Below, piece by piece: positions 1 to 64,000 of a stretch of 64,000 nucleotides of DNA (within the stretch, counting starts at the first letter, position 1; every line of letters begins with the position of its first letter). The notes under the pieces were generated by a model, which did no database searches, was not told the DNA's origin, and worked only from the letters and a program-made list of their open reading frames with translations. The stretch spans positions 1-64,000 of the forward strand of contig LQGW01000011.1 in NCBI GenBank assembly GCA_002838815.1, given 5' to 3'. The stretch comes from Clostridiaceae bacterium JG1575. Lineage in GTDB: Bacteria > Bacillota > Clostridia > Clostridiales > Clostridiaceae. A program made the translations under genes and the position numbers.

Positions 1-40
1 TTGCTCAAGGTAAGATTATTACAGCCCCTTATGGGCGCAC
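1..40 (-). mobile_element. 5' end of a group II intron (continues off the left edge)
   Basis: Reading the minus strand from position 40, the sequence begins GTGCGCCCATAAGGGG, matching the conserved GUGCG(CCC) 5' end of bacterial group II introns. It interrupts a serine recombinase gene exactly after the codons for Met-Asn in its conserved LNIMN motif, where family members normally continue with Glu-Trp-Tyr. Only 40 nt are inside the window, so the ribozyme domains and any reverse transcriptase gene cannot be seen. The alternative is simple truncation of the recombinase with a chance GTGCG. Confidence 0.6.
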
Positions 41-439
41 GTTCATAATGTTTAAAAATGGTGTAAAGTCGCTTTCTGCTTGTTTCTCACTATCTATACC
101 ATTATTGATGGCAATAAACCTTACTCCCTTTTCTTTGAAAAGTATTTCGGTATAAAAACCTACTTTGAGGTAATCTCTGCCAAACCTACTCATATCTTTT
201 ACTATCACAGTAGATACTTTGTTTTCTTCTACTGCTTTTATCATCTTTTGAAATCCCTCTCTATCAAAGGTTGTTCCACTTACTCCATCATCGGTATAGT
301 GATAGATATTTACAAAGCCGTTTCTTTTAGCATAATTTTCAAGTAACTGCTTCTGATTGGTGATGGAATTACTTTCTCCTTGCATTTGATCATCACGACT
401 TAAACGCTCATAAAGGGCTGTTTGTCCTGTTCTTTTCAT
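41..439 (-). CDS. Large serine recombinase, N-terminal exon (partial, probably intron-interrupted)
   Basis: This is the N-terminal catalytic domain of a large serine recombinase of the Tn4451/TndX/Tn1549 kind, which excises and integrates conjugative or mobilisable transposons. Visible marks are the catalytic Ser in ALYERLSRDD, the DDGVSGTTFDREGF block, the VKDMSRFGRDYLKVG motif and the start of FLNIMN. 133 codons are present before the sequence switches to apparent intron; the remaining ~400 residues should lie to the left of the window after the intron. An AAAGGAGG lies upstream, and between it and the ATG used here is an ATG-TAA pair, so the start could be affected by a small mutation. The AT-rich composition contrasts sharply with the GC-rich genes to the right, as expected for imported DNA. 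Confidence 0.75.
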
Positions 440-814
440 ATTTTACATGAGAATTACCTCCTTTCAAAGTTTTTATTATTTTCTCTGTCCCTAAGAGGTT
501 AATCCTTTGGGGACGGTAACCGAGCACTCCAGAGGCGTCCCTATTCCCGTTGGTTGTGTTCATCGCCTCTGCGCCGCTTCGACCATCCCTGGATTCTGGT
601 TGCAGGAACGGGTGACCCTGCGATTTTGACAACTGGATCAGCTGGTAACAGGCTTTGTAGAATCCATGAGGTCGGCGGCTCCCGTTTTTAACGTGGTCCT
701 CAAGATAGCTGGTTCAGAGGACTCGTTTCCGAGCATCCTCGTTAGGACCCTGCTCCTTGCTCTTTATCGCTCATTGAGGCTCTCGGTAGTTTCCTTCAAA
801 ACTTCTGCAAGAAA
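440..814. other. Gene-free, GC-rich structured block beside the mobile element
   Basis: No convincing gene is seen on either strand. The composition changes abruptly from the AT-rich recombinase to GC-rich sequence near position 490. On the minus strand, 740 to 717 forms a stem GAGGA/TCCTC, a two-base bulge, then CTCG/CGAG closed by a GAAA tetraloop, a shape typical of folded RNAs such as group II introns. Its identity is unknown; it may be a non-coding RNA, an intron remnant or the edge of the integrated element. Confidence 0.35.
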
Positions 815-834
815 GGCGGGACCTAAGTCCCGCC
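815..834 (-). terminator. Terminator of the S9 peptidase gene
   Basis: GGCGGGAC and GTCCCGCC form an 8-bp perfect stem with a CTAA loop. Read on the minus strand it is followed by TTTCTT and lies about 60 nt past the peptidase stop codon. Confidence 0.7.
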
Positions 835-896
835 GCAGGAAGTTCAAGAGTAGAGTTTGTTGCCAGGAGGTTATTAAGGTTCTTCCCGATGGTGGT

Positions 897-2897
897 TTAC
901 TTCAGATGCGCTTCAAACCAATCCGTCATTTCTTTTAAGCGGCGAACCCGGTGGATGGGCTTTCCACTGCGAGATAATTCGTGGGTTTCTCCGTGGAAGA
1001 TGCACATTCTGGCTTTGCAGCCATGCACGCGCAGGGCGGTGAACATCTGCAGGGCTTCAGGGATCCAGCACCGGTAATCCTCATCGGAATGGATGAAAAG
1101 GGTGGGGGTGGTGCAGCGGTCGGCGTATCGTACCGGGCTGTGCTCCCACATCTTTTCCGGATTGTTCCATGGGTCGGATGCATTCTGATCGTTGGCAAAG
1201 TAATAACCGATGTCGGAGGTGCCGAAAAAGGAGATCCAGTTGGAGATGGAGCGCTGGGAGGCGGCGCAGGCAAAGCGATCCGTGTGACCGATGATCCAGT
1301 TGGTCATAAAGCCGCCGTAGGAGCCGCCGGTGACGCCCAAGCGGTTCTCATCGAGCTCGGGATAGGTTTTCAAAACCTCATCGGTGAAGTCCATCAGGTT
1401 GTCAAAATCCACGGTGCCGTAGCGTCCTCGGATGTCGGCAAAGGCATTGCCTTTGCCGTCGGATCCTTTGGGGTTGCAAAAGAACACAAAATAGCCAAGG
1501 TTTGCCCAAACTTGCATTTCATGAACAAAGGGGGACCCATACACCGTTTTGGGACCGCCATGGATGACGAGGATGCCGGGGTACTTTTTGTTCTTTTTAA
1601 AGTCGACGGGCTCTAAGACAAAGCCGTTGACGATGTCGTCGCCTTCCCCCGGGATCCGAAGGTTTCGAAGCGACCCGAGGCTGTGCTCTTTTAAATAGGC
1701 ATCATTGAAATGCGAGCGTTGCAAGGCCTTTCGGTCCTTGATTTCATAGAGCTCCTGCAGGCCTTGAGGGGCCATGGCTACGGCCAACACGCGGCCTTGT
1801 TTCGATACATCAAAGCCGTCTACAGAGCCGTCTTCGTCATAAAGCACCTCGATGGTGCCTTGAGGGTTGATGCGTTTTAAGAAGGCGTCGGTATCGTTGG
1901 TTTCCACATAGTAAATCCAACCGTCGTGTACGCGAAGGCTCTCGGAACCGCCGTAGCGCATATCGGAATTTACTGTAGAGCCAAAGGTGACATCCATCTC
2001 TTCTGCTAGGGGAGAGAGGTTTTTGTCGTTTAGGTTCAAAAGATACGGTACGGCGTTTTCGTTGAGGCCGTAGGTTTTACCCTCGGAGATCAAGACAAAA
2101 GCCTGATCGTCATTGAGGAAGCGAGCATCGTGGTAGCGGCGTTTTTTCATCTTCAGATCGTTGAGCTTGCCCGAAGCTACATCTAGAATGAAAAGTCGGC
2201 TCTCCAGATCATGCACGCCCTTATTTTCAGAAACAAGAACCAAGGCTTTGGTTCGCGAATCATTGAGCTCACAGCTTTGAACGCTGGTTTTTCCCTTAGT
2301 GAGCAGGGTGATTTTCTCCGTTTTAGCCTCGTAGAGGCAAAGGCGGCGTCGGCGGCCGGCAATAAAGCCCGCCCCATTGCTCCAAAAAGGCAGTTCTTCA
2401 ACGACCTCATAATCTTTTTCTTCTTTGCGACGTTTTTCCTCGGCCTCTTGGTCCTCTTTTTTGCTCAGGCGGAATAAATCCTTGCCCTGAAGGTCTGAGG
2501 AGATGGTGAACAAATACCGGTCTTCGGGCAAAATCTGCAACCCCTGAGCGATCGCTGGAATGGAGAAAAAACGCTCAGCCTCGCCACCCTCGGTGTCGAT
2601 GCGGTAGACGAAGGTCCACTCCTTTGTCTTTTTTTTCTCTTCTTCCTCTTTGCTTCGCACGGCGGTGAACAAAAGGTGCGTATCGTCCTGCCAGACAAAG
2701 GAGGAGACCTCGCCGGAAGCGGTCAAGCGCTTTGGAGTTCCTTCTTTGGCGGGGCACAGCCAAAGATCGCTGCGGTAGGTGTTTTGCTCTAAATCCGCTT
2801 CGGTCTTAACAAAGGCTAGACAGTCGCCCGAAGGGTTGAACTCGGGAGCGCTTAAAAATCGAATATCCTTGAGATCTTCCATTAGTACTTTTTTCAT
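897..2897 (-). CDS. S9 family serine peptidase (acylaminoacyl-peptidase/prolyl oligopeptidase type)
   Basis: A 666-residue cytoplasmic peptidase of the prolyl oligopeptidase family, expected to cleave short peptides. The N-terminal ~400 residues have the irregular repeats of a beta-propeller; the C-terminal ~250 residues are an alpha/beta-hydrolase domain. The nucleophile is the Ser of GGSYGGFMTN (about residue 526), the Asp is in FIHSDEDYR (about 605) and the His in FHGETHELSRSG (about 637), giving a complete triad. The ATG at 2897 is chosen because the ORF's upstream TTG (2909) sits directly against the GGAGG; even so the GGAGG-ATG spacing of about 13 nt is long. The gene stands alone, closed by the terminator at 815. 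Length is typical for the family. Confidence 0.9.
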   Translation of the reverse strand: MKKVLMEDLKDIRFLSAPEFNPSGDCLAFVKTEADLEQNTYRSDLWLCPAKEGTPKRLTASGEVSSFVWQDDTHLLFTAVRSKEEEEKKKTKEWTFVYRIDTEGGEAERFFSIPAIAQGLQILPEDRYLFTISSDLQGKDLFRLSKKEDQEAEEKRRKEEKDYEVVEELPFWSNGAGFIAGRRRRLCLYEAKTEKITLLTKGKTSVQSCELNDSRTKALVLVSENKGVHDLESRLFILDVASGKLNDLKMKKRRYHDARFLNDDQAFVLISEGKTYGLNENAVPYLLNLNDKNLSPLAEEMDVTFGSTVNSDMRYGGSESLRVHDGWIYYVETNDTDAFLKRINPQGTIEVLYDEDGSVDGFDVSKQGRVLAVAMAPQGLQELYEIKDRKALQRSHFNDAYLKEHSLGSLRNLRIPGEGDDIVNGFVLEPVDFKKNKKYPGILVIHGGPKTVYGSPFVHEMQVWANLGYFVFFCNPKGSDGKGNAFADIRGRYGTVDFDNLMDFTDEVLKTYPELDENRLGVTGGSYGGFMTNWIIGHTDRFACAASQRSISNWISFFGTSDIGYYFANDQNASDPWNNPEKMWEHSPVRYADRCTTPTLFIHSDEDYRCWIPEALQMFTALRVHGCKARMCIFHGETHELSRSGKPIHRVRRLKEMTDWFEAHLK

Positions 2898-3079
2898 AGG
2901 ATGGGGCAATCCTCCATTTTGAATTGAGATTGATTCCAGTTTACTACAAAGGATTGCATTTGCGCACGTTTTTCCGTGCGGGAAAAAGGAGAGGGGCTCG
3001 GAAAAAGGGAACGCAGGAACGAGAATCTGACCTCGTCATTCCGTACTATAATAAAGAGGAAGAAAGAGGGGAGCAAAAG

Positions 3080-3737
3080 ATGATGCAGCGCACCCCCCAA
3101 CTACTTACTCTGCGATATCTATGGGTCGGCGCGACCGCGCTGGCAGTGATTTTGAGTCCAAAGGGGCACCGGCTCATGGGACTCATGGCCTTTTTGTGGC
3201 TCTTGATCCTCAGCCAGTACCGGCTTTTTATGGCGCCGGGACTTTTGGCGCAGCGCCTGCTCTTTTTTAAGGCGTGCTCTTCTTCATGGTTTGTCGAAGC
3301 CTTGGGGCGGAGTATATCCCTTGAGCGGACTCATGATGATGGATGGGGTGCTGTTTTTTGAGGGCAAGGAACGCTTTTTTTGCGCCGCGTCACCTTCCGT
3401 TTTTCCAAAGAGCGCTGGCGCCTCAATGAAACCCAATCCTGCGTCCTCTTCCGGGTCGTTCAGGAATGTTTGTCCAACAGCGTACGCCACGGAGAGGCTC
3501 AAAACATCAACGGTCACTTGGGGTACGGGGTTCCCCTGACGCTTAAGGACGACGGCTTGGGAACTGAGCACATCGGCCTGGGGCCTCGGCCTCACGGGCA
3601 TGAAGGAGCGTCTGGAAGAGCTGGGGGGGCGCTTTAGCTTGGACTCTGCCCTGAAGAAGGGCTTTTGCAGTCGGAGAAGACTGCCCCGAGTCCCCAAATT
3701 CATTCTCTCGCCCAAAGGAGGATCCGCCCATGAATAA
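3080..3737 (+). pseudogene. Decayed NarL/DesK-type sensor histidine kinase
   Basis: From the ATG at 3080 (purine-rich ribosome site just upstream) the first frame encodes hydrophobic membrane segments (LWVGATALAVIL, LMGLMAFLWLLIL). It then loses frame and hits a stop near 3360. A second frame carries the recognisable ATPase N-box of this kinase class, LFRVVQECLSNSVRHGEAQN (about 3450-3510). A third frame holds the usual C-terminal end, GGRFSLDSALKKGF, and stops at 3737 across the start of the response regulator. The dimerisation/phospho-acceptor region is missing between fragments. At least two frameshifts plus a deletion make this non-functional. It sits directly upstream of its presumed partner regulator, which is also damaged. 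Confidence 0.8.
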
Positions 3738-4381
3738 CATCCGGTTGTTGATTGGCGATGATGTAAAACTGATCCGCGAAGGACTTAAAATTATCCTTGA
3801 ACGCTTTGGCGACATCGAGGTGGTGGGTATGGCCCAGGTCAAAGAGGAGGCCTTGGCGCTTTGCCAAAGCGCGGCCCCTCAAGTCGTTTTGATGGATATT
3901 CGGAGGCCCGGATGCGATGGAGTAGAGGCCGCGCGACGCATCCACGCCCGTCATCAAGACATTCAGGTGCTCATTTTGACGACCTTCTCGGACATGGACT
4001 ACATTGAAGGAGCCCTGCGCCAAGGAGCGGCCGGGTATCTTTACAAAGATTCCGCCCACAATGTGATTTACGAAGCCATCAAAGCGGCATCTCGGGGGAG
4101 CATCGTGGTGCCCCCGGCGGTTGCCCGCCAGTTGCTCTCCCATGTGGCGCTGCAAAAATTCAAAGGAAGAAACCGATCGCAAGATCTGACGGCGCGAGAA
4201 ATTACCTTCATTCGCTTAGGGACTCAAGGACTGTCCAATAAAGAAATCAGCCGTCCGCTTTTTTGGTCGGAGGGCTCGGTAAAAAAACCAAATCAGTCAA
4301 ATTCTTTCCAAGTTATTGCTGCGTGATTGCACTCAGTTGACGATCCACGCTTACGAAAACGGACGCGCGGGCGGAACATAA
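3730..4381 (+). pseudogene. NarL/LuxR-type response regulator, frameshifted in the DNA-binding domain
   Basis: The receiver domain (about residues 1-120) looks intact: acidic pair GDD, phospho-acceptor Asp in VVLMDIRRPGCDG, Thr in LILTTFSD and Lys in YLYKDSA. The LuxR-type helix-turn-helix begins (LTAREITFIRLGTQGLSNKEISR) but frame is lost at a run of seven A residues (4281-4287). In the given frame it ends early with an unrelated tail. With six A residues the protein would read GSVKNQISQILSKLLLRD and end ENGRAGGT at 4381, exactly as expected for the family. So a single +1 in a homopolymer separates it from a full-length regulator. Together with the broken kinase before it, this suggests decay, although a sequencing error or slippage-based switching is possible. 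Confidence 0.8.
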
Positions 4382-4414
4382 GATCTGGCCCGGAGATTTA
4401 AAAGGAGGATTCCC

Positions 4415-5614
4415 ATGCATCAACTGTTGAAACGACGCCCAAGACCCCTCCTCATCTGCTGCCTTACCCCTTTTTTATTCACGGCCTGCTCCTTTTTTGG
4501 CGGCGCGCCCGCCACGGGAGCCCCTCCGATCCCCAAGCCGCCCGCCACCGTCGCCACCAACAGCCTGCCGCAAACCAAGCCCGTTCCTCACCCCGCTACC
4601 CAGCCGTCCGCCTCTTTGCTCGACGGACTCTCTCTCCAAGCGAGGATCCGCTTGATGCTCATGGTGCGCTATGAATCATTGCCTCCTGGAGACGCAGCCC
4701 GAGAATATGGAGGCTATATGTTCTTCGCGCCTTTCTTTGAAGGGCAAACCCCCGAGGGAGTCCAAAAAACCTTAAAGAAGCTCAATGAATCAGTGAAGAC
4801 GCCCTATGGCATGCTCTTTGCCGTGGATGAAGAAGGAGGCCCGGTGACTCGGGTGTCGAAATTTTCGCAGTACGGGCACGACCAATTTCGCGCGCCGGGG
4901 TCCATTTATCGCGCCGGGGGCACCGCGGCCTTGCAAGAGGATGCCAACGAGAAAGGCGCTTTGTTGCGAAGTCTTGGCCTGAACATGAATTTTGCGCCTG
5001 TGGCGGATGTGTCCTTAGATCCAGAGAGCTTTATTTATCCAAGAACCCTTGGCGTTTGCGCGCAAAAAGCAGCCCCGGCCATTCAAGTCCTGGTCGGGGC
5101 CCAGGAGGCCAACGCCGTCGCTTCGGTTTTAAAGCATTTCCCAGGCTATGGGGACAGTGCGGATACTCACGAAGAAATGGTTCGAGATGCCGCGCCATTG
5201 GAAGAAGTGCGCAATCGCTGGCAGACGTTTCGAGTCGGTATTGAGGCGGGAGCCTCAGGGGTGATGGTCTCCCACCTTATCGTGGACGCGCTGGATCCCG
5301 GCCGGCCCGCGAGCCTTTCGGCCAAAGTGGTCTCGATGCTGCGTAAGGAGCTGAATTTTCAAGGCGTAGTGCTTACGGACGATCTGGATATGGGGGCCAT
5401 TGGGGAAGTTACAAAGGACCCGGCCGTGGCAGCCATTCAAGCAGGCAACGATCTCTTGCTGACGTCCAAACCCGAGGAATTTCTCCAACGCATTGAAAAA
5501 GCGGTGGCCGCGGGGGAAATCAGTCCGCAGCGCATCAATGCGTCGGCTCTGCGCGTCTTAAAGCTTCGAGAACACCTGGAAAAAAAGGCCGCCACCCTCG
5601 AAGCTCAGCCCTAA
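4415..5614 (+). CDS. Lipoprotein glycoside hydrolase family 3 (NagZ-like beta-N-acetylhexosaminidase)
   Basis: A 399-residue surface lipoprotein. The signal peptide ends in the lipobox LFTAC, followed by a Pro/Ala/Thr-rich linker (about 28-70). The GH3 barrel carries VDEEGGPVTRV, NFAPVADVS, the catalytic-loop motif KHFPGYGDSADTHEE with the Asp-His pair typical of NagZ-like enzymes, and the nucleophile region LTDDLDMGAIGE. It would release N-acetylglucosamine from cell-wall muropeptides or glycans outside the membrane. The start follows AAAGGAGG at good spacing. KHFPGY replaces the more usual KHFPGH. It stands alone between the decayed two-component genes and a terminator; the exact substrate cannot be read from sequence. 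Confidence 0.88.
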   Translation: MHQLLKRRPRPLLICCLTPFLFTACSFFGGAPATGAPPIPKPPATVATNSLPQTKPVPHPATQPSASLLDGLSLQARIRLMLMVRYESLPPGDAAREYGGYMFFAPFFEGQTPEGVQKTLKKLNESVKTPYGMLFAVDEEGGPVTRVSKFSQYGHDQFRAPGSIYRAGGTAALQEDANEKGALLRSLGLNMNFAPVADVSLDPESFIYPRTLGVCAQKAAPAIQVLVGAQEANAVASVLKHFPGYGDSADTHEEMVRDAAPLEEVRNRWQTFRVGIEAGASGVMVSHLIVDALDPGRPASLSAKVVSMLRKELNFQGVVLTDDLDMGAIGEVTKDPAVAAIQAGNDLLLTSKPEEFLQRIEKAVAAGEISPQRINASALRVLKLREHLEKKAATLEAQP

Positions 5615-5665
5615 AAGAGGCGGAACGAAGGAGCGCCTTTCGGAAAAAAACCAAAAAATAAAACA

Positions 5666-5707
5666 GCGAAGCCTCCTTCTAAGGGTTCGGTTGGAAGGAG
5701 GCTTCGC
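5666..5707. terminator. Shared terminator between convergent genes
   Basis: A perfect 14-bp stem: GCGAAGCCTCCTTC at 5666-5679 pairs with GAAGGAGGCTTCGC at 5694-5707. On the minus strand it is followed by a T-rich tract (TGTTTTATTTTTT), so it should stop transcription of the CofE-like gene. It also lies 50 nt past the GH3 stop. Confidence 0.85.
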
Positions 5708-5711
5708 CCTG

Positions 5712-5757
5712 TCCTTTTGCGTTGCCAGAAGCTAAAGGCAGGGGCAACGCAAAAGGA
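5712..5757. repeat. Second perfect inverted repeat in the convergent intergenic region
   Basis: TCCTTTTGCGTTGCC (5712-5726) and GGCAACGCAAAAGGA (5743-5757) form a 15-bp perfect stem with a 16-nt loop, 4 bp from the preceding terminator. It has no T-run after it on the plus strand. It may be a second terminator or an RNA end-protecting hairpin. Confidence 0.6.
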
Positions 5758-5763
5758 TCGAAG

Positions 5764-6954
5764 CTATTTGCTGAAATTATCGAAATAGCCGCTGATGTAG
5801 ACGATGGGGGTTCCCTTGTCCCCGGAGCCCGACGTTAGATCGCAAAGAGATCCGATGAGGTCGGTCAAGCGCCGGGGGGTGGTCCCTTGGGAGACCATTT
5901 CCCCCCGAAGATCGGGGTTCTTTTGAGCGATGTAATCGGCGATGGCGTGATTGAGAGCCTCCCCCGACAACTCTCGAAAATCATTGTCGGCAAGGTACTT
6001 GATTTTCACCTCATTGGGGGTTCCCTCCAGTCCGTCGGTGTAGCCAGGGGACACAACGGGGTCGGCAAGCTCCCAGATCTGGCCCACAGGATCCTTGAAG
6101 GCGCCATCGCCGTAGACGAGGACCTCAGGGCGCGCCCCCGTCGCTGCTTCGAGCCGTTGCTGAATGTCCCGCACTAAGAGGTCACAATCTCTTGGGAAAA
6201 GCTTCACCTCTTCTTCGGTGGACTTATTGGACCCCAAAAGACCATATTCTTCATTGTATCCGTGGTGCAAACTGACTTGCGAGAGCAAATCCTGCAAAGA
6301 CAAAATGCAGCGGGCGCCGGCTTTTTCCAAGAGACGTCGCGTCCGTTTGCGCGAGTGGATGTCGCAGTGGATGACGCAGTCGGTAAAGGAGAGAACGGCT
6401 TCGGGGGCGTTGGCAAAGCGCAGCGTGCAGCGGCACCCTTCGCCTTCAATGATGGAGCGGTAATATTGGATGTAGTCCACATGGGTGAAGGGGTGTTGTA
6501 TGGTGCCGAAGGCTGCGCGGAACTGTTCTTCATCCAAAACATCCCGCCAGGGATTGATGCCCGAGGCGTCCAGGGCATCCAGAGAAATCAGATGATTGCC
6601 CACCTCATCGCTGGGGTAGGAGAGCATCAGTACAATTTCCTCCAAGCCCCGGGCCATTCCTTTTAAAAGGATGGCGAAGCGATTGCGGGAGAGGATGGGG
6701 AAAATCACTCCGCATTTTTTACCGCCGGTCTTTTTGCGCACATCCTCGGCGATGTCACCCACGCTGGCGTAATTCCCCTGAGCTCTGGCCACAATGGATT
6801 CGGTGAGGGCAACGATGTCCCGGTCCGCCATGGTGAGCCCCTCGGAGGAGAGATACTGAAGGGCGGTATCGGTGACCATCTGGGCCAGATCGTCGCCGCG
6901 GCGGATGATGGGGGCCCGAAGACCTGAGACTTTGGTTCCTACAATTCGATCCAA
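5764..6954 (-). CDS. CofE-like (coenzyme F420-0:L-glutamate ligase family) protein
   Basis: About 396 residues. The N-terminal stretch IVGTKVSGLRAPIIRRGDDL, the conserved DRDIVALTESIVARAQGN and late YVVSPGYTDGLEGTPNEVK-like segment match the gamma-glutamyl ligase family represented by CofE, which adds glutamate to F420-0 in archaea and actinobacteria. Clostridial members are longer than archaeal CofE and their substrate is not established; F420 is not expected here, so the name is a family label only. The start is the TTG at 6954, with AGGAGG nine bases upstream; reading from farther upstream would add 54 unlikely residues. It is a single gene ending at the shared terminator. Confidence 0.7.
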   Translation of the reverse strand: MDRIVGTKVSGLRAPIIRRGDDLAQMVTDTALQYLSSEGLTMADRDIVALTESIVARAQGNYASVGDIAEDVRKKTGGKKCGVIFPILSRNRFAILLKGMARGLEEIVLMLSYPSDEVGNHLISLDALDASGINPWRDVLDEEQFRAAFGTIQHPFTHVDYIQYYRSIIEGEGCRCTLRFANAPEAVLSFTDCVIHCDIHSRKRTRRLLEKAGARCILSLQDLLSQVSLHHGYNEEYGLLGSNKSTEEEVKLFPRDCDLLVRDIQQRLEAATGARPEVLVYGDGAFKDPVGQIWELADPVVSPGYTDGLEGTPNEVKIKYLADNDFRELSGEALNHAIADYIAQKNPDLRGEMVSQGTTPRRLTDLIGSLCDLTSGSGDKGTPIVYISGYFDNFSK

Positions 6955-7169
6955 TGGAATATACCTCCTGGTATGAAAAAGAATCCCCGGGACAAGGAGC
7001 CTTTGGGCGCGTGCGCCGGGTGTCATGAAAAAGAGGACGGCCCGTTCCTTGGGACCCACTTCTTTGAACCCCCTTATTCTACCATCAGATGGGGAAAAAT
7101 AAAAAAGACGCAGCAAGGGTCCCTTAAGGAGTTAAAAAAAGGAGGGAAAGGAGGGAATCTATCAGGACG

Positions 7170-7978
7170 ATGGTTTCTTTGACGCATATCACCCAGCGAT
7201 TTGACGACAAGCTTGTTTTGAATCGTATCGAAATGGAATTGGCCAAAGCGAGATCTTCGCCCGCATCGGCCCCAACGCAGCCAGAAACTCCACCCTCATC
7301 CACGTTCTCTGCGGCCTGCTAAAGGCGGACCGTGGCGAGGTGCGCATCGGAGGGCAGGATTTGGCGAAAGAACCCATCGCCTGCCAACGCCTCATGGGAT
7401 TGGTTCCCCAGGCTGTGGCTGTGGAAAAAGAGCGCTCAGCCTGGGACAATCTCGAATACTTCGGCGCCTTCTAGGGCCTCTCGGGAAGAGCTTTGAAAGA
7501 GCGCATCAAGGAATCGCTAGAAGCGACGGGTCTTACCGAAGGCTCCCGAGAAAAAGTCAAAAAGTTTTCCGACGGCATGCTTCGCCGGCTCAACATTGGG
7601 GCTGCTCTGCTCCACCACCCAGAGTGTTTAATCCTTGATGAGCCCACCGTGGGTGTGGATGCCCAGTCTAGGAGCCAAACCTTTGAGTACCTGCGTCGGA
7701 TCCAGAAAGAGCGCGGGACCACCATCGTTCACACCAGTCACTGTATGGGGGAAGTGGAATCGCTTTGCAGATGAACCTTCATCATGGATTGGGGTAAGGA
7801 AATTGCAGGGGGTAGGCGCGCACAGATTCTTCGCATGAACCCCCAAACCAAAAGCCGGCACCTGAGTTTTCAAGAGGATGATCTTTGGGCGCTTCACAGC
7901 AGACTCCCTGCGCCGTTCAAGCTTCGCTTGAGAGGCTTAAGGGGCCGACCGCAAGGAAGAAAGAAAAAAAGCCAATAG
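7170..7978 (+). pseudogene. Decayed ABC transporter ATP-binding protein
   Basis: The remains of an ATPase of the export/antibiotic-resistance type. The ATG at 7170 starts MVSLTHITQRFDDKLVLNRI, then frame is lost near 7245. The second frame contains a ruined Walker A (IGPNAARNST instead of GPNGAGKST) and stops at a TAG at 7472. It continues with a damaged signature (KKFSDGMLRRLNIGAALLHH), the Walker B region CLILDEPTVGVDAQ and HTSHCMGEVESLC, then another stop near 7773. Frameshift, two stops and lost catalytic residues leave no doubt that it is dead. It and the broken two-component system may be relics of one cell-envelope-stress locus. Confidence 0.88.
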
Positions 7979-7979
7979 G

Positions 7980-8017
7980 CGCCCCGGCCCCAATCCTTCT
8001 TGGGACCGGGGCGTTTT
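7980..8017 (+). terminator. Terminator after the ABC pseudogene
   Basis: CGCCCCGG (7980-7987) pairs with CCGGGGCG (8006-8013), followed by TTTT. It still looks functional although the gene before it is not. Confidence 0.75.
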
Positions 8018-8126
8018 AGGGGGTCTTTGTTCTTTAGGGGTTGCTTCTTGGAGTATAATGAAAAAGGATTTGCCCCAAAAACTTTGGGGATCTTTTGGGG
8101 CTCGCCGGGGAAAAGGAGGAAGCGGC

Positions 8127-8810
8127 ATGAACCGAAAAAACAAGGATCTGCTTCATCTGGTCTTGACCATGGTGGGGGGATTTATGGATGCGTATTCTTT
8201 TTTGCTGCGGGGAGAGGTTTTTGCCACGGGACAGACGGGAAACTTGGTGCTCATGGCCATCCAGCTCTCCCGATTTCAGTGGCGGGGCGTTCTGCATTAT
8301 CTGTTGCCCATTACGGCCTTTTGGCTGGGGGTCTTTTTGTCCCGCATTTTGCTCCACGAAGGCTTTGGCGGAGAGGCCAGAGCCTGGCAGCGCGGAACCT
8401 TGCTCTTTGAGGTGGCGGCCTTTACCCTCATTGCCTTTATTCCGCTGCAGGTGCCCCATCTTTTGGTCAATGCCCTCATCGCCCTTTGCGCCGCCTTACA
8501 GTTTTGCGCGTTTCGCCAGCTGGAAGCGGAAAATGCCCCCTTTGCCTCCGTATTTTGCACAGGAAATATGCGCTCTTGCGCAGAAGCCCTCTATCTTGGC
8601 ATGGTCTACCACGACCCCAGAGAAATTCGCAAGGCGAAATATTACGGCATGGTTCTGACGTCCTTTATCTTGGGTGTGGTGGTGGGGGTCTTTTTCGTGA
8701 CCTGGTGGTCCACGTACGCCGCGTTCATCATGGTGGCGCTCTTGCTCTCCGCCTTTTTCCTCCACCGCTACCACCACGGAACCTTGAGGCGATCGGCCAA
8801 CGCTCGTTAG
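8127..8810 (+). CDS. DUF1275 (YoaK family) membrane protein
   Basis: A 227-residue integral membrane protein with about six hydrophobic segments. Family marks are the N-terminal VGGFMDAYSFLLRGEVFATG followed by QTGNLVLMAIQL, and the second-half CTGNMRSCAEALYLG repeat-like motif. The family is widespread and uncharacterised; transport is suspected but no substrate is known. The start follows AAAGGAGGA; an upstream in-frame start would lack a ribosome site. It stands alone, closed by the 17-bp terminator downstream. Confidence 0.88.
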   Translation: MNRKNKDLLHLVLTMVGGFMDAYSFLLRGEVFATGQTGNLVLMAIQLSRFQWRGVLHYLLPITAFWLGVFLSRILLHEGFGGEARAWQRGTLLFEVAAFTLIAFIPLQVPHLLVNALIALCAALQFCAFRQLEAENAPFASVFCTGNMRSCAEALYLGMVYHDPREIRKAKYYGMVLTSFILGVVVGVFFVTWWSTYAAFIMVALLLSAFFLHRYHHGTLRRSANAR

Positions 8811-8843
8811 CTGTCCCAAGGAAAGGTCAAAAAAAAGAAACTC

Positions 8844-8886
8844 GCCCGCAGAGCGCTTTGGCCCAAAGCGCTCTGCGGGCGGTGTT
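8844..8886. terminator. Strong bidirectional terminator between yoaK-like and sodA
   Basis: A 17-bp perfect stem (8844-8860 with 8864-8880, three-base loop) is followed by a T tract on the plus strand and preceded by an A tract, so it can serve both convergent genes. Confidence 0.92.
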
Positions 8887-8888
8887 TT

Positions 8889-9542
8889 TTACGCTTGCTC
8901 TTCTTTTTTGGACCAGTTGGTGAGGTAGAGGCGTTCCACTTCCTCCCAGTTGACCACGTTCCAGAAGGCATTGATGTAGTCGGGACGCTTGTTTTGGTAT
9001 TTTAGGTAGTACGCATGCTCCCAAACATCCAGGGCCAAGATGGGGTTTAAGCCCGAGGTGATGGGACTGTCCTGGTTCGGGGTGGAGACGATGGACAGCG
9101 AGCCATCCTTGGCTTTTACTAAGAAGGCCCAGCCGGAGCCAAAGCGTTTGGCGGCCGCCTCGTTGAATTCCTTTTGGAAGGCCTCCAAGCTACCGAAGGT
9201 CTTCTCCAGCGCGTCCTTTAGTTCCCCCTTGGGGCCTTCCCCGCCTTGGGGACGAAGCACCTTCCAAAACAGCGAGTGGTTGATGTGCCCGCCGCCGTTG
9301 TTTCTAAGGGCTGTTTTCAGCGATTCAGAGCCTTCCACTTCGTCCAAACGGGCAATCAAATCCCAAATGCATTCATCGGTGAATTCATCCAAGGGGCGAT
9401 CGGGGAAGAGTCCCTCCAGGGCCTTCATAAGGTTGTTGATATAGCCTTGGTGGTGCTTATCGTGGTGAATTTCCATGGTCTGGGCATCGATGTGGGGTTC
9501 CAGGGCATCAAAAGCATAGGGAAGGTTTGGTAATTTAATCAT
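8889..9542 (-). CDS. sodA: Superoxide dismutase, Fe/Mn type
   Basis: A 217-residue cytoplasmic superoxide dismutase, converting superoxide to hydrogen peroxide and oxygen. The metal ligands are all present: His in [14 protein letters not shown], His in [10 protein letters not shown], and Asp and His in [14 protein letters not shown]. The start at 9542 follows AAAGGAG; an upstream start would add 13 residues and lose the normal [16 protein letters not shown] beginning. Fe versus Mn preference cannot be called safely. A promoter overlapped by a near-consensus Fur/PerR-type box lies upstream (9626-9653), suggesting iron or peroxide control. Confidence 0.95.
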
Positions 9543-9625
9543 ATTCGACTCCTTTGTTTCATCCGTAACAATAACAAGCAATCCTCGTCAAAAACCTTGA
9601 TTCATCAAGGATTTGCTCTGTTCTT

Positions 9626-9653
9626 AGTATACATAAATGATAAGAATTATCAA
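9626..9653 (-). promoter_or_regulatory. sodA promoter overlapped by a Fur-type operator
   Basis: On the minus strand the -35 is TTGATA (9653-9648), a 16-base spacer follows, and the -10 is TATACT (9631-9626). TGATAAGAATTATCA at 9638-9652 covers the -35 and spacer. It matches the 7-1-7 Fur consensus TGATAATNATTATCA at all but one defined position. Binding of a Fur-family repressor here would block transcription. Whether the factor is Fur, PerR or another homologue cannot be told. Confidence 0.7.
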
Positions 9654-9675
9654 CAAACAAGATGTGAATAAATGG

Positions 9676-9713
9676 AAAAAGGACCCGCCCTCTTTAAGAA
9701 GGCAGGTCCTTTT
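9676..9713 (-). terminator. Terminator of the xdh-guaD-ade operon
   Basis: An imperfect long hairpin (GGACC..GCC pairing with GGC..GGTCC) lies between an A-run and a T-run immediately after the ade stop codon. It marks the end of the minus-strand purine operon. Confidence 0.85.
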
Positions 9714-9714
9714 G

Positions 9715-11406
9715 TTAGGGCTCAACGGAGGGGAGGATCCGTTGCTGGGTGACGGAGAAAAGGCCTTCCACGGTGAGCTTCACTTCAGGAATAACCGGTA
9801 GGGCCATAAAGGAGAGAGAGACGAAGGGATCGATGGGCGCGGGGAGCCCCATGCGGCTGTGAGCCAGATCCTCAAGCTCCACGAGCTTTTGCGACACCTC
9901 TTCCACGGGTCGATCGCTGAGCAGCCCGCCGATGGGTAAGGGCAGTCGCCCCAAGACTTGACCTTTTTGCACCAAGACCAGCCCACCATATTGCAAGGCG
10001 GCTTCTTTCACGGCGAGGGCAATGTCTTCATCGCAACTGCCGGCACAGATGAGGTGATGGGCATCGTGGGCGATGGTGGAGGCGATGGCGCCTTGAATGG
10101 GGAAGCCGCGCAAGGCCACCACCCCTTGAAGGGGCAGGCCGTGGTGACGTTCGGTGTTGGTGAGCTTGGTCATGCCCTGATCGTAGGGGAAGTTGGGTGT
10201 GGTGATGGCGCCTTCTTCAAGATTCGTCCAAAGGCTCCCCGGATTCATGACCAAAGCCCGATAGCGCCTGCCGTTCAAGGGATAGGTGCAAGGCAGGGGA
10301 TCGGCCAGCTGGATGTTCGACTGGGTCCAAGGCGGCGGCGCTCCCAAGGGGCCCATGGGCTGGCCTTTTCGGTAGACGACGCGCCCCGCCGTGAGAACCT
10401 CGCGGATGCTCACCGTATGGGGGTCGTCCAAAATGACAAGATCTGCCCGACGTCCAGGGGCCAGCGCGCCTCGATCGTGCAGCCCATAGGCCTCGCAAGC
10501 GTTGAAGCTGGCCATGGTGTAGGCGTGCTCCATGGGAATGCCCGCGGCGAGGGCCAAACGAATCAGGTGATCGATGGTGCCTTCCCGAAGAATTTCGTGA
10601 GGATGCTTGTCGTCGGTGCAAAAAAAGATGCGTCGCCAATTATCTTTGGTGACTCCGGGCAAAAGGGCGGCGGCATTATGGGCAGCGGTGCCTTCCCGGA
10701 TTTGAAGGTAAAAACCCAGGCGAAGTCGCTCTTGCATCTCTTCGCGGGTGGAGCATTCGTGTTCGGTGAGGATGCCGCAGCCGGCGTAGGCATTGAGCAT
10801 TCGCCCGGTCAGCCCCGGAGCGTGGCCGTCTTTCGGACGGTCCTTAAACGCGTTGATCTTCGCCAAGGGCTCGGGATCCCCTTGAACCACCTGGGGAAAG
10901 GCCATCATTTCGCCCAGACCCAGCACCTTGGGTTGATCCTTAAGCGCCAACATTTGGGAGAGGGAAAAGCGTTCGCCCGCGTGTTCCACAGGGGCGGAAG
11001 GCACGCAGGAGGGAACCATCCAAAGAATGTCCAAGGGCAGATCCTCAGCGCTTTTCATCAACCATTCCATGCCTGTTTTCCCTGCGACGTTGGTCAATTC
11101 GTGAGGATCGGCAATGAGGGTGGTTACTCCATGGGGCAGCACCGCCCGGGCGTATTCGGGCGGCGCAAGCAAGGAGGATTCCATGTGCATGTGTCCATCA
11201 ATGAAGCCCGGGGTGACAAAGCGCCCTTCTAGATCCACCTCTTGTTTTCCGTGGTACGGGCCGATGCCGACAATCGTTCCGTCAAAGAGCGCCAGATCCC
11301 CTCGGGTCACCGTCCCTTGAAAGACATCGAGCAAGGTGGCGTTTTTTAAGACCAAGTCCGCCGGGGCATCGCCCCGCGCTACTTGAACAAAGGCAGTTAA
11401 ATCCAT
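9715..11406 (-). CDS. ade: Adenine deaminase
   Basis: A 563-residue amidohydrolase that converts adenine to hypoxanthine and ammonia. Metal-binding and catalytic motifs are visible: the HxH pair in GFIDGHMHMESSLL, IADPHELTNVAGKTG, the HECSTREE segment, CTDDKHP and a C-terminal domain with LAVKEAALQYGGLV. The start at 11406 is set by AGGAGG eight bases upstream. It is the last gene of the operon xdhB-xdhC-xdhA-guaD-ade, with 12 nt between it and guaD, and ends at a strong terminator. It supplies hypoxanthine to the dehydrogenase encoded upstream. Length and motifs are typical of bacterial AdeC. Confidence 0.95.
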   Translation of the reverse strand: MDLTAFVQVARGDAPADLVLKNATLLDVFQGTVTRGDLALFDGTIVGIGPYHGKQEVDLEGRFVTPGFIDGHMHMESSLLAPPEYARAVLPHGVTTLIADPHELTNVAGKTGMEWLMKSAEDLPLDILWMVPSCVPSAPVEHAGERFSLSQMLALKDQPKVLGLGEMMAFPQVVQGDPEPLAKINAFKDRPKDGHAPGLTGRMLNAYAGCGILTEHECSTREEMQERLRLGFYLQIREGTAAHNAAALLPGVTKDNWRRIFFCTDDKHPHEILREGTIDHLIRLALAAGIPMEHAYTMASFNACEAYGLHDRGALAPGRRADLVILDDPHTVSIREVLTAGRVVYRKGQPMGPLGAPPPWTQSNIQLADPLPCTYPLNGRRYRALVMNPGSLWTNLEEGAITTPNFPYDQGMTKLTNTERHHGLPLQGVVALRGFPIQGAIASTIAHDAHHLICAGSCDEDIALAVKEAALQYGGLVLVQKGQVLGRLPLPIGGLLSDRPVEEVSQKLVELEDLAHSRMGLPAPIDPFVSLSFMALPVIPEVKLTVEGLFSVTQQRILPSVEP

Positions 11407-11418
11407 GGGGAGCACCTC

Positions 11419-12699
11419 CTAAGACTGGGGAGCGGCCAACGGGTCGGGGAGGGATCGGCCTTCCAACATTCGAAGGACAATCTCTTGGGGATCTCCTGAA
11501 AAAACAAAGCGGGAGAGGCGCTCGGTCAAGGTCATGGGGCGAAGCCCCCGAGCCTTTTCATCGTTGAGCACCAATAAGTCCGCGGAAAAATCTGGGCAGA
11601 AGGCGCCGCAGTCTCCAAAGAAGCGCCCGCTGCCGCGGGTGCCTAAGTAAAAGGCCTCGCTGAGGGTCAAAGGATCGTCCGTGGGGTCCGTCAAATGCAA
11701 AAGGTTGGACGTGCGCATGGCGTTGACCATCACTCGGGGGATGAAGAGCGTATTGCCGCCCGCCACGTCGGACCCTAGGCCCATGAGGATGTCGCCGCGG
11801 CGCAGAAGATGCGCGCACTTCATCATGCCTGAGGACATATTCAAATTGGCGTTGGGGCAGTGAGCCAAAAAGATCGACTGTGCGGCATAGGCTTCTTCTT
11901 CTCGAGGGGTATTGTAGATGGCGTGGGCGAGGATTGTTTGCTGGGGGCGGATGAGGTCGAAGGCCTCATAAACTCCGAGGTAATCCGGGGCTTCGGGATG
12001 CAGCGAAGCCACCCAAGCCACTTCATCTTGATTTTCGTTGATATGGGATTGAACGGGTACGTTGTATTGTTGGGCTAAGGCTCCGAGGCCCTGCATCAGC
12101 TCTTGGGTGCATGAGGGCACAAAGCGTGGCGTGATCATGGGTCGGATTCTGTGGGAGAGGGACTGGTTTTTCCTAAGCCAGCGCTCCGTGGCCGCTAAGG
12201 AATCCTGGGTGGACTCCCGCAGGCCCTCGGGGGCGTTGCGGTCCATATTGACCTTGCCCACATAAGCGATGAGGCCGCTTTCTTGGCCTTGGTCCATCAA
12301 AAGATTCGTGGCCTCCTCATGGATGGAGGAGAAGACGCAGGCCCGCAGGCTGCCGCTGCGCCAAAGCGCCTGCCAAAAAGCGGGATAGACCCTCTTTGCA
12401 TAGGCGGCCTCGGCGTAGCGCATCTCTAAAGGAAAGGTGTAGGCATCGAGCCAGGGCAACAGCGGCAGGTCCATGCCCAGGCCCATGTTGGGGTACTGGG
12501 CGGCGTGTACGTGCAGGTCGATGAAGGAAGGAATGATCAAATGGCCGCGATAATCCAGCACCGGGCACCCCTCGGGGGGGCGATCGAAAAAGCCCACTTG
12601 GCGGCCTTCTTCGATCAAAAGACAACTCCCGGGGTGTTCCACCAAGAGCTCTGGAGTGGGGGCGCTGATGAAATCCCCCAGAAGGCAGAATCGATTCAT
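11419..12699 (-). CDS. guaD: Guanine deaminase (amidohydrolase family)
   Basis: A 426-residue metal-dependent hydrolase that converts guanine to xanthine and ammonia. It shows the HxH motif in PSFIDLHVHAAQYPN, the guanine-deaminase signature LPWLDAYTFPLE, the SHINENQDEV metal-ligand region, ILAHAIY, and the late Asp in LMGLGSDVAGGNT. The ATG overlaps the xdhA stop as ATGA, so the two are translationally coupled. Together with ade and xdhBCA it makes a compact route from adenine and guanine to oxypurines. The signature separates it clearly from SsnA (42257), a related amidohydrolase. Confidence 0.92.
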   Translation of the reverse strand: MNRFCLLGDFISAPTPELLVEHPGSCLLIEEGRQVGFFDRPPEGCPVLDYRGHLIIPSFIDLHVHAAQYPNMGLGMDLPLLPWLDAYTFPLEMRYAEAAYAKRVYPAFWQALWRSGSLRACVFSSIHEEATNLLMDQGQESGLIAYVGKVNMDRNAPEGLRESTQDSLAATERWLRKNQSLSHRIRPMITPRFVPSCTQELMQGLGALAQQYNVPVQSHINENQDEVAWVASLHPEAPDYLGVYEAFDLIRPQQTILAHAIYNTPREEEAYAAQSIFLAHCPNANLNMSSGMMKCAHLLRRGDILMGLGSDVAGGNTLFIPRVMVNAMRTSNLLHLTDPTDDPLTLSEAFYLGTRGSGRFFGDCGAFCPDFSADLLVLNDEKARGLRPMTLTERLSRFVFSGDPQEIVLRMLEGRSLPDPLAAPQS

Positions 12700-14987
12700 G
12701 GAGTTCTCCGTTTCGCAGCTTCTTTTTTGCGCTGCAGGGCAGCCAGCACCTCATGGGGGGCGGCGGGCAGTTTTTGGATGACGATGCCCACGGCATCGTT
12801 AATGGCGTTTAGGATGGCCGGAGCCACATAGGTCATGACGGGCTCACCGATGCCCTTGGCTCCGTAGGGTCCCGTGACTTCGGGATCCTCGAGGATCACT
12901 TTTTTGAGTGGGGGCATATCCATGGCGGTGGGAATGATGTAGCCCGTGAAGCTGTTGTTTTTGATCCGTCCTTGGACGAGCCCCAAGTCTTCCATGAGGG
13001 CATAGCCCATGCCCATAGCAAAGCCGCCGTCCATCTGACCTTCCACTAAGGCTGGATTGATGGCCCGGCCGACGTCCTGGGCGGAAATGGCGTCGAGGAC
13101 CCGCACCCTCCCGGTGCTCGTATCCACGCTGACCTCCACCCCGCAGGCGCCAAAGGTATAGGGCCAATAGGGGTTGCCTTGGCCGGTGGCGGGATCCATG
13201 GAGGTGGTTTGCGCCGTGAAGGTGGCTTTTGTGCGCAGCAGCCCTTCTTCGGGCGCTTCGCTGTAATAAGCCTTCGCCAAGGCCTGCCAAGACAGGGCTT
13301 TGGATTCATCATAGCTTAGGTGGACGCCCGAGGCGTCAAAGACCAAAGCGATGTCGGAATTGAGCTCCAGGGCTTTTTGGGCCGCTTGGTGCAGCTTGCT
13401 GTGCATTTTATGAGCGGCCCTACGGATGGCGTTGCCCGTATTGTAGGTCTGACGGGAGGCCGCTGCGGTCCCCGAGTCCGTCGTTACCGAGGTGTTGCTT
13501 GTGACGGCATCAATGGAGGATAACGGGCAGTGAAGTCCCTCGGCCAAGATTTGCCGAAGGGCTGTGTCGCTGCCTTGGCCGCATTCGGCGGCGCTGACAA
13601 AAAGCGTGAAGCGGCCGGTTTTCGACCACTCCACTTGTGCGGTGGAGACGTCGGGGAAGCCGTTGCCGTAGCCCGTTCCATAAAACGCCAAGGCGATGCC
13701 TCGGCCCTTTTTTACCGAAGGGTCGTCTGAGGGCGTCATGGGGTGGGCGTCAAAGTATGCGGTCACGGCATCCAAAGCTCGCTCCAAGGGAACCGCCTCC
13801 AAGAGATTTTGTCCTGTGGCGGTATGGGATCCTTTCCGAAAGAGGTTGTGCTTTCGGATCGTTGTCGGGGAAATCCCGACCTTTTGGGCGAGCTGATCCA
13901 TTTGCTGCTCGTAGCCTACGGGGGGTTGGGTGGCCCCGAAGCCCCGCATGGCCCCAGCAAAAGGATTGTTGGTGTAGACGGCGTAACTTTCCACATCCAC
14001 ATGGGGAATTTCGTAGGGGCCCGTGGAATGGACGCCGCATTTGCGCATCACGTTGATGGCCCAGGAGGCGTAAGCGCCCGTATCCCCGTAGAAACGGGCA
14101 TAAAGCGCCGTCAAGTGCCCAGTTTCATCACACCCCGTCTCATACTCCATGGTGATGGCGTGACGTTTGGAGTGAGCATAAAAAGATTCCTCCCGATCCA
14201 GAATGGATTTGACGGGGCGATGGAGGCGAAGGGCCGCAAGGGCCAAGGGAATCTGCAAGGACAGATCTTCTCGTCCGCCGAAGGCGCCGCCAATGGCCGG
14301 GTTTTCATAAATGATGCGCTCCTTGGGGAGGTCTAGAGCTTCGGCGATTTCACTGACGTCAAAGTGCGGGTACTGTGTGGCGACCGCCACGTGAAGCAAC
14401 TCGCCCTCCATCCAGGCAAGGCCTGCCTCCGGCTGGAGAAACATATGGTCCACGGAAGGAAGAACGTAAGTGGTTTTGACCACGTGGGCGGAAGAATCCA
14501 GGGCGCTGCGCGCATCGCCTTTTTTGAGGCGGTAGGTATACAAAAGATTTTCTTTATCCTCATGGATGGCGGGGGCGTCGGAGGCCATGGCCTCCTTGGC
14601 GCCATATACGCCCGGGGTGTCCTCATAGGTCACTTGGATCTTTTTCACCGCCGCCTGAGCTTGCTCTCGGGTGTCGGCGACCACAAAAGCCAAGGGATCG
14701 CCCACCCGACGCACGCGATCCACGCAAAAGACGTCGTGGTCTTTGAAGAGAACGCCGTGATGATTGAGGCCGGGGACATCCTTCGCCGTGAGAATGAGGC
14801 GTACGCCGGGGCTTTTTTGGGCTTGGGTATCGTCAAGGGTAAACCGGGCGCAGGCACGGTCCGAGCGCAGAAGCGCGCCGTAGAGCATGCCCTCTTTGTA
14901 TAGATCGGCGGGATAGCGGGCTTGGCCGGTGACCTTGGCGAAGGCATCCACCCGATGCTCTGAGTAACCGACGGAATTAGTGTTCAT
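12696..14987 (-). CDS. Xanthine dehydrogenase, molybdenum-binding subunit (set 1)
   Basis: A 763-residue catalytic subunit of a three-component molybdenum hydroxylase, expected to oxidise hypoxanthine and xanthine. Landmarks in order are GQARYPADLYKEGMLYG, GGAFGGRED (molybdopterin contact), AMRGFGATQPP, AECGQGSDT, ASRQTYNTGNAI and the active-site Glu in AKGIGEPVMTYVAP near the C-terminus. It starts inside the Fe-S subunit gene (11-nt overlap) and its stop overlaps guaD. It belongs to the operon driven from the promoter near 16412. Oxidation of hypoxanthine is inferred from the flanking deaminases. Confidence 0.92.
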   Translation of the reverse strand: MNTNSVGYSEHRVDAFAKVTGQARYPADLYKEGMLYGALLRSDRACARFTLDDTQAQKSPGVRLILTAKDVPGLNHHGVLFKDHDVFCVDRVRRVGDPLAFVVADTREQAQAAVKKIQVTYEDTPGVYGAKEAMASDAPAIHEDKENLLYTYRLKKGDARSALDSSAHVVKTTYVLPSVDHMFLQPEAGLAWMEGELLHVAVATQYPHFDVSEIAEALDLPKERIIYENPAIGGAFGGREDLSLQIPLALAALRLHRPVKSILDREESFYAHSKRHAITMEYETGCDETGHLTALYARFYGDTGAYASWAINVMRKCGVHSTGPYEIPHVDVESYAVYTNNPFAGAMRGFGATQPPVGYEQQMDQLAQKVGISPTTIRKHNLFRKGSHTATGQNLLEAVPLERALDAVTAYFDAHPMTPSDDPSVKKGRGIALAFYGTGYGNGFPDVSTAQVEWSKTGRFTLFVSAAECGQGSDTALRQILAEGLHCPLSSIDAVTSNTSVTTDSGTAAASRQTYNTGNAIRRAAHKMHSKLHQAAQKALELNSDIALVFDASGVHLSYDESKALSWQALAKAYYSEAPEEGLLRTKATFTAQTTSMDPATGQGNPYWPYTFGACGVEVSVDTSTGRVRVLDAISAQDVGRAINPALVEGQMDGGFAMGMGYALMEDLGLVQGRIKNNSFTGYIIPTAMDMPPLKKVILEDPEVTGPYGAKGIGEPVMTYVAPAILNAINDAVGIVIQKLPAAPHEVLAALQRKKEAAKRRTP

Positions 14988-15450
14988 CCTGGGCCTCCCT
15001 CATCTGCTCTGAGGCTCGGCGGATGGCTTCTTCCATCTTAAGGTAGCCCGTGCAGCGGCAAAGATTGCCGGAGAGTCCTTCGCGAATCTCATGTGAGGTG
15101 GGGTTCGGGTGTTCGTCCAAAAGGGCCTTGCCGGAGAGAACCATGCCGGGAATGCAGTATCCGCACTGTACGGCGCCCACCTCCAAGAACGCCTTTTGCA
15201 CGGGATGCAGTTCTTCGCCCTGGGCGATTCCTTCAATGGTTAGGACTTCTCGATCCTCACATTGGAACAATAAAACCAGGCAGCTGTCTACGGGTTTGCC
15301 GTCTAAAAGCACTGTGCAGGCGCCGCATTCCCCTTCGCCGCAACCTTCTTTGGTGCCCGTTAGGCGCAGTTCTTCTCTTAAAAAATCCAACAGCCTCAAA
15401 TTTCCTGGGGCCTGCGTCGAAATGCGCCGGCCGTTGACGATGAGGTTCAT
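14977..15450 (-). CDS. Xanthine dehydrogenase, 2Fe-2S subunit (set 1)
   Basis: A 157-residue iron-sulphur subunit with both [2Fe-2S] centres. The plant-ferredoxin-type cysteines lie in GCGEGECGACTVLLDGKPVDSC (about residues 38-60), and the helical domain carries VQCGYCIPGM and GNLCRCTGYLKM. It passes electrons from the molybdenum site to the FAD subunit. The start overlaps the FAD gene's stop by 4 nt (ATGA), and the end overlaps the molybdenum subunit gene. Length and motifs are typical. Confidence 0.94.
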   Translation of the reverse strand: MNLIVNGRRISTQAPGNLRLLDFLREELRLTGTKEGCGEGECGACTVLLDGKPVDSCLVLLFQCEDREVLTIEGIAQGEELHPVQKAFLEVGAVQCGYCIPGMVLSGKALLDEHPNPTSHEIREGLSGNLCRCTGYLKMEEAIRRASEQMREAQDEH

Positions 15451-16307
15451 GAAGTCATCTCCTTTTCGATTGCCCGCAGGGCGTGAGTCAAAAGGCCTTG
15501 AATGGCCTCCCGTTTAAAAGGCAGGGTGGATCGGCCGTGCAGACGATTTTCAGCCGCTTCGGCGATCAAAGCCCCACAGGCGGCGTAGGTGTCCTCGCTC
15601 AAGGGCGCGCCCGTCAAATACTGCTCGGCCGAGGGTTCTCGAAGAGCCGTTTCCCCCAAGGACCCCGTGGCGATCCGCGCAAAGGTGAAGCGGCCCTCTT
15701 TTTCTCCCGCCGCAACCGCCAGGCAGATGCGCGAAATGGCAAGGGCTTCTCGAAGGCCGAGCTTTTGAAAGACCAATACCGAGCGGTCCGCCGGAACTTC
15801 AAAACTCACATGGGTTAAAAGTTCTTCGGGGGCGCGGTCGGTTTGGCCTTTGCCCTTTAGAAAAGAGGACAAAGCCACCCTGCGAGTCGTTGGGGCTCCT
15901 TGGACCCAGCGCATCAGATGCAGCTGGGCGTCCAAGGCCAATAACGGTGGAATGATGTCTCCTGCAGGGGAAGCGTTGCAGATGTTGCCGCCCAAGGTGG
16001 CGGTATTGCGGATCTGAGGGGAGCCTACGCCATGGGCGGCGTCCTTCAGGCCGTGTAAGGAGGCCGGCAGATCCGCGCCCACCAGTTCCCGATAGGTCAA
16101 GGCGGCGCCCAAAGATAGTTCTCGACCCTGACGGCGGATGATTTTCAGTTCGGGAATGGCGGAGGCATCCAAGAGGGCTTCGGGGCGGATCGTTCCCTTA
16201 CGCATTTGAATGATGAGGTCGGTGCCTCCTGCCAGCACATGGACGTTGGGCTCTTGGGCCAAAAAGATCAGGCCTTCGTCCAAGGATTCGGTACGAAGCA
16301 GCTTCAT
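15447..16307 (-). CDS. Xanthine dehydrogenase, FAD-binding subunit (set 1)
   Basis: A 286-residue FAD subunit, first gene of the minus-strand purine operon. It has the FAD contacts HVLAGGTDLIIQMR near the start and PQIRNTATLGGNICNASPAGD in the middle, as in CoxM/XdhB proteins, and transfers electrons to NAD or another acceptor. The start at 16307 gives the normal MKLLRTESLDEGL beginning; the ribosome site (GGGGG) is weaker than its neighbours', and an upstream extension of 24 residues has no family support. The leader contains the promoter at 16412-16441. Confidence 0.9.
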   Translation of the reverse strand: MKLLRTESLDEGLIFLAQEPNVHVLAGGTDLIIQMRKGTIRPEALLDASAIPELKIIRRQGRELSLGAALTYRELVGADLPASLHGLKDAAHGVGSPQIRNTATLGGNICNASPAGDIIPPLLALDAQLHLMRWVQGAPTTRRVALSSFLKGKGQTDRAPEELLTHVSFEVPADRSVLVFQKLGLREALAISRICLAVAAGEKEGRFTFARIATGSLGETALREPSAEQYLTGAPLSEDTYAACGALIAEAAENRLHGRSTLPFKREAIQGLLTHALRAIEKEMTS

Positions 16308-16411
16308 ATTAATACCCCCATTGCAGCTTATCGGTTTCAGGTGACAAAATGGTCCATTGAATTCCTTCCATATTATCATAGTATCAACTACGTTTCGGGA
16401 TCATTGGAGAG

Positions 16412-16441
16412 AGTATACAAAAGCAGAAAACACTTCGTCAA
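16412..16441 (-). promoter_or_regulatory. Sigma-A promoter of the xdhBCA-guaD-ade operon
   Basis: On the minus strand TTGACG (16441-16436), an 18-base spacer and TATACT (16417-16412) give a near-consensus promoter about 100 nt upstream of the FAD subunit gene. It lies in the divergent region shared with pucR, where PucR would be expected to act. Confidence 0.75.
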
Positions 16442-16492
16442 GGAAATCCTTGAAACTACGACATTCTTATATTCAACCGCTGGGTTTCTTTG

Positions 16493-16498
16493 TATAAT
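16493..16498 (+). promoter_or_regulatory. -10 element of the pucR operon
   Basis: A perfect TATAAT lies about 58 nt upstream of the pucR ATG. No good -35 is found at the correct distance, which would fit a promoter needing an activator. Confidence 0.5.
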
Positions 16499-16555
16499 AC
16501 TAACAAAGTCAGGCAACGGGAATCCCGCTACAATTAAAAGGAAGGATGTGAGAGG

Positions 16556-18238
16556 ATGGAAGAACTGCAAGGACTGACCGTGCAGCAGCTGTTTGCCCTG
16601 CCCGCGCTCTCCGACGCCAAGCTCCTGGCCGGAGGACCGGGCAAAACCGCCATCCGTCTGATCAACATCATGGCGGACCCGGAAATCCTCGAGTGGATTG
16701 ATGAAGGCCAGATGCTGGCCATGACGGGCTATAATCTGCCCGGCTGGTCCCTCGAAAAGCGGCTGGCGTTTTTCAAAAGCTGCCATGAAAAGGGGCTCTC
16801 GGCCATGGCCATCAAGTTAAGGCCCTATATGGAGCGCTTGGATCCGCCGATCCTCGATTATCTCAATGAGGTGGGGCTTCCCGTCATTGAGGTCTCGCCC
16901 ATGGTGCCCATCTCCCAACTAATCCGTGAAGTCACGGATGCGCTCTTTGAGCAAAAAAACCACCGGGCGGAGCGTCCGGAAGCGGTGCATCAGCGATTCA
17001 TGGACATCATCCTCTCCGGCGGCGGCCCCTTTGAAATTACGGGCATCCTTGCCGGCTACCTTCAAAACCCCGTGGTCTTCGAAATGAGCTACAGCCTCGA
17101 TATGGTCAAGGATTGGCGTTCCTTGACCAAAGAAGAGCAGGAATTTTTGATGAAGGATTATGGACGCTTTACGGCGGATCGAGCCAAGCGCAACGCCCAC
17201 CGCATCACAGAGTCTGAGACCACCCGCCAAGGCCACCGCATTCGAAGGATCACCATTCCCATCATCCTTCGGGAGAATATTTACGGGTACTTGACGAGCT
17301 GGAGCTGGTATGCGCCCCTCAACAGCCACGATCGCTCCATCATGGAGGTTGCGGCCACGGTGATGAGCCTGCTTTTGATGCAGAGTCTTTCGGTCCGTGA
17401 AGTGGAGGTCAAGTATGCCTCGGAATTCTTTGAAGATCTTATTTCGGAGGATCCGGCCAAACGAACGCGGGCCATGGAGCTTCGAACGTATTTTGATGTA
17501 CGCTCGGCCCGAAGCTACGGCGTTCTTTTGACGGAGTTGCGGCTGCAAAACGAATACGTGCAGGAGAACGTCAGCCTTGCGGTTCGGCGCTTGATTCACT
17601 TTTTGTCGCCGTCTTTGGAGCGGTTGAAGTTCCGCCACGCTCTGGAGGGCATTATTTCCACCCGAGCCAACGGCTTACAGGTGCTCCTGGGGTTCCCGGC
17701 CACTGCCGATCCCCAAGGCGTCTTTCAGGAACTTTGCCAGGAGATTCTTCGTCTGGTGGCCGAAAGCTTTCCAGGCTTTGCCGCAGACGTCGGCGTGGGC
17801 CGCATGAAGCAGTCCCACACCAAAATCCGGGAAAGCTACGAAGAGGCCGCCCATGCGCGCACCATTCATCGGCTCTCCGGGGATTCCCGGCGCATCTTCT
17901 ATGAAGACCTGGGCATTTATCAGCTTTTGTTTCAGGAAGGGTCGCAAGCGCAGATGGCGGATTTCTGCGACTCGGTATTCGGCCCCTTGGAAGACTACGA
18001 TGAAAAAATGAAAGAACAGCTTTATACCACCTTGAAGGCTTATTTCAAAACCGGAGGCAATCTTCGAGAAATGGCTCGGGAACTCTACTTGCACTATAAT
18101 TCAGTGCTTTATCGACTCAACCGGTTTCGGGAAATTACAGGAAGGGATCTGCGTGAAGAAGATCAGCGGCTGGATGTTGCCATGGCGCTGAGGATCCGCG
18201 AGCTCCTGCCCCGATCCAAAAAGGAGGAACTTTCATGA
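16556..18238 (+). CDS. pucR: PucR-family purine catabolism transcriptional regulator
   Basis: A 560-residue regulator. The N-terminal PucR domain (about 1-130) begins LTVQQLFALPALSDAKLLAGG, a GGDEF-like middle domain follows, and the C-terminal HTH_30 domain reads REMARELYLHYNSVLYRLNRFREITG (about 510-550). In Bacillus subtilis PucR controls purine catabolism genes in response to allantoin-pathway compounds. Here it is the first gene of an operon with a second molybdenum hydroxylase, overlapping the next gene by 4 nt, and lies divergent from the first xdh operon. It probably controls both from the 250-bp region between them. Its ligand is unknown. Confidence 0.9.
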   Translation: MEELQGLTVQQLFALPALSDAKLLAGGPGKTAIRLINIMADPEILEWIDEGQMLAMTGYNLPGWSLEKRLAFFKSCHEKGLSAMAIKLRPYMERLDPPILDYLNEVGLPVIEVSPMVPISQLIREVTDALFEQKNHRAERPEAVHQRFMDIILSGGGPFEITGILAGYLQNPVVFEMSYSLDMVKDWRSLTKEEQEFLMKDYGRFTADRAKRNAHRITESETTRQGHRIRRITIPIILRENIYGYLTSWSWYAPLNSHDRSIMEVAATVMSLLLMQSLSVREVEVKYASEFFEDLISEDPAKRTRAMELRTYFDVRSARSYGVLLTELRLQNEYVQENVSLAVRRLIHFLSPSLERLKFRHALEGIISTRANGLQVLLGFPATADPQGVFQELCQEILRLVAESFPGFAADVGVGRMKQSHTKIRESYEEAAHARTIHRLSGDSRRIFYEDLGIYQLLFQEGSQAQMADFCDSVFGPLEDYDEKMKEQLYTTLKAYFKTGGNLREMARELYLHYNSVLYRLNRFREITGRDLREEDQRLDVAMALRIRELLPRSKKEELS

Positions 18239-20541
18239 CAGGTGATGTCGTGGGCAAAAGCGTGGTCCGAAAGGACGCCCTGGAAAAGGTCTTGGGCCGC
18301 GCCATGTATACGGATGATTTTTTGATCCCGGATTTGTTGGTGGGGCGTCTGGTCCATTCGCCCCACGCTCATGCACGGGTAAAAAAGGTTCATAAGGAAA
18401 AGGCCTTGGCCCTGGACGGGGTGCTCGCCGTGCTTTGCTATGACGATGTGCCCCACATCCCCTACCCCTCCGCCGGGCACCCCTATTCCCTGGACCCCTC
18501 CCATCGGGATGTGGCGGATCGGCTGATCTTCACGGACGTCGCCCGCTATGTGGGGGATGTTGTGGCGGGGGTGGTGGCCGAGGATGAGCTGACGGCCCGA
18601 AGAGCCGCCGCGTTGGTTGAAGTGGACTATGAAGAGCTTCCTTTTGTCTTAAACCCCAAAGAAGCCATGGCCGAGGGAGCCCCGAGGCTCCACGAAGGAT
18701 TCCCGAGAAACATTCTGGCCTCTTTTGGCAACGACTATGGGGATACCTTGGGTACCCTGAAAACAGCCCATTATTGCGTGGAAGATACTTACAGCACCAA
18801 CATTGTCCAGCATGCGCAAATGGAGAATCAAACGGCTACAGCCCATGTGGCCTCGGACGGCCGCATCGTCATCACCTCTTCGACGCAGATTCCCCACATT
18901 GTGCGTCGGGTAGTGGGGCAAGCCTTGGATCGTCCCTGGGGAGACGTTCAGGTCATCAAGCCGTACCTGGGCGGAGGCTTTGGCAATAAGCAAGACGTTA
19001 TTGCAGAGCCCATCGTTGCGGCCATGACCTTGGCGGTGGGCGGGCGTCCCGTACGGCTCACCTACGACCGGGAAGAGGTTTTTGTGGATACCAGAACCCG
19101 TCACGGCATTGAAATTGCTTTTCATACCTGCCTGGATGAAAACCACAAGCTATTGGCCACCCACGTGGAGGCCATCAGCAATAACGGAAGCTATGCTTCC
19201 CACGGCCACTCCATCATCATGGCGGCTACCTCGAAGTTTCGACCGCTCTACCATTGGCAGGCCTTTCGCATTGAACCCAAAACCGTCTATACCAACCTGC
19301 CCACTGCCGGCGCCATGCGGGGCTACGGGGCGCCTCAGATGACCTTTGCCCTGGAGTGCCACATGGACGATCTGGCTCGCCGCTTCAAGATGGACCCGGT
19401 GGAATTCCGCATGAAAAACCTCGTCGGCTTAGGCTATGAGGATCCCGTCACCCACAACCGGGTGAAAAGCTTTGGCATCCCTGAATGCATCCGACGGGGC
19501 AAAGAGGCCATTGGCTGGGATGAAAAACGGGCAACCTACGCGCATCAGACGGGCTGTCGCCGAAAAGGAGTGGGCATGGCCCTCTTCAGCTATGGTTCGG
19601 GAACGTATCCTGCGGGTCTGGAGATCTCCGGGGCGCGCATGAGCCTTCATCAGGACGGCTCGCTGACCCTTATGGTGGGCGCAACCGAGATCGGCCAAGG
19701 GGCCGATACGGTGTTTGCCCAAATGGCCGCTCAAACCGTGGGCCTCTCTTATGATAAGGTACGGGTCCGATCCACCCAAGACACCGATATTGCCCCCTTT
19801 GATACCGGAGCGTATGCCTCTCGGCAAACTTACGTTGTGGGCTTTGCCATCCATGAGGCCGCAACGATCATTCAGAAAAAAATCTGCAAAGTGGCGGCTC
19901 GCCTCACGGGGTTGCCTCCAGAAGAGCTGGAGACCCGGGAGGATTATGTGATCCATCGAGGGACGAAGGAAGTGCTGATGCCCATCGCGGATGCCGCTTT
20001 GGAAGCTTATTATCATCGGGAGTTTGCCGAACCCATCACCGCGGAGGTCAGCACCAACACGAGGGTGAATGCCTTTTCCTATGGAGCGACCTTCTGTGAG
20101 ATTGAAACGGATCTGCGCACGGGAAAAATTGAGATCCTCGACATCCTTAACCTGCATGACTGCGGCACCGTCATCAATCCCCAGACCGCGGAAGGCCAGG
20201 TTTTTGGCGGCATGTCCATGGGCATCGGCCAGGCGTTGACGGAGGATTTAAAATTCTCGCCCAAGGATGGGCATTGTCTCAACCCCAATTTGTTGGATTA
20301 TAAAATTGGCACCGCCATGGACATGCCGCCCATGCGCTGCCTGTTTGTGGAAGCCAAAGATCCCTCCTCTCCCTATGGACAAAAATCCTTAGGGGAGCCT
20401 CCGACCCTCTCCCCGGCCCCGGCCATCCGAAATGCCCTTTTGCATGCTACGGGGGTCGCGATGAATGATTTGCCCTTGAGTCAGCAGCGGGTGTTTGAAG
20501 CCTTCCAGGCCGCAGGGATTTTGATGGAAAAGGAGAATTGA
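18235..20541 (+). CDS. Molybdenum hydroxylase, molybdenum-binding subunit (set 2)
   Basis: A 768-residue catalytic subunit paralogous to the one at 12696. Motifs in order are KVLGRAMYTDDFLIPDLLVG, YLGGGFGNKQD, AMRGYGAPQMTFALE, ATEIGQGADTVFAQMAAQ, ASRQTYVVGFAIHEAA and the active-site Glu in KSLGEPPTLSPAPAIRNA. Differences from set 1 in the pocket loops suggest a different purine or purine-like substrate, but substrate cannot be read from sequence. It starts within the pucR stop (ATGA) and is followed by its own FAD and Fe-S subunits, the reverse of the order in set 1. Confidence 0.92.
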   Translation: MTGDVVGKSVVRKDALEKVLGRAMYTDDFLIPDLLVGRLVHSPHAHARVKKVHKEKALALDGVLAVLCYDDVPHIPYPSAGHPYSLDPSHRDVADRLIFTDVARYVGDVVAGVVAEDELTARRAAALVEVDYEELPFVLNPKEAMAEGAPRLHEGFPRNILASFGNDYGDTLGTLKTAHYCVEDTYSTNIVQHAQMENQTATAHVASDGRIVITSSTQIPHIVRRVVGQALDRPWGDVQVIKPYLGGGFGNKQDVIAEPIVAAMTLAVGGRPVRLTYDREEVFVDTRTRHGIEIAFHTCLDENHKLLATHVEAISNNGSYASHGHSIIMAATSKFRPLYHWQAFRIEPKTVYTNLPTAGAMRGYGAPQMTFALECHMDDLARRFKMDPVEFRMKNLVGLGYEDPVTHNRVKSFGIPECIRRGKEAIGWDEKRATYAHQTGCRRKGVGMALFSYGSGTYPAGLEISGARMSLHQDGSLTLMVGATEIGQGADTVFAQMAAQTVGLSYDKVRVRSTQDTDIAPFDTGAYASRQTYVVGFAIHEAATIIQKKICKVAARLTGLPPEELETREDYVIHRGTKEVLMPIADAALEAYYHREFAEPITAEVSTNTRVNAFSYGATFCEIETDLRTGKIEILDILNLHDCGTVINPQTAEGQVFGGMSMGIGQALTEDLKFSPKDGHCLNPNLLDYKIGTAMDMPPMRCLFVEAKDPSSPYGQKSLGEPPTLSPAPAIRNALLHATGVAMNDLPLSQQRVFEAFQAAGILMEKEN

Positions 20542-20542
20542 G

Positions 20543-21406
20543 ATGCTGGATCTTCAAAAAGTATATCGGCCCCGTTCCCTGGAAGAGGCCTTGCACCTGC
20601 TGTCGAATGAACCGTTGCGCCCCTTGGCGGGAGGAACGGATCTTTTGGTCGAGCTTCGGGGGCAAGTGCTCCGGGAGGTTTCGATCCTCGCGTTAACATA
20701 CATCCCGGAGCTTCAAGGCATTTATGAAGAAGGAGAGCACTTATTCATCGGCCCCATGACCACCTTTACCGAGCTCATCGAATCGCCCCTCATTCAAAAG
20801 AACCTGCCGGTTTTGGCCCAGGCGGCTCAAACCATTGCCGGCCCGCAGATTCGAAACGTGGCCACGGTGGGCGGTAACGTCGCCAACGCCGCCGTTTCCG
20901 GGGATTGTATCCCCAGTCTTTTGCTCTACGATGCCAAGGTGCGCCTGATGCGGGAAGGGTCTCAACGGACCCTGCCCTTAAAAGACTTCTTCACGGGTCC
21001 AGGAACCACCGTTCGAGGCCCAGAGGAGCTCTTGGGCGGCCTCTTGATTCCCAAGGAGCACCTGGGGGATCTTTCGGCGCATTATATTAAATATTCCGTG
21101 CGCAAATCCATGGATTTGGCGGTTCAAGGGGTGGGGCTCGCGCTGAGCCTCAAGCAAGGGCGCATTGAAAAGTTGCGCGCCGCCTTCGGGGTATGCGCTC
21201 CAACGCCGCTGAGGCTGTTATCCGATGACGCCTATCGGGGCCGCCGGCCCGACGAGGAGCTGTTTCAGGATATGCTAGCCGAGGTGGAAGGCTCCTTGAA
21301 GTTGCGCGATTCTTGGCGGGCCTCCAAGGCCTATCGTCAGCACCTGGTGCGGGTTTTGCTGCGGGAAGCATATACCGCCTGCCTCGCCCAGGCGAAAGGA
21401 GAATGA
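20543..21406 (+). CDS. Molybdenum hydroxylase, FAD-binding subunit (set 2)
   Basis: A 287-residue FAD subunit. It has RPLAGGTDLLVELRG near the N-terminus and GPQIRNVATVGGNVANAAVSGDC in the middle, the two FAD-contact segments of the CoxM/XdhB family. The ATG follows the previous stop by one base, so translation is coupled. It works with the neighbouring molybdenum and Fe-S subunits. Confidence 0.92.
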   Translation: MLDLQKVYRPRSLEEALHLLSNEPLRPLAGGTDLLVELRGQVLREVSILALTYIPELQGIYEEGEHLFIGPMTTFTELIESPLIQKNLPVLAQAAQTIAGPQIRNVATVGGNVANAAVSGDCIPSLLLYDAKVRLMREGSQRTLPLKDFFTGPGTTVRGPEELLGGLLIPKEHLGDLSAHYIKYSVRKSMDLAVQGVGLALSLKQGRIEKLRAAFGVCAPTPLRLLSDDAYRGRRPDEELFQDMLAEVEGSLKLRDSWRASKAYRQHLVRVLLREAYTACLAQAKGE

Positions 21407-21407
21407 T

Positions 21408-21890
21408 ATGAAAGAAACCATTCGCATGACGGTCAACGGGCGCGCGCGCGTTGTGGAGATTGACCCTAGGGAAACCCTTCAGGAAGTGCTTCGCCAACGC
21501 CTTCACCTCACCGGCTTAAAAATAGGCTGCGGGGTGGGCGAGTGCGGCGCATGTACGGTGATTTTGAACGGGCGCCCCGTGGATTCCTGCCTGATTTTAG
21601 GCGTCCTCGCCGATGGAGGCGAGATTACCACCGTGGAAGGGCTGGCCAAGGACGGCAAGCCCAATGCGGTTCAGCAAAGCTTTGTCGATCACGGAGCCGT
21701 GCAGTGCGGTTTTTGTACCAGCGGCCTCGTCCTTACCGCTACGGCCCTTGCCCAATCCGGCAAGAGCTATACGCGGGAAGAGATCAAAAAAGAAGTCACA
21801 GGCCACCTGTGCCGGTGCACGGGGTATGCACACGTCATTGACGCCATCTGGGACGTCTGCGGAACAAAGGAGGTGGGATCCGACGAGTAA
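21408..21890 (+). CDS. Molybdenum hydroxylase, 2Fe-2S subunit (set 2)
   Basis: A 160-residue subunit with two [2Fe-2S] centres: cysteines in GCGVGECGACTVILNGRPVD, and AVQCGFCTSGLVLTA with GHLCRCTGYAHVID. It follows the FAD subunit by one base, with GGAG just upstream. It is the last subunit of set 2; the permease gene begins after a 166-nt gap that holds a short GGGAAG/CTTCCC inverted repeat and no gene. Confidence 0.94.
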   Translation: MKETIRMTVNGRARVVEIDPRETLQEVLRQRLHLTGLKIGCGVGECGACTVILNGRPVDSCLILGVLADGGEITTVEGLAKDGKPNAVQQSFVDHGAVQCGFCTSGLVLTATALAQSGKSYTREEIKKEVTGHLCRCTGYAHVIDAIWDVCGTKEVGSDE

Positions 21891-22056
21891 ACATCCAAAA
21901 TATGGGCAAGGAGCAATCCGCGAAGCCCCTCCATTTTGGCATTGCCACTGGTCACTTCAAAGGAAGAACGAATCGAAGGGAAGAATCAAGGATCCCTTCC
22001 CTCATCCAACCAATGACAAACATCGTCAAATGAATCATTCGTAATTGGAGGAAATC

Positions 22057-23448
22057 ATGGAAAAATTCTTTAAGCTCAAAGAAAACGGCACCGACGTTAA
22101 AACCGAACTATTTGCAGGGCTGACGACCTTTCTCACCATGGCGTACATCATGTTTGTCAATCCCAACATCTTGAAAGCCACTGGAATGGATGAAAACGCG
22201 GTGTTCATCGCCACCATTCTTGCGGCCGTCGTGGGAACCCTCATCATGGGGCTTTACGCCAACGTTCCCTTTGCCCAGGCTTCAGGCATGGGGCTCAATG
22301 CCTTTTTCACGTATACCGTCGTCAAGGGGCTGGGCTTCACCTGGCAGCAAGCCTTGGCCATGGTCTTTCTTTGCGGCCTTTTGAACATCCTCATCACCGT
22401 CACCAAGATCCGTAAGATGATCATCAATGCCATTCCCATTTCGCTGCAGTACGCCATCTCCGGCGGCATCGGGCTCTTCATTGCCTACATCGGGCTGATC
22501 AACTCGGGATTTCTTCGGTTCTTAGTGGATGAAACCCACGCGTTGGGCTTTGGCTCTTACTCTTCCGCCGTCCCCTCGCTGACCAACTTCAACGATCGCG
22601 GCGCGCTCTTGGCCTTATTCGGCTTGGTCGTCACCATCATCCTTTTATTGCGCAACGTCAAGGCCGCCATCCTCATCGGCATTATCTTGACCACCATTTT
22701 GGCTGTATTGACGGGCCATGTGCAGATCACGGGAGCCCTCATCAATTCGGACGCCCACCTGGGCGCGTTGAGCAAAACCTTCCTGCAGCTGGACATCCCG
22801 GGATTATTTAAGGATCCAGGCAAGCTTCTTTTGGTGTTCTCCACCATCTTTGCCTTCTCCTTAACCGATACCTTTGATACCATCGGAACCTTCCTTGGCA
22901 CGGGCCGCAAAGCCGGTATTTTCGACGAGAGCGACACGAAGAAGTTTGAACAAAGCCGCGGCGGTTTGGATTCAAAGCTGGAGCGCGCCCTCTTTGCCGA
23001 TGCCACCGCCACCTCCGTGGGCGCCCTGTTCGGAACTTCCAACGTCACCACCTATGTAGAGTCGGCCGCTGGAATTTCCGTGGGCGGACGTACGGGTCTT
23101 GCCTCGGTGGCCACTGCGGTTCTCTTCATTGCCTCCTTGGTGCTGTTGCCCATCGTCGGCATTGTCCCTGCCGTTGCTACCTCCCCGGCCCTCATCGTCG
23201 TGGGTATTTTGATGGCGGAAGGCCTGAAAAACATCGATTGGGCGGACCTTGAAGTGGCGGTTCCCTGCTTCTTCACCGTGGCCCTCATGCCTTTGGCTTA
23301 CTCCATTACGACGGGTATTTCCATGGGCTTCATCTTCTATTGCCTGACCAAGATCGTCAAGGGCAAGGCCAAGGAGGTGCACCCCATCATGTACATCGTC
23401 ACCGCCCTCTTTATTGTCTCCATGGTGCTGCAGGTGCTGGTGAAATAG
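22057..23448 (+). CDS. NCS2-family (AzgA-like) guanine/hypoxanthine permease
   Basis: A 463-residue cytoplasmic-membrane transporter with many hydrophobic segments. It begins FFKLKENGTDVKTELFAGL and carries TTFLTMAYIMFVNPNIL, ASGMGLNAFFTYTVV, SLTDTFDTIGTFLGTGRKAG and GTSNVTTYVESAAGISVGGRTGL, hallmarks of the PbuG/AzgA branch that imports hypoxanthine, guanine or adenine with protons. The start at 22057 has GGAGGA five bases upstream; the in-frame TTG 12 nt earlier lacks spacing. It probably feeds the deaminases and dehydrogenases around it. Confidence 0.92.
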   Translation: MEKFFKLKENGTDVKTELFAGLTTFLTMAYIMFVNPNILKATGMDENAVFIATILAAVVGTLIMGLYANVPFAQASGMGLNAFFTYTVVKGLGFTWQQALAMVFLCGLLNILITVTKIRKMIINAIPISLQYAISGGIGLFIAYIGLINSGFLRFLVDETHALGFGSYSSAVPSLTNFNDRGALLALFGLVVTIILLLRNVKAAILIGIILTTILAVLTGHVQITGALINSDAHLGALSKTFLQLDIPGLFKDPGKLLLVFSTIFAFSLTDTFDTIGTFLGTGRKAGIFDESDTKKFEQSRGGLDSKLERALFADATATSVGALFGTSNVTTYVESAAGISVGGRTGLASVATAVLFIASLVLLPIVGIVPAVATSPALIVVGILMAEGLKNIDWADLEVAVPCFFTVALMPLAYSITTGISMGFIFYCLTKIVKGKAKEVHPIMYIVTALFIVSMVLQVLVK

Positions 23449-23528
23449 CCGGCGTAAAAAAAGGCCCCAAGGGGCTATGGATCACGCCGCCCCTTTGAAG
23501 ACAAAAAATAAAAAAGACGCCTCAGAGC

Positions 23529-23580
23529 GCTCCTTCTTGAACCGATTTGGCCCAAGAAGGAGCAAGGAGGGGTCTTTTTT
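23529..23580. terminator. Terminator between the permease and pyrE (convergent)
   Basis: GCTCCTTCTTG (23529-23539) pairs with CAAGAAGGAGC (23553-23563). An A-rich tract lies before it and a run of seven T after it, so it can act in both directions. A weaker GGCCCC/GGGGC hairpin lies just after the permease stop. Confidence 0.8.
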
Positions 23581-23593
23581 TCATGGGTCGCCC

Positions 23594-24220
23594 TTACTTC
23601 ATCCAATCCTTGGATTGGGGATTGGCCATGAAGGCTCGCAGCTTTTTGATTTCGTCACTTTGGATGTACCCGGAGGTGGCAGCGACCTCCAAAAGCTCTT
23701 CGTAGGTGGTCAGCGAAGAGACGGGGAGCTTTGCCGCCGCTATGCGTTCTTTGGCTTTGGTCATGCCGTAGGTGAAGATCGAGATCAAACCGATGACCTC
23801 GACGCCGCTTGCTCGAAGCGTCTCTACGACGTCCAACGAGGAGCCGCCCGTGGAGATGAGGTCCTCCACCACGACGACTTTCAGGCCGGGCCGGATGCGT
23901 CCTTCAATGGCGTTTTGCTTGCCGTGATCTTTGGCTTTTCCTCGCACAAACCCCATGGGAAGCTCCAGGCGCTCCGCCGCCAAGGCGGCATGGGGGATGC
24001 CGGCGGTAGCGGTGCCCATGAGCATTTCAGCCTCCGGCCAAAGCGATTGGATCTGTGCGGCCAAGGCGTCTGCCACCAAACGGCGTTCTTTGGGGTAGGA
24101 GAGGATCAGACGGTTGTCGCAGTAGATGGGGGAGAGAATCCCTGAAGCCCATAAAAAGGGTTCTTCCGGGCGAAGGGACACGGCCTCAAGATCTAAGAGC
24201 AGCTGAGCAATTTCTTTCAT
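23594..24220 (-). CDS. pyrE: Orotate phosphoribosyltransferase
   Basis: A 208-residue enzyme of de novo pyrimidine synthesis, joining orotate and PRPP to give orotidine 5'-phosphate. The PRPP-binding loop VVVVEDLISTGGSSLDVVE is clear, and the N-terminal FLWASGILSPIYCDNRLILS is typical. Its start overlaps the pyrF stop by 4 nt, so the two final steps to UMP are translated together. The other pyrimidine genes are not in this window. Confidence 0.95.
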   Translation of the reverse strand: MKEIAQLLLDLEAVSLRPEEPFLWASGILSPIYCDNRLILSYPKERRLVADALAAQIQSLWPEAEMLMGTATAGIPHAALAAERLELPMGFVRGKAKDHGKQNAIEGRIRPGLKVVVVEDLISTGGSSLDVVETLRASGVEVIGLISIFTYGMTKAKERIAAAKLPVSSLTTYEELLEVAATSGYIQSDEIKKLRAFMANPQSKDWMK

Positions 24221-24924
24221 GAAACGTCCTCCCCTAAAAAGGCGCGGCGGATGGCGAGATAGGCGGCGTAGGGATCGGGGGCTTTGGTGATGGGGCGGCC
24301 CACCACGATAAAGTCAGAGCCCAGGGCGCGGGCTTCTTCGGGGGTGACCACCCGAACCTGATCGCCCTTGGCGGCGTCCGCCGGGCGAATGCCGGGCGTT
24401 ACGGTGAGGAAGTCTTCGCCCAAATGTTTTTTGATCAAGGGAACTTCCAAAGCGGAGCAGACGACGCCTTGAAGACCAGCCTTTTTGCTGTTGCTCGCAT
24501 AATGGAGCACCGTTTCGCTCAGGGGCTCTTGGATGAGCAACTCCTCTTTGAGAATCTCATCCGAGGTGGAGGTCAGCATGGTGATGGCGATGAGCAGGGC
24601 GTTGCTTTTTTGAGCCAAGAGCTCCTTGGCCCCCGACTCCATCATCTGGATGCCTCCAGCGGCCTGTACGTTCATCATATCCACGTTCAAGGCACAAACC
24701 GAGCGTACGGCGCCGGCAACGGTGTTGGGAATGTCGTGGAACTTCAGGTCCAGGAACACCCGATGGCCTTGGTCTTTCAAATAGTTCACGATGGAGGGGC
24801 CCTCCCGATAGAAAAGTTCCATCCCCACTTTGGTGTAGATGGGTTCGGGGAATTGAGCCAGCAGCGCTTCCACTTCTTTTTTGGACTGGTAATCCAGTGC
24901 CACGATTACGTCTTTTTTCGTCAT
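24217..24924 (-). CDS. pyrF: Orotidine 5'-phosphate decarboxylase
   Basis: A 235-residue enzyme that decarboxylates OMP to UMP. It has VIVALDYQSKKE at the N-terminus and the catalytic Asp-Lys-Asp segment in VFLDLKFHDIPNTVAGAV; TPGIRPADAAKGDQVRV is the phosphate-binding loop. The start at 24924 follows GAGGAG. A start farther upstream would add 34 residues overlapping the transcription-terminator hairpin. The ~290-nt leader has a promoter and a terminator-like hairpin, so expression may be attenuated. Confidence 0.95.
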   Translation of the reverse strand: MTKKDVIVALDYQSKKEVEALLAQFPEPIYTKVGMELFYREGPSIVNYLKDQGHRVFLDLKFHDIPNTVAGAVRSVCALNVDMMNVQAAGGIQMMESGAKELLAQKSNALLIAITMLTSTSDEILKEELLIQEPLSETVLHYASNSKKAGLQGVVCSALEVPLIKKHLGEDFLTVTPGIRPADAAKGDQVRVVTPEEARALGSDFIVVGRPITKAPDPYAAYLAIRRAFLGEDVS

Positions 24925-24978
24925 AATACTCTCCTCGTTGGTTTCTTCGGGGGGATGATCCAAGCCTCCATGCAAAAA

Positions 24979-25014
24979 GTCCTCTTTTTCAACAACCCGG
25001 CTGAAAAAGAGGAC
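24979..25014 (-). terminator. Intrinsic terminator in the pyrF leader (possible attenuator)
   Basis: A 13-bp perfect stem (24979-24991 with 25002-25014) is followed on the minus strand by five T residues, 55 nt before the pyrF ATG. The loop contains CCGGGTT, which can pair with AACCCGG at 25086-25080 near the predicted transcript start. Two exclusive folds are therefore possible. It could alternatively only end read-through from the yqeB operon. Confidence 0.7.
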
Positions 25015-25102
25015 GTGGGGTCCCAATGGGAGGGTGCATCTGCTGCAACCTATGCCTGGAACTTCTCAGCATCTCGGTACCGGGTTAAAGTTTCCACGGA
25101 AT

Positions 25103-25131
25103 ATCTTAACGGACTTTTGCAGCAATTACAA
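25103..25131 (-). promoter_or_regulatory. Predicted pyrFE promoter
   Basis: On the minus strand TTGTAA (25131-25126), a 17-base spacer and TAAGAT (25108-25103) give a fair sigma-A promoter about 170 nt upstream of pyrF and just downstream of the yqeB stop. Confidence 0.5.
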
Positions 25132-25218
25132 GAGCGGTGGGGCTCGTTTTTTGGGATCCAGGAGCCTGCGTCAACCAAAGAGTCGAGGGTTTTGCGAAGA
25201 TGCCCCGGCCCAAAAGCG

Positions 25219-26595
25219 CTATTTTTTGGCGGATTTGGCTGCTCGCTGCCATTCTTTCACGACAAAGAGGACGGATTCTCCAAGTTTTCTGGCTTTATCG
25301 GAGATGGTGAAGGCCAAGGTAGATTCGGTGCTCGGATCCACATCGGCAATTTTCAGCCCCCGGGTCACGGGGTAGCCTTCTTGAATCAGACCACGCAGCA
25401 AGCCGGTGAGGGGGGCCCGCACGGGGGTATCTCCCAAAAAAGCGATGATTTCGCCCTCTTGCACCACATCCCCGATGCGACGCACGGGACGAAGGGGGCC
25501 CTCTGCGGGCGCATGCACAACCCGGCGAGCGGCCTCGCCAGCGATGAGCCCTGGAACGCCGGTATTGGGCTGCGCGGCGCCTTCGTATAGAATCTGACCC
25601 AATTTGGGGCCCCGCATGGTCTCAATGACGGCGGTGCAGTCTTTGGGGGCGGTGAACCCCGGTCCTAAGGCAATCACTAAGGGGGCCAGGCCTGGGTGGG
25701 TGCCGGTGTTGGTTTTGGCGATGACGGCATCGACGAAAATCATGGGCGCCAGCTTTTTTCGCCCGGCCAGCAAGGGGTCGGCGAGGATGGGGATGAGTCC
25801 CTCGTCCACGAATCGCAGGGCGGCCTCTGGACTTTCGGCCCGCTTTGCGCAGACGCCTTCTACGCAGTGGGTGCCGTTCGTAAGCGCACTGGCGAAGGAG
25901 ACGGTGGTCCGAATGCAGGAGGGGCGGGGCAGATCCGTTGCAACCACGCGATAGCCCGCCTGGTAGAGGACGTAGAGAATCCCAGTGGCCAAGTCTCCCG
26001 CGCCCTTAACCAAAATGAGAGGATCCTTGGTTCGGGCGAGGTATTCCGAGGGCGTATCTAAGTCCCGGCCCTCCCATTCTCGCTCGATGGGCACGGGACG
26101 AAGGAGCTCTTTATGGTCGAGAAGAACGCGCCGTCCGGTGTCCGTCCCGCGAAGCGCCAAAAAGTCGTCCCGAAGATCCTTTGGAAAAAATACGGGGCCT
26201 GCAGGTTCGTCGGCATAAAGAGGCTGAATGATGGATTGGGGATGCGCCTCGAAGGCCGCGCGCAATTGCTTCAAGGTGTCCAGGGAAACGTCGGGCTGAT
26301 CGGCCATAAAAAAGGCGTAGCCGTCGGCGTCAGGAATTGCTGCAGCAACCCCTTGAACGATGGAGGTTCCTTGGCCCAAGGCATGGTTGGGGTTTTCCAC
26401 CCATTGGACTTCTTCGGGCAGCGCCTGCTTATTTTTTCCCGGTCGATGCACGACGAGGATTTGGGCAAAACCCAGCGCGGCAATGGGGGATAGGACGCGC
26501 TGCAGCATGGATTCCCCTTCCAGGGGCAACTCCAGCTTATCTTCGCCCATCCGGCGTGAGGAACCGGCGGCAAGAATAATGGCGCAGATCTTCAT
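25219..26595 (-). CDS. Fusion of MocA-like cytidylyltransferase and YqeB (selenium-dependent molybdenum hydroxylase maturation)
   Basis: About 458 residues in two domains. Residues ~1-190 are a MobA/MocA-type nucleotidyltransferase (CAIILAAGSSRRMGEDKLEL, then AFFMADQPDVSLDTL), expected to attach CMP to molybdopterin. Residues ~195-458 are the YqeB/EF2563 family, beginning PLILVKGAGDLATGILYVLY, linked to selenium-dependent molybdenum hydroxylases. In E. coli the two are separate genes (ygfJ/mocA and yqeB) in the same cluster, so the fusion supports one shared job: finishing the Mo cofactor for XdhD. The start at 26595 follows AAGGAGA. It overlaps yqeC by 59 nt, which is unusually long. Confidence 0.88.
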   Translation of the reverse strand: MKICAIILAAGSSRRMGEDKLELPLEGESMLQRVLSPIAALGFAQILVVHRPGKNKQALPEEVQWVENPNHALGQGTSIVQGVAAAIPDADGYAFFMADQPDVSLDTLKQLRAAFEAHPQSIIQPLYADEPAGPVFFPKDLRDDFLALRGTDTGRRVLLDHKELLRPVPIEREWEGRDLDTPSEYLARTKDPLILVKGAGDLATGILYVLYQAGYRVVATDLPRPSCIRTTVSFASALTNGTHCVEGVCAKRAESPEAALRFVDEGLIPILADPLLAGRKKLAPMIFVDAVIAKTNTGTHPGLAPLVIALGPGFTAPKDCTAVIETMRGPKLGQILYEGAAQPNTGVPGLIAGEAARRVVHAPAEGPLRPVRRIGDVVQEGEIIAFLGDTPVRAPLTGLLRGLIQEGYPVTRGLKIADVDPSTESTLAFTISDKARKLGESVLFVVKEWQRAAKSAKK

Positions 26596-27343
26596 GAGCA
26601 ATCTCCTTTAAACTAAGGCGGGCGGCGGCGTAGAGAAAAGAGGCGTCCGGGCGATCGGCGAGCGCCTGGATGAGGTGATGAGCGGCTGCCTCTTGCGTCG
26701 CGGATTCCACTTGGTTGATGAGCAATAGGTTGCGGCCCCGCCGCTCCTTAAATAAACCTTTGGGGGAGAGGATGAGCTCCACCAAGGCATCTTCCGTGAG
26801 GCGATCGCCCAAGGAGAGCCCCGTTGCGGCGTGAATGCCTTCAGGGTAGTAGGCAAGATCTTCGCTGAGGCGCCGGCCCAATACGCTGATGGGCAAAAGG
26901 CCCAAAACGACGTCGGCAGCAGCGGGAACGGGAGGTTCATGATCCTTCCAGCCTTTGATGGGAAGGCCTCTGGAGCCGTCCGACTCCAAAAGAAGGAGCC
27001 CCTGGCCCAGGCGCGCCTTCAAGGATGCGACATCCTCTGGCGAAAGGCCCAACAGCTTGCCTTGTGCGTTTTGGCCCCGGCAGACCACCTCCAAAGTGCC
27101 TGGTCTTTGGCAAAGGGGGCACCAAGCGTCAGGGGTCCAGTGGACGGTTTCGTAAAGGCGCGGCGCACCTTTTTTTGCCTCGGGCAAAAACATCTTGGCG
27201 CTCACCCCCACCAAGGTGGGGGTAAAGCGTTCCTTGGCCAAGCTGGCTAAGGTCCATAGAAGGGTGGTTTTGCCCCCGCAGCCGACGATGGAGACCACTT
27301 CCCCCGGGGCGAAGGCAAAGTCCCTTAAAAGCGGGGGCTTCAT
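26537..27343 (-). CDS. yqeC: YqeC, selenium cofactor biosynthesis protein
   Basis: About 268 residues. A P-loop at the N-terminus (GEVVSIVGCGGKTTLLWTLA) and LLLLESDGSRGLPIKGWKDHEP identify the YqeC family, genomically tied to selenium-dependent molybdenum hydroxylases; the biochemical role is unproven. Its start overlaps the xdhD stop as ATGA. The last ~19 codons run into the mocA-yqeB gene, with basic, low-conservation sequence (RRFLTPDGRR), so the natural end may have been lengthened by loss of an earlier stop. Confidence 0.88.
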   Translation of the reverse strand: MKPPLLRDFAFAPGEVVSIVGCGGKTTLLWTLASLAKERFTPTLVGVSAKMFLPEAKKGAPRLYETVHWTPDAWCPLCQRPGTLEVVCRGQNAQGKLLGLSPEDVASLKARLGQGLLLLESDGSRGLPIKGWKDHEPPVPAAADVVLGLLPISVLGRRLSEDLAYYPEGIHAATGLSLGDRLTEDALVELILSPKGLFKERRGRNLLLINQVESATQEAAAHHLIQALADRPDASFLYAAARLSLKEIAHEDLRHYSCRRFLTPDGRR

Positions 27344-29922
27344 GAACGGGGGGCCTTGTCCTTACGATAGAAGGTATGGTCCAGCGGAAGCTTCGTGCGA
27401 AAGATACCGTCTTTATGGAAATAGGCGTTTTGACAGGCCGGCGCCGAAGGGATGACGACGATCTCGCCGATGCCTTTGGAGCCGTAGGAGAGGGGGGCTT
27501 TGTTTTTCTCAATGAGGATTGGCTGTATTTCTGGCACCTGGGGGGCCCGAAGGAGCCCGAGGGTGCCGAATTTAACCTTAGGTACGCCTTGCTCCACGGG
27601 GAAGTCTTCCGTCAGGGCATAGCCCAACCCCATGACGACGCCGCCTTCGATTTGTCCTTCGGTGCCTTTGAGGTTCAAGGCGCGGCCCATATCGTGGGCA
27701 GAGACCACTTTTTCCACCTTCCCTTCTTCATCAAGAACCACCACCTGAGCGGCATAGCCGTAGGCCACGTGGCTCACGGGGTTGGGCTTGTCCGAGCCCA
27801 TGGGATCGCTGGCAAAGGTGTATTCACCCACGAAGGACTGCTCCTCCAAGGCGGCCAAGCTTCCGGCCTCCTCTAGGGCTTTTTTGAAGCGAAGGGCCGC
27901 TAGGCGCGTGGCTTCCCCCGTAAAGACGGTTTGGCGAGAGGCGGTGGAAGTCCCCGCATTGGGGGTCCGTTCGGTATCGGGCCGCTCCACAATGACGTCG
28001 TGAGCGTCCATGCCCGTGGTTTGGCAAAAGATCTGCGAGATGATGGTCTGAATGCCTTGGCCCATGTCTGAGGCGGAGCTTTGCAGATGAACTTTGCCGG
28101 ACGCCACACGGACGTTGCAACGGCCGGTGTCGGGCACGCCCACGCCCAAACCGGCGTTTTTCAGGGCGGAGGCAATGCCCACATAGTAGCCCGTTCGGTC
28201 TTTATAGTGATAGTAGGTCTCTTTCACCGCCTCTAAGGCCTCCAGGTAGGCGGTGGAGTCATCGGCAATTTGGCCGTTGGGCATGATGTTGCCGGGAACT
28301 AAGGCATTGCGTCGGCGAATTTCCCACTCGTCAATCCCCACTTGTTGGGCCAAATCATTCAGGCAGCACTCCAAGGCGAAGATCGACTGAGTGACGCCGA
28401 AGCCCCGAAATGCGCCGCAAGGAACGTTGTTCGTATAATACGCGCGGCCTTCGATATCCACATTCTGATAATTATAGGGCCCGGCGGCATGGGTGCAGGC
28501 TCGTTGCAGCACGGGGCCTCCCAAAGAGGCGTAGGCGCCCGTATCCGAGAGGATTCGTGCTTTTAAAGCGGTGAGGCGTCCGGACGCATCGCAGCCCAAG
28601 GTGAAGTCCATCCACATGGGGTGACGCTTGGGATGAACCTTTATAGATTCGGCTCGGGAGAGGCGGACTTTAACCGGCTTTTTCAAAAGATAGGCCAAAA
28701 GAGCGGCGTGGTGCTGCACGCTCATATCCTCCTTGCCGCCGAAGCCGCCGCCCACTAAGCAGGCTCGCACATGAACTTGTTCAGCTTCGAGGCCCAAAAG
28801 GCTCGCGATTTCCCGCCGATCGTCGTAGACGCTTTGATCGGAGGTGAAGACCTCCACGCCATCGCCCAGCGGTTGGGCCACGGCGCACTCGGGCTCTAAG
28901 AAGGCGTGCTCGGTGAAGGGGGTTTCAAAATGGTGGGACACGACGTGGGCGCTTTGGGCTAGGGCTTCCTCCACGTTGCCGCGCTTGAGTTTTTGAACGG
29001 AGAGCTCGTTGCCTTTTTCATGGAGCAGGGGGGCTCCCGGCGCCATGGCTTCTTGGGGCGTCGTGACGGGCGGGCGTTCCTCATAGTCCAAAACAATGCG
29101 TGAGAGTCCCAAGGCCACGGCTTCTTCGGTTTCACCCACCACCAAAGCTAAGGAATCGCCGACGTAGCGGGTTTCTTCTCCCACACGGATGAGGGCGGGC
29201 CAATCCTTCACCAGGTGACCGCAGTTGATGAGGCCCGGGACGTCTTCGGCCGTGACGACGGCCAAAACGCCGGGGGTGGCGCGGGCGCACGCCACATCCA
29301 TGGAGCGGATGAAGGCCCGGGGGGCGGGAGCGCGCAGCGCTCGGCCAAAGACCATGCCCGGCAGGTGGATGTCATCGGTGTAGGCCGGCTCGCCCAAGGC
29401 TTTGGCCAGGGCATCGACCTTTTGCACGTCGGCGTAGACGCCATTTTTGCGCGCATCCAAAGGCGCCTCGCCCTCGCGCATCCATTGAGCCGTCTTGATC
29501 ATGGCATCGATGATTTTGACGTAGCCGGTACAGCGGCAAAGGTTGCCGCGAATGGCTGCAGCGCATTCCTCCCGCGTGGGGTTGGGGGTCACGTCCAATA
29601 GGGCCTTGGTGGCCACCAACATGCCCGGGGTACAAAAACCGCATTGCACGGCGCCGCACTCGTCGAAGGCGCGGGCGTAAATCTTTTTTTCCAATGGGGA
29701 AAAGCCCTCCAAGGTATCCACGGACTTTCCATGAACCCGGGAGGTCTTTAAAACGCAAGCCTTCATCAGCGTTCCGTTCACCAGCACGGAACAGGTCCCG
29801 CAGGCTCCTTCAGAGCAGCCGTTCTTCACAGAAAACAGCGAGAGCTCGTCGCGCAAAAAATGCATCAGGTTTTGGTCCTTTTCTGTTTGGACCTCTTGGC
29901 CGTTGACTCGAAATTGAAACAT
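27340..29922 (-). CDS. xdhD: Selenium-dependent xanthine dehydrogenase XdhD (Fe-S/Mo fusion)
   Basis: An 860-residue fusion of the two-cluster Fe-S subunit (about 1-155: GCSEGACGTCSVLVNG, VQCGFCTPGMLVA, GNLCRCTGYVKI) and the molybdenum domain (about 165-860: GGGFGGKEDMSVQ, GAFRGFGVTQSIFALE, ASDMGQGIQTI, ASRQTVFTGEA, and the active-site Glu in SKGIGEIVVIPSAPA). It has no FAD domain, like E. coli XdhD, and may pass electrons to a separate flavoprotein such as YgfK. The start at 29922 (second ATG) has AAAGGAGG at normal spacing. It leads the operon xdhD-yqeC-mocA/yqeB, so substrate enzyme and maturation factors are made together. It is the strongest candidate for urate/xanthine chemistry in the window. 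Confidence 0.92.
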   Translation of the reverse strand: MFQFRVNGQEVQTEKDQNLMHFLRDELSLFSVKNGCSEGACGTCSVLVNGTLMKACVLKTSRVHGKSVDTLEGFSPLEKKIYARAFDECGAVQCGFCTPGMLVATKALLDVTPNPTREECAAAIRGNLCRCTGYVKIIDAMIKTAQWMREGEAPLDARKNGVYADVQKVDALAKALGEPAYTDDIHLPGMVFGRALRAPAPRAFIRSMDVACARATPGVLAVVTAEDVPGLINCGHLVKDWPALIRVGEETRYVGDSLALVVGETEEAVALGLSRIVLDYEERPPVTTPQEAMAPGAPLLHEKGNELSVQKLKRGNVEEALAQSAHVVSHHFETPFTEHAFLEPECAVAQPLGDGVEVFTSDQSVYDDRREIASLLGLEAEQVHVRACLVGGGFGGKEDMSVQHHAALLAYLLKKPVKVRLSRAESIKVHPKRHPMWMDFTLGCDASGRLTALKARILSDTGAYASLGGPVLQRACTHAAGPYNYQNVDIEGRAYYTNNVPCGAFRGFGVTQSIFALECCLNDLAQQVGIDEWEIRRRNALVPGNIMPNGQIADDSTAYLEALEAVKETYYHYKDRTGYYVGIASALKNAGLGVGVPDTGRCNVRVASGKVHLQSSASDMGQGIQTIISQIFCQTTGMDAHDVIVERPDTERTPNAGTSTASRQTVFTGEATRLAALRFKKALEEAGSLAALEEQSFVGEYTFASDPMGSDKPNPVSHVAYGYAAQVVVLDEEGKVEKVVSAHDMGRALNLKGTEGQIEGGVVMGLGYALTEDFPVEQGVPKVKFGTLGLLRAPQVPEIQPILIEKNKAPLSYGSKGIGEIVVIPSAPACQNAYFHKDGIFRTKLPLDHTFYRKDKAPRS

Positions 29923-30149
29923 GAACATCCTCCTTTGTACACCACTTACCCGAAAAAGCCTTCTTGGGGCTCTTTTTTCTTGATGAAACACAAATAGACT
30001 GTCCCTCTTGCGGGAAACAGTCAGCCAGCCGGAGGCAGAGGGGTTTGGGACCTGGAATGTCAACCTCTCTCCCGATATCCTGATTTCGTTTTCAGTTTAT
30101 CAGAAAATCGCCTGGATATCAACAATTCGGCAAGAAATTTTCGGAGGCT

Positions 30150-30178
30150 TTTTCAAAGCATCCGGTCAGGCGTATAAT
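30150..30178 (+). promoter_or_regulatory. Promoter of the XdhC-like and sigma-54 regulator genes
   Basis: A perfect TATAAT at 30173-30178 is preceded by a weak -35 (TTTTCA) at 17-bp spacing. It lies about 50 nt before the XdhC-family ATG, in the divergent region shared with xdhD. AATGATAAT just downstream resembles one arm of the inverted repeat at 32931. Confidence 0.55.
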
Positions 30179-30227
30179 CAAAATGATAATTTTTTTAAGC
30201 GGCAGCAACGCCGGGAAGGAAGCAAGC

Positions 30228-31031
30228 ATGGATCGCGATGTCATCGCTTTTTTAAGCCAAATGATGGAAAGCGGGCGCCCCTGCGCCCTGATTACCTTGG
30301 AGGAACAGGAGGGGTCGGCCCCGGGCCTTCCCGGCGCCTTGATGGCCCTGGCGTCCGACGGAAGCTTTGCCGGCACGTGCGGGGGGGGCGCGTTGGAGAA
30401 AGAAGTGGTGCGCCGGACCCTAGAAGGCTTTGAACGAGGAGAGCATTTCCGCTTTGCCTATCGCCTGGGCGAAGATCTTGGCATGAATTGCGGCGGGAGC
30501 TGCCAGGGGTTTGTGCGCTACTTTCTCCAAGGGCCCTCGCTCATCGTTTTTGGCGCCGGACATTGCAGCCAAGCTCTGGTGCGCTTAATGGACGGGTTGC
30601 CCTTTTCCATCACGGTGGTGGACGAGCGGGAAGGCTATGAGGAGCTCCCCGTCTTTCGTTCTTGCCAATTCTTGCGTGCGGATCCCAAGGAGGCGAAAAA
30701 GGCGCTGCGCTTTACTAAGGACACGTACATTGTGGTGGCCACTTGGGGGCATCTTTTGGACGCCCAGGCGTATCGGGAATGCCTTAGGGAACCCTACGCT
30801 TATTTGGGGGGCTTGGGCAGCCGCAAAAAATCTGCAGCCATCAAGGCGACTCTATTAAAGGAAGGATTTCCTAAGGAAAAAATAGAGGCGCTCCATTTGC
30901 CCATTGGGTTGGATCTTGCCGATGGGTCCCCAGAGGAGATCGCCGTCTCCATCTTGGCGGAAATCCTCTTGACGAAAAATCACAAAAAACTGCGCTTCAA
31001 GCGCGAAGCATCCGAGCCGGTCCGTCCCTAG
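30228..31031 (+). CDS. XdhC/CoxI family protein (molybdenum hydroxylase maturation)
   Basis: About 267 residues. The N-terminal XdhC domain reads EGSAPGLPGALMALASDG followed by GTCGGGALEKEV; the C-terminal NAD-like Rossmann domain has LIVFGAGHCSQALVRLMD, TVVDEREGYEELP and the family end PIGLDLADGSPEEIAVSILAE. XdhC proteins bind molybdenum cofactor, promote its sulphuration and insert it into xanthine dehydrogenases. The position, divergent from xdhD and followed by the sigma-54 regulator at 24 nt, fits service to one or more of the three hydroxylases. The upstream in-frame ATG at 30183 is rejected because it lacks a ribosome site. Confidence 0.9.
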   Translation: MDRDVIAFLSQMMESGRPCALITLEEQEGSAPGLPGALMALASDGSFAGTCGGGALEKEVVRRTLEGFERGEHFRFAYRLGEDLGMNCGGSCQGFVRYFLQGPSLIVFGAGHCSQALVRLMDGLPFSITVVDEREGYEELPVFRSCQFLRADPKEAKKALRFTKDTYIVVATWGHLLDAQAYRECLREPYAYLGGLGSRKKSAAIKATLLKEGFPKEKIEALHLPIGLDLADGSPEEIAVSILAEILLTKNHKKLRFKREASEPVRP

Positions 31032-31055
31032 GGGGCGAAAAAGGAGGTCGATACC

Positions 31056-32822
31056 TTGGGTTCATCCAAATACCTGCACGACATTCAAGACATCGTCATT
31101 AAATTTGCCAAGGTCATCTCCCAGGTGCTCCACGTGGACGTGGAAATTGTGGACGATGGTCTGATGCGTATTGCGGGCACCGGGATTTTTGCCAAGCGCG
31201 TCAATCACCAAGCACCGGGACAAATTTACCGGGAGGTTTTAAATGGCGGCATCCATCGCATCATCCAGTTTCCGCGGGAAGATCCCTACTGCCTGGGGTG
31301 CAACGCTAAAGAAACCTGTCTTGAGACCATGGAAATTTCAACCCCCATCCGCTACCACGACAAGAACATTGGGGTCATCGGCCTCATCTGCACGACGTTG
31401 GAGCAAAAGGATCACATCAACGCAAACTTAGCATCCCATGTGGCTTTTTTGGCGCAGATTGCGGATTTAATTTCGGCCAAAGTCACAGAGCATCTGTCCA
31501 TGGAGGAAACCACGCAGAATTTGGCCATGCTCTCACGCATCCTCGATGATGTGGAAAATGGCGTCATCGTCATCTCCAAGGAGAACCGCATTGAGTTTGT
31601 AAATCGCAAGGCCATGGTGAAGCTGCGTGCGGGGGAATCGGTGCTGGGGGAGACCCTACAGCTGAGCAGCGTATCGCCCGAGGACGATCAGAACCGGGAA
31701 TTTCGCCTGGAGCTGCACGGTCGCCAATACATGGTGGCGGGGAAGCTGATGGAATTCAATGAGACCTACCGCTCCTACGACCGGATCCTGATTTTTCGAA
31801 CCATGAAGGACATCAAGCGCAATGCCTATCGCATCACCCAGCAGTCTCGACTCATCACCAAAGAGAATCTCGTGGGGCACTCTCGGGCCATGCAAGACAT
31901 TCGCGACACCATTGAGAAGGTGGCGCCCACCTTTTCCACGGTGTTCATTCGTGGGGAATCGGGAACCGGCAAAGAGCTCATTGCCCGGGCCATTCATGCG
32001 GAATCGGATCGAAAGGCCGAGCCCTTTATCGGAATCAACTGCGCGGCCATTCCCGATACCTTGTTGGAGTCTGAGCTCTTTGGGTACGTCAAGGGAGCAT
32101 TCTCCGGCGCCTCCGGCTCTGGGCGCATCGGAAAATTTGAGCTGGCCAATAAGGGAACGCTTTTTTTGGATGAGATCGGGGACATGCCCCTCTATTTGCA
32201 AAGCAAGGTGCTGCGCATTTTGCAGGAACGAGCCTTCAGCCGCATCGGCGCCAACGACCTCATCGATTTGGACATTCGGGTCATTGCAGCCACCAATCGA
32301 AACATCGAGGATATGATCATCAAGAATCAATTCCGGCGAGATTTGTTTTACCGCATCAACGTCATTCCCATTAACGTCCCGCCCCTTCGCGAGCGCACCG
32401 ACGACATTGCACTGCTCTTTGAGATGCTTTTGGCCAAGTACAATGAAGCTTTGGGAAAAAGCGTGACCCACGTGGATTCCGATGTGTTGCCCGCCTTGCT
32501 GGCCTACGCTTGGCCCGGCAACGTCCGGGAGCTGGAGAACGTCGTGCAGTACCTCATCGCCCTGGCCGACTCCTCCAATACGATTCATCGCTACATGCTC
32601 CCTGAGGCCATGCTGCATTTGGGGGGGGAGGCTGAAGGAGACGCTCCTCAAAAAGGAGAGCCCATCCAAACGCTGTCCGAGCTGGAGCATCGCTACATCG
32701 AAAAAGTGGTGGCGCGTTACGGCACGACCACCGAAGGCAAGAAAAAGGCCGCTAAGGCCCTGGGCATCGGCATTGCCACGCTGTATCGGAAGTTGGGCGT
32801 CATTTATCAAAATGAGAACTAG
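31056..32822 (+). CDS. ygeV: Sigma-54-dependent transcriptional activator (YgeV-like)
   Basis: A 588-residue enhancer-binding protein. The N-terminal sensor (about 1-150) includes a CLGCNAKETCLE cysteine cluster, a PAS-like domain follows (about 170-260), then the AAA+ core: Walker A RGESGTGKELIARAIH, the sigma-54 contact loop GAFSGA (usual form GAFTGA), Walker B TLFLDEIGDMPL and the YAWPGNVRELENV motif. The C-terminus is a Fis-type helix-turn-helix (AKALGIGIATLYRKLGVI). The start is TTG with AAGGAGG eight bases upstream. E. coli YgeV occupies the same position beside ygeWXY. A consensus sigma-54 promoter lies 330 bp downstream, its obvious target. The two spaced Cys may sense a metal, redox state or purine. 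Confidence 0.92.
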   Translation: MGSSKYLHDIQDIVIKFAKVISQVLHVDVEIVDDGLMRIAGTGIFAKRVNHQAPGQIYREVLNGGIHRIIQFPREDPYCLGCNAKETCLETMEISTPIRYHDKNIGVIGLICTTLEQKDHINANLASHVAFLAQIADLISAKVTEHLSMEETTQNLAMLSRILDDVENGVIVISKENRIEFVNRKAMVKLRAGESVLGETLQLSSVSPEDDQNREFRLELHGRQYMVAGKLMEFNETYRSYDRILIFRTMKDIKRNAYRITQQSRLITKENLVGHSRAMQDIRDTIEKVAPTFSTVFIRGESGTGKELIARAIHAESDRKAEPFIGINCAAIPDTLLESELFGYVKGAFSGASGSGRIGKFELANKGTLFLDEIGDMPLYLQSKVLRILQERAFSRIGANDLIDLDIRVIAATNRNIEDMIIKNQFRRDLFYRINVIPINVPPLRERTDDIALLFEMLLAKYNEALGKSVTHVDSDVLPALLAYAWPGNVRELENVVQYLIALADSSNTIHRYMLPEAMLHLGGEAEGDAPQKGEPIQTLSELEHRYIEKVVARYGTTTEGKKKAAKALGIGIATLYRKLGVIYQNEN

Positions 32823-32930
32823 GGGGCTTTGTTGATAAAACGCTTCCCCAACTAAAGATGGATGAAAGTTTCGCAAAAAAAATAAGGACAGGACCTTGTA
32901 GGTTAAGGGATTGATAAGAGTCCACCGAGA

Positions 32931-32977
32931 AAAAGGATTATCATTATGAGAAAAATTCTCATAATGATAATCCTTTT
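32931..32977. repeat. Perfect 22-bp inverted repeat upstream of the sigma-54 promoter
   Basis: Arms 32931-32952 and 32956-32977 are perfectly complementary, with a three-base AAA centre; the motif is AT-rich (arm core TTATCATTATGAG). It lies 177-223 bp upstream of the -24 element, the normal distance for an enhancer bound by a sigma-54 activator, and about 110 bp past the regulator's stop. As RNA it would form a hairpin and could also act as a terminator for the regulator gene, although T residues after it are broken up. Confidence 0.6.
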
Positions 32978-33153
32978 ATGTTTCTTCGTTACTTTTTTTG
33001 CGCAACGCGCTTTCGCCTGAGCTTGATTTCTTTTAATAAAACAAAAGAAGGATTGGAGGGTGAATGAGTTAATGGCAAAGAATCCAGGGAATGAGGCATA
33101 AATTGTAAATAAAAGAGATTTTTTCCAAGGTTCGCGGACTGAAATCCATTTTT

Positions 33154-33169
33154 TGGCACGTTTCTTGCT
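33154..33169 (+). promoter_or_regulatory. Sigma-54 (-24/-12) promoter of the ygeX operon
   Basis: TGGCAC at 33154, a five-base spacer and TTGCT at 33165 match the sigma-54 consensus TGGCAC-N5-TTGCW at every position, with exactly ten bases between the invariant GG and GC. It lies about 100 nt before the ygeX start, with nothing coding between. Start of transcription is expected near 33180. Confidence 0.88.
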
Positions 33170-33271
33170 ACTTAATAAGGTGGAATGGATGTGTGGCAGC
33201 TGGAATCTGCCCGGGAAGGCTGGATGTACAGCCGCAGCCGACCCCATCCGCAGAACTTGAGGAGAGGTGCT

Positions 33272-34486
33272 ATGAATAGAAAACTTAGGATGGTTCTCAA
33301 CGGCTTCCCCAAAGAAGAAGATCGGGGACGGTATGTGGAGATCCTCTCGCAAAAAGAGGTCCAAAGGGCTCGGCGGTTTGTTTCGAGCTTTCCCGAATAT
33401 CAGGAAACCCCTTTGGTGAACCTCGAGGGGCTCGCTTCCCGCATCGGGGTGGCGAATGTGTATGTGAAGGATGAATCCTTCCGCTTTGGGCTCAATTCCT
33501 TCAAGGCCTTGGGCGGCGCTTGGGCCATGGGGAATTTCCTGGCGGACAAGCTTCACCGAAACATTGATGAGTTGACCTTGGAGGAGCTCTTGAAGCCCGA
33601 AACCAAAGAAGCCATCGGCGATGTGACCTTCTATACGGCCACGGATGGCAATCAGGGCCGGGCAGTGGCTTGGGTGGCACAAAAGCTCGGACAAAAATCG
33701 GTGGTCTATATGCCGGAGGGCTCCAGCGCTGCGCGGCTCAACAACATTTTAGCTTGCGGCTCCGATGCGTCCATCACGCAGATGAACTACAACGACGCGG
33801 TGCGCTACGCCAATGAGATGGCCCAGAAAAACAATGGGATCATTGTGCAGGATACGGCCTGGGAGGGCTACACCGAAGTGCCGACGCACATCATGCAAGG
33901 GTACGGCATCATGGCGCTGGAGGCGTTGGAGCAAATTCGGGCTCAGAACTTGCCTGAGCCGACGCACATCTTTTTGCAGGCCGGCGTCGGTTCCATGGCC
34001 GGAGCTTGCCAGGGCTTCTTCGCATCCGTCTATCAGGATGCGTGCCCCGTCACCATCGTGGTGGAGCCTGATGAAGCCAACTGTTATTACCAATCCGCCG
34101 CGCAGCAGACCCTGGTGAATATTTCTGGGGACATGCGCACCATTATGGTGGGCTTGGCCTGTGGGGAACCCAATATCATCTCCTTTGACATTATGAAACA
34201 TTGGAGCTCGGCCTTCTTGTCCCTGCCGGATTATGTGTCCGGAGACGGCATGCGCGTTCTGGGAAACCCCCTCCCCGGTGATACGCGTATTGTCTCGGGC
34301 GAATCCGGAGCCCCCCCCACAGGAGCCCTCTACCACTTAATGACGGATCCCGAGCTTGCTTCGGTGCGAGCATCATTGGGTCTGGACGAACACGCCCGCG
34401 TGTTGCTGTTCTCCACCGAAGGAGACACGGACCCCGACCGCTATCGGGACATCGTTTGGAATGGCGCGTTCTCGCGCTTTGACTAG
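33272..34486 (+). CDS. ygeX: 2,3-Diaminopropionate ammonia-lyase
   Basis: A 404-residue PLP enzyme that cleaves 2,3-diaminopropionate to pyruvate and two ammonia. The PLP lysine lies in FGLNSFKALGG (about residue 78, close to Lys77 of the E. coli enzyme), the catalytic-acid segment is FYTATDGNQGRAVAW (about 120-134), and the glycine-rich phosphate loop is LQAGVGSMAGA. The start at 33272 follows GAGGAG. As the first gene after the sigma-54 promoter, it defines the operon: pyruvate and ammonia are the end products of the purine carbon skeleton in this scheme. Confidence 0.95.
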   Translation: MNRKLRMVLNGFPKEEDRGRYVEILSQKEVQRARRFVSSFPEYQETPLVNLEGLASRIGVANVYVKDESFRFGLNSFKALGGAWAMGNFLADKLHRNIDELTLEELLKPETKEAIGDVTFYTATDGNQGRAVAWVAQKLGQKSVVYMPEGSSAARLNNILACGSDASITQMNYNDAVRYANEMAQKNNGIIVQDTAWEGYTEVPTHIMQGYGIMALEALEQIRAQNLPEPTHIFLQAGVGSMAGACQGFFASVYQDACPVTIVVEPDEANCYYQSAAQQTLVNISGDMRTIMVGLACGEPNIISFDIMKHWSSAFLSLPDYVSGDGMRVLGNPLPGDTRIVSGESGAPPTGALYHLMTDPELASVRASLGLDEHARVLLFSTEGDTDPDRYRDIVWNGAFSRFD

Positions 34487-34562
34487 ATCCCGTCTTGCCT
34501 CGGACGCACCGAACCCATAAAGACCCCTTAACGGGGAACGCAATAAAAAAGGATGGTACTGT

Positions 34563-35753
34563 ATGGAACAATTTAATGGTTTGATCCAAAAGCTCGAACA
34601 GCTCGAGTGCAAAAATCTCTACAACAACGACTTCTTTCTGACGTGGGATAAGACCCAGGACGAATTGGAGGCCATCTTCACCGTGGCCGATGCGCTGCGC
34701 ACCTTACGAGAAAACAACATCTCCTCGCGGATCTTTGATTCGGGGCTGGGCATTTCCCTGTTCCGAGACAATTCCACCAGAACCCGCTTCTCCTATGCTT
34801 CGGCTTGCAACCTTTTGGGTCTTGAAGTCCAGGATTTGGACGAGGGAAAATCCCAGATCGCTCACGGCGAGACCGTGCGGGAGACCTCCAACATGATCTC
34901 TTTCATGGCGGACATCATCGGAATCCGCGACGATATGTACATCGGCAAAGGCCATACCTACATGAAAAACGTCTCCGATTATGTCAAGCAGGGCTATGAA
35001 GATCACATTCTCGAGCAGCGGCCCACCATCGTCAACCTGCAGTGCGACATCGATCACCCCACTCAGGCCATGGCCGACATGCTGCACATCATCCATGAGT
35101 TTGGCGGCGTTGAACACTTAAAAGGAAAGAAGATCGCCATGACATGGGCCTACAGCCCTTCCTACGGAAAGCCCCTTTCCGTGCCTCAAGGCATCATCGG
35201 CTTGATGACCCGCTTTGGTATGGAAGTGACTTTGGCGCATCCAGAAGGGTACGAAATCATGGAAGAGGTGGAAGCCGTCGCCCAAAAGCATGCCGAGCAA
35301 TACGGCGGCAAATTCACGAAGACCAACGATATGAAGGAAGCCTTCAAGGATGCGGATATCGTTTATCCCAAAAGCTGGGCCCCCTTTAAAGCGATGGAAG
35401 AGCGCACCGAGCTCTACGCCAAGGGCGATCAGGCCGGCATTGACGAACTCGAGCAACGGCTTCTCGCACAAAATGCAGAGCATAAAGACTGGGCCTGCAC
35501 TGAAGAGATGATGCAACTGACCAAGGACGGCAAAGCTCTTTACATGCACTGCCTGCCCGCCGACATCACCGGCGTATCCTGCAAAGCCGGAGAAGTCGAT
35601 GAATCCGTCTTCGACCGCTACCGAATTCCGCTATACAAAGAAGCGGGATTCAAGCCCTACATCATCGCCTCCATGATCTTCATGCAAAAGGTGGAGAACC
35701 CAGTGGAGACGCTGCTGCGCCTGGCCAAGGAAGGAAAAGCCCGTCTCAAATAA
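34563..35753 (+). CDS. ygeW: YgeW, knotted carbamoyltransferase of the uric acid/purine cluster
   Basis: A 396-residue member of the aspartate/ornithine carbamoyltransferase family. The carbamoyl-phosphate site is FRDNSTRTRFSYASACNLLG, followed by CDIDHPTQAMADMLHI and the second-substrate region MHCLPADITGVSC. YgeW is distinct from OTC and ATC and its substrate has not been firmly shown. Beside YgeX and carbamate kinase it probably runs backwards, phosphorolysing a ureido compound (for example N-carbamoyl-diaminopropionate) to carbamoyl phosphate. That last statement is inference. Confidence 0.92.
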   Translation: MEQFNGLIQKLEQLECKNLYNNDFFLTWDKTQDELEAIFTVADALRTLRENNISSRIFDSGLGISLFRDNSTRTRFSYASACNLLGLEVQDLDEGKSQIAHGETVRETSNMISFMADIIGIRDDMYIGKGHTYMKNVSDYVKQGYEDHILEQRPTIVNLQCDIDHPTQAMADMLHIIHEFGGVEHLKGKKIAMTWAYSPSYGKPLSVPQGIIGLMTRFGMEVTLAHPEGYEIMEEVEAVAQKHAEQYGGKFTKTNDMKEAFKDADIVYPKSWAPFKAMEERTELYAKGDQAGIDELEQRLLAQNAEHKDWACTEEMMQLTKDGKALYMHCLPADITGVSCKAGEVDESVFDRYRIPLYKEAGFKPYIIASMIFMQKVENPVETLLRLAKEGKARLK

Positions 35754-35822
35754 AGGAGCGCGCAAGAAAGAGGCTCCATAAAGCCCCGAGTACGACCAAC
35801 ATTCAGTTCCCCTCAACGAAGG

Positions 35823-35842
35823 GACGCGCCGTCTGGCGCGTC
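35823..35842 (+). other. Intercistronic hairpin between ygeW and ygeY
   Basis: GACGCGCC, a four-base loop and GGCGCGTC make a very stable 8-bp GC stem in the 121-nt gap. No T tract follows, so it is more likely an RNA-stability or processing element than a terminator. Confidence 0.6.
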
Positions 35843-35874
35843 GCCACCCCCACTTACAAGGAGCGAAACAAGCA

Positions 35875-37095
35875 ATGAAAAAACAAGAGTTGGATTTTGC
35901 AAAGATCAAACAAGCTGCTGAAGGGTACCGCGCCGATATGACCCGGTTCCTCCGGGACCTCGTCCTAGCGCATGGTGAGTCCTGCGAAGAGAAGGACAAG
36001 GTCTATCGCATTAAAGAAGAAATGGAAAAAGTCGGCTTTGATGAGACCATCGTGGACCCCATGGGCAACATTCTAGGCTATATGGGTAAGGGCGAAACCG
36101 TCATCGCCTTTGATGCGCACATCGACTGCGTGGGCATCGGCAACATCGAGGACTGGGAATTTGATCCCTTTGAAGGCAAGGAAGACGAGGTCAACATTTG
36201 GGGGCGCGGAACCTCCGATCAGCTCGGCGGCATCGTCTCCTCCGTCTACGGCGCGAAAATCATGAAGGATCTTGGCATGCTCTCCGACGAATACAAGGTG
36301 CTCGTTACGGGAACCGTTCAAGAAGAAGACTGCGACGGCCTTTGCTGGCAGTACATCATCAACGAGGACAAGATCCGTCCGGAATTTGTCGTATCCACCG
36401 AGCCCACCAACGGCAACATCTACCGCGGACATCGCGGCCGCATGGAAATCCGCGTGGACGTTTATGGAACCGCTTGCCATGGGTCCGCGCCCGAGCGTGG
36501 CGACAACGCCATCTATAAAATGGCGGATATTTTAAGAGAGGTTCGCGACTTGAACGACAAGCTTCACTATGATGAATTCCTGGGCAAAGGAACCGTCACC
36601 ACCTCGCAGATTTTCTACACATCCCCCTCGCGCTGTGCGGTGGCCGATTCCTGCGCCATCTCCTTGGATCGCCGCCTCACCGATGGGGAAACCTATAAGA
36701 GTGCGCTCAAGGAAATCGAGGAACTGCCTTCGGTGAAAAAATACGGCGCCAAGGTCAGCATGTATAAATACGAGCGTCCGTCCTGGACGGGACTTGTGTA
36801 CCCCACGGACTGCTATTTCCCCACCTGGGTGCGCAAAGAGAGCGATCCGGAAGTCGTTGCCTTGGCCGAATCCTTCCGCGGTATGTACGGCGAACCCAAG
36901 ATCGACAAATGGACCTTCTCCACCAATGGCGTGTCCATCATGGGCCGTGAAGGCATCCCCTGCGTCGGCTTGGGCCCGGGCAAAGAAGAAGAAGCCCATG
37001 CGCCCAATGAAAAAACTTGGAAGGATGATTTGGTCAAATGCGCAGCGATCTATGCGGCGCTGCCCACCATCTACATGGACAATAAAAACGCCTAA
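35875..37095 (+). CDS. ygeY: YgeY, M20-family metal-dependent hydrolase
   Basis: A 406-residue M20 peptidase/deacylase. Di-zinc ligands are visible in [13 protein letters not shown] (HxD), [13 protein letters not shown] (bridging Asp) and [10 protein letters not shown] (Glu pair); the dimerisation-domain motif [15 protein letters not shown] and the late His in [11 protein letters not shown] complete the set. The family removes acyl or carbamoyl-like groups or splits dipeptides. Within this operon it is expected to free diaminopropionate or a ureido precursor from a ring-opened purine intermediate, but no reaction is established from sequence. Confidence 0.92.
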
Positions 37096-37143
37096 GCGGC
37101 GAGCCTCCTTTTTTAGAACTCGCCCCCCATCGATTGAACGCCA

Positions 37144-37187
37144 ATCCGCCAAGAAAACCGCGCCAAGGGCATCGTCTCTTGGCGGAT
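37144..37187 (+). other. Inverted repeat before the PLP-enzyme gene
   Basis: ATCCGCCAAGA (37144-37154) pairs with TCTTGGCGGAT (37177-37187), an 11-bp perfect stem with a 22-nt loop inside the 176-nt gap between ygeY and the next gene. No T-run follows. It is probably an RNA processing or stability element; the gap holds no gene. Confidence 0.55.
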
Positions 37188-37271
37188 CGGCTCCCCCAAA
37201 GCGCCGAAGCCTTGCCTTTTTGCAGGCGAAGCAACAGGCCGGCGCTGCCTCATCATAAGGAGAAGAACCAT

Positions 37272-38747
37272 ATGTTGGATTTAACCATCCACCAGGAGAA
37301 CCTGGAGAAAAATATTCAAAAAGCCAAAGAAAATAACATCATCATCCCCACCCTCGCTCAGATGAGAAATCCGGAGACGATCCCGGATGCGGTTCAAGAA
37401 AAGCTCGGCAATCTGGGCCTTTGGGATGTGGATCCCTTGAACCTTTTCCGCATCACGTGGAAGAACGAGCCCAAGGAAAGGGGCGGCAAGTTCGGCGGCA
37501 CGAACTACATTGAACTGCCCCGAGCCCTGACGGGAGTCGATGCGAAAATCATTTGCCTTGTGGGCAAATACTTCCCCACCGGTTGCCATAAGGTGGGTGC
37601 CTCCTTTGGGTGCTTAGTCCCCCGTTTGGTTACGGGACAGTTCGACGCCTCCTCGGAGAAGGCCGTTTGGCCCTCCACGGGAAATTATTGCCGTGGCGGC
37701 GCGTTCAACTCCAAGCTCTTGGCGGTGGACTCCATTGCCATTTTACCCGAAGGAATGTCCAAGGAGCGTTTTGATTGGTTGCGCACCATCGCAGGAGAAA
37801 TCATCGCCACCCCGGGTACCGAAAGCAACGTCAAGGAAATCTTTGACAAAGTCAATGAATTGAAGGCCACGCGCGACGACATTATGGTCTTCAACCAATT
37901 TGAGGAATTCGGCAATTACCTTTGGCACTACAATGTGACGGGACCCGCCATTGAAGATGCGTTCCGTTCCTTGGGCGAGGGCCTGAACTTCGCTGGCGTA
38001 ACCTTGACGTCTGGATCGGCGGGAACGCTTGCTTCCGGCGATTACTTAAAGACGGTCTTTGCCCACTCCAAAACCGCTGTGGGTGAGGCGCTGCAGTGCC
38101 CGACCATCCTCGACAACGGCTTTGGTGCCCATCGCTTGGAAGGCATCGGCGACAAGCACATTCCCTGGATTCACAACGTGAAGCGCTCGGACATGGCCAT
38201 CGCCATCGACGACAACGACTCCATGGCTCTTTTGCGTCTCTTCAATGAAGAAGCGGGCAAAAAGTTCCTCGTGGAAGAAGCCGGCATGAAGAAAGAGGAT
38301 GTAGAGCATCTGGCCTACATGGGCATTTCGGGCATCAGCAACATGCTGTGCGCCATTAAGTTTGCTAAATACTATGAGCTGACGGAAAAAGACGTCGTAG
38401 CCACTGTGCTCACGGACTCCGTGGCCATGTATCAATCCCGGTTGGAGGAATTGACGCAAGAAGAGGGGGAGTACGATGCCACTCGGGCCGCCGTGGACTT
38501 CTACGGACGCCTCATCGGTCAAAAAACCGACAACCTCCTGGAACTGACCTATACCGAGCGCAAGCGGGTTCATAACTTAAAGTACTATACCTGGGTGGAA
38601 CAACAGGGAAAAACCTATGAAGAAATCAATGCCCTGTGGTACGATCAGGAAGACTCTTTTGACCGAGTGGCTCGACAGGCCAAAGACATCGATGAATTGA
38701 TCCAACAATTCAATGAAAAAACAGGCCTGCTGAAGGACCTGAAATAA
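37272..38747 (+). CDS. Uncharacterised PLP-dependent enzyme (cysteine synthase/threonine dehydratase fold) of the purine operon
   Basis: A 491-residue protein of the fold-type II PLP family. The probable PLP lysine is in FPTGCHKVGASFGCLVPRLV (about residue 106), the phosphate-cup-like glycine segment is TSGSAGTLASGDYLK, and STGNYCRGGAFNS corresponds to the Asn-containing PLP ring contact. It is longer than typical beta-synthases (~310-350), with a ~100-residue C-terminal addition (YYTWVEQQGKTYEEINALWY). It is not part of the E. coli cluster but here lies between ygeY and carbamate kinase in the sigma-54 operon. Elimination or replacement on diaminopropionate or a carbamoylated or formylated relative is plausible. 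The ATG at 37272 has AAGGAG upstream; a longer N-terminus is not credible. Confidence 0.85.
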   Translation: MLDLTIHQENLEKNIQKAKENNIIIPTLAQMRNPETIPDAVQEKLGNLGLWDVDPLNLFRITWKNEPKERGGKFGGTNYIELPRALTGVDAKIICLVGKYFPTGCHKVGASFGCLVPRLVTGQFDASSEKAVWPSTGNYCRGGAFNSKLLAVDSIAILPEGMSKERFDWLRTIAGEIIATPGTESNVKEIFDKVNELKATRDDIMVFNQFEEFGNYLWHYNVTGPAIEDAFRSLGEGLNFAGVTLTSGSAGTLASGDYLKTVFAHSKTAVGEALQCPTILDNGFGAHRLEGIGDKHIPWIHNVKRSDMAIAIDDNDSMALLRLFNEEAGKKFLVEEAGMKKEDVEHLAYMGISGISNMLCAIKFAKYYELTEKDVVATVLTDSVAMYQSRLEELTQEEGEYDATRAAVDFYGRLIGQKTDNLLELTYTERKRVHNLKYYTWVEQQGKTYEEINALWYDQEDSFDRVARQAKDIDELIQQFNEKTGLLKDLK

Positions 38748-38759
38748 GGAGAACCGTTG

Positions 38760-39701
38760 ATGAAAAAACGGATTGTCATTGCCCTGGGCGGAAACGCCCT
38801 GGGCAATACCCCAGAGGAGCAGATGGAGGCCGTGCGCGTCACGGCGCTCTCCATCGTGGACCTTCTGGAAGAAGGTTATGAAATCGCCATTGCCCACGGC
38901 AATGGGCCCCAGGTGGGCATGATTCATCTTGCCTTTGAAGCCGCGCATGCGTCGGAGGCTCAAACCCCCGCCATGCCATTTCCTGAATGCGGGGCCATGA
39001 GCCAAGGTTACATCGGCTATCACCTGCAAAACGCCATCATCAATGAGATGCGCAAGCGGGACATCCATCAGGATGTGGTCACCGTGGTCACCGAGGTGCA
39101 GGTGGATCCTCAGGATCCCGCCTTTTTGGAACCGACGAAGCCCATCGGGTCTTTTTGCTCCAAGGCGGACGCAGAACAGTTGACGGCGTTGAAGGGCTAT
39201 GTCATGAAAGAGGATGCGGGCCGGGGATACCGTCGGGTGGTGCCTTCGCCAAAGCCCGTGCGGATCGTCGGAATCGGCGCCATTGAAAGTATTTTGGCGT
39301 CCGGTCATGTGGTCATTGCCGGCGGCGGTGGGGGCATTCCTGTGATCGCCGAGGGACCAACGCGGCAACTCAAGGGCGTGGCGGCCGTCATCGACAAGGA
39401 TTTTACCTCAGCGAAGCTCGCGGAAGAACTTTGCGCCGATGCGTTCTTGATTCTCACCGCAGTGGATCAAGTGGCCATTCACTTTGGCAAAAGCGACGAG
39501 AAGTGGTTGGATCATTTGACCTTGGAAGAAGCCCGCGCCTACATCAATGCGGGAGAATTCGCCAAGGGCTCCATGCTGCCCAAAGTCGAGGCCGCCATGG
39601 CTTATGCCGCATCGGGCCCGGGACGGCGCGCCCTCATTACGTCGCTCCAAAAGGCCAAGGAAGCGCTTTCGGGGCATACCGGAACCTGGATCAGCGAATA
39701 A
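38760..39701 (+). CDS. arcC: Carbamate kinase
   Basis: A 313-residue enzyme that makes ATP from carbamoyl phosphate and ADP. It opens RIVIALGGNALG, with HGNGPQVG, VVTEVQVDPQDPAF, ASGHVVIAGGGGGIP, VIDKDFTSAKLAEEL and ILTAVDQVA in family order. There is no arginine deiminase nearby; the partner making carbamoyl phosphate should be YgeW. E. coli has the same pairing (yqeA). The ATG at 38760 is preferred over TTG at 38757 on ribosome-site spacing. This is the energy-yielding step of the pathway. Confidence 0.95.
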   Translation: MKKRIVIALGGNALGNTPEEQMEAVRVTALSIVDLLEEGYEIAIAHGNGPQVGMIHLAFEAAHASEAQTPAMPFPECGAMSQGYIGYHLQNAIINEMRKRDIHQDVVTVVTEVQVDPQDPAFLEPTKPIGSFCSKADAEQLTALKGYVMKEDAGRGYRRVVPSPKPVRIVGIGAIESILASGHVVIAGGGGGIPVIAEGPTRQLKGVAAVIDKDFTSAKLAEELCADAFLILTAVDQVAIHFGKSDEKWLDHLTLEEARAYINAGEFAKGSMLPKVEAAMAYAASGPGRRALITSLQKAKEALSGHTGTWISE

Positions 39702-39734
39702 TTCAGGGGACGGGACTTGTAAAAGGAGGAACCC

Positions 39735-42260
39735 ATGTCCGATTTGATGAGAACGATTCCTTTTTCTGATCTTTTGGATCAGATGCTGGGAGAATATAAG
39801 CGCACAAACTCCATGTTCGGCGTGGCGTTGCAGAAGGTGTACCGCAACGGGGGTCCGCAAGTAATGACGCCCTTTGGGGTCCCGCTTGGATCGGGGACGG
39901 GCCCCGCCGCGGGGCCGCACACGCAGCTTGCTCAAAACATACTCACATCCTATCTGATGGGCGGCCGGTTCATGGAACTGAAAACCGTTCAGACCCTTTG
40001 CGGGGCCGACATGCGTTCGGCCATTGCAAAACCCTGTATTTCAGCCGCCGATGAAGGATACAACGTGGAATGGTCCACGGAGCTCACGGTGGAAGAAGCA
40101 CGGGATGAATACATTAAAGCGTGGTTTTTGTGCCATACGGCTCAAAAGCTTTTGAAGATCTCCCCCGAACGGGACTTTTCCTTCAATATGAGCGTGGGGT
40201 ATTCTTTGGAAGGCATCACCTCCCGGCGCATTGATGATTTTCTCAATGCCTTGACGGACGCCTCCCAAGAGAAAACCTTCCTTGAGTGTCAAGAGGAACT
40301 TTTGACTCGGTTGGAGCATCTGCCCGGGTTGACCCGCGAGGAAGTGTTGGGGATTTCCCCAAGAATTTGTGACACCCTCGCACTGTCCACCATGCATGGA
40401 TGCCCCAAGGGCGAAATTCAGGCCATCGTGGAACACCTGTTAATCCATAAGCACCTCAACGTCTTTTTAAAATGCAACCCCACCCTTTTAGGGTATGAAA
40501 CGGCCCGAGGGCTTTTGGATCAGCTGGGGTTTGACTACTTGGATTTTGATGAGCGGCATTTCCAGGCCGATCTGAAGTTTGAGGAGGCCGTGGAGATGCT
40601 GGAGGGGCTTTTGGCAACGGCCCATAAAGAAGGCGTGACCTTTGGGGTCAAGCTCACCAACACCTTCCCGGTGAACATCACAAAAGGCGAGCTGCCTGGG
40701 GAGCAAATGTATTCTTCGGGTCGCGCCCTGCTGCCGTTATCGGTGCATGTCGCCAAAAAGCTCTCCGCCGTCTTTGGGGATCGATTGCCCATGGCGTATT
40801 CCGGCGGCGCCGATGCGCTGAACATCCAAGGATTCTTGGCGGCGGGCATCTTGCCGGTGACGGTGTGCACGACACTGCTCAAACCCGGGGGCTATGAGCG
40901 CTTGGCTCAGGTGGCAAAGGCCGCCGAGGGGGCAGCTCCTTTGAGGTACCAAGGACCCAATGCCAAGAAAATTGCTGAATTAGCCGAAGCGGTGCTTTTG
41001 GACCCTCGCAACCAAAAAGAGTTTCGGGAACCGGTGGCGAGCCGTAAAAACGATACGCCGCTGCCGCTGTTTGACTGCTTTCAAGCGCCCTGCCAAGAGG
41101 GAGGCTGCCCCATTGAACAAAAAATCCCTGCCTATCTTGAGGCGGTGAGTGAGGGGGCGTACGAGCGGGCCATGGAAATCATCGCCACGGACAACGCGTT
41201 GCCCTCCATTCTCGGGGAAATCTGCTACCATCCCTGCACCGCCAAATGCACTCGCCAAGATGTGGATCAAAGCCTCGACATTCGAAAGATGAAGCATCTG
41301 GCCACGCAAAAGGCGCAGGAATCCTACCTCAAGACCCTATCGGCCCCAGCACCGCAAGGGCCCAAGGTTCTCGTGGTGGGTGCAGGCGTTCAAGGGCTCT
41401 CCTTGGCGTACTATCTCTCCCGCGCGGGCTTTCAGGTCACGGTGGCGGAGAAAAAGGACAAGCCGTTTGGTCTCTTGAACGGCATTATGGCCAAAACGGG
41501 ACTGAGCGAGCGGGCCATGGAGCTGGATCTAGCACTCATCGAGGCCAGCGGCGCAAAGATTATTTGCAACGTGGACCAAGAGCATCTCTTGGCGCTCTCC
41601 AAAGACGCCAAGATTCGGATTTCCACCACGGGAAAACCGGAAGGGCTCGAAGCAGTCCGTCTGACCCGCAAGGATCGCAAGACCAAGCTGCAGGCGGTCT
41701 ATGCCATGGCGGCGGCTAAGGAGCTCGCCTATGAGCTCATTGCCGAGGAGGGGGGCAAGCCCGTAAGCGAGGCCTCGGTGCGCTCTACGCCAAGCGCCAA
41801 AGGGATTTATGCCCGGCGCGGCTTGCTGGAGCTTCGCTCAAAGGGGCCGGAGGAGGCCCGGCGGTGCCTCTCCTGCGATGCCATCTGCGAGGTCTGCAAG
41901 GAGGTTTGTCCCAATCGGGCCAACGTCGCCATTGCGTTGGCGGGCTTTGACAACCCCCACCAGATTCTGCATTTGGATTACAGCTGCAATGAATGCGGCA
42001 ACTGCACTACTTTTTGTCCGCACAGCGGCAGTCCCTACCTCGACAAGGTGACCTTGTTTGGCACCGAGGGGGATCTTCGGGAGTCGGCCAACGTCGGATT
42101 CTGCTTTTTCGGCGCCGAGCGCGTTTTGCTGCGGGACGAGGCGGGCGAACTTAAGGAAATGGATCTTGGCGATCTTCCCGAAGGGCCGCTTTACGTCCTC
42201 ATTCGAGCCGTCGCCACAAACCACCGCCACTTGATTGTGGATTTTGGAGGTACCTTATGA
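39735..42260 (+). CDS. ygfK: YgfK-like iron-sulphur flavoprotein (putative selenate reductase subunit family), shortened
   Basis: An 841-residue redox protein. Residues ~1-410 resemble the dihydroorotate dehydrogenase-like FMN barrel (GTGPAAGPHTQLAQN, STMHGCPKGEIQ, LPMAYSGGADALNI). A Cys-rich segment follows (CFQAPCQEGGCPI, ICYHPCTAKCTRQD), then an FAD motif VLVVGAGVQGLSLAYYLSRAGF (~545-566) and C-terminal clusters CLSCDAICEVCKEVCPNR and CNECGNCTTFCPHSG. E. coli YgfK is about 1030 residues; here the second nucleotide-binding Rossmann region (with its own glycine motif) is absent, the sequence passing from the FAD motif straight to the C-terminal clusters. It may therefore not use NAD(P)H directly. 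Its role in purine reduction is inferred from cluster position. It overlaps ssnA by 4 nt. Confidence 0.88.
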   Translation: MSDLMRTIPFSDLLDQMLGEYKRTNSMFGVALQKVYRNGGPQVMTPFGVPLGSGTGPAAGPHTQLAQNILTSYLMGGRFMELKTVQTLCGADMRSAIAKPCISAADEGYNVEWSTELTVEEARDEYIKAWFLCHTAQKLLKISPERDFSFNMSVGYSLEGITSRRIDDFLNALTDASQEKTFLECQEELLTRLEHLPGLTREEVLGISPRICDTLALSTMHGCPKGEIQAIVEHLLIHKHLNVFLKCNPTLLGYETARGLLDQLGFDYLDFDERHFQADLKFEEAVEMLEGLLATAHKEGVTFGVKLTNTFPVNITKGELPGEQMYSSGRALLPLSVHVAKKLSAVFGDRLPMAYSGGADALNIQGFLAAGILPVTVCTTLLKPGGYERLAQVAKAAEGAAPLRYQGPNAKKIAELAEAVLLDPRNQKEFREPVASRKNDTPLPLFDCFQAPCQEGGCPIEQKIPAYLEAVSEGAYERAMEIIATDNALPSILGEICYHPCTAKCTRQDVDQSLDIRKMKHLATQKAQESYLKTLSAPAPQGPKVLVVGAGVQGLSLAYYLSRAGFQVTVAEKKDKPFGLLNGIMAKTGLSERAMELDLALIEASGAKIICNVDQEHLLALSKDAKIRISTTGKPEGLEAVRLTRKDRKTKLQAVYAMAAAKELAYELIAEEGGKPVSEASVRSTPSAKGIYARRGLLELRSKGPEEARRCLSCDAICEVCKEVCPNRANVAIALAGFDNPHQILHLDYSCNECGNCTTFCPHSGSPYLDKVTLFGTEGDLRESANVGFCFFGAERVLLRDEAGELKEMDLGDLPEGPLYVLIRAVATNHRHLIVDFGGTL

Positions 42261-43579
42261 TCTTAGGCAATGGACGCGTCTTCACCAACGACGACAACGG
42301 ACGCGTCTTCGCAAACGGCGCCCTCTTAATTGACGGCGATACGATTCAAGAAGTGGGAGACTTCGTGGACCTTTGTCGAAAGCATCCGGACGAGGAAGTC
42401 ATCGACGTGGGCGGCCGGCTCATCATGCCGGGCCTGATCAACGCCCATAGTCACATTTACTCGGCCTTTGCCCGCGGCTTTGCTCCGAAGAACCCCACAA
42501 GGAATTTTCTGGAGATTTTAGAGAATCTTTGGTGGCTTTTGGATAAGGAATTGACGGTGGAGGATACCAAATACTCGGCGTACGCCACCTTCTCGGAATC
42601 CATTGCCCAAGGCGTCACCACGGTCATTGACCACCATGCCAGCCCTCATCACATCGAAGGATCGCTCTTTGCCATTGCCCAGGCCGCAAAGGATTTGGGC
42701 ATCCGGACGAGCCTTTGCTATGAAACCTCCGATCGAGACGGGGCCCTCATTGCCCAGCAAGGCATGGAAGAAAATGCGGCATTCATCCGCTGGGCCCAAC
42801 AAGAGCCGGGGGATATGGTATCGGGTCTCTTTGGGCTGCATGCCGCCTTCACCCTCTCGGACGAAACCCTCAGGGAATGCTCCCGCTTGGCTCGGGAGTT
42901 AAACGCTGGGTTCCACGTTCACGTGGCCGAAGGTGTTGACGACGAGCGCTTGAGTTTGGAGCGCTATGGACTGCCGGTGGTGCATCGACTGGAACGCTTT
43001 GGCATCCTTGGAGAAAAAACCTTGGCCATCCACTGCGTTCACGCCAACGATGAAGAATTAGACCTCTTGCGGCAAACGAATACCTGCGTCGTGCACAACC
43101 CAGAATCCAACATGGGCAATGCGGTGGGGACCTCGCCGGTGGTCAAGATGCTGGAGAAGGGCCTCATGGTGGGTCTTGGTACGGATGCCTACACCAGCGA
43201 TCTTTTTGAATCCATGAAGGTGGCGAAAATCCTGCAGTCCCACGCCTTGGGCGATCCCACCGTGGGCTTTTCCCAGGCGCTGACCTTAGCCATGAAAAAC
43301 AATCCGATCATCGCCTCCCGACACTTTAAAAAACCGTTGGGCCGACTGATGCGTGGCGCTTATGCGGATGTGATCGTCTTGGATTACGATCCGCCGACGC
43401 CTTTTAATGAAGCCACGGCCGGCGGGCACTTGCTCTTTGGCCTCTCCGGATATCAAGTCCGTGACACCATGATCAATGGGCGGTTTGTGATGAAGGACCG
43501 CATCCTGCTCCAAAAAGACACCGCCCTTTTGATGGCTGAGTGTCGTAAAAAGGCAAAGGCCCTTTGGTCCCGACTGTAA
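42257..43579 (+). CDS. ssnA: SsnA, amidohydrolase of the purine cluster
   Basis: A 440-residue metal-dependent amidohydrolase. Ligands are in PGLINAHSHIYSAFARGF (HxH), the mid His in LNAGFHVHVAEGVDD, LAIHCVHANDEE and the Asp of VGLGTDAYTSD. It is close to cytosine/guanine deaminase-like enzymes but forms the separate SsnA family, always seen with YgfK and XdhD. It overlaps the ygfK stop (ATGA), implying matched amounts. A ring-opening or deaminating step on a reduced purine is likely; the reaction is not established from sequence. Confidence 0.93.
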   Translation: MILGNGRVFTNDDNGRVFANGALLIDGDTIQEVGDFVDLCRKHPDEEVIDVGGRLIMPGLINAHSHIYSAFARGFAPKNPTRNFLEILENLWWLLDKELTVEDTKYSAYATFSESIAQGVTTVIDHHASPHHIEGSLFAIAQAAKDLGIRTSLCYETSDRDGALIAQQGMEENAAFIRWAQQEPGDMVSGLFGLHAAFTLSDETLRECSRLARELNAGFHVHVAEGVDDERLSLERYGLPVVHRLERFGILGEKTLAIHCVHANDEELDLLRQTNTCVVHNPESNMGNAVGTSPVVKMLEKGLMVGLGTDAYTSDLFESMKVAKILQSHALGDPTVGFSQALTLAMKNNPIIASRHFKKPLGRLMRGAYADVIVLDYDPPTPFNEATAGGHLLFGLSGYQVRDTMINGRFVMKDRILLQKDTALLMAECRKKAKALWSRL

Positions 43580-43636
43580 TTTCGTACGATTAGAAACGAA
43601 TGGCGGGGCCTAGGGATCCTGCCGACTGGAGAAATA

Positions 43637-45025
43637 ATGGAAAAAAAGAATCAATCCAATGGAACTGCTAATCAACACAGCAAATCGCTGTTTCGTTTTG
43701 ATGGCAAGCCGGATCTGAGCGCTGCAATGCCTTTGGGTATTCAACACGTTCTGGCCATGATCATCGGGAACGTGACGCCGGCCATCATCGTGGCCAATAC
43801 CTTGAAACTCTCCCCGAAGGATGCAACCTTGCTCATCCAGTACGGTCTTTTGGTGTCCGCAATCGCCACCCTTTTGCAAATTTACGGCGTTTGGAAGCTG
43901 GGCTCGCGCCTGCCCGTGATGATGGGCGTCTCCTTCTCCTATGTCCCGGTGCTGGTTTCCATCGCCACCTCCTACGGCAATGTGGGTGCTATTTTAGGCG
44001 CTCAGCTTGTGGGCTCCGTCGCCGCCTTTTTAGTGGGGCTATTCATTAAGCCCATGCGTAAGCTCTTTCCACCCATCGTGGCCGGAACCGTCGTGTTGAC
44101 CATCGGGTTGTCCTTGTACGGCATCGGAATCAACTACATCGCCGGTGGAACCCCAGGTCTTCCCGGATACGGCTCGGCTCAAAATTGGTTCCTCGGCATC
44201 TTGACCCTCTTGGTGGTTCTTGCCTGCAGCAGCTTTGGTAAGGGCATCGTCAAGCTCGGCGCAATTCTCATCGGCATTCTCGTGGGCTATGTGGTGGCTC
44301 TTTTTATGAACGCTGTGAATTTTGCCCCCTTGATGAGCGCTGAGTGGGTGCTGATCCCAAGACCGCTCTACTTTGGCATGGAGTTCCACGGCACCGCCAT
44401 TTTCTCCATGGTCTTGATGTATATCGTCAATTCAATTCAGGCGGTGGGGGATTTATCATCCACCACCATCGGTGGTATGGACCGCGAAGTCACCGACGAT
44501 GAGCTCTTCGGCGGCATCACGGGCTATGGCGTCACCGCCGCCATCGGGTCGCTCCTAGGCGGTCTGCCGGTGGCCACGTATTCCCAGAACGTCGGCATCG
44601 TCGGTCAGACGAAGGTCGTCGCTCGTAAAGTGTTTGCCATCGCCGCATTCTTTGTTTTGGCCGCTTCCCTGGTGCCTAAATTTGGCGCGCTGATGACCAC
44701 CATTCCGCGTCCCGTCATCGGCGGCGCCACCGTCGGGGTTTTCGGCATGATTACCATGAGTGGCATCAAGCTCATCACGCAGCAACCACTGACGGCACGC
44801 AACATGTCCATCGTGGGCATGGCGGTGGCGTTGGGCATGGGGATTTCCACTTCGCCGGCCGCATTGGCTCAGGCGCCCCAATGGTTTATGCTGGTCTTCG
44901 GCAAATCTCCCGTGGTGATCGCCACCTTAGCCGCGTTGGTGCTCAATCTCATCATTCCGGATAAGACTTTAGAGCAAGAACAAAAAGAACGCGAAGAAAT
45001 GGATCATAGTTCACAAACGGCATAA
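43637..45025 (+). CDS. NCS2-family xanthine/uracil-type permease
   Basis: A 462-residue membrane transporter of the nucleobase:cation symporter-2 family. It shows AMPLGIQHVLAMIIGNVTPAIIV, the signature TYSQNVGIVGQTKVVARKVF, PRPVIGGATVGVFGMI and TMSGIKLI, with ~12-14 hydrophobic segments and a charged C-terminal tail. The Gln-Asn-x-Gly motif fits xanthine/urate members (XanQ, PbuX, UacT) better than uracil carriers, and the position after ssnA matches the permease that closes the E. coli cluster. Substrate (urate or xanthine) is inferred. The operon appears to end here at a terminator. Confidence 0.92.
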   Translation: MEKKNQSNGTANQHSKSLFRFDGKPDLSAAMPLGIQHVLAMIIGNVTPAIIVANTLKLSPKDATLLIQYGLLVSAIATLLQIYGVWKLGSRLPVMMGVSFSYVPVLVSIATSYGNVGAILGAQLVGSVAAFLVGLFIKPMRKLFPPIVAGTVVLTIGLSLYGIGINYIAGGTPGLPGYGSAQNWFLGILTLLVVLACSSFGKGIVKLGAILIGILVGYVVALFMNAVNFAPLMSAEWVLIPRPLYFGMEFHGTAIFSMVLMYIVNSIQAVGDLSSTTIGGMDREVTDDELFGGITGYGVTAAIGSLLGGLPVATYSQNVGIVGQTKVVARKVFAIAAFFVLAASLVPKFGALMTTIPRPVIGGATVGVFGMITMSGIKLITQQPLTARNMSIVGMAVALGMGISTSPAALAQAPQWFMLVFGKSPVVIATLAALVLNLIIPDKTLEQEQKEREEMDHSSQTA

Positions 45026-45082
45026 TGGGGCATCGGCCCAAGGGAGTTCTGATGGTTCGGAAAATCCTTGAGCCGAGACGAA

Positions 45083-45118
45083 AAAAGGCAGACGGACTTC
45101 TCCGCCTGCCTTTTGCCC
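45083..45118 (+). terminator. Terminator after the purine permease
   Basis: AAAAGGCAG (45083-45091) pairs with CTGCCTTTT (45106-45114), with inner CGG/CCG pairs and an A/T-flanked stem. It ends the long sigma-54 operon. Confidence 0.8.
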
Positions 45119-45119
45119 T

Positions 45120-46102
45120 TTGAAGGCAGGCGTTCAAAAAAAACTATGGAAAGCGTCAAAGGGTGGCGAAAAGCTACTCCAAATGGCGCTAGGTCCCAGG
45201 CATAAAAATCTAAGAAGTGGTCTAGGGAGGTATGTATGGAGTCGCTGGGGGCGCACCCAAATAAGGAGTCGTAGGGAGTTCTTCGAGTTCGATTGGACTA
45301 AAAAAGAGGGACATCACCCCAGTTTGCGTGAGAAGGATATACGAAAGAGAAACGCAACGCTCGGATCCCCCACACCTCAAGAAGATCCCGATAAAGCACA
45401 AAAGAATAGTGCCCGAGGGACTGGATTTCGTCGAGCCTTCCCCTCGACGCTCAAAAAAGAGCAGTTTTTGAGGGGGATCATAAATGGCCGGTCTCGAGCC
45501 TAAAAGAAAAAAGGCTAAAGAAAGAACCGTTGAAATTAAGGAGGATTTGAGGGGGCGAGGCGTCGAGGTCTTTTGCATCCAGGAGGAAAATGCGCCTCTA
45601 TGGATCGATATCCTAAAGACCCCCATCGCCATGGATCGGGGCGAAAGGTTCCCTAGAGGAATCTAAGAGAGGCCTTAGAGGGGGTGAAGCCCAGCGGACG
45701 AGGGGATTGTTAAAAAGGAAGAGGAACGCCCGGCAAAGCTCAAAGACCCCAAGCGAGTTTGGACGTTATGCTGATCTTGCGTTGAAATTCGCTTTTTAGA
45801 TTCGCGGACGTCACCGAGGAGGGGTCTTACGTTGCCCAGGTTCTGTGGCTTCCAGTCTTTGTTTGCACCCCCATTCGCCGTGGTCGTTTTTTCTTCTTAC
45901 CCATGTTCTTCATTCCATTCGGAGGGAACCAGGTTGTCGGCTCTCAATTCCCGGGGGCATTAGAGTTGTTCTTGGTGGGTCGCCTTACCGATAAATTCGA
46001 GCGCTCGTACGGGGCCTTCGCACCGCCAAGAGTTCATTTTTTGACGTGTTCGCTCAAAAAATGCTTTGGGAGCTTCTTGAACGGGAAGGGCTCGAAAGCC
46101 CC
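45120..46102. other. One-kilobase gene-free region before the ABC importer
   Basis: No gene with a ribosome site and family resemblance is seen on either strand; the open frames present are short and of odd composition. A GGGCT-CGAA-AGCCC hairpin with TTTT at 46088-46106 looks like a terminator. The region separates the ygeX operon from the importer and hydantoinase genes. It may be a degraded gene or the site of a former insertion; a minus-strand reading at 46030-45770 has protein-like stretches broken by stops. Confidence 0.35.
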
Positions 46103-46131
46103 TTTTGAGATTCCTTTTCATCGAGTAAAAT
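46103..46131 (+). promoter_or_regulatory. Predicted promoter of the importer-hyuA operon
   Basis: TTTTGA, a 17-base spacer and TAAAAT at 46126-46131 lie 70 nt upstream of the lipoprotein gene. It matches sigma-A elements moderately. Confidence 0.4.
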
Positions 46132-46201
46132 AAGGGCAATGTCGATTACATTACTGGGGGTGGGTTCTCCCCGATCCAAAAGAATCTGAAAGGAGCGAAT
46201 C

Positions 46202-47329
46202 ATGAACCAACATTGGCGTACGCGCCTTCGCAGCAGCGGCTGGAGTTTTCTGGTGGCCCTAAGTCTTGTCACGGGGTGCCAAACCGCCCCCAAGGCCACA
46301 ACGACCGTGCCCCCCACGAAGGAAACGGTCGGGGCCACCCAAAGCGTGGTCCCCGGCAGCGTCCCCAAGGACCAAGGCACGAAGACTCGCCCCGCGGATC
46401 CTTCGCGGCAGGCCTTTCCAAGAACGGTTAACGATCAGTTGGGGCGATCCGTTGACATCCCTGTGGCTCCCCAAAGAATCGCCTCTGCCTATCATATGGC
46501 CACTTCCTCATTATTAGCCTTGGGGCAGGAAGAGCACTTGGTGGGTGTTGAGAAGCATTCAGGCAAACGAGCTCTCTATGGAGCGCTCTCGCCGCAGTTT
46601 GGGAAGATTGCCCAAATCGGCAGCGGCAAGGAGGTTCATTTGGAAGAGCTGGCGCGTCTAAAGGTCGATCTTTTGGTGGTTCCTGCTCGGTTGAAAGAGC
46701 AGATTCCTGCTTTAGAAGCCTTGAAAATCCCGGTGGTGGCCATTAATCCCGAATCCTTTCAGGAGCAGTTTTCAGCCCTGACGCTTTTGGGAGAAGCGAC
46801 GGGATCGGTGGCGCGGGCCGATGAATTGGTGCGTTGGATGCAAAATGCCAATGAAGAAACGCGTCTCGCGGTTTCTGGTGGCAAGCGGCCCAAGGTCTAT
46901 CTTGCGGGGAACAAAAGCCCCTTGAGTACGGCCGGCAAGAAGATGTTGCAGTCGGAAATGCTGACGTTGGCCGGCGGGCAGAACGTGGCTCGGGAGCTTG
47001 AGGATGCTTATTGGGCCGATTTATCCAAAGAGCAGCTCATCGCGTATGCACCGGAGGTCATTCTCATCGTGCCCAATGCCACGTATTCCAAGGACGACCT
47101 CCTAAAGGATCCCCTGCTCAAGGATGTACCAGCCATCCGAAACGGACGGATTCATCAAATGCCCAAGCTTCTTGAAATGATGGACGCCCCGGTGCCCGCA
47201 TCCGTGGTTGGGACCCGTTGGATGGCCCATGTGCTGCATCCAGAGAAGGTATCGGACGCTGATTTTAACCGCATGGTGCAGGGATTCTATAAGACCTTCT
47301 ATGGCATTGACCATGTCGGAACTAAATAA
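46202..47329 (+). CDS. FecB/BtuF-type substrate-binding lipoprotein of an ABC importer
   Basis: A 375-residue lipoprotein with signal peptide and lipobox LVTGC, a Thr/Pro-rich linker (about 25-70) and a periplasmic-binding fold of the iron-siderophore/cobalamin class (DQLGRSVDIPVAPQRIASAYHMATSSLLALG; LARLKVDLLVVPARL; AYAPEVILIVP). The class includes binders of haem, siderophores, cobalamin and oxyanions (MolA of Haemophilus takes molybdate). With permease, ATPase and hyuA directly downstream and three molybdenum enzymes nearby, molybdate or a metal chelate is a reasonable guess. The ATG has AAAGGAG seven bases upstream. Confidence 0.88.
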   Translation: MNQHWRTRLRSSGWSFLVALSLVTGCQTAPKATTTVPPTKETVGATQSVVPGSVPKDQGTKTRPADPSRQAFPRTVNDQLGRSVDIPVAPQRIASAYHMATSSLLALGQEEHLVGVEKHSGKRALYGALSPQFGKIAQIGSGKEVHLEELARLKVDLLVVPARLKEQIPALEALKIPVVAINPESFQEQFSALTLLGEATGSVARADELVRWMQNANEETRLAVSGGKRPKVYLAGNKSPLSTAGKKMLQSEMLTLAGGQNVARELEDAYWADLSKEQLIAYAPEVILIVPNATYSKDDLLKDPLLKDVPAIRNGRIHQMPKLLEMMDAPVPASVVGTRWMAHVLHPEKVSDADFNRMVQGFYKTFYGIDHVGTK

Positions 47330-48314
47330 GGGAGATCGCTGGCTGTTTGGGGGGAGCCTCGCGCTGCTCGTGCTGCTTTTTCTCTTTTCATTGTGTCTTG
47401 GCCGCTATCCTTTGTCGCTGAGGGACCTCTTTTTGGTCCTTCAAGGCCGGGGGGCCCCCACGCAGCGACTGATCTTTTTTGGAATCCGCCTGCCTCGGAC
47501 GCTGATTGCGTTATTTGGGGGCGCGGTCTTGGCGTTCACGGGCGGGATCTTCCAGGTGCTGTTCCGCAATCCCCTGGCGACGCCAGACGTGATGGGCATC
47601 ACCGCCGGGGCAAGCTTTGGGGCGGCCGCGGGCATACTTTGGGGCGGTAGCTTCCCTTTGGCGGTGCCGGTATTCGCCTTCTTTGGCGCCATGGCGGCGA
47701 TCGTCCTCGTTTTACTGCTCTCGGAGCTGTCCGGACGGCGCGACATCGTCACTTATTTGGTGTCCGGCATCATCGTCAGTGCCTTGGCTCGGGGCGCTTT
47801 GATGCTGTTGAAGTATTTGGCCGATCCCGAACGGGAACTGGCGGCCATTGAGTTTTGGACCATGGGATCCTTGGCCAAGGTCACGGCAAAGGATCTGCTC
47901 CCCACCCTGCTTCCGCTGATTGCGGGTACGGTGCTTTTGTTGTTTCTGGGGTTTCGGATTCTCATTCTGGGACTTTCTGAGGATGAGGCCCAGTCGCTGG
48001 GGGTGGATGCCAAAGCGACCCGTCGCAGGATCATCCTTTTGGTGACCGTATTGGTGAGCACGCTCACCGCGCTCACGGGGCCCATCGGATTTGTAGCCAT
48101 CATGGCGCCACATATGGCTCGAAGGCTCTGCCGAAAAGGCGGCTTCGCTCCGGTGGTTTTGTCCTGCCTTTTGGGGGCCATGCTCCTTTTGGCCGCGGAT
48201 CTTGCCGCTAGGAGCCTTTCGAGCCACGAAATGCCCATCAGCATTTTCACGACCTTGATGGGGGCGCCGTATCTTGCTTGGATTTTGATCGGGAGGAACC
48301 ATGGAACTTTGTAA
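47313..48314 (+). CDS. FecCD/BtuC-type ABC importer permease
   Basis: A 333-residue membrane protein with about nine to ten hydrophobic segments. Family marks are IRLPRTLIALFGGAVLAFTGG, FRNPLATPDVMGITAGASFG, the coupling region DEAQSLGVDAKATRRR and GPIGFVAIMAPHMARRLC. It overlaps the lipoprotein gene by 17 nt and the ATPase gene by 14 nt, so the three are tightly coupled. It has no strong ribosome site, consistent with translational coupling; an in-frame ATG 12 nt earlier is equally possible as the start. Confidence 0.9.
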   Translation: MSELNKGDRWLFGGSLALLVLLFLFSLCLGRYPLSLRDLFLVLQGRGAPTQRLIFFGIRLPRTLIALFGGAVLAFTGGIFQVLFRNPLATPDVMGITAGASFGAAAGILWGGSFPLAVPVFAFFGAMAAIVLVLLLSELSGRRDIVTYLVSGIIVSALARGALMLLKYLADPERELAAIEFWTMGSLAKVTAKDLLPTLLPLIAGTVLLLFLGFRILILGLSEDEAQSLGVDAKATRRRIILLVTVLVSTLTALTGPIGFVAIMAPHMARRLCRKGGFAPVVLSCLLGAMLLLAADLAARSLSSHEMPISIFTTLMGAPYLAWILIGRNHGTL

Positions 48315-49587
48315 TCTCTCCTGCGGCTATCCCGATCGTCCCGTGTTGCGGGGCATCAGCCATCGATTTACACCGGGCGCGCTCACGGCGCTTGTAGGAC
48401 GCAACGGCAGTGGCAAAACGACGCTATTGCGCACCCTGGCCGGATTTTTGACGCCGCAGGGCGGCAGCGTGCGCTTTGGCGGGGAGCAGTTGTGGGAAAA
48501 AACGGCTGCGCAGCGGGCGAAGGTTCTTTCCTATGTGCCGCAGCGCCATCAGATCACCTTTCCCATTGAAGCGCAGGAGGTGGTAGCCATGGGCGCCGTG
48601 CGGCGTATGGGGCTCTTTGAAGCCCCCGGCCCGTTGTTGTTGGCGCAGGCCCGCCACGCCTTGAAGCGGGTAGGGATGCAAGAGGCCGCCCTACGGAATT
48701 TTTTAACCCTCTCGGGCGGAGAGCAGCAGCTGGTGCTTTTGGCTCGGGCGATATTTCAAGAGGCCCAGGTGTTGGTGTTGGATGAGCCGGAAAATGCGTT
48801 GGATCTTGCGCATCGCTGTGAGGTGTTTCGGCTGATTCAAGATCTTTGTCGCACAGAGGGCAAAACGGGCATTTTGGCGCTGCATGACCCCGCCCTAGTG
48901 CTCAATCACTGCGATGAAGTGCTGGCGGTGGGGCAAGGACAGCTTTTGGGCGCCCTTTCTTTAAAGACGGCGTCGCCGTTTGAAGTCCAGCGATTTTTCC
49001 AAGAAGTCTATGGCCCTTTGGAACTTCTCCAGGGGGTTCACGGCCGGGCGGTGATTCCCGTGGCTGCGAAAGATTTGGAGCAACGAATGGAAGAACTGCT
49101 CCAACAGACAAAAGAGCGGATGAACGGCAAAGGCCAGACGGCCCTTTTGGTCACGGGCTCTCGAGGCTCGGGAAAATCGACATTTTTAAAGATTCTCGCG
49201 GCCCAGGAGCCCAGTGAGGCCCTTTTTACGCGCTTTGGGACGGGAGAGGGCGATGGGGCGCTTTGGGCCGTGACCGAGGAGGGCGTCTCCTGGATGTTGG
49301 CTCGCCGAGGGGCGCAGGGACTGCGCCTTTTGCCTGGAGCGTTCGTCGCGATGCAAAAGGCGCTGGAAAAGCTAATGCAAAGCCCGAAGCTTCGCATCAT
49401 CGACGAAGTGGGCTTTTTGGAGGCCCAAGAGGGCGCCTATCTTGAGGGGCTTGGGCGCTTATTGGACCAAGGGCGGTGTGCCTTGGCCCTGCGAAAGGAA
49501 CCACTGCCTCATCTGGAGGCACTCAAAGCACACCCCAACGCCTACCTTTTGGATATGGATGAGGTTCGGCGTACCCAAGGGTGGTAG
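48301..49587 (+). CDS. FecE-type ABC ATPase fused to a THEP1-like NTPase domain
   Basis: A 428-residue two-domain protein. Residues ~1-250 are a complete FecE-type ATPase: Walker A VGRNGSGKTTLLRTLAG, signature LTLSGGEQQLVLL (~136) and Walker B VLVLDEPENALDLAH. Residues ~275-428 form a second P-loop domain: Walker A VTGSRGSGKSTFLKIL (~286) and LRIIDEVGFLEAQEGAYLEGL (~367), matching THEP1-type nucleoside triphosphatases (DEIGxME pattern). The stock importer ATPase is ~250 residues, so the extra NTPase is a genuine addition. It may link uptake to cofactor or nucleotide chemistry. It is followed 21 nt later by hydantoinase. Confidence 0.82.
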   Translation: MELCNLSCGYPDRPVLRGISHRFTPGALTALVGRNGSGKTTLLRTLAGFLTPQGGSVRFGGEQLWEKTAAQRAKVLSYVPQRHQITFPIEAQEVVAMGAVRRMGLFEAPGPLLLAQARHALKRVGMQEAALRNFLTLSGGEQQLVLLARAIFQEAQVLVLDEPENALDLAHRCEVFRLIQDLCRTEGKTGILALHDPALVLNHCDEVLAVGQGQLLGALSLKTASPFEVQRFFQEVYGPLELLQGVHGRAVIPVAAKDLEQRMEELLQQTKERMNGKGQTALLVTGSRGSGKSTFLKILAAQEPSEALFTRFGTGEGDGALWAVTEEGVSWMLARRGAQGLRLLPGAFVAMQKALEKLMQSPKLRIIDEVGFLEAQEGAYLEGLGRLLDQGRCALALRKEPLPHLEALKAHPNAYLLDMDEVRRTQGW

Positions 49588-49608
49588 CACGCAAAGAAAG
49601 GAATTAGC

Positions 49609-51039
49609 ATGGATTCAATAAAAAAAACAACGTTGGAGGTCGTAGAGAGGGATCCCAGTCATCAGACCTTAGTCCGCGGCGGCCGTCTCGTCACTGAGGA
49701 AGGCATCGTCTTTGGCGATTTGCTTTTGGGCGAGGGACTCATCCTTGCCCTAGGGCCGGATTTGTCGCAAGAGGCGCAAGGAGCCGAGATTATTGAGGCG
49801 AAGGGGTCCTTTGTGATCCCCGGAGCCATTGATGTGCACACGCATATGGAATTGCAACAATCCCCGGAGCATCGCTCCTGCGATGACTTTTTCCAAGGCA
49901 GCGTCGCGGCAGCTTTGGGGGGGACCACCACCCTCATCGATCACATCGGCTTTGGACCCGCTGGATGTCCCTTGCACTACGCCATTGACCGGTATCGGGA
50001 AAAGGGAAAAAAGGCCGCGGTGGATTATGCCTTTCACGGGGTGCTTCAGCACGTCAACGAGTCCATCCTCAACGAGCTGAGGGAGATCATTCAAACGGAA
50101 GGCATTCCAAGCTTCAAAGCCTATTCAACCTATGCGTACCCGTTGTCGGACCACGATCTATTCCAGGCGCTGCGCGTTATGAAGGAAGCCAAGGGACTTC
50201 TCACCATGCACTGCGAGAACGATGCGGTGACGAATCTTTTGAAAAAAGAAGCCTTGGCGCGAGGCAATACAGAGCCCATCTGGCAGGCGAGAACACGGCC
50301 GGCAGCCTGTGAAAAGGAGAGCATCAGTCGACTCATCGATTTGTCGGCGCTCTCTGGGGGAGCGCCCATCTATATCGTTCACACTTCGACCCAAGAAGGA
50401 GTAGCAGCCATCCAGGCCGGACGGGCCCGGGGAATCCCTGTGGCCATGGAAACTTGCCCCCAGTATCTTTTGCTCCAGGAAGGGGCGTACACGGAGCATG
50501 GCCCCCTCGAGGGGCTTAAGTACCTCATGGCGCCACCGCTTCGAAGCCCAGCGGATCAAGAAGCTCTTTGGGAGAGCCTGGCGGATGGAACCTGCGATAC
50601 GGTGGCGACGGACCATTGTCCGTTCCCCTTGGAAGAAAAAAAGGTGGGAGAGAAAAACTTTTCGTTGGCCCCTGGCGGCTGCGCTGGGGTCCAGGAGCGC
50701 CTGCCCCTGATCTATACCCACGGGGTTCTCCCGGGACGAATCTCCCTTGAGCGCATGGTGGCCCTTTTGTGCACCAACCCGGCGAAAATAATGGGGCTTT
50801 ACCCACAAAAGGGAACCCTAGCCGTGGGGTCCGATGCGGATCTTGTAGTATTGGGGCCCGGTTCCAATCGCCCGATTCGAGCCAAGGAACAGGCCACTAC
50901 CTGTGATTATTCCATTTATGAAGGGTGGGGCAACCGCTTGCGGATCCATCGGGTGATCTCCCGGGGCGAGACCATCGTCAAAGAAGGAGTGTTTTTGGGC
51001 GAGCGCGGCCGCGGTCGGTTCTTGAAGCGCTGGCTTTAA
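49609..51039 (+). CDS. hyuA: Hydantoinase/dihydropyrimidinase-type ring hydrolase
   Basis: A 476-residue cyclic amidohydrolase. It has the HxH pair in PGAIDVHTHMEL, the carbamylated-lysine site GIPSFKAYSTYAYP, metal His in LLTMHCENDA and YIVHTSTQEG, and the late Asp in TVATDHCPF, a full di-metal site. It hydrolyses five- or six-membered ureide rings; E. coli hyuA sits in the same cluster. Here it should open the imidazolone or hydantoin ring of a purine breakdown intermediate. It is the last gene of the importer operon and ends at a clear terminator. Confidence 0.93.
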   Translation: MDSIKKTTLEVVERDPSHQTLVRGGRLVTEEGIVFGDLLLGEGLILALGPDLSQEAQGAEIIEAKGSFVIPGAIDVHTHMELQQSPEHRSCDDFFQGSVAAALGGTTTLIDHIGFGPAGCPLHYAIDRYREKGKKAAVDYAFHGVLQHVNESILNELREIIQTEGIPSFKAYSTYAYPLSDHDLFQALRVMKEAKGLLTMHCENDAVTNLLKKEALARGNTEPIWQARTRPAACEKESISRLIDLSALSGGAPIYIVHTSTQEGVAAIQAGRARGIPVAMETCPQYLLLQEGAYTEHGPLEGLKYLMAPPLRSPADQEALWESLADGTCDTVATDHCPFPLEEKKVGEKNFSLAPGGCAGVQERLPLIYTHGVLPGRISLERMVALLCTNPAKIMGLYPQKGTLAVGSDADLVVLGPGSNRPIRAKEQATTCDYSIYEGWGNRLRIHRVISRGETIVKEGVFLGERGRGRFLKRWL

Positions 51040-51055
51040 TCCCCTTGAACTGTTG

Positions 51056-51090
51056 GAAAGAGCCTTCGGTTGGGCTCTTTCTCATTTTCA
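51056..51090 (+). terminator. Terminator after hyuA
   Basis: GAAAGAGCC (51056-51064) pairs with GGCTCTTTC (51073-51081), followed by TCATTTTC. Confidence 0.8.
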
Positions 51091-51201
51091 AAACCTCCTG
51101 GCAAGACAAGGCATCAAAGCTCATGTAAGATGGAGGAAGAGAAGGGCCTTAACGGAGGACTCAGGGGGCATGCCCCTAAAAACAGGCATCGGGAGGAAAA
51201 C

Positions 51202-52149
51202 ATGCGGAAAATTGTCGTGGTGGATGGATATACAGTGAATCCTGGGGATTTATCCTGGGAGGGCCTGCGCGGTTTGGGTGAGGTAACAGTCTACGACCGA
51301 TCGTTGCCCCATGAGGTGGCCCAGCGGATCCAAGGCGCTGAGATTGTGGTGGCGAATAAAGTACCCCTAACCCAAGAGGTCCTCGCCCAAGCGCAGGATC
51401 TTCGGTACGTTACGGTCATGGCCACAGGGTATGACTGCGTGGACGAAACAAAAGCCCGGCAACAAGGCATAGCGGTCTCCAATGTGCCCGCTTACGGCAC
51501 CGACACCGTGGCGCAGTTTACCATGGCCCTGCTCTTGGAGCTTTGTCACCAGGTGGGCCGGCACAATGCCTCGGTTCAAGAGGGTCAATGGAGTGAAACC
51601 CCAGATTTTTGCTATACGCTGACGCCTCAAGTGGAACTTTCTGGAAAGCGCTTGGGCCTCATCGGTTGTGGCCGAATTGGTGCGCGGGTGGGGGCGCTGG
51701 CCCAAGCCTTCGGCATGGAGGTGGTCGCACTATCGGGGCACCGAGCTCCGCAGGGTATGCCAACGCTTTCCTTGGAAGAACTCCTTGGGACCTCGCACGT
51801 GATCTCTTTGCATTGTCCCTTAACGGAAGAAACCCAAGGCCTGATGAATGCGACAACTTTGGGGTGGATGCGTCCCGACGCGTTCCTCCTCAACGCCTCC
51901 CGCGGTGCCTTAGTGGTGGAAGAGGATTTGTGCCGGGCGCTGCGACAAGGGGAGCTCGCGGGCGCTGCCCTGGACGTTGCTTGCGTAGAGCCTTTGCCGG
52001 CGGATTCTCCGCTTTTGGGCATCCCGAACCTCATTCTTACGCCGCACATGGCGTGGGCCAGCAAGGAGGCGCGCCAACGGATTCTCAACGTCACCGCTGA
52101 AAACATCCAAAGTTATCTTCAAGGAGACATCGCGCATCGGGTGATTTGA
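51202..52149 (+). CDS. D-isomer-specific 2-hydroxyacid dehydrogenase (hydroxypyruvate/glyoxylate reductase type)
   Basis: A 315-residue NAD-dependent oxidoreductase. It has the NAD motif LIGCGRIGARVGALAQAFG, and the catalytic Arg (NASRGALVVEEDL), Glu (ACVEPLPADSP) and His (LTPHMAWASKEA) of the D-2-hydroxyacid family. It reduces a 2-oxoacid such as pyruvate, glyoxylate or hydroxypyruvate. Being next to the pathway that ends in pyruvate, it may reoxidise NADH by making D-lactate or handle a C2/C3 purine fragment. It has its own AGG-rich ribosome site and follows a terminator, so it is expressed separately. Confidence 0.9.
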   Translation: MRKIVVVDGYTVNPGDLSWEGLRGLGEVTVYDRSLPHEVAQRIQGAEIVVANKVPLTQEVLAQAQDLRYVTVMATGYDCVDETKARQQGIAVSNVPAYGTDTVAQFTMALLLELCHQVGRHNASVQEGQWSETPDFCYTLTPQVELSGKRLGLIGCGRIGARVGALAQAFGMEVVALSGHRAPQGMPTLSLEELLGTSHVISLHCPLTEETQGLMNATTLGWMRPDAFLLNASRGALVVEEDLCRALRQGELAGAALDVACVEPLPADSPLLGIPNLILTPHMAWASKEARQRILNVTAENIQSYLQGDIAHRVI

Positions 52150-52165
52150 AGAAATGGATAGACTC

Positions 52166-52194
52166 TTTACAAAAAGTGAACTCTAGTTTAATAT
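52166..52194 (+). promoter_or_regulatory. Promoter of the small winged-helix gene
   Basis: TTTACA at 52166, a 17-base spacer and TAATAT at 52189-52194 give a good sigma-A promoter 35 nt upstream of the next gene. Confidence 0.6.
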
Positions 52195-52228
52195 TGTAAA
52201 AAAGATATTAACAAAAAGGAGTCTTCTT

Positions 52229-52483
52229 TTGAGCGATTTGCGAAGCGATATTCTGACCGTGCTCTCTGAAGCCGCACCTGGAACGAAAGTACCGTTGACG
52301 GCAAGTCCCAAGCTGGCTCTCTATGATACCGAAGCAGTCCTCCATGAATTGGATCAATTGGCTGAGGAAGGCCTTTTGGCGCTGCATCGGCTCAGTGGGA
52401 TGACCATGGTGGAAAACCACATGGTGAACTATTTTTATGAACTCACCGAGGCAGGGCGGCAAAAGCTCTCACCGGGGGCCTAG
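52229..52483 (+). CDS. Small winged-helix-like protein
   Basis: An 84-residue protein starting with TTG behind AAGGAG. The pattern AVLHELDQLAEEGLLALHRLSG...YFYELTEAGRQKL is typical of the recognition-helix and wing of MarR/PadR-like or archaeal-type winged helix proteins. It has its own promoter and terminator. It may regulate a nearby gene, but nothing identifies a target or ligand; it is too short to place in a family. Confidence 0.65.
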   Translation: MSDLRSDILTVLSEAAPGTKVPLTASPKLALYDTEAVLHELDQLAEEGLLALHRLSGMTMVENHMVNYFYELTEAGRQKLSPGA

Positions 52484-52556
52484 GTGGCCCAATAGGGGGG
52501 GAGTGAACCGAAAAACCACATAGGAAGCCCTTGGGAATCCCCTTTGGGAAAATGAC

Positions 52557-52598
52557 AAAGATTCTGTGTAAGAAGCAATCCTTACGCAGAATCTTTTT
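52557..52598 (+). terminator. Terminator after the winged-helix gene
   Basis: AAAGATTCTG-GTAAG (52557-52572) pairs over 16 bases, one G-U, with 52581-52596, followed by a T tract. Confidence 0.85.
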
Positions 52599-53008
52599 GC
52601 TGCCCCTCGTGTTTCAGGCCAAGAATGCTCACCCCCTCCATGAAGATCATCCTTGGCTTGCCTTGGAATCTTTCTTTTATTGTTAGCGAGAGGGAAGAGC
52701 CTTATCGGCTCTTGGAGAGCACGGGCGTCCCGCTGCTTTTTGACGAAGGATTTGGGGCCAAGGTAAAAAAAGCCTTGAATCCCTGGCACGCCCTCCAGGG
52801 CTGAGCCATCTGTAGGGGGTCTGGGATCCCTCCTCCAAGCATTCAGAGTCTAAGCGCGCAAGGCGTTGGCATCCAAGAAAATCCCTCTAAGAATTGAGGA
52901 GATTCTGTAAAAGCAGCGAAGCTTTTGCACCCTTGTTTTTCGGCCATCCCTAGGGTGCGCCCCGCCCTAGAGGGAAAAGCGTCAAGCGGGAGCAGGAGTT
53001 TTCTGCTG
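52599..53008. other. Intergenic region without a supportable gene
   Basis: The ~400 nt hold only a 54-codon open frame (52640-52804, MKIILGLPWNLSFIVSERE...) without a ribosome site. It could be the tail of a lost gene. No repeats or RNA gene were recognised. Confidence 0.4.
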
Positions 53009-53038
53009 TTGCCAAAGACTTTCGGGGGGCGCTATAAT
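53009..53038 (+). promoter_or_regulatory. Promoter of the 4Fe-4S protein gene
   Basis: TTGCCA, an 18-base spacer and a perfect TATAAT at 53033-53038 lie 55 nt before the gene. Confidence 0.65.
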
Positions 53039-53093
53039 GAGGGTGTATACCTGATAAAAATAGTCGGAATTTGATCAAGGAAAGGAGCGCCTC

Positions 53094-53363
53094 ATGACGG
53101 AAGAAGAACTGCTCAAGCAAGGGTACCGAAAATATCGAGGGAAAGAGGTGGATGTTTACTACCATTTAGAGAAATGCAATCATACGGGGATCTGCTCGCG
53201 AGAAAACGAAATAGTATTTGATCCGTCCAACCGTCCGTGGATCATGGTGGATCTGGCGCCGGTGGATGAGGTCCTCCGGGTGGTCAATGAGTGTCCCACG
53301 GGCGCTTTAAAATATCGGCTGCGTGGTGAAAAAGAGGTTTTGCCCAAGGACCCTCGAGGGTAG
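53094..53363 (+). CDS. YjdI-type (4Fe-4S) mono-cluster protein
   Basis: An 89-residue protein of the divergent ferredoxin-like YjdI family. It starts with YRKYRGKEVDVYYHLEKCNHTGIC and ends with VVNECPTGALKYRLRG; the Cys residues in KCNHTGIC and NECPTGA are the cluster ligands. Function is unknown; members are often near oxidoreductases or GNAT proteins. It has AAAGGAG and its own promoter, and stands alone. Confidence 0.88.
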   Translation: MTEEELLKQGYRKYRGKEVDVYYHLEKCNHTGICSRENEIVFDPSNRPWIMVDLAPVDEVLRVVNECPTGALKYRLRGEKEVLPKDPRG

Positions 53364-53525
53364 ATTGGGCTCAAAAGGCGTCCATCATCGCTCCTTTTGG
53401 CCCTCTAGGGGTTGGCTTGCCTTGCAAACCTTTAGGGGGACCGAAATCGTTGTGGGATTCAATGAATGGTCTTAGTTTGTACAAACCCTATCAACAGCCC
53501 TTCGATAGAATGAAGGAAAGCAGTA

Positions 53526-53783
53526 TTGAAGGAAGAGGTGATTGGATTGAACGAATGGAAAAATTCCAACGAAGAAGGGGCAAAGCAAACGCTCACGAAT
53601 CCACCGGATGACCGCAAAGCAGGTGCCGCCTGCCAGAAGGTTTTGCCCAGCCTTGACGTTACAAGGAAAGAAGATCAGCTGGCCCACACCAATCCTCAGG
53701 CGGGGCAAACAACCGACGAATTGAACCAAGTTGAAAATTCGGAGTATGCGTCCAATGACCAATTCCGAAAACGACCAGAATAA
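53526..53783 (+). CDS. Small hydrophilic protein of unknown function
   Basis: 85 residues, rich in Asn, Gln, Asp, Glu and Lys, with no membrane segment or recognised domain. Starts are ambiguous: TTG at 53526 behind AAGGAA, or TTG at 53547 behind AGAGGTG, giving 78 residues (NEWKNSNEEGAKQTL...). Its composition resembles small spore-associated or disordered stress proteins, but that is only an impression. It may not be a gene. Confidence 0.4.
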   Translation: MKEEVIGLNEWKNSNEEGAKQTLTNPPDDRKAGAACQKVLPSLDVTRKEDQLAHTNPQAGQTTDELNQVENSEYASNDQFRKRPE

Positions 53784-53843
53784 TACAATCCTAAAAAAGG
53801 GGACGTAACGCAGGATAAAGATGAGTTGTAAGGAGATGAACCC

Positions 53844-54290
53844 ATGAGTCATGAGACTTTTTTGCCGCAGGAAGAGCCGCTGACGCTGAAAGGCCTCGGG
53901 CGGTTTTTGCAGGAACGCTTTCCCGAGCGTTGGCCCAAAGAGGTTCAAACGCCGGGGCAGATCGTCTTAACGGCGCAAAACCCCCTGAAGATCACTTTAG
54001 TGGATGGCGTGGTTCTTTTGCATCTTTGCGATGCCATGGTGCGGTACCAACGAGGCGATTACGAGGCATCCGGGGCCCTGGAAGAGGACCTGGCGCAGGA
54101 TCTCAACAGCATTTTTACCCATGGGATTCTTCTAGAGCGGGCGATGCAGTCCGGAACCATCAGCAGGTTGGAGGTGAAGCTTTTGGAAGAGGCCACCGGC
54201 CAATGGCACACCGTAGCCCGTAACGTATACCCTGCGGCAAATCTTGTGGTGATGCCCTACAAATTGGATGAGGAGCGCCTTTTTTATTAA
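53844..54290 (+). CDS. Conserved-looking hypothetical protein
   Basis: A 148-residue acidic cytoplasmic protein not recognised. It has a good ribosome site (AAGGAGATGAACCC before the ATG) and coding-like composition, with LKGLGRFLQERFPERWP near the start and ARNVYPAANLVVMPYKLDEER at the end. A mixed alpha/beta fold is likely. It ends at a strong terminator; no partner gene suggests a job. Confidence 0.7.
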   Translation: MSHETFLPQEEPLTLKGLGRFLQERFPERWPKEVQTPGQIVLTAQNPLKITLVDGVVLLHLCDAMVRYQRGDYEASGALEEDLAQDLNSIFTHGILLERAMQSGTISRLEVKLLEEATGQWHTVARNVYPAANLVVMPYKLDEERLFY

Positions 54291-54313
54291 ACGCACCTTG
54301 GACCTACCGGACG

Positions 54314-54357
54314 TCCGGCTCTTTTCCTTTGAAGGTGAAAAAGAGCCGGATATTGTT
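54314..54357 (+). terminator. Terminator after the hypothetical gene
   Basis: TCCGGCTCTTTT (54314-54325) pairs with AAAAGAGCCGGA (54339-54350), followed by TATTGTTTTTC. Confidence 0.85.
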
Positions 54358-54513
54358 TTTCTTTGTCGGGGTTCTTACCGACTGGGACGGAGCCTAGGGA
54401 GCATATTTGATATACTAAAGACAGATCTCGTCGGGAGCGCCCTTTCGCTTTTTAGCAAATGAGGTTGTGTGGATTGAAGGGATCAAAACGGAACGAAGAC
54501 GAGGAGTCATGCT

Positions 54514-55377
54514 ATGAATGAGCTGCAAGAAATAATCCGAAAGGGGCAGGCCCGCCGAGGAGGCACCCGCCCCTGGATTTTATTTGCCGATATTGACGGT
54601 ACTTTAGTAGGCCCGGATATGAAGCTTTCATCAAAGGACCGCGCCGCCATTTTGGACTTTATGGATCAAGGGCACTATTTTACGTTGGCGACCGGGCGGG
54701 GTCGAACCAATGCTGAAGCGCACATGAAAGAGACTCCGACCAATTTCCCGGCGATCTTTGCCAATGGCGCCTTGCTTTATGATCGGAAACAAGAGGCGAT
54801 TTTAAAAGAATATACTTTTTCCACCCAAGGGCTCAAGCCGCTTTTTGACCTGATCCAAAAAGAAGTACCGGAGGCTATGATTCAGCTCTACGACGCCAAT
54901 TCCATCGATCTCATTACCCCAAATGGGGAGGAGGATCCCCGCGTCCAAAATCATCACCCCTTCCGCCGCATCGAGTTTTCCCAGGTGGAGGGTAAAAACT
55001 GCAATAAAGTTCTTTTTGGGCTTTCCAAAGAAACCTGTGATGGTGCAGTGCTTCAAGCGGCGGAGTATCTCTTGGCCCATCGACCCGATTTGCGGGTGGT
55101 AAAATCCCAAGCGCAGTATATGGAACTGACCCCCCAGGGCGTGTCCAAAGGCCATTTGCTGGCCGAGATCCAGGAGAGCGTCGAGGCGAAGATTGCCGTG
55201 GCGGGGGATTATTACAACGATGTAGAAATGATGCAAAAAGCCGATCGGGCCTATACGCTGACCGGTGCGCCGAAAGACGTACAAAAATACTGTGACCAGG
55301 TCTATGAGGCGCGTCCCGGCTCTTTTATCGCCCGAGTCATCCAAGACCTTCTGGAACGATCTGCAAAAGGAGAGTGA
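54514..55377 (+). CDS. Cof-type HAD-family phosphatase
   Basis: A 287-residue HAD hydrolase of the Cof subfamily. Motif I is FADIDGTLVGPD, motif II-type Thr is in FTLATGRGRTNAEAH, the cap domain spans about 85-200, and motif III/IV is VSKGHLLAEI with AVAGDYYNDVEMMQKA. It removes phosphate from sugar phosphates, flavin or nucleotide substrates in the cytoplasm; the specific one is not evident. It overlaps the region just before the next gene (start 55383), so the two are co-transcribed. The ATG has GAGGAG upstream. A TATACT that could be a -10 lies at 54411. Confidence 0.9.
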   Translation: MNELQEIIRKGQARRGGTRPWILFADIDGTLVGPDMKLSSKDRAAILDFMDQGHYFTLATGRGRTNAEAHMKETPTNFPAIFANGALLYDRKQEAILKEYTFSTQGLKPLFDLIQKEVPEAMIQLYDANSIDLITPNGEEDPRVQNHHPFRRIEFSQVEGKNCNKVLFGLSKETCDGAVLQAAEYLLAHRPDLRVVKSQAQYMELTPQGVSKGHLLAEIQESVEAKIAVAGDYYNDVEMMQKADRAYTLTGAPKDVQKYCDQVYEARPGSFIARVIQDLLERSAKGE

Positions 55378-55382
55378 TCCCC

Positions 55383-55769
55383 ATGAATGCTTTTCCCGAT
55401 GAGGAGCGCTTTACGCAGATCCTCACGGAATGCGCCGATGAATTGCCGGATGGGCTGTTTGATCAATTGAATTTGGGGATCCATGTTTCGCCCATGGTGC
55501 GGACCAGCGAAGCATCCCAACCGCAACAGGCGCTGTACGTTTTGGGTGAATATCGCAAGGATGCCATGGGTCGAAGCATCGTCATCTACTATGGATCCTT
55601 TGCCCGGCTGTTTTCCCATTTGAGTGAAGAGGCCCTGCGTTCGCGGATGCGGGAAACCCTGCGCCATGAGCTACGCCATCATTTGGAACACCAAGGGGGC
55701 GAATACGACCTGGAGTGGGAGGACCATCTGCAAATGGAAGAATATCGTGCCCGCCTGCAAAAAAAATAG
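55383..55769 (+). CDS. Small zincin-like metallopeptidase family protein
   Basis: A 128-residue protein of the minimal matrix-metalloprotease-like family (DUF1025 type). The zinc site is in RETLRHELRHHLEHQGGEYD, an HExxH-like HELRHH with a following His. It begins six bases after the HAD gene stop; the ATG at 55383 is preferred to GTG at 55374 for ribosome-site spacing. Activity and substrate in bacteria are unknown. Confidence 0.82.
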   Translation: MNAFPDEERFTQILTECADELPDGLFDQLNLGIHVSPMVRTSEASQPQQALYVLGEYRKDAMGRSIVIYYGSFARLFSHLSEEALRSRMRETLRHELRHHLEHQGGEYDLEWEDHLQMEEYRARLQKK

Positions 55770-55791
55770 CTCCTTGATCGGCCCATCTACT

Positions 55792-55830
55792 CAATCAAAG
55801 ACCGCCTCCATCAGGGGCGGTCTTTGATTG
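55792..55830. terminator. Shared terminator between metallopeptidase and IS3-like gene
   Basis: A 15-bp perfect stem (55792-55806 with 55816-55830, nine-base loop) ends in A/T-rich sides, so it can act in both directions. Its right arm overlaps the last codons of the convergent gene. Confidence 0.85.
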
Positions 55831-56305
55831 GTTCGGAGGGCTTTAAGGATTGAGTGAGCTCGGGGTGCTTCTCCAAATATTGATAAAAGCTTTGCCGCGT
55901 TTTTCCGGCGGCTTCGCAAAGAAGGGTCACGGGATAGCCTTCTTGACTTAAGCGATAAATGGCTTGATAGATTCGGGCGCTTTCCTTACGGCTGGAGGGA
56001 TCTGGCAGGGGAGAGGTCTTTCGAAGATGAGCATTTTCGACCAGCAGTTCGCCAAAGCGGCGTTGCAGACCTTCATATTCTCGTCTTAGCTGTTCTTCTT
56101 CTGTGAGGGACGCCTCCCTGCACTCGCCGGAAGCGTTCGCCGTGGTGCTTTGCGGCGGGCCGTTTTGGTATTTTTTCACCCAGTTATAAACGCGTTGGTA
56201 ATTGATTCGGTAACGTCTTGCGGTTTCTGAATAGTTATAGTTGTGCTCAATGCAGTACGTTGCAATGGCGATGCGCATTTCTTCTGTAAATTTGCGACCG
56301 GTCAT
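55811..56305 (-). CDS. Orphan IS3-family-like protein (OrfA fused to the start of OrfB)
   Basis: A 164-residue protein. Residues ~1-55 are a transposase helix-turn-helix (FTEEMRIAIATYCIEHNYNY, SETARRYRINYQRVYNWVKKY), residues ~75-105 a leucine-zipper-like stretch (LRREYEGLQRRFGELLVENAHLRK), and residues ~115-150 resemble the beginning of IS3 OrfB (IYQAIYRLSQEGYPVTLLCEAAG). The DDE catalytic domain is missing and no inverted repeats or target duplication are seen. The GGAGG ribosome site and intact frame suggest that it is either a recent truncation or a domesticated DNA-binding protein. Confidence 0.75.
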   Translation of the reverse strand: MTGRKFTEEMRIAIATYCIEHNYNYSETARRYRINYQRVYNWVKKYQNGPPQSTTANASGECREASLTEEEQLRREYEGLQRRFGELLVENAHLRKTSPLPDPSSRKESARIYQAIYRLSQEGYPVTLLCEAAGKTRQSFYQYLEKHPELTQSLKPSEPIKDRP

Positions 56306-56714
56306 TGGGCGAACCTCCGAGGATTATTGGCCTTCTTTCATTAGTATATCTGTATTTTTCGTAATTTCCAGCGCTTTTGAATAAAATTTAATTTTGAAAG
56401 GGGTTGCTCATCTTGGCGGCCCCATTTTTTAAGTTTTGCCTGAGTGTTTAATAGAAGTGGCATTGGATTAACATCTGTTTTTATGGACCGCAAAAATAGG
56501 GGGTTCAATTGACAATATAACATAAAATAGAGGAACTACATTAGTTGCTCCGTTTTCTTGGAATCATTGATTGAAATAATGATTCTTAAAAAAGAGGAGT
56601 TCTTGCATGAAAAGCACCCCTTGTCATGCCCTTTCTTTCGCCCAGGAATTCCCGAAAAAACAAACGCCAGACCTCTTAAGAAGCATCCTGTTATATCGTC
56701 AAAGTAGATCAAAC
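56306..56714. other. AT-rich intergenic region without a supportable gene
   Basis: The stretch is distinctly AT-rich compared with its neighbours and contains only short open frames. GAGGAG followed seven bases later by an ATG (56607) opens an 83-codon frame that runs through the tandem repeat; its composition argues against a real protein. Confidence 0.35.
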
Positions 56715-56771
56715 CCCTCGCACGGGGTTGTGCTTTTTGCTGATCCCTCGCACGGGGTTGTGCTTTTTGCT
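56715..56771 (+). repeat. Tandem 30-bp repeat with terminator-like hairpins
   Basis: The 27-bp sequence at 56715-56741 recurs exactly at 56745-56771, a 30-bp period. Each copy contains CCC-TCGCAC-GGGG and GCAC-GGGGTT-GTGC followed by TTTTT, so each can form a small hairpin with a T-run. It may be a doubled terminator or a small repetitive intergenic element. Confidence 0.6.
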
Positions 56772-57038
56772 TTAAGAGGAAGAGCAAAGACTATGAGCGC
56801 GTCTTTAAGGGAACCTGATGGAAAAGGCAAAAGATCGGCAAAAAAAATATTTTTTTAAGAAAAACATAATTTGCGGATCCCTTGGACCAGGAAAAAAAGA
56901 TTTGAGGGACGCCATATTTTAAAAAAATAGTGAATTGATTTTCAGAGGCTCCTTTTTATTGATATTCGTTTACCGTCAACACATTTTTTAATTCTATCCT
57001 TGCAATTTATCAAATTTTCAAGGATTGGTTCGAAGCTT

Positions 57039-57067
57039 TTGACATAATAGTTAGACGGTTGTATTAT
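57039..57067 (+). promoter_or_regulatory. Strong sigma-A promoter far upstream of the S8 peptidase gene
   Basis: A perfect TTGACA at 57039, a 17-base spacer and TATTAT at 57062-57067 in an AT-rich stretch. Transcription would start near 57074, leaving about 540 nt before the protease ATG at 57612. Confidence 0.75.
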
Positions 57068-57245
57068 AAATTCAACTCAGCACCCTGTGTGACAGGCTGC
57101 TCTTAAGAAATGCAAGAATTGGGCGACAAGGAAGGGCTTAAAGTTTTCTTTTCTAATGGATTTGAAAAACTTTCCAAGAGCGATGCGTTACGCCAGCCTC
57201 TTTTGCCCCCATCCTGCGCAACCTATTTATGGAATGAGCCAAAAG

Positions 57246-57346
57246 AAACCCCGGACGCTGTTTAGAGATGAAGAGCCCTTTGGAGCTTGTCTGGGTCCTG
57301 GGCGAAACGCCCACGGGTAAGGACCCGTAAGGGGGCCTCGGGGTTT
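57246..57346 (+). ncRNA. Candidate structured RNA in the protease leader
   Basis: The ~100 nt are enclosed by a perfect 8-bp stem (57246-57253 with 57339-57346). Inside is a hairpin of GGGTCCT/AGGACCC (57293-57299 with 57320-57326), itself enclosing GGGCG-AAA-CGCCC (57300-57312). This nested closing helix plus inner stem resembles a riboswitch or small RNA fold. It matches no riboswitch class I can recall. It lies between the strong promoter at 57039 and the protease. Confidence 0.45.
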
Positions 57347-57611
57347 ATGGTGTAAGCTAAAATTCCTTGTTTTCGGACGGTGGTTTAAACGTCCAAAACC
57401 TCAATCAATCGGGTGGACTCCTTTGAGGGACTCTGCCCCCTTCACAATCCCCGGCGGTATGGAATGGACTCCTTCCAGGGCTTTTTGTGCACCCTTTTTA
57501 TGGACTCCCCTCGCTGGAATGGATTGTTTCCCTCATCGGAGTGTGTTCTTCATCGCATGCTGGAGCTTGCCGAAGAACCCTTACGAAAGAACAGATCTAC
57601 AAGGAGGAAAC

Positions 57612-60600
57612 ATGAAGCGTCTACTTTCATTACTTGTCGCGGGCCTGGTTTTCATCAGCAGCGTCCCGGCATACGCAACCGGTCGGGGGAATGAGTCCCA
57701 AGCGACGCCCTCGGTTCGTGAAGCGACCCCATTGGATCCGCAGATTGCTGCGGCTTTTGATCGGGGAGAGGAATTGGTTCCGGTCATCGTTTATATGAAG
57801 GAGTTCCCCCAATTGGAAGGATCCGGTTCGCTTTTGAAAAATCGTGAGCCAGAGCAATTCAATCGCGTCATCGATGCGCTTAAAAGCGTGACGGATCGCT
57901 CTCAGCAACCGCTGCGTCAAGCATTGAACCGCGAGATACTCGCAGGAAAAGCGGCATCGGTGGAATCGTATTTTTCAGCCAACGCATTGTCGCTCAAAGC
58001 GGCAAAATCCGTCGTGGAAGCCATCGCGGCACGCCCTGATGTATCGAAAGTCATCTACGATCGGATCGTTCCCCTGGAAAAGCCCAGAATTCAAAAATCC
58101 GCCGATAAAGCCCACCACCAAAAAGACCCCAACGTCGAGTGGAACGTCTCTCGAGTGGGCGCGGATCTTCTTTGGAAGGAAGGCATTACCGGGGAAGGCG
58201 TCGTCGTCGGCATCATCGATTCCGGTGTGGATGGCAACCATCCGGCCTTGGCTCGAAAATGGGCGGGACACGGCAAGGAGAACTGGCGTGATTATTGGTT
58301 GGACGCCATGGATGGAAAAAAATTTCCATACGATGAGAGCACGGTTCCTCATGGAACGCACTGCACCGGGTCTATTTTGGGATCCGAAGAAAACGGCACC
58401 AATCAAATCGGCGTTGCTCCAGGCGCTCGATGGATTGCCGCCAAGGCGTTTAGCCCTCAAGGAGGAACCTTGGGCGCGCTCTTAAAGGCCGGAGATTTCA
58501 TGGCCGCGAAGAAGCCCGACATCGTTTCCAACAGTTGGGGTCAAGGCGCCGGGGAAGATGATTTTTACGAGCGCACCATCAAATCTTGGCGTGCCGTGGG
58601 CATTATTCCCGTCTTTGCAGCAGGCAACGCAAGCCTAGATTCCCCTCAAAAGCCCGGCTCCATCGGAGCACCGGCCAACTATTTGAACGTCATCGCTGTA
58701 GGAGCAACGGATCTCAACGACCGGTTAGGATCCTTCAGCCTTTTGGGCCCCTCGCCCTACGACCCCTCCAAAATCAAACCCGATGTCAGCGCCCCTGGCG
58801 TAGACATCCGTTCCTCCATTTCTGGAGGCGGGTATGAGGACGGGTGGAGCGGCACCTCCATGGCGACGCCCCACGTCAGCGGCGTATTGGCTCTGTTGAA
58901 GCAGAAATATAATGCAGATAAAACCAATGAAGAATTGGTGCAGTTCTTTGAGACCCTTTTGCGCGATACCGCCACCCCAAAGACCGACGAGAAATTTTAT
59001 AAAGCGCCCAATATGGGGTATGGATACGGCTTAGTGGATGCCCACAGGGCCTACCACAAAATGATGCAGAAGGATTTGGGCAACGTCAAGGGCATCGTCC
59101 ATACCGCGTCCGCTGAAGAAGGCAAGATTGCCATCGAGCACCAGCAAACGTCTGATAAAGCGTATATGAACTGGGATCTTGAGCTTGAAGCCAAGGTGAC
59201 CGATACCGTGGCCCTCGGGGACGTCAGCGTCGAAGTCGTCATGGGCGGGGCGACAAAAACATACCCCATGGTGCAAAAGTCCGGCAACGCTCAATCTGGG
59301 GTCTTTAGCTATACGATTCCCAGAGAAGAACTAAAGGAAGGGAAATTAAGCTACACCTTCCATGCGGAGAACTTCCATAAAAAGAAGAGTCAAAGCGGTC
59401 CTCATTTCATCCATGTTCTCTTCGGCGTGAAGCCCGGCGAATACCAAGAGGATTTTGAATCCTATCCTTCAGGCTTCAATTGGATGAACGACTGGGAATG
59501 GGGAGAACCCGCCAAAGAGCCTTACGGCGGACCCAAGACCCACTCGGGCACCAAGGTCATGGCCACCAAACTTAGGGGCCCATACTCCAATGGCAAGGTA
59601 TCTTTGATGTATACCCCACCCATTGATCTTCGGGTGCAGAAAAAAGCGTACCTAAGCTTCTGGTCTTGGCACGACATCCGTCGGACCAATAACTCGGACT
59701 ACGCCCAGATCGAAATCTCTAAAGACTATGGAAAGACTTGGGAAAAACCGGGCGTTGAGTTCCGAGGCCACAGCATGGGCTGGAAAGAGACCATCATCAA
59801 CTTGGCGCCCTATGCGGACGACAAAAACCCCATCATCGTTTCCTTTGATTTGCTTGCGGACCGCTCTGACGCCGGCGACGGATGGGTCATCGATGACGTT
59901 TCCGTAAAAGTTCCGGATGAGACGCCGCCCCCTAATGTGCAAGGTCTGGAGCTGGTGGACGCCACCATCAATGGCATTACCCTGGAGTGGAAAAAGGTCA
60001 ACGATCCTTCAGTGGATACCTACGTTATTTCCAGGGCGGATGCCTCCTCGCAGGAGTACAAAGTCGTCGCAGAGACTCAAAATTTGAAATGGACGGATGG
60101 CCACACCTTCCCCAACAGTCACTACAAATACCAGGTGGTGGCTAAAAACTTTGCAGGGATCCTGTCTTTGCAGCCGGCACAGATTCAGGCGGATTCTTTG
60201 AAGGGCACGATTCTTCGCGGCGGATCCTTTCGATCCACGTATCGCAAACATTTCATCACCGGCGGCATCAACAACACTTGGGAGTATGGGCAGCCGGAAT
60301 GGGATGAGACCAATCGATCGAATCCGTCGAAGCCTCCCAATGGAGAATATGTCTGGGGAACCAATCTCAAGGGAGATTACGACAAAAGCAGCAACAGCTA
60401 CATTGAGTTTGATATGGATACGGACCTTCCCAATGAAGGCTACAGCTACTTAAATTACAACCATTGGTATGACATTGCGCCCGACGGCGATCATTTCGCG
60501 GATTATGGGGTCATTCAAGTCAGCACCGATGGAGGAACGACTTGGAAAAACGTCTCCAAGAAGTATCGGAATGAAAAATTGTACTGGAGTCTCGCGGAGG

Positions 60601-63515
60601 TTGATCTGACGGAATTCAAAGGACAGCGGATCAAGGTCCGATTCACGATGATTTCCGATGATTTGTTCCAATTCAAGGGCTGGTATCTTTCCTCGGCCAT
60701 TCTATACAACACCCAGCAACCGATGAAGCCGATCTTTGAGCCAGAACCCTACGCTAAAGGGGACGCCCAAGCACAAAAGGGCTCCAAAAATCTTCGCAAA
60801 CGACCCAAGGTGGTTCACCAGATGAAGCGAACCGCCCCAAAAGCAGCGCTTCAAGCACTGCATACGGCTCCGGTTCAAGCCAAGGTTTCCGTACTGGAAA
60901 CGGGACGCTATGCGGTGAGCTCCGATCGAACCGGTCGTTTTGAATTAAATCATCCCGTGGGGCGCTTTACGTTGCGGGCCAGCGCGTACGGATTTACGGA
61001 TCTGGATCAAAGCGTCACCATTGCCAAGGATCAGGCCGTAAGCGCCGAGTTCCTGTTGGTTCCCAAACCGCAAAATAAGGTTCAGGGAAAGGTTGTGGAT
61101 TCCATTTCGAAGAAACCGTTGTCCGGCGCCAAAGTTCGCTTAAAGGGCGACGCACGAATTGCCGAAGCGACCACCAACGATCAAGGCCTCTTTACCTTGC
61201 CGAAGGTATACATCGGATCCGACACCCTCGTGATCCATCATACGGACCATAAAGAAGCCCGACTCGACATTACGGTGACCCCTGGCGAGGATCCCAGCCA
61301 CACCATTGCCATGGTGCCTTTTGTCGGCTACAGCAAAGAGGAAGGCTTTGACGATGGTTCTGGAGAAAACGCCATTCTCTTTGGACAAAAGGTGGCCGGT
61401 ATTGTGGTCTTTGAGCCCAAAGATTTCGTGAAGCTGGAAGGCGTTCGCGTTCATATGGCGGCGGATTTCCCCACTCCTGGCGGAACAGAAGCGGCCGTTG
61501 TAATTCAACGCATCGGCGAAGATGGAAAACCCAAGGGCTTTGTCGGCACGCCGAAGATGGTTCAATTCAACCGCGGCGGGTGGACCGATATTGATTTATC
61601 GGAGTATGATTTTGGCACCAGCGGACGCTTTGGTGTAGGCGTTCTTCAAACGAAGGACACGGAATTGTCGCCGGCGATTTCTGTGGACACCAAGGGAAAG
61701 AATTTTGTCTACCAAAAGAACAGCTACCGTTCTGTGGGGCATTCCATGATGCTCATTGAGCGCATGGGCGTCCTCGGAAATCTGATGATTCGCGCGAAGA
61801 TGCAAAAATCCCTTCAGGACATTAGCTTTGAGAATCTCGGCGTAAAAAATTACGCCAAAGACAAAGAGTTTGAGGTCACAGGACATGTTCCTGCCGACTG
61901 CGACGTCAACGTGTACCTCAACGGTAAAAAAGTTCAAACCGTAACCGCGAAAAACAATCGCTTCAAAACCAAGGTGATCTTGGATCAAGACGTCAATGAG
62001 CTCTCGGCATCCGCTCTGAAACAGGGCGTGGAAACCGAACAAACCCAGCCGGTCGAAATCATTTTGGACCAGGAAGCGCCAGTTCTCACCGTTTCGAACC
62101 CAGCAGCCAATGGAACGGTCAAGGATCGCTTCTTGGAAACCAAGGGCCGAGTGACGGATAAGTATCTGGAGAGTTTCACGCTCAACGGCGAAGCCATCGC
62201 ATTGAAGGCAGACGGAACCTTCAGCCACGAAATGATCCTCAAAAAAGGCAAAAACGTTCTTCGCTACGTCGCCTTGGATCGTGCGGGCAATCAGACCCTC
62301 TTGGAGCGCAGCATCACCGTAGACGATTCCGCGTCTCCCTTGGATCCCCTCGACCCTGCGACCCTGACGGTCACCGCGCCCTTAGAGGATGTAAAGGTGA
62401 AGGCCACCGATCTGGTACGGATTGCCGCCAAAGCCGAAAAAGAAGGCACCGTATCCTTCCAGTTGGGCTTAACCCAGACGCCTGCGCAAGAAGGCTGGAC
62501 GCCCATGACGAAGAAAGCGGGCGCATGGGAAGGCACCTTGACCATCCCGCAGAAGATTCTGGGCACGTTCTATGTACATCTTCGCCTCGAGGCCGACGGC
62601 CAAAAGGTGTATCAAGTCGCCCCCGGACGGGTACAGATCGTCACCGGGGCCCCCGAAGAAGGAGCCATTGAGCGCATTTGTGGCAAAGATCGCTACGAAA
62701 CGGCTCTGAAGCTCGCCAAGACCTTCCCCAAGGGGGGCAAAGTATATCTGGCCAGCGGAGAAACCCTCGTGGATTCCACCGTGGTCGGTCCCTTAGCCCG
62801 TCAGGAAAAGGCGCCCATTCTCTTGACGCCTAAAAAACAGCTCCCTGAAAATGTCTTAACGGCCTTGAAGGAACTGATGCCCTCGCAAGTGGTCATCGTG
62901 GGCGGCCCTCGATCCGTGTCCGAAGACGTAGAAAAAATGCTCAAAAAAGAGGGGCTCAAGGGGTCCCGCCTCATGGGCGAGACGCGCTACGAAACCGCTT
63001 TGGAAGTCGCAAAAAAGCTCAAGGTGAACGATCGATTCTTCATTGCCTCGGGTCTTTCCGCCGCCGACGCGCTCTCGGTGGGCGTCTACGGTGTTCCCAT
63101 TTTGCTGACGCCGTCCAAAGAACTGCCCCCCAACGTTCTGGAAACCCTTAAAGGCGCCAAAGAAGTGACTCTTTTGGGCGGCACCGTCGCCCTCTCCGGG
63201 GAGATCGAAAAGCAGCTGGGAAGCATTCCCCATAAGCGCTTTGCCGGAAAGGATCGATTGGAAACCAATCAGTTGGTTTTGAGCCATTTTGCGCCCAACG
63301 CTTCCGTGCTCACCGTAGCGAATGGCTACAAGCTCACAGATGCGTTGACGGCAGCACCCTTGGGAAATCCCATCCTGTTGGTGGACCAAAAGGGATTGCT
63401 GAACAATCAAAAGAGCTACCTAAAGGATGCAGCGATTGGTAAAATCCTCATCCTCGGCGGGGAGCTCGCCGTGAGCCCAGCGCTTGAAAAACAGCTTCAG
63501 GGCTACCTGAAATAA
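57612..63515 (+). CDS. Secreted, cell-wall-anchored subtilisin-like (S8) serine protease with CWB2 repeats
   Basis: A 1967-residue exported protease. Signal peptide 1-22 (ending VPAYA), inhibitor I9-like propeptide (~25-165), subtilase domain with Asp203 (VVGIIDSGVDG), His247 (VPHGTHCTGSILG) and Ser416 (GTSMATPHVSG). Two jelly-roll/MAM-like modules follow (~615-770, ~870-1035), with a fibronectin-III-like stretch between (~776-860), a carboxypeptidase-regulatory-type domain (~1155-1240), Ig-like modules (~1490-1580) and three CWB2 repeats at the C-terminus (~1688-1967, e.g. ERICGKDRYETALKLAK) that bind the wall polymer. The ATG at 57612 follows AAGGAGG and gives the signal peptide; the frame stays open for 63 codons upstream, which are not translated. 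It probably supplies peptides and amino acids. A second protease gene follows 10 nt later. Confidence 0.93.
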   Translation: MKRLLSLLVAGLVFISSVPAYATGRGNESQATPSVREATPLDPQIAAAFDRGEELVPVIVYMKEFPQLEGSGSLLKNREPEQFNRVIDALKSVTDRSQQPLRQALNREILAGKAASVESYFSANALSLKAAKSVVEAIAARPDVSKVIYDRIVPLEKPRIQKSADKAHHQKDPNVEWNVSRVGADLLWKEGITGEGVVVGIIDSGVDGNHPALARKWAGHGKENWRDYWLDAMDGKKFPYDESTVPHGTHCTGSILGSEENGTNQIGVAPGARWIAAKAFSPQGGTLGALLKAGDFMAAKKPDIVSNSWGQGAGEDDFYERTIKSWRAVGIIPVFAAGNASLDSPQKPGSIGAPANYLNVIAVGATDLNDRLGSFSLLGPSPYDPSKIKPDVSAPGVDIRSSISGGGYEDGWSGTSMATPHVSGVLALLKQKYNADKTNEELVQFFETLLRDTATPKTDEKFYKAPNMGYGYGLVDAHRAYHKMMQKDLGNVKGIVHTASAEEGKIAIEHQQTSDKAYMNWDLELEAKVTDTVALGDVSVEVVMGGATKTYPMVQKSGNAQSGVFSYTIPREELKEGKLSYTFHAENFHKKKSQSGPHFIHVLFGVKPGEYQEDFESYPSGFNWMNDWEWGEPAKEPYGGPKTHSGTKVMATKLRGPYSNGKVSLMYTPPIDLRVQKKAYLSFWSWHDIRRTNNSDYAQIEISKDYGKTWEKPGVEFRGHSMGWKETIINLAPYADDKNPIIVSFDLLADRSDAGDGWVIDDVSVKVPDETPPPNVQGLELVDATINGITLEWKKVNDPSVDTYVISRADASSQEYKVVAETQNLKWTDGHTFPNSHYKYQVVAKNFAGILSLQPAQIQADSLKGTILRGGSFRSTYRKHFITGGINNTWEYGQPEWDETNRSNPSKPPNGEYVWGTNLKGDYDKSSNSYIEFDMDTDLPNEGYSYLNYNHWYDIAPDGDHFADYGVIQVSTDGGTTWKNVSKKYRNEKLYWSLAEVDLTEFKGQRIKVRFTMISDDLFQFKGWYLSSAILYNTQQPMKPIFEPEPYAKGDAQAQKGSKNLRKRPKVVHQMKRTAPKAALQALHTAPVQAKVSVLETGRYAVSSDRTGRFELNHPVGRFTLRASAYGFTDLDQSVTIAKDQAVSAEFLLVPKPQNKVQGKVVDSISKKPLSGAKVRLKGDARIAEATTNDQGLFTLPKVYIGSDTLVIHHTDHKEARLDITVTPGEDPSHTIAMVPFVGYSKEEGFDDGSGENAILFGQKVAGIVVFEPKDFVKLEGVRVHMAADFPTPGGTEAAVVIQRIGEDGKPKGFVGTPKMVQFNRGGWTDIDLSEYDFGTSGRFGVGVLQTKDTELSPAISVDTKGKNFVYQKNSYRSVGHSMMLIERMGVLGNLMIRAKMQKSLQDISFENLGVKNYAKDKEFEVTGHVPADCDVNVYLNGKKVQTVTAKNNRFKTKVILDQDVNELSASALKQGVETEQTQPVEIILDQEAPVLTVSNPAANGTVKDRFLETKGRVTDKYLESFTLNGEAIALKADGTFSHEMILKKGKNVLRYVALDRAGNQTLLERSITVDDSASPLDPLDPATLTVTAPLEDVKVKATDLVRIAAKAEKEGTVSFQLGLTQTPAQEGWTPMTKKAGAWEGTLTIPQKILGTFYVHLRLEADGQKVYQVAPGRVQIVTGAPEEGAIERICGKDRYETALKLAKTFPKGGKVYLASGETLVDSTVVGPLARQEKAPILLTPKKQLPENVLTALKELMPSQVVIVGGPRSVSEDVEKMLKKEGLKGSRLMGETRYETALEVAKKLKVNDRFFIASGLSAADALSVGVYGVPILLTPSKELPPNVLETLKGAKEVTLLGGTVALSGEIEKQLGSIPHKRFAGKDRLETNQLVLSHFAPNASVLTVANGYKLTDALTAAPLGNPILLVDQKGLLNNQKSYLKDAAIGKILILGGELAVSPALEKQLQGYLK

Positions 63516-63525
63516 GGAGGATTGT

Positions 63526-64000
63526 ATGAAACGTTTTCTTTCCCTGGTGCTGGCTCTTTTGCTTCTGATGCCTTCTTCAATCGCTTTCGCGAAAGAGGAA
63601 TCGCTTACGGCAAAACTCCAGCAAGGGCAAGACCCCCTCGCAAAGTTTGCGAGGGAGGTCTTAGCCGATTCGCATCAAAAGGGCCCTCAAGAATACCTGG
63701 TTCAATTTAAAACGTCGCTGGATCCTCAGCGCGTCCACCCGGCCCCTCAGCTGATGGCCCAAGGCATGAGCCTCCAGCAGGCCAAGGGAACCGCTGTGGT
63801 GCAGGCCCTCAAGACCGACGCGCTGCGCATCCAACAGCCCATGGTACGAACGCTGGAACGTGAAAAGATCGAATACCAGTCGTACTATATCGTCAACATG
63901 ATGTGGGTCAAAGCCGACTACCAGCAGATCCTGAGCCTCGCAAAGGACCCTGCGGTGTTGAAAGTGTATAAAAATAGAACCCATCAGATGTTGGAAGAAC
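63526..64000 (+). CDS. Second secreted S8-type protease, N-terminal part (runs off the right edge)
   Basis: 158 codons are present. The signal peptide is MKRFLSLVLALLLLMPSSIAFA, followed by a propeptide with EYLVQFKTSLDPQR and VRTLEREKIEYQSYYIVNMM typical of I9-like inhibitor regions of subtilases. GGAGG and the ATG lie 10 nt after the previous gene, making a two-gene operon. The catalytic domain lies outside the window, so the protease assignment is by propeptide resemblance and neighbourhood. Confidence 0.75.
   Translation, partial: MKRFLSLVLALLLLMPSSIAFAKEESLTAKLQQGQDPLAKFAREVLADSHQKGPQEYLVQFKTSLDPQRVHPAPQLMAQGMSLQQAKGTAVVQALKTDALRIQQPMVRTLEREKIEYQSYYIVNMMWVKADYQQILSLAKDPAVLKVYKNRTHQMLEE

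Follow-up and report, generated by a model that had tools for sequence, protein, structure and literature searches.

An uncharacterised fold-type II PLP enzyme linked to the reductive urate pathway of Clostridia

The anaerobic breakdown of urate by gut bacteria, a process relevant to gout, was worked out only in 2025. In the published E. coli cluster YgeX is the sole PALP protein given, and E. coli YgeX alone completes the pathway in vitro (PMC12507026). Why, then, should an operon of this pathway that carries ygeX encode a second PLP enzyme? The question is raised by the window (the whole 64,000-nucleotide stretch of DNA analysed here), for which the initial annotation suggested that the second enzyme adds a chemical step. 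The PLP enzyme is real and linked to the urate pathway, and is uncharacterised as far as the open-access literature shows, a search of which found no paper on the gene. More can be learned from a partner protein, termed C1, and from its alternation with ygeX.

The urate operon and the PLP gene

NCBIfam and Pfam profiles give the gene order ygeX-ygeW-ygeY-PLP gene-arcC-ygfK-ssnA-NCS2 permease, with a sigma-54 activator gene ahead (Table 1). With a D-hydantoinase and a xanthine dehydrogenase-type enzyme also encoded there, the window accounts for most of the steps in the reductive pathway as published. The placing of a 491-residue frame between ygeY and carbamate kinase by the initial annotation was borne out, both neighbours scoring above their NCBIfam cut-offs. 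Its statement that the gene is missing from the E. coli cluster also held: besides the composition of the published cluster, blastn with 11-base words gave no DNA match to the PLP gene in E. coli (20,395 records, 5,426 genomes).

Table 1. Features of the window (residue numbers for the protein motif)
Feature	Position	Strand	Evidence or remark
Three-subunit xanthine dehydrogenase-type molybdenum hydroxylase	18235..21890	+	Pfam; NF043082 XdhA 1116 bits, cut-off 780
Sigma-54-dependent activator, probable operon regulator	31056..32822	+	profile matches; homologue heads urate operons of L091, L094, L095
Sigma-54 type promoter (-24/-12), TGGCACGTTTCTTGCT	33154..33169	+	102 bp 5' of ygeX start
ygeX, diaminopropionate ammonia-lyase	33272..34486	+	TIGR03528 564 bits, cut-off 532
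ygeW, knotted carbamoyltransferase	34563..35753	+	TIGR03316 778 bits, cut-off 500
ygeY, M20 hydrolase	35875..37095	+	NF009555 and TIGR03526 above cut-off
PLP enzyme gene	37272..38747	+	491 aa; ATG 37272, stop 38747
TDS motif of PLP enzyme	residues 381-383		role after CysK/CBS analogy
arcC, carbamate kinase	38757..39701	+	TIGR00746 375 bits, cut-off 358
ygfK-like reductase, 841 aa	39735..42260	+	TIGR03315 897 bits, cut-off 835
ssnA aminohydrolase	42257..43579	+	NF005540 and TIGR03314 above cut-off
Urate/xanthine-type permease (NCS2)	43637..45025	+	TIGR00801 above cut-off
D-hydantoinase (HyuA candidate)	49609..51039	+	TIGR02033 477 bits, cut-off 393

For Clostridiales, an earlier prediction placed a dpaL/ygeW/ygfK/ssnA/ygeY regulon, the function of which was then unknown, under the sigma-54 regulator DioR (PMC6615313). 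The only exact match to TGGCACNNNNNTTGCT within the window lies at 33154-33169; by base counting an estimated ~0.03 exact matches are expected, and with two mismatches allowed the frequency is not above chance. Given this element and a ribosome-binding site before 33272, the start of ygeX is most likely the ATG at 33272 and not 33185. Further downstream, the YgfK-like protein is shorter than the YgfK of related urate loci (841 vs. ~1,000 aa), and in its nucleotide-binding domain the Pfam match stops after the first ~40 residues, so it may use a different electron donor. A search for Rfam families, made for riboswitch clues, returned none in window positions 16000-54000.

The PLP gene is preceded immediately by an AAGGAG ribosome-binding site. 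Since M1 is invariant in the 41 sequences compared, and alignments with relatives of 66-75% identity begin at residue 1, an alternative 537-aa ORF with a TTG start was rejected as the PLP gene. Between ygeY and the PLP gene there is an imperfect inverted repeat of 13-14 bp (37140-37153 / 37178-37191), a possible processing or attenuation hairpin.

Family assignment of the PLP enzyme

The PLP enzyme belongs to an uncharacterised fold-type II family with a CysK/CBS-like core. On its own it scores 33.6 bits with Pfam PF00291 (PALP), just below the cut-off of 35, and the profile matches 41 of 41 relatives at E up to 0.01; membership of the PALP fold-type II group is given by this match of the relatives together with the predicted fold. 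In Foldseek the AlphaFold model (pLDDT 85.3, pTM 0.89) matches O-acetylserine sulfhydrylases (OASS) and cystathionine beta-synthase (CBS) best, with E ~1e-13 and a target TM of ~0.8. The structural alignments cover ~320 columns at 20-27% identity and leave the N- and C-terminal parts without a match. CBS is also the best PDB profile match (6c2h, E 5e-20).

The core spans approximately residues 75-391, with ~74 aa before it and ~100 aa after it. The long C-terminal extension that the initial annotation had singled out is thus real and conserved in the family, and the N-terminal part is extra as well. Within the C-terminal extension YYTWVEQQ is invariant across the 41 sequences, and W441 and Q444 are also present in rhizobial relatives at 40% identity. 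Residues invariant throughout the family, including relatives at 32-40% identity, comprise FPxGxHKV (with Lys107), PSTGN, GSxG, ExxxCxT, GxGxH, GxGDK, TD, Y387/S389, and W441/Q444; the invariance of the last pair marks the C-terminal extension as a family feature. By analogy with CysK and CBS, Lys107 in FPTGCHKV is the putative Schiff-base lysine and PSTGN (134-138) the putative substrate loop.

Named families were excluded by profile. The enzyme lies far under the cut-offs for CysK (TIGR01139, 72.2 vs. 350.95 bits), CysM (24.2 vs. 394.2 bits), CBS (TIGR01137, 60.6 vs. 510.25 bits), and SbnA of 2,3-diaminopropionate (DAP) biosynthesis (TIGR03945, 31.2 vs. 349.95 bits). The threonine synthase profiles TIGR00260 and PRK08197 did not match it at E up to 0.001, nor did the YgeX profiles TIGR03528 and TIGR01747. 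The possibility raised at the outset, that it might prove to be an ordinary cysteine or threonine synthase, is therefore not realised. The 2-amino-4-oxopentanoate thiolase OrtB (NF040741) gave no match either; the true OrtB of this genome is encoded elsewhere (L109, 807 bits), where ornithine fermentation genes for OrtB and 2,4-diaminopentanoate dehydrogenase occur. The genome also encodes a second CysK-like protein (L108), and among the PALP proteins found in it none is a threonine synthase by NCBIfam.

Distribution and the partner C1

Genome contigs yielded at least 586 confirmed relatives; the top 80 are 66-75% identical and come from Clostridia, Treponema, and a few others. Judged by isolate names, many of the Treponema carriers are probably from termite guts. 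Co-occurrence was assessed in 293 genomes, an even sample of one class taken as Clostridia, the class of G156 and the window genome. The PLP gene is present in five and ygeW in 15, with all five inside the 15 (hypergeometric P = 1.7e-7). This phylogenetic profile ties a second fold-type II PLP enzyme statistically to the urate pathway, as the initial annotation had supposed. The ten ygeW-positive genomes without the PLP gene all have ygeX, compared with one of the five with it (Fisher P = 0.0037). C1 is present in each of the four PLP-positive genomes that lack ygeX; the fifth has all three genes. In G156, ygeX lies within the urate cluster and the PLP-C1 pair ~70 kb away.

Urate genes are also retained in the wider set of carriers. 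Where the PLP locus itself did not show ygeW, the gene was found in the genome in 25 of 32 cases, and ygeY was matched in 32 of 38 genomes tested, a few of these matches being partial or just 33-38% identical. Five of the six genomes without a ygeY match also lack ygeW. The carriers with neither gene (L038, L042, L047, L053, and L065), which may be incomplete assemblies, are the exceptions to the placing of the PLP gene in urate operons and in ygeW- and ygeY-positive genomes. Retention of ygeW and ygeY in nearly all carriers argues that the PLP enzyme probably acts at or after DAP, at the end of the pathway, and makes a bypass of YgeY unlikely. Action on ureido (N-carbamoyl) forms is likewise disfavoured, since YgeY is kept almost everywhere.

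C1 is a ThrC-like fold-type II PLP protein of ~414 aa encoded directly downstream of the PLP gene in 57 of the 73 loci that extend far enough on that side; ygeX lies within 700 bp downstream in six of the 73. Genome-wide, 43 of 50 PLP-positive genomes have C1. Five of the remaining seven have ygeX, L016 has ygeX cut by the contig end, and L065 has neither. Half of the 50 lack ygeX, and C1 is present in 24 of these 25. The alternation in this set is marginal (Fisher P = 0.049), and related genomes among the 50 are not independent. The window genome, in which C1 was not found, has ygeX. In a tree of 58 sequences, C1-less members that bear ygeX occur at two spots among C1 carriers, one the window and the other an Oscillospiraceae clade with L022; the simplest reading would be that C1 was lost twice, in lineages with ygeX. 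The exchange is clear in the locus L091, which runs activator-C1-ygeY-ygeW-PLP enzyme: the window operon with C1 in place of ygeX.

C1 passes the PRK08197 and TIGR00260 cut-offs, and ThrC proteins are its best solved relatives. It differs from ThrC in having NPYL for NPYR and VGD for VGN, changes conserved in 63 C1 sequences. These positions, which we take to bind phosphate of O-phosphohomoserine in ThrC, are altered, and C1 would then be unlikely to use O-phosphohomoserine. C1 at 57 loci (e.g. L057:11495-12739 and 56 others) is named threonine synthase by profiles while differing at conserved ThrC motifs, and is probably misannotated in many gut genomes. A second recurrent neighbour is a ~221-aa protein, apparently a regulator and with no NCBIfam match, which stands beside the PLP enzyme (L045:5622-6287 and 16 other loci) and also occurs in urate clusters without it.

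Proposed reaction and comparison with known enzymes

A broken YgeX was considered as the cause for a second enzyme and rejected: no loss of catalytic residues was seen, the window YgeX keeping NSFK, TDGN, and QDTAWEGY, motifs common to all YgeX proteins compared. No alignment column divides YgeX proteins with and without the PLP enzyme, bar one near the N-terminus. Of the initial interpretation, the tie of a second PLP enzyme to the pathway stands; a chemical step added to that of YgeX is one option among several. The distribution suggests that the enzyme belongs to such a two-gene module, able to stand in for YgeX and maybe forming an alternative end of the pathway and not a new middle step.

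The CysK/OASS/CBS fold is one of enzymes of beta-elimination and beta-replacement. Beta-elimination or beta-replacement at the level of DAP would be the most economical reading and fits the CysK/CBS-like core. In its favour, the relative in the deltaproteobacterial locus L047 is encoded directly after an M20 amidohydrolase, and one on a Bosea plasmid has a ygeX-like frame, an M20 hydrolase, and a Rid protein nearby. Against it, E. coli lacks the gene and the window ygeX looks intact, so that the function is not obviously needed. On balance the best reading, held tentatively at somewhat below even probability, is that the PLP enzyme acts on DAP, as a C-N lyase or by beta-replacement, and that it does so together with C1, either instead of YgeX or alongside it. 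From the gene and its operon, the fold class, the co-occurrence, and the alternation of C1 with YgeX we infer the following substrate, reaction, products, and cooperation with C1. DAP released by YgeY would be bound to the PLP cofactor as an external aldimine, as in the fold relatives, and the active-site lysine would take the alpha proton. The 3-amino group would depart as ammonia to leave enzyme-bound 2-aminoacrylate, which could be released (pyruvate and NH3) or caught by a nucleophile in beta-replacement. In most lineages the PLP enzyme and C1 would act together as a pair able to replace YgeX, and in the window genome YgeX would take the place of C1. The broader proposal that CysK-fold and ThrC-like PLP enzymes form a second pathway ending, converting DAP in place of YgeX in many Oscillospiraceae, other Clostridia, and gut Treponema, is possible but doubtful.

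Other assignments account for parts of these data. The CysK/CBS-like core would also suit beta-replacement for biosynthesis, in which sulfide or water takes the place of the 3-amino group of DAP, so that urate carbon ends up in cysteine or serine, and bulk elimination is left to YgeX or C1. Retention of the PLP gene beside ygeX in two C1-less lineages fits such a function unlike that of YgeX; however, the near-constant presence of C1 in genomes without YgeX is left unexplained, the genome has its other CysK-like protein, and sulfur genes have no link in the operon, which makes this unlikely. The tight pairing with C1 would be accounted for by a racemase interconverting D- and L-DAP, so that C1 as an enantiospecific lyase could use the D-product expected from the D-hydantoinase route. 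The Asp before GN in the TDGN of YgeX is indeed absent from C1 and the PLP enzyme (STGN in both). Yet E. coli YgeX takes both DAP isomers (PMC12507026), a racemase would be superfluous beside an intact ygeX, and the nearest solved relatives of the PLP enzyme are not racemases, so this is rather improbable. Least likely is a lyase that eliminates the ureido group directly from 2-amino-3-ureidopropionate (albizziin), bypassing YgeY and YgeX. Enzymes of the CysK group typically act on beta-substituted alanines, of which albizziin is one, but the bypass should permit loss of ygeY, which nearly every ygeW-positive carrier retains.

Relatives outside urate clusters bear on a further reading, that the protein is a catabolic lyase whose substrate is a different amino acid, imported or deacylated, and that it often lies near urate genes as gut bacteria use both. 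The PLP enzyme and C1 occur away from urate genes in G156 and several Treponema, which, like the five carriers without ygeW and ygeY and the plasmid relatives at 40% identity, counts against a strict urate role. Stand-alone pairs in Treponema and L019 favour the lyase for another amino acid. Near such pairs the Rfam search gave just an unrelated azaaromatic riboswitch and a tRNA. Loci of the L038 type, in which a TRAP transporter and a GntR regulator accompany a 3,5-diaminohexanoate dehydrogenase-like gene, and the rhizobial plasmid relatives at 40% identity point the same way. Confinement to ygeW-positive genomes in the even Clostridia sample, operon membership behind a sigma-54 element in the window, and the C1/ygeX alternation all speak against it, and it too seems improbable. 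In L038:1366-7190 the relative follows the transporter, the regulator, and an L-erythro-3,5-diaminohexanoate dehydrogenase match above cut-off; ygeW and ygeY are both absent from that genome. The 40% relatives lie on Rhizobium and Bosea plasmids. M20 hydrolases stand beside relatives in L047 and on both plasmids, and TRAP transporters near those in L038 and Bosea. On the Bosea plasmid (L084:15001-24236) the relative is near a Rid protein, a gamma-glutamyltransferase, an M20 hydrolase, a TauE/SafE exporter, and a ygeX-like gene that runs over two frames and is apparently frame-broken; this cluster possibly serves plant amino acid degradation. The catabolic neighbours of these relatives (M20 hydrolases, TRAP transporters, Rid protein) suggest that the family at large is made up of catabolic lyases whose amino acid substrates are freed by M20 hydrolases, with the urate branch as one of them.

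For the preferred reading of a DAP-level enzyme, the consequences concern annotation as well as chemistry. Surveys requiring YgeX would rate many Oscillospiraceae, Oscillibacter, and Treponema clusters incomplete; for the activity missing from ygeX-less clusters, the strongest candidate is the PLP enzyme with C1. What emerges are two families of undescribed PLP enzymes for which the candidate substrates are few, and their specificity offers an approach to the stereochemistry and the order of ureido cleavage in the urate pathway.

Compared with known systems, the PLP enzyme shares with CysK the fold-type II core, the GN substrate loop, and a similar C-terminal PLP-ring motif; it differs in its two terminal extensions and in the PTGCHKV round the presumed lysine. 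Its LTDSVAMY resembles LPDSVRNY, which we take to be the CBS motif, but no CBS regulatory domain was found in it. With YgeX it shares the operon, the PLP superfamily, and a presumed common substrate, whereas it belongs to a separate subfamily and carries STGN where YgeX has the TDGN loop.
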